DNA from: Muribaculaceae bacterium
GTDB lineage: Bacteria > Bacteroidota > Bacteroidia > Bacteroidales > Muribaculaceae
Length of the DNA stretch: 40,655 nucleotides
NCBI GenBank assembly: GCA_029061225.1
Contig: JAIDSM010000016.1
Coordinates: 1-40,655 of the forward strand
Direction: 5' to 3'
The notes below the pieces were generated by a model, which saw only the letters and a list, made by a program, of their open reading frames with translations, was not told the origin of the DNA and made no database searches. A program made the position numbers and the translations under genes. Shown in pieces: positions 1 to 40,655 of the stretch; the first letter of the stretch is position 1; each line of letters opens with the position of its first letter.

Positions 1-201
1 AACTCCCGCTTCTGGGATATCCGCCGCTGGAAACTCGACCTCAACGAGACCGTCAAGGGTATCGAATGGCATGCCGCCGGCACATACGAGATCTTCGACG
101 TCGAGAAGCGCGATTACGAGGATTATATGATCTATCCCCCGATCCCTCAGTCTGAGATCCTTAAATTCAGCAATCTCCAGCAGAACAACGGCTGGCATTA
201 A
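1..201 (+). CDS. SusD/RagB-family outer-membrane lipoprotein, C-terminal end (partial)
   Basis: Reading frame 1 is open from the first base to TAA at 199-201 and encodes the last 66 residues of a protein whose 5' part lies outside the window. The stretch FWDIRRWKLDLNE and the late YPPIPQSEI segment are typical of the C-terminal part of SusD-like glycan-binding lipoproteins, which cap a SusC porin on the cell surface. The C-terminal NLQQNNGW ending is also usual for this family. The next gene starts 24 bp later on the same strand, so it is probably co-transcribed with the SusE-position lipoprotein that follows. The ligand cannot be read from this fragment, but the neighbours point to xylan. 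The family call is confident; the upstream SusC is assumed, not seen. Confidence 0.85.
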   Translation, partial: NSRFWDIRRWKLDLNETVKGIEWHAAGTYEIFDVEKRDYEDYMIYPPIPQSEILKFSNLQQNNGWH

Positions 202-225
202 TCCCGCAATAATCTGATCAATCTT

Positions 226-1260
226 ATGAAACGTAAATTTATATTTCCCGCATCCCTGGCTGCCCTGGCGCTTCTCACTGCCTGCCATAACGGAGAGAAT
301 GAATTCTCCGATTTCGACTATCAGACAGTGTACTTTGCCAATCAGTACGGTATGCGTACGGTTGAGCTCGGCACAGATGAGTTTACCGACCTGACTCCCG
401 ACAATAACCATGACGTCTACATCAAGGCCGCATGGGGTGGAGGTTACACCAACAGAAAGAATGTCGTGATTGACTTTGTAGTCGATCCGGCTCTCGTAGA
501 CGGTTTCTACTTCAAGGATTCCGACCAGCTTGTAGAGGTAATGCCGGAAGACTACTATACTATTGATGACAACAAGATAACGATTCCTTCCGGACAGATC
601 GGCGGCGGAGTCAGGGTGCATCTCACCGACAAGTTCTTCGCCGACAGGAAGTCGGTCGGAAACTGCTATGTGATTCCGGTGCGCATGACCGATGTGGCCG
701 GAGCCGACAGGATCCTGACAGGAACAGCTACGGAGGAGAATCCGGTTCTGACAAATGACGCTCACTGGTCGGTGCAACCTAAGAATTTCATTCTGTACGG
801 TGTGAAGTTTGTCAATCCCTGGCATGGCCAGTACCTCCGTAGGGGTGTTGACAATGCAGTTGTCGACGGTCAGTCCTCTATACTCGTACGCCACAGTCAG
901 TATGTGGAGAATGATGAGGTAGTAGATCTCACGACTTCCGCATTCAAGGAAGATGTGCTTCCCATAAAAGTTAAGGATGCCCAGGGCGGCGACCATACCA
1001 TCAATGTTGTCCTTACTTTTGCTGATGACAACTCCTGCACGCTCTCATCCGCTACCGAAGGCGCTTCAGTGTCCGGTTCCGGTAAGTTCGTGACCAAGGG
1101 TGAGAAGCAGAGCCTCGGCGGCAAGGACCGCGATGCCATCTATCTTGACTACACCCTGGAGATGCCTGCAAGCAATATGAAGTTTGAGTCGAAGGATACT
1201 CTCGTGCTCCGCACTCGCAATGTCTATGGTTCTCAGGCATTCAACATTGAAAGGAAATAA
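226..1260 (+). CDS. DUF1735/DUF4361-type surface glycan-binding lipoprotein (SusE position)
   Basis: This 344-residue protein has a lipoprotein signal ending LLTAC with the lipid-attachment cysteine at residue 20, so it is predicted to sit in the outer membrane. The segment around residues 30-50 (DYQTVYFANQYGMRTVELG) matches the start of the DUF1735 beta-sandwich domain found in BT_3987-like proteins. The later part (about 190-344) resembles the DUF4361-like C-terminal sandwich. Such proteins occur next to susD and are thought to be surface glycan-binding proteins; no catalytic motif is visible. It lies 24 bp after susD and 18 bp before the GH10-like lipoprotein, consistent with one transcript. 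Family assignment is from remembered motif style; ligand is inferred from context only. Confidence 0.75.
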   Translation: MKRKFIFPASLAALALLTACHNGENEFSDFDYQTVYFANQYGMRTVELGTDEFTDLTPDNNHDVYIKAAWGGGYTNRKNVVIDFVVDPALVDGFYFKDSDQLVEVMPEDYYTIDDNKITIPSGQIGGGVRVHLTDKFFADRKSVGNCYVIPVRMTDVAGADRILTGTATEENPVLTNDAHWSVQPKNFILYGVKFVNPWHGQYLRRGVDNAVVDGQSSILVRHSQYVENDEVVDLTTSAFKEDVLPIKVKDAQGGDHTINVVLTFADDNSCTLSSATEGASVSGSGKFVTKGEKQSLGGKDRDAIYLDYTLEMPASNMKFESKDTLVLRTRNVYGSQAFNIERK

Positions 1261-1278
1261 CCCTCAAAATTTGTAAGT

Positions 1279-2919
1279 ATGAAAAAATCGTTTATTTACA
1301 CTCTGCCCGCACTCGCCTTGGCAATGGCTTCTTGTGCCCATGGCTATGAGGGTGATTTCAAGATGGACAAGCCCGAGAGCGTGGAGCTCGATGAGCAGAT
1401 CGCTGCCTATGATGTGCTCTCGGAGTATTCCTCTAAAGCCGGAGTAACTTTGGGTGTGGCCGTGGATCCCGCTGCGTTTGCTACTCAGGGACTTGCCTAC
1501 AGTATAGTCAAGACCAACTTCGGTGAGGTTGAGAGCGCGGTAAGCATCACTCCCTCTGCGTTGAAGAATGAGGAGAATGTCTATGATTTCTCTCCCCTTG
1601 AGAATCTTGTGGAGACAGCGGATAAGGCCGGTGTCAAGGTCTTCGGACCGGCTCTGTGCACCGATGCCAATCTTCCTGCCTTTTACTTGAACTCTTTGCT
1701 CGATGACGTGGTGATTCCTTATGAGCCTTGGAATGAGCAGATCCTCATGTGTGATTTTGAAAAGGACGAGATAGGAAAAGCTTATGCATCTCAGAAGAAA
1801 GCTGTCGGTAGCGTCGATGTAAAGGTCATGGAGGATCCTCTCGGCCAGCAGGGAAAGGTGCTTGGTGGTACAAAGCTGACTATGGACGTTCCACTGGTTG
1901 AGATTACTCTTCCAGAAGGTTCTACTCTCGCCGATGTCTCTCGAGTGACATTAAAGTGCCTGTTGCTTGACGGTACTCCCACATCTGCAAGAATTCAGAT
2001 TGAGTCTTCCGGTCTCAACGACAAGACCAACCCATATTCCACTAAGGGTAAATGGCAGGAGTTTATCTTTGATATGTCCAACATAAAGTTCAAGGAGGCT
2101 GAACTTAAGCAAAACAAGATTAAGCTTGCCGTTGGTGGCTATGGTTCAGGTGTAAGCTGCTGTATTGATGACATCACGATCCGTCTTGAGCATCCCACCG
2201 GTGACGACACAGTGATCGTTAAGACCCCCGAGGAGAAGACTCAGATTGTCAATGAGCAGCTTTACAAGTGGGTAGACGGTATCACTGACATTTGTGCAGC
2301 TTCCGTGAAGGATTACATCATCTTCGACCAGCCTCTTGAATCCGCAAATTCAAAATTTGTCTGGAGCGACTACCTTGGTGAGAAATACGTAGCTGAAGTG
2401 CAGAAGGCAGTCATTGCCAAAGCGGGATCTGACGCTAAATTCTATGTAAGCCAGAACCTCATGGTAAGCGATGCCATGGCTGCTGAGGTCGCTGCCCTCA
2501 AGGCTGAGATTCAGAAGCTCGAAAATAGCGGTGTGAAAGTCGACGGTGTCAATATCGTCCTCTCTACTTCATACAGCTTCGATGCAGCAGAGCAGGCGGT
2601 CGTCAATGCAAATACTGTTGCGGCACTGAAAAGTCTTGCCTCGTTTGGCAAGCCCGTAAGACTTTCTTCACTCAAGGTAAATGTCATCAACGAAAATGGC
2701 GGACAGGCAAATCCGGCAAACATGTCGGTTGAGCAGCGTAAGGCAGTGGGTGAGTATTACAATCTCATCATAAGTACATTCCTTGCAGAACTCGGCAATA
2801 ATGCTAAGTCCATCTCGTTCTCTGCTATTCAAGATACTGCTACCGATGTAGCTCCCTGGCAGCAGAACGGCAACCGCAGCTTCGTCTACGAAGGCATCGT
2901 CAAAGGCCTCTCTAAATAA
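1279..2919 (+). CDS. GH10-fold lipoprotein with replaced catalytic residues; probable xylan-binding pseudo-enzyme
   Basis: The 546-residue protein has a lipobox (MASC, Cys19). Residues about 50-150 follow the start of a GH10 xylanase barrel: NVYDFSPLENLVETADKAG corresponds to the family's YDF..ADALVDFAKKNG region. Residues about 152-310 are an inserted beta-sandwich of CBM4/22 type, ending CCIDDITIRLE. The barrel resumes near 318: WSDYLGEKYVAEVQKAV matches the helix after the acid/base strand. At the catalytic positions the family WHSQ motif is CTDA (127-130). The acid/base Asn-Glu is Asp350-Gln351. The nucleophile of the ITELD strand aligns with Ser464 in RLSSLKV. Thus both glutamates appear lost. 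In SusE/SGBP position this suggests a binding role. The alignment was made by eye from memory of the family; an annotation tool may well call it endo-1,4-beta-xylanase. Confidence 0.72.
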   Translation: MKKSFIYTLPALALAMASCAHGYEGDFKMDKPESVELDEQIAAYDVLSEYSSKAGVTLGVAVDPAAFATQGLAYSIVKTNFGEVESAVSITPSALKNEENVYDFSPLENLVETADKAGVKVFGPALCTDANLPAFYLNSLLDDVVIPYEPWNEQILMCDFEKDEIGKAYASQKKAVGSVDVKVMEDPLGQQGKVLGGTKLTMDVPLVEITLPEGSTLADVSRVTLKCLLLDGTPTSARIQIESSGLNDKTNPYSTKGKWQEFIFDMSNIKFKEAELKQNKIKLAVGGYGSGVSCCIDDITIRLEHPTGDDTVIVKTPEEKTQIVNEQLYKWVDGITDICAASVKDYIIFDQPLESANSKFVWSDYLGEKYVAEVQKAVIAKAGSDAKFYVSQNLMVSDAMAAEVAALKAEIQKLENSGVKVDGVNIVLSTSYSFDAAEQAVVNANTVAALKSLASFGKPVRLSSLKVNVINENGGQANPANMSVEQRKAVGEYYNLIISTFLAELGNNAKSISFSAIQDTATDVAPWQQNGNRSFVYEGIVKGLSK

Positions 2920-2929
2920 GTTAGGGTAG

Positions 2930-2950
2930 GGACGCACGGCTCGTGCGTCC
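2930..2950. repeat. Short dispersed palindrome, copy 1
   Basis: Nine-base arms GGACGCACG (2930-2938) and CGTGCGTCC (2942-2950) flank a GCT loop, 10 bp after the GH10-like stop. The same palindrome with TAGGGACGCACGG context recurs at 5742-5762 and 14336-14356 and, degenerate, at 36425-36445. It could form an mRNA 3'-end hairpin but has no strong T-run. Confidence 0.8.
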
Positions 2951-2961
2951 TCCCCTCAGGA

Positions 2962-2989
2962 AATTATGCTTTATGCATTATGAATTATG
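2962..2989. repeat. Heptanucleotide tandem array, unit NNTTATG x4
   Basis: Four consecutive 7-mers read AATTATG, CTTTATG, CATTATG and AATTATG. The same unit family reappears at 33402-33452. The array lies in the 115-bp gap before the next gene. Confidence 0.75.
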
Positions 2990-3034
2990 ATTTTTTTTAA
3001 CAATACTATTTATTAACCTTAAAAAAGATTTCTT

Positions 3035-4480
3035 ATGACATTTCATTCTCTGAAATCACTGTCAGCCCTCGCGCTGGCCGGCATGTTTGCTGTCAATGCA
3101 TATGCCGAGACTCTTTTCGAAGAGTTGGTAATCGATTTCACTCAGAAAGAAGTTGGCTTCAAGCTCAACTCTTACTGGAGTGGTCCTAACGACAACATGC
3201 AGGTTGTTGAAACAGAAGAAGGCAACCTTCTTTTCATCAATGGTGTGACTGTTGGTGAGGATGGAACTCCGGCCGTCAATGAAGCCGGCTATCCCTGCTG
3301 GAACACCATGACTCGCTACGAGAATCTGGCACTTCCCAAAGGCTTCAACTTCTCCAACATTCAGCTGATTGAGCTTGAGTATAAGCCTACTCAGCCTGAC
3401 AATGTACCCTTTGCTATTCAGCTGAAGCAGACCACAGATCCTCTTTACTATGAAGGAGACATCGTCGTAAACGAATGGAACACTCTGGTGTTCGACCCGA
3501 CTGCGTTTACCACAGGTGAAGGTTCCGATGTGTATACAGGCACTCCTTCTGTTCTTGATTTCTGTATGGGTGCCAATGGCTCTTCTAACTACTACATCAA
3601 GAGTATCACTTTCTATCTCGAAAAAGAGGTGACTCAGCGTGAGAAAGACGAGGCAGCTCTCGACAAGTCAACAGCGGCTTTCATTGAGTTCAACTTTGAC
3701 AACTGGGAGGTTTCCGGTGAAGGTGCTGATGGATACTTCTCTCCGTATCTTGGATCAAACGGTGGCTCATTTAACCGTCCTGACATGATCATTGACAAGG
3801 GTCCTGAAGGTTATAACAACAATTGTGCTCACGTTATCTATTCCGGTTGGACTCCTATCTTCATCACAGAGCCTGTGATTGTACCCGAAGGATACACAGC
3901 TGATGATCTTCGTCTTGTAGAATATGATATCTATGAGACTGATATTCCCGGTGAGGATTACACTAATGGTAATTCTTCAGATGCAAGAAACGGTGCTCCT
4001 CTCATCCGTATTAAAGATGTATATCCCTGGGGATGGCATCCGGTTGGTGACGGTACTTCTGCAGGTAACGCTCAGCTTCCCTCCGTCAACGAATGGCATC
4101 ACATAGAGTTCCGTCCTTCTGCTTTCGAATGGAAAGAACGTGACTTCAAGGAAAATGTTGTTGATGAAAATGGTGAACCCGTTCTTGACGACAATGGTGA
4201 GAATGTACAGAAAGACACCCATTGGGATGTTGATAAGGTACAGCAGGAATTCAACAAATTTACTTCTTTCTATATCTCAATCGGCTTCTTCCCCTGCAAC
4301 TGCCAGACTTATGTTGACAATGTAAAACTCTGGTTCCAGAAAGGTGGCGAAGACACAGCTGTTGAAGGTATCCAGGCTGTCAAGGGCAACGGTATCATGT
4401 ACAACATCTACGGTCAGCCCGTAAATGAGAACTACCGTGGCATCGTTATCAAGGACGGTAAGAAGTTCATCAAGAAGTAA
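3035..4480 (+). CDS. Secreted two-domain beta-sandwich protein with C-terminal sorting-like tail, function unknown
   Basis: This 481-residue protein has a type I signal peptide (about 1-24, ending AYA) and no lipobox. Two tandem domains, roughly 25-200 and 213-440, each finish with a strand of the form YIKSITFYLEK or YVDNVKLWFQK. This resembles the last strand of CBM4/galactose-binding-like jelly rolls and the insert in the preceding GH10-like protein. Trp and Tyr are frequent (WSGPND, YPWGWHP), which would suit sugar stacking. No hydrolase motif is recognised. The last 27 residues (MYNIYGQPVNENYRG... to GKKFIKK) match the tails of four other proteins here and look like a type IX secretion C-terminal signal. 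A likely role is extracellular glycan binding within the xylan locus; this is inference from fold style and neighbours. Confidence 0.6.
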   Translation: MTFHSLKSLSALALAGMFAVNAYAETLFEELVIDFTQKEVGFKLNSYWSGPNDNMQVVETEEGNLLFINGVTVGEDGTPAVNEAGYPCWNTMTRYENLALPKGFNFSNIQLIELEYKPTQPDNVPFAIQLKQTTDPLYYEGDIVVNEWNTLVFDPTAFTTGEGSDVYTGTPSVLDFCMGANGSSNYYIKSITFYLEKEVTQREKDEAALDKSTAAFIEFNFDNWEVSGEGADGYFSPYLGSNGGSFNRPDMIIDKGPEGYNNNCAHVIYSGWTPIFITEPVIVPEGYTADDLRLVEYDIYETDIPGEDYTNGNSSDARNGAPLIRIKDVYPWGWHPVGDGTSAGNAQLPSVNEWHHIEFRPSAFEWKERDFKENVVDENGEPVLDDNGENVQKDTHWDVDKVQQEFNKFTSFYISIGFFPCNCQTYVDNVKLWFQKGGEDTAVEGIQAVKGNGIMYNIYGQPVNENYRGIVIKDGKKFIKK

Positions 4481-4522
4481 GATCGTTTCCCTTTGTAGGA
4501 AAATCTCGAACTGAATTGTAAT

Positions 4523-4555
4523 GGATTCGCAAGTCCGTGATGGGCTTGCGAATCC
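4523..4555 (+). terminator. Intergenic hairpin, possible terminator or processing site
   Basis: Arms 4523-4536 (GGATTCGCAAGTCC) and 4542-4555 pair over 14 bp with one G-T wobble around the loop GTGAT. It follows the preceding stop by 42 bp. The T-run comes only later (from about 4574), so it may stabilise the upstream mRNA end rather than terminate fully. Confidence 0.55.
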
Positions 4556-4598
4556 TGCAAATAATGTTTAACTATTTTTTATAACCCAAATTTAAATC

Positions 4599-5672
4599 AT
4601 GAAAAAGATTACACTTTTCTGCGCAGCTGTAGCTGCCGCCCTGGGCATGAACGCTCAGGACACAACACCGCTGACCATCGATATGTGGCATCAGTGGGAG
4701 GGTATCACTGCTGAGGACACTTTCTGGGGTGAAAACGTAAAGATTGTGGAGAACCCCACCGAAGCACTGGTAGAGAATTACGGAAAGGATAGCGATTTTG
4801 TAATCGGAAATCCCGCTTGCAATGGTAATTGCTATGCTGATGTGACTGAATTCAGTGGCGTTGAAGGAAAAGGCTTTTCAGGAAATGGAAAGGTTCGTTT
4901 CTACTTCAACCGTGAAGATATGCAGGGTCCCGGTAAAGAGTGTGTCGTTGATATTGCTGAAGATGGCACATTCAAATTTGATTTTTCCGACGTACCCGGA
5001 AACCCCAAATTCCTTCATCTCAATTTCGTGAAATTCCATTGGGGTGTAGAAGGAAATATTGAATATATCAATCTGCTACCCAAGAAAGGTGATGAGCCTG
5101 TGGTTCCTGTCGATCCCAATGCTATTACCGGTGCATGGTTCCATGAGTGGAATGGTTATGGAGCTGACGCTACTATTGTAACTGAGAACGTAGAAGTTGA
5201 TGACCTGATCGGTAAAGAAGTAGGTGGTGGAACTACAGTCCTTGGCACTGCAAGTGTATGGGGTGAAATTTACGCAGATCTGACTAATTATGCTGGTATC
5301 GAAGCTGAAGGCACCCCCGGAGCTGTAATAAGATTGCTTTTCAATCGCCCTACCCATGATCAGGGTATCACGGAATTTTATGTAGAATTCAATAAAGAGG
5401 GTAAATTAAAGTTTGATTTTACAGAAGTAAAGGATGGAGATGTTCCTGCATCATTCATTCATCTTAACGCAGTAAAAATCAACTGGGGATTGCCCGAAGG
5501 CATGACTTCTTGCAAGATTAGCAAATTTAACGCCGTTCCCAAAGGAACTTCAAGCGTAAACGCTATCGAGAATGCTCAGCCTACAGTGATTTACAACATC
5601 TACGGTCAGCGTGTTGACGAAAGCTATCGCGGCATCGTCATCAAGAACGGCAAGAAATTCATCCAGAAATAA
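4599..5672 (+). CDS. Secreted protein with internal domain duplication and sorting-like tail, function unknown
   Basis: The 357-residue product has a signal peptide ending near residue 20 (ALGMNAQ). Two homologous domains follow, roughly 22-165 and 174-315. Both contain a W/F-H-x-W element (MWHQWEG and WFHEWNG), a CYADVTEF/IYADLTNY strand, a VRFYFNRED/IRLLFNRPT strand, a TFKFDFSDV/KLKFDFTEV strand and a final FVKFHWG/AVKINWG strand. This is clear evidence of an internal duplication. The last residues IYNIYGQRVDESYRG...GKKFIQK are almost identical to the tail of the preceding protein. No catalytic signature was recognised. The repeated aromatic pairs and the locus suggest a secreted carbohydrate-binding protein, but the family is not recognised and the function is unproven. 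A terminator follows 30 bp after the stop. Confidence 0.6.
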   Translation: MKKITLFCAAVAAALGMNAQDTTPLTIDMWHQWEGITAEDTFWGENVKIVENPTEALVENYGKDSDFVIGNPACNGNCYADVTEFSGVEGKGFSGNGKVRFYFNREDMQGPGKECVVDIAEDGTFKFDFSDVPGNPKFLHLNFVKFHWGVEGNIEYINLLPKKGDEPVVPVDPNAITGAWFHEWNGYGADATIVTENVEVDDLIGKEVGGGTTVLGTASVWGEIYADLTNYAGIEAEGTPGAVIRLLFNRPTHDQGITEFYVEFNKEGKLKFDFTEVKDGDVPASFIHLNAVKINWGLPEGMTSCKISKFNAVPKGTSSVNAIENAQPTVIYNIYGQRVDESYRGIVIKNGKKFIQK

Positions 5673-5702
5673 TCCCCGATTATTTCCCCCAACAAACATA
5701 CC

Positions 5703-5735
5703 AAAGCGCATAAGCCCACGGCTTATGCGCTTTTT
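5703..5735 (+). terminator. Rho-independent terminator after the duplicated-domain protein
   Basis: Perfect 14-bp arms AAAGCGCATAAGCC (5703-5716) and 5720-5733 enclose the loop CAC and end in TTTTT. It closes the plus-strand run that began with the SusD fragment. Confidence 0.85.
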
Positions 5736-5741
5736 AAGTAG

Positions 5742-5762
5742 GGACGCACGGCCCGTGCGTCC
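5742..5762. repeat. Short dispersed palindrome, copy 2
   Basis: Arms GGACGCACG and CGTGCGTCC flank a GCC loop, immediately after the terminator. Same element as at 2930 and 14336. Confidence 0.8.
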
Positions 5763-5814
5763 GGTGCCATCCCCTCCTTTTCGATTACTAAGCGATAGTT
5801 ACTTCATCATACAC

Positions 5815-5889
5815 CGCGACGCACACGGAGTGTGCTTACTACACTCCGTGCTGTCCTCAGTGTAGCAAGCGCACTCCGTGCGCGTCGCG
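5815..5889. repeat. Nested palindrome, copy A of a 69-bp repeated element
   Basis: The core 5818-5886 matches 5951-6019 at 67 of 69 positions. The outer arms 5815-5835 and 5869-5889 pair over 21 bp with one mismatch and one G-T. Inside, CTACACT (5839-5845) pairs with AGTGTAG (5859-5865). The 9-mer CACGGAGTG occurs once and its complement CACTCCGTG twice, so alternative foldings are possible. No open frame is convincing in the 443-bp gap 5673-6115, which holds only this element pair, palindrome copy 2 and two terminators. Confidence 0.85.
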
Positions 5890-5949
5890 AGCTGTTATTC
5901 CCAAACTTTTTTATAGCTTATACCCCATTTCGTTCTTCAACACGCGCCT

Positions 5950-6020
5950 GGACGCACACGGAGTGTGCCTACTACACTCCGTGCTGTCCTTAGTGTAGCA
6001 AGCGCACTCCGTGCGCGTCC
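5950..6020. repeat. Nested palindrome, copy B of the 69-bp repeated element
   Basis: Core 5951-6019 repeats copy A with two substitutions, 133 bp downstream. The outer stem extends by one further G-C pair (5950 with 6020). Flanking bases differ from copy A but still pair, which suggests the hairpin itself is maintained. Confidence 0.85.
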
Positions 6021-6060
6021 CACGCTGGGAAAAGGTAACTTCTGCTCGATGCGCACACAA

Positions 6061-6097
6061 AAAAATCCCGAAGATTTCGACAATCTTCGGGATTTTT
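6061..6097. terminator. Bidirectional intrinsic terminator between converging genes
   Basis: Perfect 16-bp arms 6061-6076 and 6082-6097 (core AATCCCGAAGATT) surround the loop TCGAC, with A-run and T-run on opposite sides. It lies 19 bp beyond the stop of the minus-strand GH98 gene and would work in both directions. Confidence 0.85.
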
Positions 6098-6115
6098 CTA
6101 TCAAGAATCTAAAGT

Positions 6116-9100
6116 CTACTTCTTCATGACCTTGCGAACCGTACCGTCCGCCTCAATCACGATATTAAGTCCTGATTGCATCGAGCTGACCTTTATACCC
6201 TGCGGAGTATAGATACCTGCCGGAACATTGCTATGTCCGTCATAAATGCCTTCTACGGCCGAATCACCGGTATGGTTAAGCTTGCATTCAAGCAGCAGGA
6301 ACTCATGGTAACCACCCACGGTCGACTTGTCGTTGAAACGGATGATGTAGTTGCCCTTTTCAGGAACAGTGAACTTGAATTCATGCTGCTCCTCAGCCGA
6401 TACATCTGCAGAGGTATTGCCGTTCACGTCAACTGTCGTAGTAAATACTTCAGACTGCGCTACTTCGGTATTTTTATCTGCGTTACGTATCGTCACATTA
6501 TACTTCGGGCTTAGCTTCCATGCCGCCATCGCGAATGTAAGCTTGTATTCGCCCGGTTCGAGATTCAGTCTGTAGTTGTTTATGGCTCCATATTCTGCCC
6601 TGCTGTTTCTCCAGTAGAGTGCCTTCCCCTGATATCCCTTAAAGTCCTTCAGTGTCCTTGCTCCTGAAGAGAACGAATTGGGATACTGATGCACCTCGTT
6701 GTTCTCCTGTATGCAGCGCCATCCTTCCGGTATGCTGCCGTTGGCTGCATTGGTGAAGTCGAGTTTATAGATAGAAGTCGTATCGTAGAACACAGGAAGA
6801 ATCGTCACGTTGTCCTCAGGCATGATGAAGGATATTTCTCCTGAATCGTTGATTGCTATAGTCTTCGCCATTGTGTAGTAGACGGAATTCACTATGCGGA
6901 GTTCCTTCAGCGCATATCCTTCTTCAGCATTGACTTTCAGGGTCACTTTCTGACCTTCCGATGCCTCTGATACGTCGGCCGTCACGGTTCCGTTCTCTAC
7001 ATCCCTTATCGTCACGAGGAACTTTTCCTTCGGTGTTCCCTTAGGCATATAGATGATCTGGTCTATTGTCGGGCCTACTCCGGTCGTATTTGTGATTATG
7101 AAGGTATTTTCGCCGGCATTTAGTGATGCCTCGACCTTGACTTTCTTCCAGTCATTCTTCGGGGCTTTGTTTATGGTTATGTTTCTTGCCTCTCCATTGA
7201 CTGAAACTTCGATTTCAGCATCAGCAGATGTGTTGCAGTATCGTATGTAGATCTCATATTCTCCGGCTTCCCTGAGGGTAAGGTTATGGCGCAGAGTAGC
7301 CTTCTTGTTGGTGCCAAGTTCTACGAATCCCATACCGGAGAATTCCGAATAATCGGGAGCCCACCAGCCGGAGTGGGTAAGGGCCAGTTTCCCGATGCTT
7401 CTATAGTCCATATCCTCTGCCTCTATAATAATAGGACCTTTGAAAGGTTCCGGCTGTTTCGGAACTGATATTGTGTAGTCTGATGGTATGGCGTCCGTCA
7501 TGCCGCTACGATCTGCGTTTCCGCTGCAAGACACGGTGAGGTCCAAAGGCCCGAGATGGCTTACAGTAAGCGTGTAGCTCTTATCGGCCTCGTTATAATC
7601 ATCTTTAATATTGACTTCATAGGAAGCGTGCTGCTTAAGCTCATAAGATGGTTTTTCTTTCAGACCTTCCAAGCGAATTATGTCTTCCCTGATGGTGGTT
7701 GTATCGTTTCGGAAATTGTTAAGGTAGAAGTCGATGTGGTCATTATATTCGCGAATCACTCCGGAAGAAAGTACATCGTACTTAAGCTCAAGTGTCTCGC
7801 AAGTGTTGTATTTGAGAGGTATCCTTGCGGATGCAGATCTTTTGCCGCTTACGTTTGAATACGGAGTGTATGTGACGAGCTGATTACGGAAGCGGTTGAC
7901 ATAAAGGTCTCCTTCGGAAACCTCAGGATAGTACTTATTGAACTCCTCCACTTTCTTGTCTATAGTATTCCAGCGTGTCTTGCGCTCCGACTTGTTTACG
8001 AGAGAGGGAATCTGTTTTGCCAAAGGATCGTAAGCCTCAAGCATCACGGGAACTGTGCCGTAGCGGCCGGACTTCTTAAGGTAGAGGTAGTTGTCCATCC
8101 AGTATCCCTTGTTGCGGTTGAAGGGGTCATCCTGCTTGTAGAGTCCGTCGTAGAGGTTATCCCATGCGGCGTACTTGTCCTCGTCGTTTCCGCTCGTGAG
8201 ATCGTTGATGACGGCTACCTTTGTCTTCTCCACTACTTCCTGACGGGATGGAATATACATTGAGCCGTCGATGATCTTCCTGAACATATCGACCCAGATG
8301 GCGTCGAAATTGGGGAAGGTTGTCCATCTGCGTCTTAGATAGTTATCAACAAGAGTGGCACTGAGATTCTTGAAGTCCTCTGTCCATATCAGCTCCGGAC
8401 CGTCCCATACCGCTCCACCGTTGACGCAAGTCTGCTCCATTACGGTGCCGATACCCGCTGATCCGGGATAAGGCGCATTTTTTGTATCTCCGAAGTAATC
8501 TCCCAACGCTCCGTTCCATCCGCAGTTGTCGTAGCGTACGCCATAGTTGTTGGCGAGACCTGCGACGAACGGACCCCATGATACGCTCTCGTTATTATAG
8601 AAACAGCTGCTTGTGGTATACTTATAAAGCCAGAGTATAGCTTCCGGATGCTCCTGGCAGGCCTTGTGCAGATCTGCGTTGCGCTTCATCATGCCTAACG
8701 GATTGAGCGGATGGCTCCAGATGTTTCCGCAGAAACTTACCGTCAGGAAACCACCGTATTTATGCGACATCTCCACAAGCTTGGCGAAGAGGGCGATGCG
8801 TGATTCCTGTGTGCTGCTGCTCTTGTCGCCGGCCTCATCGAATCCCCAGAACTGCTCGGCATAGTTCCATCCGAGGAAGTTGGGATAAGTCTTGAAGAAA
8901 TACTCGAATGTCTCGAGGTCATCGTCCTGGATGTGGGTGTGGCCGCCGCTTGCAGGCTGGCAGGTAAACCACATGCCGTTGTGCTGACACACAGATGCCC
9001 AGGATTTGTAAGTACGCACTGCCGAGCGCGGCATGCGGTACATGTTGTCCTTGGTGTCGTAGCCGCAAGACAGTGACAGGTTCATGCAGACATAGGGCTT

Positions 9101-9265
9101 GATTTCCTCAGGAATCAGGTCGATGATCTTCTGAGGGTCTGCCGCGTTCCATACATCCACATGGACAAGCCAAAGCGGATGCTGGTTGTCGATGGGCCGT
9201 CGCTCCTGCGCCTTGAGCCCAAGGACAAATAGTGAAAGTAATAAGCAAAGTAATACTCGCCTCAT
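6116..9265 (-). CDS. GH98 endo-beta-glycanase with CBM6/35-like, InlB-like and C-terminal binding domains
   Basis: The opening PLWLVHVDVWNAADPQKIIDLIPEEIKPYV is the classic N-terminal segment of the GH98 catalytic domain. FLGWNYAEQFWG carries the likely acid Glu, and YDNCGWNG and GPELIW carry further conserved acids. GH98 enzymes are endo-beta-galactosidases or endo-xylanases; the surrounding side-chain enzymes favour xylan. Domains in order: GH98 about 25-600, a CBM6/35-like sandwich starting IIIEAEDMDY (about 625-755), an InlB/bacterial-repeat-like domain (FLVTIRDVENGTVTA...), a second sandwich (YKLDFTNAANGSIPEGW...) and a sorting-like tail ending KVMKK. I chose the ATG at 9265 (MRRVLLCLLLSLFVLGLKA signal peptide) over the TTG at 9289. 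It is the only minus-strand gene in the left PUL. The product is secreted; a surface location is inferred. Confidence 0.85.
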   Translation of the reverse strand: MRRVLLCLLLSLFVLGLKAQERRPIDNQHPLWLVHVDVWNAADPQKIIDLIPEEIKPYVCMNLSLSCGYDTKDNMYRMPRSAVRTYKSWASVCQHNGMWFTCQPASGGHTHIQDDDLETFEYFFKTYPNFLGWNYAEQFWGFDEAGDKSSSTQESRIALFAKLVEMSHKYGGFLTVSFCGNIWSHPLNPLGMMKRNADLHKACQEHPEAILWLYKYTTSSCFYNNESVSWGPFVAGLANNYGVRYDNCGWNGALGDYFGDTKNAPYPGSAGIGTVMEQTCVNGGAVWDGPELIWTEDFKNLSATLVDNYLRRRWTTFPNFDAIWVDMFRKIIDGSMYIPSRQEVVEKTKVAVINDLTSGNDEDKYAAWDNLYDGLYKQDDPFNRNKGYWMDNYLYLKKSGRYGTVPVMLEAYDPLAKQIPSLVNKSERKTRWNTIDKKVEEFNKYYPEVSEGDLYVNRFRNQLVTYTPYSNVSGKRSASARIPLKYNTCETLELKYDVLSSGVIREYNDHIDFYLNNFRNDTTTIREDIIRLEGLKEKPSYELKQHASYEVNIKDDYNEADKSYTLTVSHLGPLDLTVSCSGNADRSGMTDAIPSDYTISVPKQPEPFKGPIIIEAEDMDYRSIGKLALTHSGWWAPDYSEFSGMGFVELGTNKKATLRHNLTLREAGEYEIYIRYCNTSADAEIEVSVNGEARNITINKAPKNDWKKVKVEASLNAGENTFIITNTTGVGPTIDQIIYMPKGTPKEKFLVTIRDVENGTVTADVSEASEGQKVTLKVNAEEGYALKELRIVNSVYYTMAKTIAINDSGEISFIMPEDNVTILPVFYDTTSIYKLDFTNAANGSIPEGWRCIQENNEVHQYPNSFSSGARTLKDFKGYQGKALYWRNSRAEYGAINNYRLNLEPGEYKLTFAMAAWKLSPKYNVTIRNADKNTEVAQSEVFTTTVDVNGNTSADVSAEEQHEFKFTVPEKGNYIIRFNDKSTVGGYHEFLLLECKLNHTGDSAVEGIYDGHSNVPAGIYTPQGIKVSSMQSGLNIVIEADGTVRKVMKK

Positions 9266-9322
9266 AATGTAAATGATATTTATGAGCAAATGCTCGGTTA
9301 TAAATAATTCTGTATCTGGGTC

Positions 9323-9340
9323 GGCGGTTTCCTAACCGCC
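9323..9340. repeat. Short palindrome in the GH98 leader
   Basis: Arms GGCGGTT (9323-9329) and AACCGCC (9334-9340) enclose TCCT. It sits between the predicted GH98 -7 element and its start codon, so it would lie in the 5' untranslated RNA. Confidence 0.65.
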
Positions 9341-9370
9341 GCTCGCTCGAATCCCTTCCGTTGCTATCTG

Positions 9371-9378
9371 CAAAATTA
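9371..9378 (-). promoter_or_regulatory. Predicted GH98 promoter -7 element
   Basis: On the minus strand the site reads TAATTTTG, matching the Bacteroidetes TAnnTTTG consensus. A weak ATTG (-33-like) lies 18 bp further upstream (9397-9400). The 349-bp gap 9266-9614 otherwise holds the leader palindrome and the esterase promoter. Confidence 0.5.
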
Positions 9379-9565
9379 ATGATAAATTCCGAAAACCAAT
9401 CTAACAGGCGGATAAATTACTTTTTGATTGGTAACATCAGAGGTAATTTTATGCTTGAATTGTTTCATAACATTCCTTTTATCTATCATGTGATATATAT
9501 TGCGGTAGTGTACGATTATGTATGAACAATATACAAATTGGTATTCGACGGTTTGATTTTTGAGC

Positions 9566-9573
9566 TATCTTTG
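9566..9573 (+). promoter_or_regulatory. Predicted esterase-gene promoter -7 element
   Basis: TATCTTTG followed by CA fits TAnnTTTG, 41 bp before the start codon. No good -33 TTTG at the usual 19-21 bp spacing was seen. Confidence 0.5.
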
Positions 9574-9614
9574 CATCTGTTATCTCGAAAATTCAATAAA
9601 TACCATAGAAGGAC

Positions 9615-11654
9615 ATGAAACATTTACTTACTCTCTGCATGGCTTCTCTTACGCTGGCGACAGCCTTTGCTGCGACAGCCCCTAAATGGGAGAGCCTCAC
9701 CGTCAACGGCGCAAGCCGTAAGATGAAAGTCTACGTACCTGAAAACACTCCGAGCGGAGCGGCGCTCGTAATCGCTTGCCACGGTATGAATCAGGATGCC
9801 AACTGGCACGACAGCAATTCCAAATGGGCCGCAGTAGCCGACACCGCCAAGTTCGTGCTTGTTTTTCCGGAAGGCATTGACCGCGGTTGGGACATAGGCG
9901 GAAACAGAGACGTGAATTTCGTCAGCGCCATCATCGACAAGATGGAGAAGGAACACAACATCAGTACGGGTCGTGTGTATCTGACCGGTTTCTCAATGGG
10001 TGGAATGTTCACCTATCACTGTGCCAACCGTATCCCCGACAAGATTGCTGCGTTCGTTCCGGTCAGCGGATATCCGATGGGCGATAAGAGCGCGTATAGC
10101 TCGCGTCCTGTGCCCATCATGCACGTTCATGGTACCGGCGACGATGTCTGCGTCTTCAGCGGTGTTCAGCCTACACTTGACAGCTGGATCAAACACAATA
10201 AGTGTAACACCGTGGAGGAACTTATTGATCCGTATCCAAAGGGAAACCGCAACAAAGGCGCCAAAATGCATATCTGGGGCGACGGTCTCGACGGAGTGGA
10301 GGTCCGACTGCTCGAACTCAAGGACAAAGGTCACTGGCAGTCGGAAGATCCCGTCTATTGCCTTACGAGTATAGAAGGCTGGAACTTCATGAAGCGCTGG
10401 AGCCTCGGCCCGGACGCTCCGAAGGTGAAGACTCTCGAACCTGAGAACGGCTCTTTCGACCTTCCGCTCGACGGCATGGATATCAGCCTTACTTTCGATA
10501 TGAATGTAGACGGCTCTGAAGCCGAGGCTCTGCTTGAGAAGGATGGCGTTCCTGTAAAACTCAACGTGAAGAGTTCCGGAAATGTTCTGACCCTCACGGT
10601 CCCGGCTCTGGAACGCGGTGAATATGCACTTTCTGTCCGCAATGTGAAAGGTGAGAACGAAGGCGTAATGAAGGTATTCAAGGCTACCTATACTTTGGGA
10701 GTTGAGGAAGTGGGTGATGTTCCTCCCTACAATGTCATCTTCCATCCCGATCTTCGTGCGGAAGAAAATAAGGTAGGGGAGGGTATACCTACAGGGTGGT
10801 ACCGTATAAATACCCGCAGCGGTGCGAAAGACGAGAAGACATCCGGAAGCGCGAATACAGGTGGTGCCCGAATGAAGTATTTCATGCAGGGGGGCGACTT
10901 TGACGAGGGTTTCTATCTGAGTGCCCGCGACTACGACCGCTGCGAGATCACCTATGGCAAATATGTGCCTGACTATGCACTGCATTTCGAGAAAGGACGC
11001 TATGTTGCTAATTTCAATTCCGTATACTGGAATAAGGGTTCTCTCGACGGCAATGTAAAGTTCGACTTCACTGTGAAAGGAATCGACGGAACGACAGTCG
11101 CAAACTTCCCGTCGCTCCCTTCGACCGGAAACATGGACGAGCAGCAGGGTCGTATCGGTGGATCGACCGCACATTCATTGGAATTCGACATCTCCTCTGA
11201 AGGTGATTATACGGTGACCTACAGCATGACCGCCGGATGGGCTGCCGTGATTGTTGGAAACCTTAAAATCGAGACAGCAATGTCACCCGCCGAGCGCTAT
11301 AAGGGTGGCTTCCTCCGTACCTTGAATCAGGCGAAGGATATGTACGCCTCTATTCCGGAGGCGGACCGCAACCGTCAGGAGGCTATCGCTCTTCTTGATG
11401 CTATCAATAAGTATGAATCGCTCGTCTCCACATCTCCTTCTGTTTATGAGACTGCTACCAAAGCCCTTACAGAAGCGATGGAAAATGCGGCATCCCTCTC
11501 TGGAGTCGAGGCCGTTGAGGGTGACTCCGAGATCGTAGCGCGCGAATGGTTCAACATCCATGGTCAGGCTGTAAATGCAGATGAGAAAGGCCTCATCATA
11601 GAGCGCATCCTCTACCGTAACGGCAAGACCTCCGTCATCAAGAAAATGAACTGA
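9615..11654 (+). CDS. CE1-like secreted esterase (feruloyl/acetyl-xylan esterase candidate) with accessory domains and sorting-like tail
   Basis: The 679-residue protein has a signal peptide (about 1-20). Residues about 22-265 form an alpha/beta hydrolase of the LpqC/CE1 type: HGMNQDANWH at the oxyanion side, TGFSMGGM with nucleophile Ser127, HGTGDDVCVFSG with the candidate acid Asp, and DKGHWQSED with the candidate His. Next comes an SbsA-like Ig domain (PKVKTLEPENGSFDLP..., about 270-365), then a carbohydrate-binding-like sandwich (about 370-555), a helical linker and a tail with WFNIHGQAVN...GKTSVIKK. In a xylan locus the likely substrates are ferulate or acetate esters on arabinose or xylose side chains. 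Members of this family cannot be told apart by sequence alone. A 17-bp terminator follows. Confidence 0.78.
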   Translation: MKHLLTLCMASLTLATAFAATAPKWESLTVNGASRKMKVYVPENTPSGAALVIACHGMNQDANWHDSNSKWAAVADTAKFVLVFPEGIDRGWDIGGNRDVNFVSAIIDKMEKEHNISTGRVYLTGFSMGGMFTYHCANRIPDKIAAFVPVSGYPMGDKSAYSSRPVPIMHVHGTGDDVCVFSGVQPTLDSWIKHNKCNTVEELIDPYPKGNRNKGAKMHIWGDGLDGVEVRLLELKDKGHWQSEDPVYCLTSIEGWNFMKRWSLGPDAPKVKTLEPENGSFDLPLDGMDISLTFDMNVDGSEAEALLEKDGVPVKLNVKSSGNVLTLTVPALERGEYALSVRNVKGENEGVMKVFKATYTLGVEEVGDVPPYNVIFHPDLRAEENKVGEGIPTGWYRINTRSGAKDEKTSGSANTGGARMKYFMQGGDFDEGFYLSARDYDRCEITYGKYVPDYALHFEKGRYVANFNSVYWNKGSLDGNVKFDFTVKGIDGTTVANFPSLPSTGNMDEQQGRIGGSTAHSLEFDISSEGDYTVTYSMTAGWAAVIVGNLKIETAMSPAERYKGGFLRTLNQAKDMYASIPEADRNRQEAIALLDAINKYESLVSTSPSVYETATKALTEAMENAASLSGVEAVEGDSEIVAREWFNIHGQAVNADEKGLIIERILYRNGKTSVIKKMN

Positions 11655-11689
11655 CATGATCCTGCGTTCAGCTACCTTTTCTTAAGCTT

Positions 11690-11729
11690 ACAGCTAAGCC
11701 GCTGTCCGGAATGACAGCGGCTTAGCTGT
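11690..11729 (+). terminator. Long perfect hairpin after the esterase gene
   Basis: Arms 11690-11706 (ACAGCTAAGCCGCTGTC) and 11713-11729 pair perfectly over 17 bp around CGGAAT, 36 bp after the stop. No long T-run follows directly, but the strength and place fit transcript end formation. Confidence 0.7.
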
Positions 11730-11797
11730 CTAATCGTTCCATACCGGCAAATCATTCATCCTCTCCTCGACACCTGCCGGATAAACTCCACCCATCC

Positions 11798-11825
11798 AAC
11801 GTCTAACGTCCAACGTCTAACGTCC
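11798..11825. repeat. Heptanucleotide tandem array, unit AACGTCY x4
   Basis: Four exact-length 7-mers alternate AACGTCT and AACGTCC. It lies between the esterase terminator and the GH31 promoter. Confidence 0.85.
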
Positions 11826-11885
11826 ATATCGATTTTGTGCTATGATTTAATCGAAATCGTGCATGCGGCTTAACGAAAATAATAC

Positions 11886-11893
11886 TATATTTG
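11886..11893 (+). promoter_or_regulatory. Predicted GH31 promoter -7 element
   Basis: TATATTTG followed by CA is a near-ideal Bacteroidetes -7 element, 24 bp before the chosen ATG at 11918. Its presence also argues against translation starting at TTG 11891, which lies inside it. No clear -33 element. Confidence 0.6.
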
Positions 11894-11917
11894 CATTTTA
11901 TTAATTCAACTGCCATT

Positions 11918-14317
11918 ATGAAATTGAAAATTTCCATCGGATGTATGGCGCTTCTCATGGCCCTGTCCACCTTCGCAGCCGAAAAAGTGTATGTGAAGTA
12001 CTATACTCCTGAAATCGTGAGAATTGTAAAATCTCCCGACGGTAACCCCAATGGCGACCGTGAATCTCTCGTTGTCACCGCCAAGCCTCAGGATGTAAAG
12101 GTGACCGGAGTTATTGACGATGAAGTGACAGAATATAAAAGCTCTGCCCTCAAGGTGATGGTTGACAATAATACAGGTAGGGTCAGCTTTTATAAGCCCG
12201 ATGGGGAGCTTCTCGTTGCGGAAGGAAAACACGGCTTTACTCCCATTTCAGAAGGAATTGACAAAGGTGCCTATAAGGTTATGCAGAGCTTCGCCCTCGA
12301 AGCCGATGAGCCTATCTATGGAGTAGGAATGCTACAGAACGGCAAGATGTCGCAACGCGGCGAACACCGTCTCATGCAGCAATCTAACCTTGAGGACTTC
12401 GCCCACTTCTTCCAGAGCATAAAAGGTTACGGCATATATTGGGACAACTATTCCCCCACGGCACTCAACGATGACGGCACCCTTGAGCTTGAAAGCCAGG
12501 TCGGTGATCTCGTTGATTATTACTTCATGTATGGAGGCGACGCCGACGGTGTGATAGCGGATATACGCTGGCTTACAGGCTCGGTGCCCATGGTTCCCCT
12601 ATGGACTTACGGTTTCCACCAGAGCCGCGAACGCTACAAGACGCAGGACGAACTCCTTGAAGTAGTGGATAAGTACCGTAACCTCGGTATTCCTTTCGAC
12701 GGAATTATCCAGGACTGGCAGTATTGGGGCTCGAACTACACCTGGAACGCCATGGAATTTATCAACCCTGACTTCAACCGGGCCCAGGAAATGATCGACA
12801 AGGTGCATGACAACAATGCCCATATGAGCATTAGCATCTGGCAGAGCTTCGGCCCGCAGACGAAGCAGTATAAGGAACTGAAGGAAAAAGGACTTCTCTT
12901 CGATTTCGAGACATGGCCTGAATCAGGTCTCACGGAATGGCCTCCTCGCCGTGACTACCTGTCTGGTGTCCGCGTATATGATGCTTATAGCCCGGAGGCC
13001 CGTGATATCTATTGGAACCATCTCAAGCGTCTCCACTCTATGGGAATTGACGCATGGTGGATGGACTCTACCGATCCCGACCACATGCAGTATAAGGATT
13101 CCGATCTCGATCAGCCAAGTGCTCTCGGCAGTTACCGCTCGGTCCGTAATCTTTTCCCCTTCATGTGCGTAAGCGGTGTCGACAGCCATCAGCGTGCCGA
13201 CGATAAGCAGAAACGTCCTTTCATCCTTACACGCTCCTACTTCACCGGGCAGCAGCGCTTTGGATCTCAGTCCTGGAGTGGCGACGTCGGCAGTTCATGG
13301 GATTCCTTCCGCAAGCAAGTGCCCCTCGTCCTCAACCATACCCTTACGGGCAATCCTAACGTAAACACCGATATAGGCGGTTTCTTCTCAGGTAGCTATA
13401 ACAGAAACTATGATCCTACTTCAGGTTCGAAGAACCCACAGTTCCAGGAACTCTACACCCGCTGGATGCAGTTTGGTGCCTTCACTCCGATGATGCGCAG
13501 CCATGGCGCCGACACCTACCGCGAGATCTATTATTTCGGGAAGGAGGGTGAACCCGTCTATGACGCTCTCGTTGACGCTATTAAGTTGCGCTACCGTCTG
13601 ATGCCTTACATCTACAGCACCGCCCGCCGTGTCAGCGCTAACGACGACAGCTTCATGCGAGCCCTCTTCATGGATTTCAAGGATGACAAAAACACTTGGG
13701 ACAACGGACGCGAATTCATGTTCGGACGCAGTATCCTCGTGTGCCCCGTTCTCGATCCCCTTTATACTCAGGAGAAGGTCGTCAAGACCAATGAGATGAC
13801 AGGATGGGACAAACAGGATGCCAATCTTAATTCCGAAGGCTGGCAGGTGGTCGACTGGACCGCCAAGAAGGTTTATGACGTATATCTTCCGGCAGGCGCG
13901 GACTGGTATGACTTTTGGACCAATAAAAAGTATGACGGCGGACAGACTGTCAAGGCCGACGCTCCTCTCGCTTATTCCCCCCTCTATGTAAAGGCAGGAA
14001 GTATTCTTCCTCTCGCGGAGGATATGCAGTACACTTCCGAGAAACCATGGGACTATCTGACTCTCAATGTCTATCCCGGTGCAGACGCTGAATTTGTACT
14101 TTATGAAGATGAAGGTGACGGCTTCGGATATCAGGAAGGAAAGTTCTCCAAGATTCCGATGAACTGGAATGACAAAAAGCGCACCCTGACAATCGACGCA
14201 ACCAAAGGTAGCTTCGACGGCATGCTGAAGAACCGCACCTTCAACGTCGTTCTTCCCGACGGCCAGTCAAAGGAAATTTCATACTCGGGTAAGCGTACAT
14301 CCGTTTCATTCCATTGA
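11918..14317 (+). CDS. GH31 alpha-xylosidase-type glycoside hydrolase
   Basis: The product is 799 residues from the ATG at 11918, with a type I signal peptide (MKLKISIGCMALLMALSTFAA). An N-terminal beta-domain carries the EPIYGVGMLQNGKMSQRG loop. The TIM barrel contains IIQDWQYWG, the nucleophile motif DAWWMDSTDPD (Asp383) and the acid/base motif SWSGDVGSSW (Asp456), followed by the proximal and distal beta-domains common to GH31. The overall architecture and the WWMDSTDPD form resemble bacterial alpha-xylosidases. In this setting it would remove alpha-xylosyl decorations, such as xylose capping arabinose side chains, but alpha-glucosidase or alpha-galactosidase activity cannot be excluded. 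No lipobox and no sorting tail, so periplasmic location is likely. Its own promoter is predicted. Confidence 0.85.
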   Translation: MKLKISIGCMALLMALSTFAAEKVYVKYYTPEIVRIVKSPDGNPNGDRESLVVTAKPQDVKVTGVIDDEVTEYKSSALKVMVDNNTGRVSFYKPDGELLVAEGKHGFTPISEGIDKGAYKVMQSFALEADEPIYGVGMLQNGKMSQRGEHRLMQQSNLEDFAHFFQSIKGYGIYWDNYSPTALNDDGTLELESQVGDLVDYYFMYGGDADGVIADIRWLTGSVPMVPLWTYGFHQSRERYKTQDELLEVVDKYRNLGIPFDGIIQDWQYWGSNYTWNAMEFINPDFNRAQEMIDKVHDNNAHMSISIWQSFGPQTKQYKELKEKGLLFDFETWPESGLTEWPPRRDYLSGVRVYDAYSPEARDIYWNHLKRLHSMGIDAWWMDSTDPDHMQYKDSDLDQPSALGSYRSVRNLFPFMCVSGVDSHQRADDKQKRPFILTRSYFTGQQRFGSQSWSGDVGSSWDSFRKQVPLVLNHTLTGNPNVNTDIGGFFSGSYNRNYDPTSGSKNPQFQELYTRWMQFGAFTPMMRSHGADTYREIYYFGKEGEPVYDALVDAIKLRYRLMPYIYSTARRVSANDDSFMRALFMDFKDDKNTWDNGREFMFGRSILVCPVLDPLYTQEKVVKTNEMTGWDKQDANLNSEGWQVVDWTAKKVYDVYLPAGADWYDFWTNKKYDGGQTVKADAPLAYSPLYVKAGSILPLAEDMQYTSEKPWDYLTLNVYPGADAEFVLYEDEGDGFGYQEGKFSKIPMNWNDKKRTLTIDATKGSFDGMLKNRTFNVVLPDGQSKEISYSGKRTSVSFH

Positions 14318-14335
14318 TTTATATTTTATTTGTAG

Positions 14336-14356
14336 GGACGCACGGTTCGTGCGTCC
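14336..14356. repeat. Short dispersed palindrome, copy 3
   Basis: Arms GGACGCACG (14336-14344) and CGTGCGTCC (14348-14356) flank GTT. It fills much of the 60-bp gap between GH31 and GH97. Confidence 0.8.
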
Positions 14357-14377
14357 ACCATTTATTTATATAGCCTA

Positions 14378-16141
14378 ATGAAATTCAAAATAATTTTAAC
14401 CTCAGTCTGCTTGGCCTTTCCGTTTTTTCTTACCGCCGGAAATGCATCTAAAGGAAGATGCATTTCAGGTAGCTCAGATGATGGGGATCTTACTTTTTAT
14501 TATCAGTCTTCTGATGAAAAGGCTCCTGCCATTCCTTTGCTCAAATTTGAATTCGGCAAACTCGAGAGAATCGGTAACATGATACAGGGTGAGACTGACT
14601 ATAACATGGTGACAGGTAAAAGAAGCCATTGCCATAACAGTTTCTCCGGGTGGCAATATATTACTGCTACTGGTGATACCGTTTATGTAAGGTTATATGA
14701 TGACGGTTTCGCATGGAAAAAGAAAGGTTCATCCAAAATAGAACTCATCAACCCTCAACATACTTGGCTTCAAAACTGGACGGACTGTTATGAGGAATTT
14801 TTTCCGAAAGATCAGGTCCAGACGGAAGGGAAGCGTATAGGCTATCCAGCTCTCTTTGAATATAAGGATAGCATTTTCGGACTCCTTACCGAATCCGGTA
14901 TCACTTCCGACGAAGCCGGTGTCAGCATGTATGCCCTTGGTAATAATTGTTTCGAACTGAAACCCGACGGTCCGGAAGATGGGGGTTGGCAGACTTTCAT
15001 AGTCGGTGGCCTTTCCGATATCGTGGAGTCAACCCTCGTTACGGATATCGCTGCTCCGAATAGACTCGAAGATACCTCCTGGATAGAACCCGGAGTCGCC
15101 TCATGGGTATACTGGGCATACAACCACGGATCTGATGACTTCAACATAATAAAGAAATACATCGATCTTGCCTACGAGCTGAAACTTCCGTACATACTTA
15201 TAGATGCGGAATGGGATAGAATGAAAGATGGCAAGACTGTCGAGGATGCGGTAGAATATGCAATATTGCGAGATGTCAAGCCGATGATATGGTACAATTC
15301 TTCCATCGGCTGGGTCGACGGCGCGCCTACTCCGAAATACAGGCTGAATACTCCCGAAGATCTTGAGACGGAATTCGCATGGTGTGAGGAGATAGGTGTG
15401 AAGGGTGTCAAGATTGACTTCTTTTCGGGCGATACTAACCGCAACTGGAAGTTTATGGAAGAACTTCTCGAAGCGGGGGCACGTCATCACCTGCTCGTCA
15501 ACTTCCATGGCTCCCCGCTTCCCCGAGGCTGGCAGCGTACATATCCCAACTTCATAACCACAGAATCCGTATACGGCGCGGAGTGGTACAACAACCGGCC
15601 GGATATGACAACGAGGGCTGCATCCCACAACGCGACACTTCCCTTTACCCGCAATGTGATTGGCTCGATGGACTACACTCCCTGCGCCTTCACCGACTCG
15701 CAGCATCCTCATATCACTACCCATGCCCACGAACTGGCACTGACAGCTCTCTTTGAGTCCGGAATCCAGCATCTCGCCGACCGCCCCGAAAGTTTTCTCG
15801 CTCAGCCGCAGGAAGTGAAGGAATATCTCTCTAATCTTCCCGCTGCTTGGGACGATACCGTACTTCTTGGAGGTTATCCGGGCGAATTCGTAATCATGGC
15901 AAGAAAGAAAGACGGTAAATGGTGGATCTCAGCCATCAACGGAACTGACGCTCCTGTCACTCTTGAAGATATCGACTATGCGCGTCTTGGCCTCGACAAT
16001 TCAAATCTGGCTATCAGGTCCTTTGAGGACGCTGCTCCGGGCAGCGTCCAAAAATGGAAAATATCTGACTCATCCTCTTTGCCTTCGTCTTTCTCTCTTC
16101 TTCCTAGAGGAGGTATGGTAATGACCGTATCCCCTAAGTAA
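14378..16141 (+). CDS. GH97 retaining-type glycoside hydrolase, probable alpha-galactosidase
   Basis: The 587-residue protein begins with a signal peptide (FPFFLTAGNA). The N-terminal beta-super-sandwich includes GWQYITATGDTVYVRLYDDGFAW. The barrel has ILIDAEWDR, MIWYNSS and the motif GVKGVKIDFFSGD. Asp347 there corresponds to the nucleophile of the retaining GH97 branch (BT1871-type alpha-galactosidase or beta-L-arabinopyranosidase), which separates it from inverting SusB-type alpha-glucosidases. HGSPLPRGWQRTYPNF and TTESVYGAEW are further family blocks. It follows GH31 after 60 bp and precedes GH95, so joint action on galactosyl/xylosyl side chains is plausible. It has no lipobox or sorting tail and is probably periplasmic. 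The exact sugar specificity is an inference. Confidence 0.85.
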   Translation: MKFKIILTSVCLAFPFFLTAGNASKGRCISGSSDDGDLTFYYQSSDEKAPAIPLLKFEFGKLERIGNMIQGETDYNMVTGKRSHCHNSFSGWQYITATGDTVYVRLYDDGFAWKKKGSSKIELINPQHTWLQNWTDCYEEFFPKDQVQTEGKRIGYPALFEYKDSIFGLLTESGITSDEAGVSMYALGNNCFELKPDGPEDGGWQTFIVGGLSDIVESTLVTDIAAPNRLEDTSWIEPGVASWVYWAYNHGSDDFNIIKKYIDLAYELKLPYILIDAEWDRMKDGKTVEDAVEYAILRDVKPMIWYNSSIGWVDGAPTPKYRLNTPEDLETEFAWCEEIGVKGVKIDFFSGDTNRNWKFMEELLEAGARHHLLVNFHGSPLPRGWQRTYPNFITTESVYGAEWYNNRPDMTTRAASHNATLPFTRNVIGSMDYTPCAFTDSQHPHITTHAHELALTALFESGIQHLADRPESFLAQPQEVKEYLSNLPAAWDDTVLLGGYPGEFVIMARKKDGKWWISAINGTDAPVTLEDIDYARLGLDNSNLAIRSFEDAAPGSVQKWKISDSSSLPSSFSLLPRGGMVMTVSPK

Positions 16142-16193
16142 TAGAAGGGATGCTTCGCGTGCGTAAACGCGTGAGTGATAATACGCTGACAAC

Positions 16194-16275
16194 TCAGCTC
16201 GGAGAGCTGATATTATGCTAAAATCCAGGCTTCAGCCTGGAAAATGAAACAGATAATCAGTAGCCTCGGAGAGGC
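16194..16275. repeat. Cluster of three short hairpins
   Basis: Three palindromes lie in the 169-bp gap before GH95: TCAGCTC-GGA-GAGCTGA (16194-16210), CCAGGC-TTCA-GCCTGG (16225-16240) and GCCTC-GGA-GAGGC (16263-16275). The first and third share the CTCGGAGAG centre with different outer arms. This may be a mobile palindromic element or an mRNA-processing region upstream of GH95. Confidence 0.65.
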
Positions 16276-16310
16276 GCTTTATGATTTAGAATCAAACAAT
16301 TTTTATATAC

Positions 16311-18770
16311 ATGAAACTAAAATCAACAGTTCTATCATTTTTGATTGCACTCTCATCCTTGGTCGCAAATGCCGCTCAGGATCTCACTCTCTGGTATTCT
16401 GCACCTGCAGTGGCGTGGGTGGAAGCTCTTCCGATTGGTAACTCACGAATGGGTGCGATGATATTCGGAGGTGTCGATCGTGAAAGGATCCAGCTCAACG
16501 ACGAGACTTTCTGGGCCGGAAGTCCTCACAACAACAATAACCCGGAGGGTATCAAGCACCTGCAGGAAATAAGGCAGCTTATCTTCGACGGGAAGGAAAA
16601 GGAAGCAGAGCAGCTGATCAATCAGTATTACATGACTCCCCACCACGGCATGTCTTACCTTACCCTCGGCTCTCTGTACATTGACTTCAATCATACCGGC
16701 GACGCTACGGACTATCGGCGTCAGCTTGATATCGCGAATGCTGTGTCAGAGGTTGCATATAAGGTGGGTGATGTTTCATTCAAGCGCGAGACGATAGCAT
16801 CTCTTCCTGATGGCGTGATAATGATGAATATTTCTGCCGATAAGAGCAAGGCTCTTAATTTCTCTCTTGAATATGACACGCCCGAGGGTGGATCGGTCAA
16901 GGTAAACGGTAAAGGATTGGACGTTACTGTCCCCGGACGGGACCATGAAGGTATCCCTGCAGGACTCACTGCTAAATGTGGCATTCGCGTTAAGAGCAAC
17001 GGTAAGGTGTCAGCGAAAGACGGAAAGCTCGATGTCAAGGATGCTGACTATGCCGTAATATATATCGCTTCCGCTACCAACTATGTGAATTATCATGACA
17101 TAAGCGGCAATCCTGAAAAGACGGTCGACTCCATGTTGAAGAATGCCATGAAGCAGGATTTCAGCAAGTCTCTCGCGGCCCATACAGCAGCTTATAAGGA
17201 GCAGTTCGACAGGGTGTCGCTTACCCTTCCTTCTCTTGGCAGCTCCGATAAAGAGACTCACTTGCGCGTGGCCGACTTCAAGGATAACTATGACCCTTCT
17301 CTTCTCGCGCTCCTTTTTCAATATGGTCGCTATCTCCTGATTTCATCTTCTCAGCCCGGCGGACAGGCCGCCAACCTCCAGGGTGTATGGAATGAGTCGA
17401 ACCATGCTCCCTGGGACAGTAAGTACACCATCAATATAAATGCCGAGATGAACTATTGGCCGGCTGAGGTGACAAATCTTGCAGAGTGCCACGAGCCTCT
17501 TTTCGATCTCATTGAAGACCTGAGCCATACCGGGGCTGAAACAGCCAAGACTCTTTACGGAGCCGACGGATGGGTCGCTCATCACAACACCGACGCATGG
17601 CGCGTATGTGGTCCTGTGGATCAGGCGAGATACGGTATGTGGCCCAACGGCGGAGCATGGCTTGCCACTCACCTTTGGGATCATTATCTCTATACCGGCG
17701 ACAAGGAGTTCCTTAAGAAATACTATCCCGTCATCAAGGGTACCGCTGATTTCTATATGTCAGCGATGGTGGAGGATCCCCGCACCGGTTATCTGGTGAC
17801 CGCTCCTTCCATGTCACCTGAGCATGGTTATGGCAGCAGCTGGATCACTGCCGGATGTACTATGGACAATCAGATAGCTTTCGATGCCCTTAACAATACT
17901 TTGAGGTGCGCTGAGATCCTTGGCGAGGATGCCGAGTATATCGCACGTCTTCAGAATGCCATCTCAAGACTGCAGCCAATGAAGGTCGGCCGATACGGTC
18001 AGCTTCAGGAGTGGACCGTAGATGCCGATAATCCCAAAGACGATCACCGACATGTGTCGCATCTGTATGGACTCTACCCCTCAAACCAGATAACTCCCAA
18101 TTCTACACCTCATGCTTTTGCGGGCGCAAAGAACTCCCTTACGCAGCGTGGCGACAAGGCCACCGGATGGAGTATAGGATGGAAGCTCAATCTTTGGGCA
18201 AGACTCCTTGACGGAAATCATGCCGATAAGATTATCAATAATTTCGTCACTCTTCTTCCTGCCTCCCCTGGCATTGACTATTCCGGTGGCAACGACGGAA
18301 GGCTCTATCCCAATCTTTTCGACGCGCATCCACCGTTCCAGATCGACGGTAATTTCGGATTTACAGCCGGCATTGCCGAAATGCTGCTTCAAAGCCACGA
18401 CGGCGCAGTGCATCTTCTTCCGGCGATTCCTTCTTCATGGAGTGAAGGCTCTGTAAAAGGACTGAAGGCAAGAGGCAATTACACCGTGGATATGGAATGG
18501 AAAAACGGTCAGCTACTGGAGGCCGATATCCTTTCCAATATTGGAGGTACACTGAGGCTAAGATCATACGTCCCCCTTGAAGGCGAGGGCCTGATTGTGG
18601 CGGAAGGAAATACCCCTAACGCTCTGCTTACTCCGGTAAGACTGGCTGATGCTGAGGTAAGTGAAGAGACCATCGGAGAGCATCCGTTGCTTTTAAGGAC
18701 ATATGAGTATGATCTGGTGACGGCTCCCGGAGCGACCTATAAGGTCAGGAGAGCCGGAGCCTCCAGATAA
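16311..18770 (+). CDS. GH95 alpha-L-fucosidase / alpha-L-galactosidase
   Basis: The 819-residue protein has a signal peptide ending SSLVANA. The start [27 protein letters not shown] and [16 protein letters not shown] is diagnostic of GH95. The central (alpha/alpha)6 part contains [52 protein letters not shown] (candidate acid Glu) and [17 protein letters not shown] (candidate Asp activating the water). All the catalytic blocks I recall for the family are present. GH95 members cleave alpha-1,2-L-fucose, and xylan-locus members have been described as alpha-L-galactosidases; the second is the better fit here. It is likely periplasmic because lipobox and sorting tail are absent. A 60-bp gap with a tandem array separates it from GH43. 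Confidence 0.88.
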
Positions 18771-18779
18771 TGCCTTCCG

Positions 18780-18816
18780 CTCACACGCTCACACGCCCTA
18801 CGCATAACGCATAACG
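18780..18816. repeat. 7/8-nt tandem array ending each unit in ACG
   Basis: Units read CTCACACG twice (8 nt), then CCCTACG, CATAACG, CATAACG (7 nt). It fills the GH95-GH43 gap. Confidence 0.7.
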
Positions 18817-18830
18817 CAAAAAACAATATC

Positions 18831-20177
18831 ATGAACATAAACACAAAATTTACAAATCGAAGAATGTTGACGGCTCTTATTGGAGCTGTTGCATTCAGTG
18901 TAAACGCCCAGAATCCTATATCTCAGACTGAGTTTACGGCAGATCCGGCTCCTCTTGTGGTAGGGGATACGCTTTATCTTTATACCGGCCATGATGAATG
19001 GGAGGCTACTCCGAATCAATTCGTCATGAAGGATTATCTGTGCTTCACTACTACCGATATGGTCAACTGGACACATCATGCTCCGATTTTCAACATTTCC
19101 CTTTTCGGAGAAAATGAGAATGCCAATGCGTCGCAGATGGCTTACCGGAATGGTAAATATTATTTCTATCCGTCTACGAGCGGAGTGCCGGTTCTGGTTT
19201 CGGATTCTCCTTATGGTCCGTTTGTCAATCCTCTTGGTGGAAAGAAGCAGCTGACCTATGCCGAAGACACAAATTATAGCGGACATGGCTGGGAGGATAT
19301 AGATCCCACTGTATTTATCGATGATGACGGTCAGGCCTACCTCTATTGGGGCAACAACGCCCTCTACGCCGTAAAGCTTAATGAGGATATGATCAGCTAT
19401 GACGGTGATATACATGTGTTCGAAATCAAGGATAAGGACGCTTTCGGCCCGGACTACGAGGAAGCTCCGTGGCTGACTAAGCGAGGAGATAAATATTATC
19501 TTGCATATGCTTCTTTCTGCCCCGAGGCTACAGACTGGGCTTGGGCGGATTCTCCGCTCGGCCCTTGGAAATACGGTGGCCAGATCATGCGCGCTTTCGA
19601 GCATGGAGGAATGGGCAACCATACCGGTATGTGTGAATATAAGGGACAGTGGTATTTCTTCTATATGGATGAAGGCCTCCCTGAGGCTCATAGCCGCAGG
19701 CGCACCGCAAGTGTCGTTCCCTTTGATTTCAATGAAGACGGATCGATTCCCTATATCCACCATGACAAGCGCGGTGTCCTGAAGAGTGTCAATCCTCTTG
19801 ATCCTTATGTGCGTCAGCAAGGTGAGACTATTGCCTGGGAAGAAGGTATCGGAATAGGTTACGACAATATATATACTGTGTTTGTAAAGGATGTGGATCC
19901 CGGAGATTACATCAAGGTTCGTGAAGTCAATTTCGGCGATGGCGCAAAAAAATTTGAAGCACGTGTCCGTAAGGGCAAGCCGGGATCTAAGATTGAGGTT
20001 CGGCTTGACGCGCCTAACGGTGAGCTTCTTGGTGTTCTTGATGCAGCCTCGGGCAATGACTGGACTGACAGATCAATGAAAATAAAGAGTCGGGATGGTA
20101 TTCATGACCTTTATTTTGTGTTTGACGGCGATGGTTCCGATCTTCTTCAGTTTGATTCCTGGAAATTCGTGAAGTGA
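18831..20177 (+). CDS. GH43-family arabinosidase/xylosidase with C-terminal CBM6 (first tandem copy)
   Basis: The 448-residue protein has a signal peptide ending VNAQ. The five-bladed propeller shows the three GH43 acids: Asp38 in TADPAPLV (base), Asp158 in DIDPTVFIDDDG (pKa modulator) and Glu211 in YEEAPWL (acid). Residues about 325-448 form a CBM6-like sandwich: GETIAWEEGIGIGYDNIY, PGDYIKVREVNFG, and the closing FDSWKF. It is closely related to the next gene, about 90% identical through the central propeller by eye. Likely reactions are removal of alpha-L-arabinofuranose or beta-xylose from xylan-derived oligosaccharides; subfamily was not determined. It lies 13 bp before its paralogue, in an apparent GH43-GH43-GH127 operon. 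Probably periplasmic. Confidence 0.85.
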   Translation: MNINTKFTNRRMLTALIGAVAFSVNAQNPISQTEFTADPAPLVVGDTLYLYTGHDEWEATPNQFVMKDYLCFTTTDMVNWTHHAPIFNISLFGENENANASQMAYRNGKYYFYPSTSGVPVLVSDSPYGPFVNPLGGKKQLTYAEDTNYSGHGWEDIDPTVFIDDDGQAYLYWGNNALYAVKLNEDMISYDGDIHVFEIKDKDAFGPDYEEAPWLTKRGDKYYLAYASFCPEATDWAWADSPLGPWKYGGQIMRAFEHGGMGNHTGMCEYKGQWYFFYMDEGLPEAHSRRRTASVVPFDFNEDGSIPYIHHDKRGVLKSVNPLDPYVRQQGETIAWEEGIGIGYDNIYTVFVKDVDPGDYIKVREVNFGDGAKKFEARVRKGKPGSKIEVRLDAPNGELLGVLDAASGNDWTDRSMKIKSRDGIHDLYFVFDGDGSDLLQFDSWKFVK

Positions 20178-20190
20178 TTTATCCATAAAT

Positions 20191-21552
20191 ATGCGACTCA
20201 TTATGAAACTGTTTAAGTGTAAGGTAAATGTTGCGATTGCTGCAGTCTCTGTATTGACGATGGCCTCGGGACAGCTGTTTGCTCAGAACCCTATATGCCA
20301 GACACACTTCACTCCGGATCCCGCTCCGGTCGTAGTAGGTGATACCCTTTATCTATATACCGGATGTGACGACATTTCTGCTGATCCCGATAATTTCGTG
20401 ATGCGTGAATATCTCTGTTTCACTACCACGGATATGGTCAACTGGACTCATCATGCCCCCGTATTCAACAACGAAGGTTTCGGTACGAAAGATTGTGCTT
20501 ATGCCGCGCAGATGGCATACCGCGATGGTAAATGGTATTATTATACATCTACGTTCGGTATCCCGGTTCTCGTCTCGGATTCTCCCTACGGTCCTTTCAC
20601 CAACCCTCTCGGAGGAAGGAATTTCCTCATCAAGTCGGAAGATACCAACTACAGCGGCCATGGCTGGGAAGACATTGACCCGACGGTGCTCATTGACGAT
20701 GACGGACAGGCTTATATGTATTGGGGCAACAATGCACTCTATGCCGTTAAACTGAACGACGATATGATTAGCTACGACGGAGATATTAAGGTGTTCGAGA
20801 TCAAGGATAAGGATGCTTTTGGTCCTGACTACGAGGAGGCTCCCTGGCTCGCTAAGCGTGGCGATAAATATTATCTCGCTTATGCATCTTTCTGTCCCGA
20901 GGCTACTGATTGGGCTTGGTCGGATTCTCCCTTAGGCCCATGGAAATATGGCGGACAGCTGATGCGTGCTTTTGAGCATGGAGGCATGGGCAACCATACC
21001 GGTATGTGCGAGTATAAAGGGCAGTGGTATTTCTTCTATATGGATGAAGGTCTTCAGAATGCTCACAGCAAGCGTCGCACTACAAGCGTGATTCCATTTG
21101 AGTTCAATGAAGACGGTTCTCTACCTTATATGCATCATGATAAGAGGGGAGTGCTTAAAAGCGTCGATCCTCTCAATCCCTTCATTCGTCAGCAGGGTGA
21201 GACCATCGCCTGGGAAGAGGGTATAGGTATCGGCTACGACGATATCTACTGCGTGTATGTCAATGATGTGGATCCCGGCGACTACATAAAGGTGCGCGAA
21301 GTCAATTTTGGTAAGGGAGCAAAAGACTTTACAGCGCGTGTGCGCAACGGCAAACCCGGTTCTAAGATAGAGGTTCGCCTTGACGCTCCCAACGGAGAGT
21401 TGATTGCTACGCTCGACGCTTCTTCCGGCTCTGAATGGAAGGAAAAAAAGGCGAAGACCATAAAGAGGGATGGCATTCACGACCTTTACTTCGTGTTTGA
21501 AGGAGGCGGTAATGACCTCCTTCAGTTTGATTCTTGGAAATTTAATCAATGA
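20191..21552 (+). CDS. GH43-family arabinosidase/xylosidase with C-terminal CBM6 (second tandem copy)
   Basis: The 453-residue paralogue of the preceding gene keeps all three acids (TPDPAPVVV, DIDPTVLIDDDG, YEEAPWL) and the CBM6-like C-terminus ending FDSWKF. It differs most in the N-terminal blade and the loop around residues 55-125: GCDDISADPDNF instead of GHDEWEATPNQF, and NNEGFGTKDCAYAAQ instead of NISLFGENENANASQ. Those loops line the active-site pocket in the family, so altered linkage preference is possible. The start could also be the ATG at 20203 (MKLFKCKV...), which leaves a cleaner signal peptide; the first ATG is only 12 bp upstream. Its stop overlaps the next start (ATGA at 21549-21552), indicating translational coupling to GH127. 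Confidence 0.85.
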   Translation: MRLIMKLFKCKVNVAIAAVSVLTMASGQLFAQNPICQTHFTPDPAPVVVGDTLYLYTGCDDISADPDNFVMREYLCFTTTDMVNWTHHAPVFNNEGFGTKDCAYAAQMAYRDGKWYYYTSTFGIPVLVSDSPYGPFTNPLGGRNFLIKSEDTNYSGHGWEDIDPTVLIDDDGQAYMYWGNNALYAVKLNDDMISYDGDIKVFEIKDKDAFGPDYEEAPWLAKRGDKYYLAYASFCPEATDWAWSDSPLGPWKYGGQLMRAFEHGGMGNHTGMCEYKGQWYFFYMDEGLQNAHSKRRTTSVIPFEFNEDGSLPYMHHDKRGVLKSVDPLNPFIRQQGETIAWEEGIGIGYDDIYCVYVNDVDPGDYIKVREVNFGKGAKDFTARVRNGKPGSKIEVRLDAPNGELIATLDASSGSEWKEKKAKTIKRDGIHDLYFVFEGGGNDLLQFDSWKFNQ

Positions 21553-23927
21553 AGACAATGAAAAATATTAAGAAACTTATTTTGGGTCTGGCTGCGATGG
21601 CGGTGCCGTTCTGTGCGTTGTCTCAGTCAGTGCTCTACGGCAATGAGTTCCCGCTTCAGGATGTCAAGCTCCTTGACAGTCCTTTCAAGCATGCCATGGA
21701 CCTGAATGTAGAGACCCTTCTTAGCTACGATACCGATCGTCTGCTCGCTCCTTATTTCAAGGAAGCAGGTCTCGACCCTAAAGGTGAGGATTTCACCAAC
21801 TGGGCTGGTCTTGACGGTCATGTGGGAGGACATTATATAACTGCCCTCGCCATACATTACGCTGCTACAGGCGACCAACGCCTGAAGGATCGCCTCGACT
21901 ACGTCATTTCCCAGCTCGCTCTTTGTGCGGCTGCGCGTAATGACGGCTATATAGGAGGCGTCCCGAACGGTGATGTCCTATGGGAAGAAATCCGTAAGGG
22001 TAACGGCGGTAAAGTCTGGGATTACTGGGTGCCCTGGTACAATGTCCACAAGATGTATGCAGGTCTACGCGATGCCTGGGTCTACACAGGGTCGAAACCT
22101 GCCCTCAACATGTTCCTTAACCTCTGTGACTGGGGGGCCGACCTTATCTCGAATCTTTCCGACGAGCAGATGGAAGGCATGCTCGGTAACGAGTTCGGCG
22201 GTATGAACGAGGTGTTTGCCGATGCCTACGCCATCACTGGCAACGAGAAGTATCTTAATGCGGCTAAACGCTTCACCCATCATGCTCTTTACGACAACCT
22301 TCACAACGGAGTGGACAGGCTCGACAATATGCATGCCAACACTCAGGTGCCCAAAGTAGTAGGCTATCAGCGAGTGTCGGAAGTGTCAGGCGACGAGGAG
22401 TATCATAAGACCGCTGATTTCTTCTGGGATACAGTTGTCAACAACCGTTCTCTGTCGTTTGGCGGCAACAGCCGTCGCGAACACTTTGCATCTGCTGCCG
22501 ACGCTAAGAGTTACGTGGATGATCGCGAGGGTCCGGAGTCATGCAACACCAACAATATGCTGAAGCTGACGGAAGGTCTGTTCCGCATGAATCCTGATGC
22601 ACGCTATGCAGACTTTTACGAGCGAGCTCTCTACAACCATATACTGTCGACCCAGCATCCCGAGCATGGCGGATATGTATATTTTACTCCGGCGCGTCCG
22701 GGACATTACCGTGTATATTCTCAACCCAACAGTGCGATGTGGTGCTGTGTAGGTACTGGTATGGAGAATCATGGCAAATACGGACAGTTCATCTATACTC
22801 ACGCCGGCGATTCCCTTTGGGTGAACCTCTTCATCCCGTCTGAACTGGACTGGAAGCAGGAAGGAGTTAAGATAACTCAGACCAACAATTACCCTGTGGA
22901 GCAATCTACAAAGCTTACCATCAGCACTGATTCTCCCAAGTCTTTTGTTCTTAATCTCCGTCACCCCGGATGGTGTGAGAATCCGGTAGTCAAGGTCAAC
23001 GGAAAGATCTTTAAGGTGAAATCCACTCCTGAAAGTTATATTTCACTTTACCGTGAATGGAAAAACGGAGATGTGGTCGAGATGTCGCTCCCGATGCAGA
23101 TGCGTGTGGAGGAGCTAAACTATCTTCCTAATTATGTCAGCGTTATGTACGGCCCGATAGTTCTTGCCGCGCGTCTTAAGACCGATGTGCCTATGCCCGG
23201 TCTTGTAGCAGGCGACCATCGTTGGGGACATATCGCCGGCGGTCCGCTCGTATCTGTTTTCGATACACCTCTGCTTATTGGTGACCGCAAAGCGATTGTA
23301 AAGAAACTCAATGCCTTGAAACCTACCGCTGCCGGCTCTATGACATTTGACGCTACAGGTATCTTCGAAAACGGAGGTAAGGAAGTTATCCTCGAACCCT
23401 TCAATGGCGTTCACGATTCCCGCTATACCCTCTATTTCCTTTCCATGACTCCGAAGGAATATACTGCCTACCAGCAGAAGGCAAGAAAGGACGAAGAGAT
23501 GCGTCTGGCTCTTGACGCTCGCACCGTCGACGCAGTCAACACCGGAGAGCAGCAGCCCGAGGCCGACCATCAGATGAAATCGCGTAATTCAGGAAGCGGC
23601 AATTATAATGGTGAGCCTTGGCGTGACGCTTCCAATGGAGGTTTCTTTGCCTATGACATGAATACCGGTGATCGCGAAGACTTGACTCTCCGCGTTCGTT
23701 ACTGGGGAAATGAGAACGGAGTAGGGCAGATGACTATTCTTATTGACGATACGCCTCTTGCCAAAGTCGACAACTCCGGAAAGTGGAATAAGAATGAATT
23801 TGTCGACGAGGAGTATGTGGTGCCGGCAGAGCTTGTCAAAGGTAAGAAGACTGTCAATGTCAAGTTCCAGACCGATAAAGGCCAGTCATCCGGCGGCGTC
23901 TACCACGTCCGCCTCCTCCATCCCTGA
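21549..23927 (+). CDS. GH127/GH146 beta-L-arabinofuranosidase
   Basis: The 792-residue protein has a signal peptide ending ALSQ. The (alpha/alpha)6 barrel carries WAGLDGHVGGHYITALA, NVHKMYAGLRDAW and FGGMNEVFADAYAITG. Glu330 and Cys332 (GPESCNTNNMLKL) and Cys399-Cys400 (MWCCVGTGMENH) match the zinc-binding Glu and cysteines of this family, one cysteine being the nucleophile. The C-terminal part after about 660 is a DUF6805-like beta-sandwich ending VYHVRLL. The family releases beta-L-arabinofuranose; the linkage target in a xylan-type locus is uncertain and might instead be arabinan or glycoprotein arabinosides. It overlaps the upstream GH43 by 4 bp and ends the operon at a strong hairpin. 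The length suits GH146 slightly better than GH127, a weak inference. Confidence 0.85.
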   Translation: MKTMKNIKKLILGLAAMAVPFCALSQSVLYGNEFPLQDVKLLDSPFKHAMDLNVETLLSYDTDRLLAPYFKEAGLDPKGEDFTNWAGLDGHVGGHYITALAIHYAATGDQRLKDRLDYVISQLALCAAARNDGYIGGVPNGDVLWEEIRKGNGGKVWDYWVPWYNVHKMYAGLRDAWVYTGSKPALNMFLNLCDWGADLISNLSDEQMEGMLGNEFGGMNEVFADAYAITGNEKYLNAAKRFTHHALYDNLHNGVDRLDNMHANTQVPKVVGYQRVSEVSGDEEYHKTADFFWDTVVNNRSLSFGGNSRREHFASAADAKSYVDDREGPESCNTNNMLKLTEGLFRMNPDARYADFYERALYNHILSTQHPEHGGYVYFTPARPGHYRVYSQPNSAMWCCVGTGMENHGKYGQFIYTHAGDSLWVNLFIPSELDWKQEGVKITQTNNYPVEQSTKLTISTDSPKSFVLNLRHPGWCENPVVKVNGKIFKVKSTPESYISLYREWKNGDVVEMSLPMQMRVEELNYLPNYVSVMYGPIVLAARLKTDVPMPGLVAGDHRWGHIAGGPLVSVFDTPLLIGDRKAIVKKLNALKPTAAGSMTFDATGIFENGGKEVILEPFNGVHDSRYTLYFLSMTPKEYTAYQQKARKDEEMRLALDARTVDAVNTGEQQPEADHQMKSRNSGSGNYNGEPWRDASNGGFFAYDMNTGDREDLTLRVRYWGNENGVGQMTILIDDTPLAKVDNSGKWNKNEFVDEEYVVPAELVKGKKTVNVKFQTDKGQSSGGVYHVRLLHP

Positions 23928-23960
23928 AATATTACAATATCAATTGATTGTTAAATGCTT

Positions 23961-23995
23961 GCGGAAGTTATCTACATCTTGTAGATAACTTCCGC
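23961..23995. terminator. Strong hairpin closing the GH43-GH43-GH127 operon
   Basis: Perfect 15-bp arms 23961-23975 (GCGGAAGTTATCTAC) and 23981-23995 flank ATCTT, 34 bp after the GH127 stop. It has no long T-run, but the position between convergent genes suits a terminator for both directions. Confidence 0.65.
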
Positions 23996-24044
23996 AACTC
24001 ATTAACATTAACCATATTATACGATTCTTTCCCCAAATATCCCC

Positions 24045-24114
24045 TTGATCCTTAACCCTTAACTCTTAACTCTTAACCCTTAACTCTTCACTCTTCACTC
24101 TTCACTCTTCACTT
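24045..24114. repeat. Heptanucleotide tandem array, 10 units of TTMACYC type
   Basis: Ten 7-mers in register: TTGATCC, TTAACCC, TTAACTC twice, TTAACCC, TTAACTC, TTCACTC three times and TTCACTT. The last unit overlaps the stop codon of the minus-strand receptor gene (24113-24115). Confidence 0.9.
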
Positions 24115-26551
24115 AATTCTTCCTATTCTCCACATCATCGTTGCTTATCGATTTGTTGGTCTTCTTTACTGAAGCGTTGAGCGATCCGAAACGATAGCTT
24201 ACTGAGATATTGAAGTTGTTGGCGCTGTTGTAACTGTAGGATCTGGTGTAACCGGTGTATCCTGAATTTCTTGGTTCGCTTTCATACAGGCGTACGCTAT
24301 GTCCGAAAGGATTCCGGATGCCCAGAGAGACACTTAGCCGCTTTTCTTTCAGGAATGACTTCTGAAGGTCAAGACCATAATCTATCTGGTCTGAGAAAGG
24401 TGTTTTGTTGATACTATATAGGTCTGGAGTGGATTGGTAAGCGCTGACATATCCTGTCAAGGCGAGATCCCACGGAAGCTGCTGCCGGACTCTGAGGAAC
24501 GCGTATCCTCCCCAGCCGTGGCTCGATAAGTCAAGAGAGGAATTGGAGCGGTGCGCATAGTTGACGTTTGCGTTCAGCATGAATGATGTCTTGCTCCATG
24601 GAGTATAGTTCATCCATAAAGCGATGTTAAACCACTTGTTGTGTCCGGCGTTGGCATATCCTGACTTGATTATGTCGCCCTCCTGAAGTTCCTGTACTGA
24701 GATGACGGCATTGTTCATAAAACTGTATGAAGTGCCGAAATCAAGGCTGAATTTCCTGCCTATGAGGTTATAGTTTAGGTTGATCGACTGGTGTCGGGAT
24801 GATCCGAGATCCGGATTGCCCGACGAGATTGATGTCGGCGTCTCCACTACCGCAGGGTTAAGCTGGCTGATGCCGGGGCGGTTGATGCGGGTGGAGTAGG
24901 AGAGCTTCAGTGTGTTGGCGTCATTGAGGTCGTATGATATCGCAGCGTTGGGTACCCAGTCGTTGAGGTTGCTGCTGAAGGGATCATTACTGCCGTCGCG
25001 ATACTTTGCCGCCAGTCTCGAATATTCATATCTGAGGCCTGCGCGCGCTCCGAACTTCTTCAATTTCAGACGGTAGTCTAAATAGACGGCAAACACCTGC
25101 GTGTTGTGTGTGAAGTCGGAGTGAAGCTCCTGAGCCCCGAAATAATCCTGGTCGTTGATAGAGTGGTTATTTCGGTTGATGTATTTCAATCCTACGTCAA
25201 ATTTATTGATGTCGTTGATCGGACGTGTCCAGTCAAACTGTCCGGTATGCTCTATGAAGTCGAGTGTGAAGTCGTTAGACGTTCCTGTATAGTCTACCGG
25301 CATGTTAAGCTCGTCCTCGTATTCGTTCATGCTGTGTTGCCGTTGGTTTGTAGAGGAGATCCGGTACGACAGCGTAAGAGTCTCTCCTTTCTTCCTTGTG
25401 GATCTCTGATAGTTGAGGCTTCCGTCGATGTCGAAATAGCGGTTTGGATCCGACCGGTAGTTGTTGCCGTACGAATATATAAGATTCCCGCTTCCGCTTC
25501 TCATGGAGTTTATGCCTGTTGAGTTGCTTTTTAGTGAATAGATATAACCGTTAAATTCAGTTGAGACAAGGTTTAGGGTGTCCGGTTCGTAGCTTCCCTC
25601 TATTCCGAAATAGCCTAAATTTCCGTGGCTTGTTCCGGTGCTCTCCGAGTGGAGCTCGTTGCCGGAATCCTCATACTTCGTGAGCGATTCCGACTTGTGT
25701 CGGTAGCTTTTGCGCGATAATCGGTTGTAGCCTCCGTAGAAAGAGAGATTAACCTTGTCGATCTGTGTCTGCAGCCATGTGCTGGCATTCGGGGCATCAT
25801 CGGTTTTGCTGTAGGAGACCCTTACGTTTCCCATCACTCCTTTTATCACGGTGTTCTCAAGGGTCACGATGTTGAGGATGGCGGTCGTACCTTCGGCATC
25901 CTCTCTGGCTCCGGGGTCTGTGATCACTTCTATCCTCTTGATCATGGAGGCCGGAAGGGCCTTGAATATATCTTTAGCGTTGCGCGAGAAGGAATTGTTG
26001 GGGCGTCCGTTTTTATATACCTTGAAGTCGGTCGAGCCCTTTATCTTTATCGTTCCGTCCGGATCGACGCTGACGAGAGGCACCTTTTTCAGTATTTCAT
26101 CAAGCTGCGATGTCTTGGATTCTTCATCGGCCTGTACATCGTAGCCTATGCGGTCTATTTCCTTGACTACGAGTGGACGCTGCGCTGTGACCGTCACCTC
26201 CTGCAGCATACTGGAGACTACAGTCGTCACCAAGGTCCCGAGGTCAACGGTAGGATATTCCTTGTCCACTGCAATATTTCGGTTGATATCCTGTTTCCCG
26301 AACGAGAGAATATTGACGCGGTAGCTTCCGGCTTCGGGAAGCTTGATGTTGAAAGTACCGTTTTCATCGGCAGTGCCTGATACTTTGGGTTTTATGGTGT
26401 CGGGAAACTGATATATCCTGAGTGTGGCGAAACTCTCCGGCTCTCCTACGGAATCTCGTACACATCCCTTCACGCTGAGTGTCTGGGCGTAGGCAGATGA
26501 TGCGAAAGCAATGGCGATAATCGCAATTATTCCCTTGAAAAATGTTGTCAT
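24113..26551 (-). CDS. TonB-dependent receptor, outer-membrane beta-barrel family (not SusC)
   Basis: The 812-residue protein has a signal peptide ending SSAYA. Residues about 23-100 form a carboxypeptidase-regulatory-like domain (VKGCVRDSVGEPESFATLRI... to VTTVVSSMLQEVTVTAQRP). A plug domain follows (GYDVQADEESKTSQLDEILKKVPLVSVDPDGTIKIKG, DPGAREDAEGTTAILNIVT). From about 235 to the end there are alternating amphipathic strands typical of the OMP beta-barrel family. At about 800 residues it is shorter than SusC, has no SusD neighbour and lacks the SusC plug style (ASSTAIYGARG). It could take up a metal complex, peptide or small ligand; the substrate is not readable. It faces GH127 tail to tail and is separated from the porin gene by 205 bp. 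Confidence 0.8.
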   Translation of the reverse strand: MTTFFKGIIAIIAIAFASSAYAQTLSVKGCVRDSVGEPESFATLRIYQFPDTIKPKVSGTADENGTFNIKLPEAGSYRVNILSFGKQDINRNIAVDKEYPTVDLGTLVTTVVSSMLQEVTVTAQRPLVVKEIDRIGYDVQADEESKTSQLDEILKKVPLVSVDPDGTIKIKGSTDFKVYKNGRPNNSFSRNAKDIFKALPASMIKRIEVITDPGAREDAEGTTAILNIVTLENTVIKGVMGNVRVSYSKTDDAPNASTWLQTQIDKVNLSFYGGYNRLSRKSYRHKSESLTKYEDSGNELHSESTGTSHGNLGYFGIEGSYEPDTLNLVSTEFNGYIYSLKSNSTGINSMRSGSGNLIYSYGNNYRSDPNRYFDIDGSLNYQRSTRKKGETLTLSYRISSTNQRQHSMNEYEDELNMPVDYTGTSNDFTLDFIEHTGQFDWTRPINDINKFDVGLKYINRNNHSINDQDYFGAQELHSDFTHNTQVFAVYLDYRLKLKKFGARAGLRYEYSRLAAKYRDGSNDPFSSNLNDWVPNAAISYDLNDANTLKLSYSTRINRPGISQLNPAVVETPTSISSGNPDLGSSRHQSINLNYNLIGRKFSLDFGTSYSFMNNAVISVQELQEGDIIKSGYANAGHNKWFNIALWMNYTPWSKTSFMLNANVNYAHRSNSSLDLSSHGWGGYAFLRVRQQLPWDLALTGYVSAYQSTPDLYSINKTPFSDQIDYGLDLQKSFLKEKRLSVSLGIRNPFGHSVRLYESEPRNSGYTGYTRSYSYNSANNFNISVSYRFGSLNASVKKTNKSISNDDVENRKN

Positions 26552-26699
26552 GTCGTCTTGGGTCGTTAGATATAATATGGTGTTTTTAATAAAGACGCAC
26601 TAAAGTGACTAATATTACCGATTTTCTGCGACATTAATCTTTTTTAACAAAAAAAGACATGCTCATTTATCTCTCAGTCTCCTTGTTTAAAACGCAATA

Positions 26700-26728
26700 C
26701 CGGACAGAATCGGCTCGATTCCGTCCGG
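26700..26728 (-). terminator. Terminator after the porin gene
   Basis: Arms 26700-26711 (CCGGACAGAATC) and 26717-26728 pair over 12 bp (one wobble when transcribed leftward) around GGCTC, followed on the minus strand by a TTTT stretch. It is 28 bp past the porin stop. Confidence 0.7.
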
Positions 26729-26756
26729 CATGTAGGTCCTGTATATGATTAAGAGT

Positions 26757-27929
26757 TTAGAAGATGATCTGCAGTCTCGCTTCAAGCGTGTTGACGTGGC
26801 GGCTTGGCAGTAATCCTTCCACGATACGGTCATGTACCGTCGTATATGAGTAGCGTACCCTGGCGAGCATCCATGAATTGATGTAGTAGGTTAGGGTTGC
26901 GTTCGCGTCGTGCATCACGCCTCCGTGTATTCCGGCTTTGCCGTCTGATGCGTCGGTATAATTGTAGCCGAGTGCCATTTCAAGCGAACCCTTGCCGGGA
27001 GTTGCTACGCCTGCATCGGCATGTGAGTAGTTGTAGCGGTCTCCGATGAGAAGTGCGCGGAATATTCCGTATACGCCGTGTGCCTGATAATTGTGAAATC
27101 CGTTTTTACGTCCCACGTTCATATAGTAATATTGCGATTCCAATGCGATTCTGTTCTTGACAAGAAGGAATTCCGGAGTCATCTTGAAGAGCCCTTTGGC
27201 GTTGTCGATATTGGCGGCGAGAAGCGGCACCTTTGAGACCCTGCTCGGGAAATTTGCCGTATAGTTGAATCCGGTGTGGTCGTCGGCTGTCGGTTTTGAA
27301 TAGTTGAACGATGCTCCTATCTGCAGCACGTCGCCGTCATTGTGTCTCGGACGCCATACGAGTCTTGTCTGCGCCCCCCATGCCTGTCTGCCCATTACAT
27401 TGGCGTTCTGGGTCATAGCGCCCGCTTCTACGAATGCGGATGTGCCTGCGAAATACTGGCCTTTGTCGTATACCCACATGGCTGCTAACAGTCGGGGGTT
27501 GGCATAGAAGAACTCATTGGAGGTAGGCTCCTCATAGGTTTGCTTCATGGAGGAACTTGTCTCGGAGTTCAATCCCCATTGCGGTACGAAGTATCCGACC
27601 CTTACAAGATTCGCCGGATTAAAGTCATATTCGAAATAAGTATCCTTAAGTCCGACTTTCCCATATGAAAAACCTACATCGATTTTTGCTTTCCATTTCC
27701 CATATGTGAACTTGGCTCCTAACCTGACGTCCGGAATGGCCACTCCGTCTACAAATCGGGTGTCGTTGTCTTCCGAAACGCCCTTGTTGCCTCCCATATA
27801 GAAGGCTCCGTCCATAAGGACACGTCCCGTGGGTTTGAATGAAAGTTTCGGTGCCGGAATTGAATCATCGGCCGTGGCGCTGAGTATGCAGAGAGAGGAA
27901 GCTACGATTGCGAGTAACGAGTTTTTCAT
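26757..27929 (-). CDS. Phosphate-selective-type outer-membrane porin (OprO/OprP-like)
   Basis: The 390-residue product has a signal peptide ending LSATA. It reads as a beta-barrel: LSFKPTGRVLMDGAFYMGG at the start, VAIPDVRLGAKFTYGKWKAKIDVGFSYGKVGLKDTYFEYDF and NLVRVGYFVPQWGLNSETSSS are the standard strands of the Porin_O_P family, and it ends with a terminal Phe (LEARLQIIF), the usual BAM recognition residue. Such porins let phosphate, pyrophosphate or related anions cross the outer membrane, although many Bacteroidales members have no tested specificity. The gene following it upstream on the same strand is an acid phosphatase (169 bp gap), so a joint phosphate-scavenging role is plausible. 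No promoter match to TAnnTTTG was found in the gap. Confidence 0.78.
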   Translation of the reverse strand: MKNSLLAIVASSLCILSATADDSIPAPKLSFKPTGRVLMDGAFYMGGNKGVSEDNDTRFVDGVAIPDVRLGAKFTYGKWKAKIDVGFSYGKVGLKDTYFEYDFNPANLVRVGYFVPQWGLNSETSSSMKQTYEEPTSNEFFYANPRLLAAMWVYDKGQYFAGTSAFVEAGAMTQNANVMGRQAWGAQTRLVWRPRHNDGDVLQIGASFNYSKPTADDHTGFNYTANFPSRVSKVPLLAANIDNAKGLFKMTPEFLLVKNRIALESQYYYMNVGRKNGFHNYQAHGVYGIFRALLIGDRYNYSHADAGVATPGKGSLEMALGYNYTDASDGKAGIHGGVMHDANATLTYYINSWMLARVRYSYTTVHDRIVEGLLPSRHVNTLEARLQIIF

Positions 27930-28098
27930 AGCGGTAGGGGTATTGCGGCATCCTTCATCTTAGCGATGAAGTGGCCTGGGTGAATGATGTGGATTAAGGA
28001 AATATGAAATAGGAGAGAGGAAGAGCTATGAAAAGTCTGTCATGCATATTTAGCATATACAGTGGTGTCTTATATCTTATATATGAAGAGTCGGAGTG

Positions 28099-28926
28099 TC
28101 AGTCCGTGGTGGTCGGTGTAGGTACTGGTTTGCCTTGTGCTACCTTGCCCGCTTTCTTGAGTTTCTTGAATTCCTTCTTTGCTTTTTCGAGCTGGGCTTG
28201 GAATGCCGGGTCGGCGTGAAGCCTTGCCACTGTCATGGCGCCTGTCAGTCTACCGGCGTCTACGTCGCTCTGGAAGTGGTAGCCGCATATCACACGGCTT
28301 TCACCCATGTCGAAACCTCTCTTAAGGATTTCGTTCTGACGCTCAGGGTTGATCTCCGCCAGTACGAGAGCTGTAGCCCAGCCGATTGAGGTGTGTCCGG
28401 AAGGGTATGATCCGTTGGTCGATAGTTCCTCTTGTTGCTCAGGATTGCATGTCTCCTCGTCATAGAAGCAGAAGGGGCGTGTGCGGTTGTAGTAGTCTTT
28501 GGCTTCCCGCGTGCCGAGGTCGCCGGCATCTTCACGCATGCCCACTATGAGCTGATAGATCTCCGGTGTTCCCTCTTTGTTGATTTCAATGCCGAAAGCT
28601 TCAGAAAACGCTCTTGGCACTCCGTCGCCACCTACCCGGGCATCTTGCACTGCCTGTTCGCCTCGTGGGGTGTTGCGCATAGTTTTCCCCCATGTGTAGC
28701 GGGCCTGGTCATTGAGGAATGTGATGGAGGCACCATCCGGCGGAGGAGGAAGAATGATGAAGCTGTTGGGCACGTCACCTTCCTGCAGGAAGAATACTTC
28801 CGGATTGGTGCGGTGGTCCTTGATTTTCTTCGCTGCGGCTTCTGTCTGTGCGAACGCTGTTGTGGAGGCGGCCATGATGAGTGCCAATGCGGCCACCCTG
28901 ACGGTAGTAAAGCATGTGTTCTTCAT
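28099..28926 (-). CDS. Class A nonspecific acid phosphatase (PhoN/PAP2 type), secreted
   Basis: The 275-residue protein from the ATG at 28926 has a signal peptide (MKNTCFTTVRVAALALIMAASTTAFA); the GTG 42 bp upstream gives a poor N-terminus and was not used. It carries the three-part phosphatase signature: KDYYNRTRP (K-x6-RP), NGSYPSGHTS (PSGH) and SRVICGYHFQSD (SR-x5-H-x3-D). CNPEQQEELSTNGSYPSGH and the early FFLQEGDVPNSFIILPPPP are typical of the class A group. It hydrolyses phosphomonoesters in the periplasm. It precedes the porin gene on the same strand. The C-terminus is a Lys/Ala-rich helix followed by PTPTTTD. The family is confident. Confidence 0.9.
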   Translation of the reverse strand: MKNTCFTTVRVAALALIMAASTTAFAQTEAAAKKIKDHRTNPEVFFLQEGDVPNSFIILPPPPDGASITFLNDQARYTWGKTMRNTPRGEQAVQDARVGGDGVPRAFSEAFGIEINKEGTPEIYQLIVGMREDAGDLGTREAKDYYNRTRPFCFYDEETCNPEQQEELSTNGSYPSGHTSIGWATALVLAEINPERQNEILKRGFDMGESRVICGYHFQSDVDAGRLTGAMTVARLHADPAFQAQLEKAKKEFKKLKKAGKVAQGKPVPTPTTTD

Positions 28927-29034
28927 AATTGTAAGGTTTAAAGGATTACGTATATCAAGCAAACACACATCTTTCGTCTTGGTTTTTGATATTCATATGT
29001 TCTTCGGCATATATGCTGCTCTCCTCCCTCTCCG

Positions 29035-29061
29035 CACTACGCCCACGCCTCACGCGCTACG
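29035..29061. repeat. Degenerate 7-nt array with units ending ACG
   Basis: Units CACTACG, CCCACG (6 nt), CCTCACG and CGCTACG overlap the 3' end of the flippase-like gene. Resembles the array at 18780-18816. Confidence 0.5.
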
Positions 29062-30117
29062 CTTCTTAGTCGCAGCTATGTAGATCATGGAGTAGATGCC
29101 TAAGAGAATCGTCATGAAGGTCTGCGTGCTCCATGCTACTATTGAGAAAGCTGCAGCGTCCGTGTGTCCTACTCCGTAAAGCATCATGGCATACATTACG
29201 GCTATGTTCCAGGGTCCTAATCCTCCGTTGCTTGGTATCGCCATACTGAACGATCCGAACACGAACGCCACAAGTCCCGGAAGCAGTCCGTACGCATACC
29301 CGGGATGTGTGATGAGTTCCCTCGTGAAGGGAAACGCGAAGAAGACGAGATATATCTTCAGAAAGTAGCACACCCAGATGGCTATAGTGAGGAAGAGATA
29401 TGTCCAGCGGCCCTCCATTGTGAATATGACTTTGAAGCCCTGCCACATTCTGGAGATGCTGAGGTTTATTCCCTTGAAGAATTTTGAGTTTTTATATTTT
29501 ATGTCGCATATGATGAAGATAGCGGCGGCTGCCGCCAGTCCGGTCCATAGTTCCCATCTGGAGAGGATTCCTTCGATATCGCGTCCGAACTGATATTTGT
29601 CGAAGAATTGCGTTAGTGCCGGATGGGCCACTACAAGGGCGAGTCCGAGAAGAATGACTATCATGACGAAGTCTGAGCTCCGGTCTGCCAGGTCTGTTCC
29701 GACTACCGTCGACAGTTTGGCCTTCTCCCTCCTGACCACATAGACGCACCTCCACGCCTCCCCGAGATAAGGTACGAGCAGGTTAATGGCGTAGGCTGAG
29801 AATATCGAGACACTTTCCGAGGCCACCGACATTCTCGGAATTCCCGCTGCGCGCAGCTGGTAGCCCCATCTTATTCCTCTGATCGAGTAAGACAGCATGG
29901 TAAGGATCATCACCGGCAAAAGCCACCAGTAGTTGCAGTCATGCGATAGGATCGACCATATCTTATGGAAATCGAGCTTGTGCGACATCCATATGATCAT
30001 GGCCGCCGACACCCCTATCGGTATTATTATCTTCAGGATTTTCTCGATGACATCCTTTCGTTTGCTGCCGTCTCCCGAGGTGGCTTGTATTTTGGATTCG
30101 GTATTGTTGCTTCCCAT
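29050..30117 (-). CDS. Flippase-like / lysylphosphatidylglycerol-synthase TM-region family membrane protein
   Basis: The 355-residue protein has a charged N-terminal tail and then about seven to eight hydrophobic helices: IIIPIGVSAAMIIWM, YWWLLPVMILTMLSYSIRG, DFVMIVILLGLALVV, LAAAAAIFIICDI, YLFLTIAIWVCYFLKIYLVFF, YGLLPGLVAFVFGSFSMAIP and others. The motifs SYSIRGIRWGYQLRAAG, NLLVPYLGEAWRCVYVVRRE and PSNGGLGPWNIAVM mark the UPF0104/YbhN family, related to the flippase domain of MprF. The role in lipid or glycolipid movement is not defined for this member. It ends in SA after the sequence AATKKR. No partner enzyme sits beside it; the next gene on the strand is the response regulator, 84 bp upstream. 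A hairpin in that gap suggests separate transcription. Confidence 0.8.
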   Translation of the reverse strand: MGSNNTESKIQATSGDGSKRKDVIEKILKIIIPIGVSAAMIIWMSHKLDFHKIWSILSHDCNYWWLLPVMILTMLSYSIRGIRWGYQLRAAGIPRMSVASESVSIFSAYAINLLVPYLGEAWRCVYVVRREKAKLSTVVGTDLADRSSDFVMIVILLGLALVVAHPALTQFFDKYQFGRDIEGILSRWELWTGLAAAAAIFIICDIKYKNSKFFKGINLSISRMWQGFKVIFTMEGRWTYLFLTIAIWVCYFLKIYLVFFAFPFTRELITHPGYAYGLLPGLVAFVFGSFSMAIPSNGGLGPWNIAVMYAMMLYGVGHTDAAAFSIVAWSTQTFMTILLGIYSMIYIAATKKRSA

Positions 30118-30171
30118 GGCTGTAGTCTTTTTTATACTTACAACCCCCTTAGGGCCCTATGTGTTTAAAGA

Positions 30172-30198
30172 CATCCCGTCCCACCCTGTTTCGGGATG
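30172..30198 (-). terminator. Hairpin after the LytTR regulator gene
   Basis: CATCCCG (30172-30178) and CGGGATG (30192-30198) form a 7-bp stem directly beyond the regulator stop on the minus strand, followed by TCTTT. It probably ends the two-component transcript. Confidence 0.55.
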
Positions 30199-30201
30199 GT
30201 G

Positions 30202-30990
30202 TCAGATGTCGTAGAATCTGTCCATCAGGTCTCGCCTGTAGGTCTTGGAGATCTTTATCTCGGTGATGTTGTCGAGCGGAGGAAGAAGTATGCAGTCGTT
30301 GCCGTTGATTATGCCGACATATCTGACATTGACTATGAATTGCTTATGGGTCCTGACGAAATCCGGACCATACCCGAGGATGGTCTCTGCTGTTGTCTGG
30401 CGCTTCAGGACGATTCGTTTGAGGTTGTAGAATACGCATTCCCAGATTTTCCTGTCAGACATGTAGCGGAAATAGACTATATCGGCCGGATTGACAATTA
30501 CTTTCGAATTTGTCACGGATGTGATGGAGATAAGTCGCGACGTGTTGTTGTGTGTGGTCGATAGCGTCGGAATTGATCCTACCATGGAGCTCGTATTATG
30601 CCGGCTTGTGTCCTGGTCCAGAAATCTCCTGATGATCACGTTGAGTTCCGACGGATCGAAGGGCTTCAGCAGGAAGTCGAAGACGTGGAGCGAGAGGGCG
30701 TCGTGTATATAACGCTGATAGCATGTGTGGAATACAACCCTTGTATGTTCCGGCAGTACAGCTTCTTCATACCAGGCGAGGCCGTTGCCTTCCGGAAACT
30801 TCATGTCAAGGAAGATCAGGTCCGGCTGATGCTTGGCTATGAGCTTTTCCCCTTCCTTTAGGGATTCGGCGGTAGCGCAGAGTTGGATGTCGTCACGTCG
30901 TGACAGTTCTTCGGCAAGCAGTCTGATGCTGGGCAGGTCGTCGTCGATTATGACGGCGGTGATCGGGTTTCTCTTTTTGTTATCTGTCAT
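30202..30990 (-). CDS. LytTR-family response regulator
   Basis: The 262-residue protein has a receiver domain at about 10-130: acidic cluster IIDDD (15-18), phosphoacceptor Asp62 in IFLDMKFPEGNG, and FDFLLKPFDPSE with the conserved Lys. After a linker, residues about 158-258 form a LytTR DNA-binding domain (NSKVIVNPADIVYFRYMSDRKIWECVFYNLKRIVLKRQTT, FVRTHKQFIVNVRYVG). It is partnered with the histidine kinase gene directly upstream; the two overlap by 4 bp (30987-30990), so expression is coupled. Target genes cannot be read from this window. LytTR pairs in Bacteroidales control diverse functions, and nothing specifically ties this one to the xylan genes. Confidence 0.92.
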   Translation of the reverse strand: MTDNKKRNPITAVIIDDDLPSIRLLAEELSRRDDIQLCATAESLKEGEKLIAKHQPDLIFLDMKFPEGNGLAWYEEAVLPEHTRVVFHTCYQRYIHDALSLHVFDFLLKPFDPSELNVIIRRFLDQDTSRHNTSSMVGSIPTLSTTHNNTSRLISITSVTNSKVIVNPADIVYFRYMSDRKIWECVFYNLKRIVLKRQTTAETILGYGPDFVRTHKQFIVNVRYVGIINGNDCILLPPLDNITEIKISKTYRRDLMDRFYDI

Positions 30991-33002
30991 GGCTTGAGAT
31001 TGTCTGGTAAGGTTATGGTGGCTTTGCAGCCCTGTATGCCGTTTAAGTCGGCTTTTGTGTCTATGTTGAAAAAGGTCTGTTGTCTGTTGTGTTCGTTGAT
31101 CAGTCTGATCGTCTCAAGCAGTACTCGCAGTCCGGTTCCCCCCTTCTCCATCTCTGTTGGGGATGGTCCGCAGTTGTTGAAGACGCTGACCGTGATTGTT
31201 TCTTCGTCTTTGCGTTTCACATTTATGACGAGACGACGTTCCGTTTCCGGCGGCAATGATGTGAAGCCATGTTTGAAGGCGTTTTCCACGAGTATCTGCA
31301 GTGTCATCGATGGAAATGCGAACCCCGGGTCGATTCCGGGCTCGATGTTGTAGTCATATACAAACGGATCTCTGCCGTTGTCGCCTATCACTCTGATGTA
31401 GTCGTCGGTGAATTTTAGCTCTTCTGAAAATGGAATGAGGATTTCCGAAGCCACTATCTGCTGCTTCCTGATGAGGTCTACGAGAGAGTCGAGATGCGAC
31501 GGTTTTCCTTTCTTTTCATTGTGAAGCTCATGGTTGAGCGCGTTGTAGATGAAGTGTGGGGTCACTCTGTTGCGCAGGTTTTCCTGGCGCAGGCTTATTA
31601 TCTTGTTCATCATGCGTGTCTCTCGCTTTCCCAATTGTATTCGTCGGGCTACGTATAATAGCATCAGCACCACTATGACGGCAAGCGATATCGCTATGGC
31701 TGCCGTGAGCTTATATATGTGGGCCTGCTGTTTGGTATTGCCCGCTTCAAGATTGAGGATGCGGCGGTCGCGCTGATATACGGCATTGAGCGCTGAGATC
31801 TGCTGCCCCATTCTGTAGGAGCGCAGGGAGTCGTTGAGATGGTCGTAGCGGCATCGCGTGATGTAGGCGAGCTTATGGTTGCCGCTGTTAGAATATAGGT
31901 CTTCCAACGCCTTCAGTCTGGCGAGGTGCTGCTCAAGACGCAGGGAATCGGCTTCAGGATACTTGTCGGCTATTTCAAGCCCTCTGGTATAGTCTCCTGT
32001 GTTCGTCGCCGCACGCATGCACAGTGTCTGGATATACGACATGACGGTAGGGTTGGGCTGTTCGTCGGTGAAGTATTTAGCCGCTTTGTCAAGCATTTCT
32101 TCCGCCTCTTTTGTTCGCCCGCATCTTATATAGATGTCCGCGATGTTCACATCGGTAAACATGGTTTCCCATTCGGCTCCGGGCACTGAGTCAAGCATTT
32201 TCCTTAGCCTGGTGAATACCTGTTCAGCTCCGCTGTAGTCGGTCTTGTAGTATAAGTCGTTGCCGTAGCCCGTGAGGGTGTTGAATTTGTCAAACTGGTC
32301 CATGGTCTCAAGGATTTCCATAGATTTGCTCCACCATATGTTGCTGTTGTTGAAGTCGCGCATGTCGGTGAAGACCGATGCGATGCCGTTGTAGAGAGGT
32401 ATATAGTGGATTGTCTCCATCTCGAGGGAGTCAGCTGTGGTGATGGCACGATGATAATATACCGCCGCACTGTCGAGTGCCGCTCCCATTCTGAGGGCGT
32501 TGGCATAGTTGGCGTATGCTTGGGGAAGGTCGGGGCTGATGCCTGATTGTTCTACCTGTTCTACCGCCTTTCGAAAGTACAGGGCTGAGGAGTCCGCGTT
32601 GAATTGATATTGGTCATAAAACGCTCCTTTGGTCTGGTAGGCCTTTGCGAGGATTCTTGCCCTCGTCGGATACCTCTTCTGTCGTTCAAGCCAGTTGATG
32701 GCGGAATCGGCCGACGCGAGCACTCCAGGTGGATTGCCTTGATAATAGGAGTTCACACCTTGCTGCACCATTGCCTCGCTCCAGAGGCTGGAGTCTCCTC
32801 TTTCTACCGCAGCTCTTTTGAGGTCTTCTGTCATGCTAATGGCCTTTTCTATGTTGCCGTTGCGGAGCGTGTCGGTGATGTCGGCTATTTCTGATGGGGC
32901 GGCAGTGACTTTTTTTGCTTCTCTGCATGAGAAAAGCAATGCCATCATCAAGGGCATTGTGAGTATGATTGTTAGCTTGGATTTCAGCACTGTTGACTTC
33001 AT
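30987..33002 (-). CDS. TPR-containing LytS/YehU-type sensor histidine kinase with lipobox
   Basis: The 671-residue protein begins with a signal ending MALLFSC; Cys26 makes a lipobox, unusual for a kinase. Residues about 35-410 are a run of TPR-like helical repeats predicted outside the cytoplasm. One transmembrane helix follows (LTAAIAISLAVIVVLMLLYVA), then the His_kinase domain with NRVTPHFIYNALN (His483, corresponding to the NPHFLFNSLN motif). The ATPase domain has QILVENAFKHG (N box) and GGTGLRVLLETI (G box). It overlaps the LytTR regulator by 4 bp and would phosphorylate it. If the cysteine is lipidated the sensor would be tethered twice to the inner membrane. A TAATTTTG -7 element lies 26 bp upstream of the start. 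Confidence 0.9.
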   Translation of the reverse strand: MKSTVLKSKLTIILTMPLMMALLFSCREAKKVTAAPSEIADITDTLRNGNIEKAISMTEDLKRAAVERGDSSLWSEAMVQQGVNSYYQGNPPGVLASADSAINWLERQKRYPTRARILAKAYQTKGAFYDQYQFNADSSALYFRKAVEQVEQSGISPDLPQAYANYANALRMGAALDSAAVYYHRAITTADSLEMETIHYIPLYNGIASVFTDMRDFNNSNIWWSKSMEILETMDQFDKFNTLTGYGNDLYYKTDYSGAEQVFTRLRKMLDSVPGAEWETMFTDVNIADIYIRCGRTKEAEEMLDKAAKYFTDEQPNPTVMSYIQTLCMRAATNTGDYTRGLEIADKYPEADSLRLEQHLARLKALEDLYSNSGNHKLAYITRCRYDHLNDSLRSYRMGQQISALNAVYQRDRRILNLEAGNTKQQAHIYKLTAAIAISLAVIVVLMLLYVARRIQLGKRETRMMNKIISLRQENLRNRVTPHFIYNALNHELHNEKKGKPSHLDSLVDLIRKQQIVASEILIPFSEELKFTDDYIRVIGDNGRDPFVYDYNIEPGIDPGFAFPSMTLQILVENAFKHGFTSLPPETERRLVINVKRKDEETITVSVFNNCGPSPTEMEKGGTGLRVLLETIRLINEHNRQQTFFNIDTKADLNGIQGCKATITLPDNLKP

Positions 33003-33027
33003 GGTATGCAGTTCCGGGATTTTTTTG

Positions 33028-33035
33028 CAAAATTA
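33028..33035 (-). promoter_or_regulatory. Predicted promoter -7 element of the two-component operon
   Basis: Minus-strand TAATTTTG fits TAnnTTTG, 26 bp before the kinase start. No clear -33 match was found. Confidence 0.5.
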
Positions 33036-33195
33036 ATTAAATTATCTGAATTATCTAATAGAATTTTTCTGTCTGAACATTCATTTCAAAATTATTTTAT
33101 CATGTCATGGGCGTTTTTTGACATCTTGGCTATGGATATTGGCGTTTTGGCGTGAAAATGAATTTTGCCGTCTTTCACATGTGAAAATATTTTTA

Positions 33196-33203
33196 TACTT
33201 TTG
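33196..33203 (+). promoter_or_regulatory. Orphan plus-strand promoter -7 element
   Basis: TACTTTTG followed by CATA fits TAnnTTTG. TTTC at 33172-33175 lies exactly 20 bp upstream, three of four bases matching the -33 TTTG. No recognised plus-strand gene follows before 36579. Confidence 0.6.
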
Positions 33204-33209
33204 CATACC

Positions 33210-33345
33210 GATGATGCAGAGACATCCCCCGGTATTATTGGGTATATTTATTTCAACCACATATAGATATATGCTTAATCGACCTTTTGACTTGCATTAT
33301 TGAAGGAACGTTCCCCACTCGACGGCAACGTTCCTTCATTTTTTA
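33210..33345 (+). ncRNA. Candidate small RNA of about 135 nt
   Basis: The predicted start is just after the orphan -7 element and the end is the T-run of an intrinsic terminator. There is no recognised gene between them; a 31-codon frame from ATG 33211 to 33303 (MMQRHPPVLLGIFIS...) is possible but has no known match and would be nearly leaderless. The 523-bp gap 33003-33525 thus contains the kinase promoter, this unit, a heptamer array and the CE8 terminator. Class and targets are unknown. Confidence 0.5.
33301..33345 (+). terminator. Strong plus-strand intrinsic terminator with no upstream gene
   Basis: Perfect 12-bp arms TGAAGGAACGTT (33301-33312) and AACGTTCCTTCA (33327-33338) are followed by an uninterrupted T-run. 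On the minus strand no T-run follows, so it is oriented rightward. The nearest upstream plus-strand gene ends over 9 kb away. Confidence 0.85.
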
Positions 33346-33401
33346 TCATGTTATTAAACACCATAAGCCATACGTAATTTGAATTTCTGCGTAGTCCCAA
33401 C

Positions 33402-33452
33402 AATTATGAATTATGCATTATGAATTATGCATTCATGAATTCTGCATTCCTG
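33402..33452. repeat. 7/8-nt tandem array, units of AATTATG/CATTATG type
   Basis: Units in order: AATTATG twice, CATTATG, AATTATG, CATTCATG (8), AATTCTG, CATTCCTG (8). Same unit family as 2962-2989, 30 kb away. Confidence 0.8.
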
Positions 33453-33462
33453 AATAAAGGAA

Positions 33463-33503
33463 AAGCGCAGACCCCGGGTATTCACGCCCTTAGGTCTGCG
33501 CTT
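33463..33503 (-). terminator. Terminator after the CE8 gene
   Basis: Arms AAGCGCAGACC (33463-33473) and GGTCTGCGCTT (33493-33503) pair perfectly, with T-rich sequence beyond on the minus strand. It is 23 bp past the CE8 stop. Confidence 0.75.
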
Positions 33504-33525
33504 GGTTTTTATTCCCCTTTCGGGA

Positions 33526-36300
33526 TTACTTTATAGTCTTTGTTGCGACAGTCTTGCCGTTGTCCAATGTCGTGACTTTGACTGTCACACCCTTGTATGA
33601 GCCGTCTGCAGGCTGTCCCTGAAGATCGAAGCTGCGGCTGCTGACTTCTGCTCCGTTCGAAACGGCTTTGATGCCTGAGGTGCTGACCTCAACTGCCGGA
33701 CCGAATCCTCCGCGGGCGTTAGCCTTGCGCACCTTGATGCCGTTGCCCTCGGGAAGTTCACCGGCATAGATCTTACCGTCTACAAGGTAGATGTTGCCTT
33801 CGAGGTTCTCGTTGTCCTCATATTTCACCTGTGAAGCGATGCTTTCGGGATCCCAGTCGGGGAATACCTTGTCGATCGAGTAGGCAGCTGCCTCTACGTC
33901 TGTCAGAATGGTCTCGTACTTCTTGTCTCCGTCTGAGTGGGTGAATGTGAGCACATTGCTTGTCGGAGAGATGCGGTTGCCGTCTTTATCCATGGAGTTG
34001 TATTCCACAAACTTGTCGGCTGCGCAGTTCATGCCTTTTGTGGTGAAGCGTGAGGATGCGAGCTTGGATGGCTGGTTGATTGTGGTGTTGAGCCATGCGA
34101 GTCCTGAATAGGCGCCCCATGAGCGGCCGAAGTTAAACTGGCTGCAAAGGGTCTCGATCACGCAGTTGTTCATCACGTAGCCGTATTTCTTGGCGTTGTT
34201 GGGAGCAGCGATGGTTGTGTTCTTTACAGCCTCATTGACGAATTTCACGCGGTTGAAGTAGACGTCGCCGCCACCGCATACATAGTCTACCACGCCGTGG
34301 ATCTCACCGTCTTCGAAATAGAAGTAAGCCGAACTGTTGTTGCTGTAATATGTATCCTGATATGATTCAAGACTTACGTTCTTGCAGATTGTGTTCTTTC
34401 CTTTGTCCTGGAGCGTTACGGCGCGTCCTGCTGCTGCCTTGCCGTCGAAAGGCATGGCGTTGCGGAGCGTGAGGTCCTGGAGGTAGAGGTTTTCAGAGCG
34501 GTTGAGGAGCGTGGCTGTCACGCTGATGCCTTCAGCTTCGAGTGGAGGATAGTTGAGGATTATGGTTCCCTTTGTGGATTCTCCGATGATGGAGATGTTC
34601 TTGCCGTTGACGGGAGTGAGGGTAGTGGTGCCGAGGTCGTAGGTGCCGTCGGGCAGGAAGATCTTGGCGCCATCCTTTGTGGATGCTGCCTTGAGCGCGA
34701 GCAGGAAGCTCGATACGTCTCCTGCCGGAATCTGATAGTAGCCGGTGGCTTCGTCGTATTCCACGAATTCGGCTACATTGGAGATTGTTACGTTGTGGAT
34801 GTATGCCCCTTCTGGGAAAGTGATGGTGAGCCATCCCGGTTCTCCGTCATACTGGAATGTCTGTTCCTCGCCGTCGCTTGCTCCCTTCACCGGGAATGTT
34901 GCTACAGTCTCGCCGTTGGCGTTTTTCACTGTTGCGGTTGATTCGGCGGAGTAGGCGCAGCATCCTACGGTCACATAGCATTTTGCGGCTGTGTTGACCT
35001 TGATTGTGCCCTCCTTGCTGATGAGCCATCCGTGGGTGTTGTAGTATTTGCCGTCAATCTCGATTGCCTCATGGTCTTCTACATAGAAATATGGTTTCGT
35101 GAGGTCGTAAGAGAAGCGGGAAGTGGATGTAGGTACTTCGATCTTGGTGGCGCGGGCGTGAAGCTCCGTGTCTGTCTGGATTGAGGTGCCTTCAGTCACT
35201 TTCTCAGCTGTGGCCTTCGTGGATGCGAACCATCCGCGGAATGCGTTGCCTTCCGGCACATTCACGTCGGTCGCTCCGTATTTATATGTGAGAAGTGCTC
35301 CGCCCGGAATCAGTTCGGTGCCGATAAGCGAACCGTCTGTGTTGAAGTAGCTGATTGTGACGTCGGGAATGAAGTCGCAGGCTTCTACTGACAGCGATGG
35401 GCAGTAGGAAGGAGTGATGATGGTCAGCACTGCGTCGTCGTTGCTGTTGTAGGTCCATGAGGTGGTGCCGTCGCAGTTGCCGCCGCAGGGGAGGGTGGCG
35501 AGTACCTGGTCGCCGTTCTTGATTGTGGCTCCTTGTCCGTTGTAGGTGCAGTTGCCGAATGTGATCCTTACTGCTCCGTCCACAGGTACTGTCACTGTCG
35601 ATGAGTTGTAGCCATGCTGTGCGTCATGCCAGGTTCCCTCTACTGTCACACCCTCGGGAAGTTTGCCGTCTGCTGGTTTCACTACAGTGTAGGGATCGCT
35701 TGTGAAGTCGATCTGGAAGTCGGTGAAGTGGCGTTCCTTGGCTATATAGGGATTCACTGTGATGCCGTAGAGACGGAATCCCTTGCCGCAGCTCATGTTG
35801 AGGATTACGTCGCCGTTTTCCTTGACACGGGCTGATACTTTTGACTCGTCACACTGTTTGCTGATGTTTGACGGCACCATCAGTTCTTTGGTGAGATTGT
35901 CTGATTTGACCGTGGCGTCACCGCCGGCGCCTGAGAAGTCGAGTATGATTTCGTCGTTGACTCCGCAGTCAGGGATGCGCACTGTCATTGAGCCATTCTG
36001 GAAGCAGTAGTTGGCCGAGATGCCGTATACCGCACCTTTGGCAACTGTGAAGAAGACACCTTCAAGGCCTGAGAGCGCGCCTCCGGTGTTGGAGGGGAGT
36101 TCCTGGTTCTCAAGTGCCTTGGCGAGGGAATATCGTCCCTTGCTGCCGGCGCTCCAGTAGTCGCAGTTTGTCACTTGGTCGGCATGGTTGCTGCCTTTGG
36201 TGAAGTCCCATGAGCGGACTTCGGTCACATGTTCTGCCCATGCTGTCGTGCTGATGAAAAGCATCATGATCAGCAGGAGCGTGCTGGAAAGTTTTCTCAT
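33526..36300 (-). CDS. CE8 pectin methylesterase-like multidomain secreted protein
   Basis: From the ATG at 36300 the protein has 924 residues and a signal peptide (MRKLSSTLLLIMMLFISTTAWA). The longer frame to 36534 has no signal at its start and was rejected. Two beta-sandwich domains (about 23-195 and 195-345) precede a short InlB/Listeria-Bacteroides-type repeat (ISYFNTDGSLIGTEL...GWFASTKATAEKVTEG) and another sandwich. A right-handed beta-helix with CE8 motifs follows at about 540-830: YQDTYY (Asp649), VDYVCGGGDVYF (Asp672) and NFGRSWG (Arg726), equivalent to the two catalytic Asp and the Arg of pectinesterases. The tail FDLQGQPADGSYKG... resembles the sorting-like tails of the left PUL. 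It should de-esterify homogalacturonan, probably outside the cell. It diverges from the SusC gene. Confidence 0.82.
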   Translation of the reverse strand: MRKLSSTLLLIMMLFISTTAWAEHVTEVRSWDFTKGSNHADQVTNCDYWSAGSKGRYSLAKALENQELPSNTGGALSGLEGVFFTVAKGAVYGISANYCFQNGSMTVRIPDCGVNDEIILDFSGAGGDATVKSDNLTKELMVPSNISKQCDESKVSARVKENGDVILNMSCGKGFRLYGITVNPYIAKERHFTDFQIDFTSDPYTVVKPADGKLPEGVTVEGTWHDAQHGYNSSTVTVPVDGAVRITFGNCTYNGQGATIKNGDQVLATLPCGGNCDGTTSWTYNSNDDAVLTIITPSYCPSLSVEACDFIPDVTISYFNTDGSLIGTELIPGGALLTYKYGATDVNVPEGNAFRGWFASTKATAEKVTEGTSIQTDTELHARATKIEVPTSTSRFSYDLTKPYFYVEDHEAIEIDGKYYNTHGWLISKEGTIKVNTAAKCYVTVGCCAYSAESTATVKNANGETVATFPVKGASDGEEQTFQYDGEPGWLTITFPEGAYIHNVTISNVAEFVEYDEATGYYQIPAGDVSSFLLALKAASTKDGAKIFLPDGTYDLGTTTLTPVNGKNISIIGESTKGTIILNYPPLEAEGISVTATLLNRSENLYLQDLTLRNAMPFDGKAAAGRAVTLQDKGKNTICKNVSLESYQDTYYSNNSSAYFYFEDGEIHGVVDYVCGGGDVYFNRVKFVNEAVKNTTIAAPNNAKKYGYVMNNCVIETLCSQFNFGRSWGAYSGLAWLNTTINQPSKLASSRFTTKGMNCAADKFVEYNSMDKDGNRISPTSNVLTFTHSDGDKKYETILTDVEAAAYSIDKVFPDWDPESIASQVKYEDNENLEGNIYLVDGKIYAGELPEGNGIKVRKANARGGFGPAVEVSTSGIKAVSNGAEVSSRSFDLQGQPADGSYKGVTVKVTTLDNGKTVATKTIK

Positions 36301-36351
36301 GATAAAGTTAGTTGTGTATATGGTTAAAATTATAAGTAGCTTTTCCGGTTG

Positions 36352-36359
36352 CAAATTTA
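36352..36359 (-). promoter_or_regulatory. Predicted CE8 promoter -7 element
   Basis: Minus-strand TAAATTTG matches TAnnTTTG, 51 bp before the ATG. ATTG at 36380-36383 lies 20 bp further upstream and matches three of four -33 bases. It supports the start at 36300, because the longer frame would begin upstream of this promoter. Confidence 0.6.
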
Positions 36360-36424
36360 CAAAATAATCTGGTCTTATGCAATAGTAACAGCAGCATATT
36401 GTATGCATTTGACATACAACGTAG

Positions 36425-36445
36425 GGACGTACGGCTCGTGAGTCC
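36425..36445. repeat. Short dispersed palindrome, degenerate copy 4
   Basis: GGACGTACG-GCT-CGTGAGTCC corresponds to the palindromes at 2930, 5742 and 14336 with one change in each arm. It lies in the divergent CE8/SusC promoter region. Confidence 0.6.
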
Positions 36446-36514
36446 GCTCGCGTACCTTCGTTCGTTTGTGAGTTAAATAGTGTTAATAAATGCAATGATT
36501 TATATTTTTTATTG

Positions 36515-36522
36515 TACTTTTG
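36515..36522 (+). promoter_or_regulatory. Predicted SusC promoter -7 element
   Basis: TACTTTTG fits TAnnTTTG, 56 bp upstream of the susC start, leaving an A/T-rich leader. No good -33 element. Confidence 0.5.
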
Positions 36523-36578
36523 TAAAAAAATCAAAAACAGTTAGCCTATTAACTTAACATCTAAATAACCCTGCGTGT

Positions 36579-39500
36579 ATGAAATTCAGTCAGAAAACAC
36601 GTTATTGGCTTGCGATGACGCTCGCCATAATCTTTTCAGTCTCGGTCTACGCCCAGAATATCACCGTCACAGGCACGGTGGTCGATGAGTCGGGCGAACC
36701 GCTAATCGGAGCTACCATTGTGCAGAAAGGCACCGGCAACGGTGTCGCTGCAGACATCGATGGTAATTACTCCATTAACGTCCCTTCCAAAGCTACTCTC
36801 GTATACTCTTACATAGGTTGCGACAGCAAGGAAGTTGCAGTCAACGGTAAAACGAAAATCGATGTGACTCTCAAGTCAAGTTCGACTATGCTCGACGAGG
36901 TGGTGGCGATCGGTTACGGTACCGTTAAGAAGAAGGACCTTACCGGTGCTGTATCTTCTGTCTCCGGTGCCGAACTTGCCAAAGTTCCTGCTACCTCAGC
37001 CGCCGGCGCCCTTCAGGGCAAGGCCCCGGGCCTTAACATCGTTTCTCAGAGTGGCGCTCCCGGTGCTGGAGTAAACGTGACTATCCGTGGCGGTACATCG
37101 CTGACTCAGTCTACTACTCCTCTTTATATTGTGGATGGTTTCCCGATGGACAACGCCCTTACAAATCTTGATGTCAACGATATCGAGACCATCGATGTCC
37201 TTAAGGATGCATCCTCGACTGCCATTTATGGTGCGCGCGGCTCAAACGGTATCGTGGTGATCACCACTAAGTCTGCTGCAGCCGGCAAGACAAAGATCGA
37301 CTACAATGGTTTCGCTTCTTTTGATGTTCTCCCGAAGAAACTTGACGTGATGAACAATGCGCTCGGATATGCGCAGTATCAATACGAGCTTATAGCGCTT
37401 AGAAATAACTACGGTCTTTTCACTCAGGTGTATGATGATAACTTCGATTATGCCAACGATCCTGCCTTCTTTACCGGTGTCTACGACCGTATGGCAAGCC
37501 GTTACGGCGACTCCTATGCCCTCGATATGCAGGAGGAAGGCTTCGGTGGTTCTGCGGTTACTCAAAACCATAGCCTTTCTGTCTCAGGTGGCAACGACAA
37601 GACCAAATATCTTATTTCCTACAACTTTGTAAAGAACGACGGTCTGCTTGCCAATCATGACTATACGCGCAATTCACTGCGTGCAAAAATCAACTCCGAG
37701 CTCTATAAGGGAGTGAAGCTCGACTTCTCTGCTTTCTTCTATGGAGCGTCTACACATGGCGGTGGTAAGTTCGATGGCCTTGATGATCTCGTGAAGTATC
37801 CTATCAACGGTGGAACAATGTTCACCCGCGATGAACTGCTCAATACGCAGACCCTTGGCGATTTCCGTACGATGACTTCTCTCTATTCAGCGACTAACCA
37901 GCTCGTGCAGAATGAGGCGGCCACAAGCACTAACCGTAACCGCCGCCTCGAACTCAACGCAGGTGTGACTGTGGATTTCGCTAAGCATTTCACTTGGCGC
38001 ACCTCCGGCAACTACGTGACGAAATGGGGTAAATCCAAATCGTTTGCAGGTCCGAATGCTACTGGATATCTTCTTGACCCGGTCAATACGGGTATGTCCG
38101 GTTCGATTGGCACATCCGAAGGCTATAACTTCCATGTTGCGAATACCCTTACTTATCAGAACGTCTTCAACGACAAGCACGATCTCACCGTCATGCTCGG
38201 TCAGGAATATTCCTACAGCGAAAGCGAGGGCGTGAGCCTTAGTCTTAAGAAATTCCCTAACCCTAACCATGGCCTCGACTATATCAATACTGCGGAAGTG
38301 TCTTCAAAGTCCACAAGTCATTCACGCAGCAATATGCTGTCGTTCTTCGGTCGTGCATCTTACACCTACGACGGACGCTATATCCTTACGGCTACAATGC
38401 GTGCCGACGGCAGCTCTAAGTTCGCCAAAGGCAACAAGTGGGGCTTCTTCCCCTCTGTGTCCGGTGCTTGGCGTATCTCTCAGGAAAAATTCTTTGAGGA
38501 GAGCAATGCTGTCAATGTGTTCAGCAATCTCAAGCTGCGTGTCGGATATGGTGTGACCGGTAACAACGGAATCGGTGACAACCTCTATACTACAGCAGTC
38601 ACACTCGGCAACTATCCGATGGACAACAATGAGCAGAATCCTTCTTTCAACCTCTCTACAGAGCTCGGAAACCCGAAACTGAAATGGGAGACACTCCACG
38701 CTACCAATATCGGTATTGATCTGGGAATCCTCAACGGTCGTGTCAACTTGGGTGTGGATTGGTACAACAACCAGATTTCCGACATGCTTATGTCATCTGT
38801 GATTCCTTCTACTACCGGCTACACCAAACAGATGCAGAACGTAGGTAAGATGCGCAACCGTGGCTGGGAAATCGCAATTAACACTGTAAATATTACAAAC
38901 CGCGACTTCCAGTGGACTACAACCCTCAATCTTTCGTTCAACCGTTCGAAGGTGCTCGCTCTCAACAATGATCTTACCTACAAGCAGTTTAATGCAGGTA
39001 GCTCTCTCGAGGGTCAGGTGACATATTATGCTGCCGTTGGTCAGATGCTCGGCGATATGTACGGTTATAAGTATGAGGGTATCTATACTACGGATGATTT
39101 CATTCAGAATGCCGATGGCTCTTATACTCTTAAAGATGGTGTGGTTAAGCCTTTCGGTGGCACTGCACAGCCCGGCGATATGAAGTTCGCGGCAGACAAC
39201 GGCGATCCTAACGATCCTCAGTTCACCAAAGAACTCGTTAAGATAGGCAACGGTACTCCGCTCTGTATCGGTGGCTTCGGCAACCAGCTTACATTCAAGG
39301 GCTTTGACCTGAACCTCTTTATGAATTTCTCAATCGGTAACGATATCTATAACGCGACTGCCCAGGCTCTTAGCCCTTATGGACCTTTCCAGAATACCCT
39401 TAACGATTTCGGCAATAACTACTATCGCCTTATCGATCCTGTGACAGGTCAGCAGGCTGCCTCGATGGATCGCCTTAAGGAACTCAATCCCGATGAGTCT

Positions 39501-39821
39501 TCACGTCTGTGGTCACTCACCGAAGGTAACTCTTCCAACATCATCTATCCTTCATCTTATTTCGTGGAAGACGGTAGCTACCTCCGCATTTCTCAGCTGA
39601 CTCTCGGTTATACATTCCCCTCTAAGTGGATGAGCAAGGCGCACATCAGCAAGTGCCGCCTCTACTTCACAGCCAACAACCTTTATACCTTTACCAAGTA
39701 TTCCGGCTATGACCCCAACGTTTCGTCTTCTAACAGCGACGTAATCTGTACTCCGGGCTTCGACTCGCGCGCTTATCCCGCCGCACGCAGCTTCGTAGTG
39801 GGTCTTAACCTTTCGTTCTAA
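36579..39821 (+). CDS. SusC/RagA-family TonB-dependent glycan transporter
   Basis: The 1080-residue protein has a signal peptide ending VSVYAQ. Residues about 28-105 form the carboxypeptidase-regulatory-like domain (ITVTGTVVDESGEPLIGATIVQKGT...). The plug follows, with the SusC hallmarks DEVVAIGYGTVKKKDLTGAVSSV, LYIVDGFP and DASSTAIYGARGSNGIVVITTK. From about 235 on are the barrel strands, ending in a terminal Phe (FVVGLNLSF). It imports oligosaccharides across the outer membrane with the SusD protein that follows 29 bp later. The divergent CE8 gene hints at a pectic ligand, but no endo-acting pectinase is visible in the window, so this is weak. The start has a fair upstream -7 element. Confidence 0.95.
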   Translation: MKFSQKTRYWLAMTLAIIFSVSVYAQNITVTGTVVDESGEPLIGATIVQKGTGNGVAADIDGNYSINVPSKATLVYSYIGCDSKEVAVNGKTKIDVTLKSSSTMLDEVVAIGYGTVKKKDLTGAVSSVSGAELAKVPATSAAGALQGKAPGLNIVSQSGAPGAGVNVTIRGGTSLTQSTTPLYIVDGFPMDNALTNLDVNDIETIDVLKDASSTAIYGARGSNGIVVITTKSAAAGKTKIDYNGFASFDVLPKKLDVMNNALGYAQYQYELIALRNNYGLFTQVYDDNFDYANDPAFFTGVYDRMASRYGDSYALDMQEEGFGGSAVTQNHSLSVSGGNDKTKYLISYNFVKNDGLLANHDYTRNSLRAKINSELYKGVKLDFSAFFYGASTHGGGKFDGLDDLVKYPINGGTMFTRDELLNTQTLGDFRTMTSLYSATNQLVQNEAATSTNRNRRLELNAGVTVDFAKHFTWRTSGNYVTKWGKSKSFAGPNATGYLLDPVNTGMSGSIGTSEGYNFHVANTLTYQNVFNDKHDLTVMLGQEYSYSESEGVSLSLKKFPNPNHGLDYINTAEVSSKSTSHSRSNMLSFFGRASYTYDGRYILTATMRADGSSKFAKGNKWGFFPSVSGAWRISQEKFFEESNAVNVFSNLKLRVGYGVTGNNGIGDNLYTTAVTLGNYPMDNNEQNPSFNLSTELGNPKLKWETLHATNIGIDLGILNGRVNLGVDWYNNQISDMLMSSVIPSTTGYTKQMQNVGKMRNRGWEIAINTVNITNRDFQWTTTLNLSFNRSKVLALNNDLTYKQFNAGSSLEGQVTYYAAVGQMLGDMYGYKYEGIYTTDDFIQNADGSYTLKDGVVKPFGGTAQPGDMKFAADNGDPNDPQFTKELVKIGNGTPLCIGGFGNQLTFKGFDLNLFMNFSIGNDIYNATAQALSPYGPFQNTLNDFGNNYYRLIDPVTGQQAASMDRLKELNPDESSRLWSLTEGNSSNIIYPSSYFVEDGSYLRISQLTLGYTFPSKWMSKAHISKCRLYFTANNLYTFTKYSGYDPNVSSSNSDVICTPGFDSRAYPAARSFVVGLNLSF

Positions 39822-39850
39822 CGGCTAACCATTATTAACGACTATTTCAA

Positions 39851-40655
39851 ATGAATAAACATAGATTCAATACAGTGCGTTCCTTTATGGCGGCCATCGT
39901 TCTGTTGGGAGGTGGTTCGATGCTCCTTTCTTCTTGTGAGGATACGCTCGACCTTCCTTCCTACACCAAGGACGACACTGACTTCGCTTTCCGCGATGAG
40001 CATAACGCTGATATTTTCGTGCAGGGCATTTATGGAGGCCTCGTTCATGAGGAGTTCTACCGCCAGGCCAACACCGGCGAGATGACCACTATGGCTGCTG
40101 AGGATGCTTTCGAAGGAAACAAGCATTATCTCTCCAACTATGCCTATGATCCGACGGCCCCTTACGTGTTCGGCACGACATATGGCGAGGGTTATAAAAG
40201 GATCGAGGCTTGCAACCTCGCTCTCTACCGTATGCGCCAGATGGAGCAGACTCCGAAGGTGAAGGCTCTCATTGCAGAGACTGTTTGCCTTAGGGCGTTT
40301 GTCTATTTCAACCTCATTCGTCTTTTCGGCGATGTGCCTTTCAATACCGATCCTCTTGAGATCCGTGACATGTATGCGGAAGATGTGATGTATCCTACCC
40401 GTTATGACCGCGATAAGATCTACGACTTCATAATCGACGAGATGGTGGCCACGATGGATGATCTCCCCTGGCAAAGTGAGGCCGGCTATACGGAGCGTAT
40501 CACCCGCAACAGCGCCGCTGGTATTCTCGCCCGTATTTGCCTCCATGCGGCAGGATGGTCACTCCGCTGGAATCTCGAGACTAATGACCCGGCTTCGCTT
40601 CATATGGCGCGTCGCGATGACGAGGCTCGTATACGCGAGATCTACACTATCGCTG
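39851..40655 (+). CDS. SusD/RagB-family outer-membrane lipoprotein, N-terminal part (cut by window end)
   Basis: Reading from the ATG at 39851, the frame is open to the last base and gives 268 residues. The lipobox MLLSSC (Cys29) is followed by EDTLDLPSYTKDD. The helical TPR-like scaffold typical of SusD includes YKRIEACNLALYRM, AETVCLRAFVYFNLIRLFGDVPFNTD and ITRNSAAGILARICLHAAGW, all standard SusD blocks. It would form the surface lid over the SusC encoded just upstream (29 bp gap). The C-terminal third is outside the window. A long open frame on the opposite strand here is a shadow of this gene. Confidence 0.93.
   Translation, partial: MNKHRFNTVRSFMAAIVLLGGGSMLLSSCEDTLDLPSYTKDDTDFAFRDEHNADIFVQGIYGGLVHEEFYRQANTGEMTTMAAEDAFEGNKHYLSNYAYDPTAPYVFGTTYGEGYKRIEACNLALYRMRQMEQTPKVKALIAETVCLRAFVYFNLIRLFGDVPFNTDPLEIRDMYAEDVMYPTRYDRDKIYDFIIDEMVATMDDLPWQSEAGYTERITRNSAAGILARICLHAAGWSLRWNLETNDPASLHMARRDDEARIREIYTIA

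Follow-up and report, generated by a model that had tools for sequence, protein, structure and literature searches.

The DNA analysed here, called the window throughout, is a stretch of 40,655 nucleotides from a Muribaculaceae bacterium. The genes and features that concern us are the following.

1..201, + strand: 3' part of a SusD-like gene that is truncated by the contig start, recognised by DNA homology to related loci
226..1260, + strand: DUF5627 / BT_3987-like_N lipoprotein (Pfam, 5.6e-46 and 9e-24), orthologue of BACOVA_03430 (PDB 3N91)
1279..2919, + strand: catalytically dead GH10-like lipoprotein of 546 aa (pseudo-GH10), the main finding
1279..1386, + strand: constant leader (codons 1-36, with the lipobox Cys19) of the pseudo-GH10 gene
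1720..2220, + strand: residues 148-314, a CBM-like beta-sandwich that interrupts the GH10 barrel
2329..2331, + strand: Gln351 codon, acid/base position (alignment to 1w32 and to 49 intact relatives)
2668..2670, + strand: Ser464 codon, nucleophile position (same alignments)
3035..4480, + strand: putative secreted protein of no family, in the segment differing between locus types
4599..5672, + strand: putative secreted protein of no family, its C-terminal end resembling that of the 3035..4480 product
6116..9289, - strand: GH98 enzyme (Pfam GH98M, 6.5e-51; 37.6% identical over 735 aa to its counterpart in the locus of B. ovatus)
11891..23927, + strand: GH31, GH97, GH95, two GH43-CBM6 and GH127 genes (Pfam)

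DNA homology of window positions 1-1387 to related loci spans the end of a 585-aa ORF, which in one of them (L012) matches SusD_RagB at 1.1e-47. The initial annotation had put the GH10-like gene where SusE/SGBP genes normally lie; its place in a SusC/SusD locus is supported, and the susD end upstream of the DUF5627 gene, the only part of susD in the window, agrees with this. The 226..1260 product aligns almost end to end with 3n91_A (E 7e-131) and is 57% identical to the B. ovatus gene. Neither putative secreted protein gave a significant match in Pfam or NCBIfam; homologues of the first occur near other pseudo-GH10 genes, and the 3' ends of both match the same related sequences. Read by eye, the two products have similar tails, YNIYGQ...YRGIVIK.GKKFI.K, which look like a sorting signal in their resemblance to type IX secretion tails. 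By analogy with B. ovatus, the GH98 enzyme is likely the backbone-cutting endo-xylanase of the locus and the genes at 11891..23927 likely encode side-chain enzymes, most as in PUL-XylL. Identity to the B. ovatus locus genes is 51% for GH31, 29% for GH97, 40-43% for GH43 and 57% for GH95, while no GH127 counterpart was found in the fetched stretch of the B. ovatus locus.

The 1279..2919 product matches the GH10 profile of Pfam with 44.9 bits against a curated cut-off of 22.1 and has the GH10 (beta/alpha)8 fold, the barrel being predicted whole, so the GH10 similarity first traced by eye holds both in a profile search and in the fold. The full structure model has a pTM of 0.70, therefore the placing of the insert relative to the barrel is uncertain. 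The insert had been called CBM4/22-like. Its fold is indeed CBM-like, but no CBM match was found by sequence and several CBM families are tied in Z, so CBM4/22 was rejected as a firm family name. Profile comparison of the insert with the 3035-4480 product, the 4599-5672 product and one intact GH10 found no relation. The lipoprotein signal proposed earlier is borne out by the lipobox (read by eye), whose Cys19 is invariant in 47/47 rows.

Our data show that the gene is maintained. The names of its close homologues (P0002, 97% identity) point to Muribaculaceae as the family of the organism, and length is 534-556 aa in 46 of the 48 homologues with at least 43% identity, the shorter two being P0044, marked partial, and P0045. 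The dN/dS of the window gene against four related loci is 0.05-0.10 (NG86), and 0.07-0.14 by YN00 for three of the four. Against L012, dN is 0.056 for the N-terminal barrel part, 0.068 for the insert and 0.081 for the C-terminal barrel part, with dS of 0.86, 1.23 and 1.38, respectively. The gene is under purifying selection, and a pseudogene reading was rejected on the dN/dS.

Both catalytic Glu are absent from the protein: Gln351 takes the acid/base and Ser464 the nucleophile position, just as the initial annotation had it. An alignment artefact was considered and rejected, since three alignments (with overlapping rows) and a PDB profile alignment to 1w32 concur. Lys91, His124, Trp128, His129, Gln427, His429 and Trp515 are lost as well, which confirms the earlier remark that the WHSQ and QSH substrate motifs are gone. 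We take the conserved active-site Lys, His, Trp, Gln and His to have subsite roles. For a wider comparison we used 12 columns (Lys91, His124, Trp128, His129, Asn350, Glu351, Gln427, His429, Glu464, Asp466, Trp515 and Trp527) chosen from those (nearly) invariant in intact relatives, so that the comparison is descriptive and not a test. All 12 residues are retained in 48 of the 49 insert-bearing relatives with both Glu and 11 in the remaining one, whereas among 88 relatives without both Glu, 44 retain one, 24 two, 16 three and 2 four, L141 retains six and P0055 seven; rows were sorted into intact and non-intact by positions 351 and 464 themselves. No protein falls between the intact ones (11-12 residues) and the dead ones (1-7). 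P0055, where the acid/base Glu and the Trp-His pair are still present, looks like an intermediate, judging by its residues. The window protein retains Trp527 only. Within its own branch Gln351 is found in 32/32 rows and position 464 is Ser, Val, Thr, Ala or Gly, so that change is tolerated at 464 and Gln351 is fixed. Pfam labels most such dead proteins GH10, so that they may be tallied as xylan degraders. Few are named by a source, mostly as 'hypothetical protein' and once as 'endo-1,4-beta-xylanase' (P0053). This member of the inactive clade is filed under Paenibacillus; both names look wrong, and G697, a genome of the window's family, carries a relative.

The genome of the window (G000) itself gave 8 GH10 matches in 6 genes, as split barrels yield two matches. 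It encodes an intact insert-bearing GH10 of 735 aa behind a second DUF5627 gene and another insert-bearing GH10 of 783 aa, each with 12/12 active-site residues, so the cell is not without an insert-bearing GH10 having an intact active site.

The initial annotation held that no GH10 case of a barrel turned binder is described, which is not borne out. BACOVA_03431 of B. ovatus PUL-XylL was reported to be surface-exposed, inactive on xylans and xylan-binding (Rogowski et al. 2015, PMC4491172), hence a pseudo-GH10 as xylan-binding SGBP is a known kind. The authors state that no other natural inactive GH10 was on record, liken the protein to GH18 lectins (as was done for the window protein) and report that the neighbour BACOVA_03430 (PDB 3N91) bound none of the xylans tested. 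PMC4855328 and PMC11610566 also treat the B. ovatus inactive GH10, and the latter suggests that GH10 genes of Phocaeicola may be binders too. In open PMC full text, a search for inactive GH10 beyond B. ovatus returned PMC12333352, a false match (GH107), and the sections of PMC8002723 covered do not contain the word 'inactive'.

We recognised the B. ovatus locus in genome G414 by the 100% match of the neighbour to 3N91. The next gene there codes for a GH10-like protein of 750 aa whose catalytic positions are occupied by Asn and Asp, and it falls together with the window pseudo-GH10 in one inactive clade (support 100/98); catalytic loss across a clade, which the initial annotation had proposed to look for by phylogeny, is thus what the tree gives. 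Both proteins are lipoproteins with an upstream 3N91-type neighbour in a SusC/SusD and GH98 locus, both have lost the two catalytic Glu, and both keep one of the 12 active-site residues. However, they are only about 26% identical, the window protein has one insert in 546 aa and BACOVA_03431 apparently two in 750 aa, and the catalytic positions hold Gln/Ser in one and Asn/Asp in the other. BACOVA_03431 also comes from another bacterial family, the window GH98 is on the opposite strand, and GH30 was not found within 11.2 kb from the window neighbour-gene start. Another likeness is to BACOVA_04390 and B. xylanisolvens BXY_29300, active surface xylanases whose GH10 barrel is interrupted by CBM-like modules (PMC4491172, PMC4855328). 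The intact relatives that we examined carry their insert at the same place as the window protein and likewise follow a DUF5627 gene, but their NE, SELD, WH and QMH motifs are intact. GH18-like SGBPs and chitin-binding lectins are similar in being a glycosidase barrel turned binder, though of other family and origin than GH10.

To see how widespread the arrangement is, we collected DUF5627 (3N91-kind) neighbours from 33 loci of named genomes, from 22/393 genomes of the order and from 34/119 genomes of the genus of L025; 94 were left after removal of 7 duplicates, near-copies being retained. A GH10-like gene of at least 500 aa comes next after 71 of the 94, and among the remaining 23 are contig ends, split genes and genes of other kinds. 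Of the 34 neighbours with 55% or more identity to 3N91, 29 have such a gene, with both Glu in 0/29, whereas neighbours below 55% (n = 60) have it in 42 cases, 38 with both Glu and 4 (L102, L039, L140, L141) not; the 55% cut was set after the table was seen, so the split is descriptive and not a test. L022, among the 29, is a fusion that aligns badly: its 1370-aa gene (11021-15133) has a pseudo-GH10-like start and a different C-terminal part with a weak CBM_35 match below cut-off. In L102 a second GH10-like gene of B. ovatus (species inferred; 6299-8053, - strand, 584 aa) has Cys and Asp for Glu. It follows a second gene of the DUF5627 type (54% to 3N91), and a GH115 gene is close by. In L043 (Flavobacterium, 11432-16375) a DUF5627 gene is followed by a GH98 homologue, and a GH10-like gene between them was not found.

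The tree was built from 70 of 139 rows, hand-picked for spread, with catalytic columns removed. The 140-row alignment excludes GH10-like genes below 500 aa (L023, L040, L105, L133, L142), six identical sequences, P0044 and P0045; L022, whose C-terminal half is unalignable, was left out of trees yet counted as non-intact in the census. The 70-row tree needs three changes of catalytic state, while a single loss for the 36 chosen inactive rows is neither shown nor rejected (p-AU 0.284), so that L140/L141 may or may not belong to the main clade. L140, L141, L039 and P0060 do not have both Glu and stand on the margin of the main clade or beyond it. L039 and P0060 group with intact P0065 (99/96), which makes at least two losses likely; given all four, catalysis was probably lost more than once.

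The dead proteins keep particular company. Counting over 11.2 kb from the neighbour-gene start, or less where the contig ends, we found that 24 of 28 inactive loci contain a homologue of GH98 or GH30; each enzyme occurs in 13 of them, and two loci have both. Neither occurs in 20 intact loci, which were chosen from 38 for long enough contig. Among the inactive loci with neither enzyme, L022 and L033 are genuine misses, while L012 and L016 span only 4.5-5 kb. It should be noted that the inactive loci are mostly of one clade, so the contrast does not represent 28 independent events. Inactive loci outside the 28 are L015 and L019 (contig ends after the neighbour), L040, L107, L108, L102, L140, L141 and L039; neither GH98 nor GH30 was found in L039 and L040, and in L102, where only GH98 was sought, no gene matches the window GH98. 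In the window's family, relatives at E <= 1e-30 are rare (5/198 genomes, the window's own included), and in 4/4 of the other genomes the pseudo-GH10 lies directly between the 3N91-type gene and GH98. Rogowski et al. counted GH98 in only five of 260 Bacteroidetes genomes, so the arrangement is commoner than they reported; they also described a second PUL-XylL group where one GH5_21 gene replaces GH30-GH98-GH115 (PMC4491172). Since dead GH10 goes with GH98 or GH30, the idea that capture and cutting are shared out between proteins can be tested outside B. ovatus too.

Taken together, the gene probably encodes a dead lipoprotein of the BACOVA_03431 type that holds decorated xylan at the surface. 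It would have originated, as a relative of BACOVA_03431, from insert-bearing surface GH10 xylanases of Bacteroidales through loss of the two catalytic carboxylates together with almost the whole -1/-2 subsite. Highly decorated xylan (glucuronoarabinoxylan) would be held at the cell surface by the barrel with its remodelled cleft, by the CBM-like insert or by the two together, its backbone would be cut there by the GH98 of the same locus, and the products would be imported by the SusC/SusD pair. Surface location and xylan binding of the window protein, transferred from BACOVA_03431, are probable; the ligand and the role of GH98 we infer from B. ovatus. Several points speak against this reading, namely the low identity to BACOVA_03431 and the differing number of inserts, the lost subsite residues, the uncertain placing of the insert, the failure of BACOVA_03430 to bind xylan, the absence of GH98/GH30 from L022, L033 and L039, and the relatedness of the counted loci.

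With the -1/-2 subsite residues gone, the barrel shows no obvious binding site, and it might be a mere spacer or a docking platform for SusCD or the 3N91-type lipoprotein, with glycan contact, if any, made by the insert alone or by other proteins. The dismantled cleft, the full-length GH10-like gene adjoining so many neighbours and the co-divergence of neighbour and GH10-like protein (Mantel r 0.54, 0/999 permutations as high) are in keeping with this. However, linked genes are expected to co-diverge anyway, loci with similar neighbours can have different bodies (see below), and BACOVA_03431, with a cleft equally dismantled, binds xylan, in the barrel or elsewhere (PMC4491172). We regard a pure spacer as less likely. 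It is far less probable that the pseudo-GH10 is still a hydrolase that uses new carboxylates in a different mechanism or for a different glycan. The barrel is predicted whole and is under purifying selection, and 42/88 non-intact rows have Glu at 351, but Glu at the nucleophile position occurs in 0/88 (rows being classed by 351/464), the window's own branch has Gln351 throughout, seven further active-site residues are lost, and BACOVA_03431 was inactive on xylans (PMC4491172). A decaying, functionless xylanase relic, which the loss of catalytic motifs might suggest, is scarcely credible in view of the low dN/dS, the conserved length and the invariant lipobox Cys.

A further aspect emerges when nine loci are compared, the window and eight titled Muribaculaceae or uncultured Porphyromonadaceae. 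They carry two types of pseudo-GH10, QS (window, L012, L014, L016, L036) and NN (L013, L017, L018, L020). Mean identity within versus between types (16 and 20 pairs; 12 and 16 for SusC and SusD, window excluded) is 86.5 versus 86.1 for SusC, 86.1 versus 85.8 for SusD, 80.9 versus 79.7 for the 3N91-type protein and 85.1 versus 82.2 for the leader (residues 1-36), whereas for the body it is 77.3 versus 25.9. The minus-strand GH98, present in five loci, differs moderately too (85.1 versus 74.7). Loci with a body only 24.5-28% identical to that of the window protein have leaders that match its own at 64-92%. At the DNA level, homology of the window to NN-type loci (75-81%) runs from base 1 and ends at 1387-1404 (codons 37-42); short matches aside, it resumes at 6117, in GH98, in L017 and L018 and at 9687-9702 in L020 and L013. 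Homology to QS-type L012, L014 and L036 continues to 4480-4660, with a short break in L012. Six close relatives of QS bodies (P0024, P0028, P0029, P0030, P0031, P0033) have another leader, and two GH98-linked bodies from the same family, L195 and L196, show 42-46% identity to the window body, with a homologue of the 3035-4480 gene close by.

By these comparisons the pseudo-GH10 gene is a mosaic, its leader and the upstream genes being common with NN-type loci and its body not. The simplest account, drawn from few loci, is that a body of an L195/L196-like lineage replaced an NN-type body by recombination within the leader. A wider proposal would be that a clade of pseudo-GH10 binders serves complex-xylan loci of Bacteroidales, with cutting passed to GH98/GH30, and that in the window's family bodies are swapped as a cassette behind a constant leader, with the breakpoint at about codons 37-42, thereby refitting one transport locus; ligand change or phage/immune escape would be the driver. 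We offer this tentatively and with some doubt. The two body types provide natural pairs that differ mainly in the capture protein and its next neighbours.

Finally, a 22-base palindrome, GGGACGCACGGCNCGTGCGTCC, recurs with 0-2 mismatches at window positions 2929-2950, 5741-5762, 14335-14356 and 36424-36445, a recurrence seen in 0/100 shuffles. Three copies are intergenic and the fourth lies in the first codons of ORF 33526-36534.
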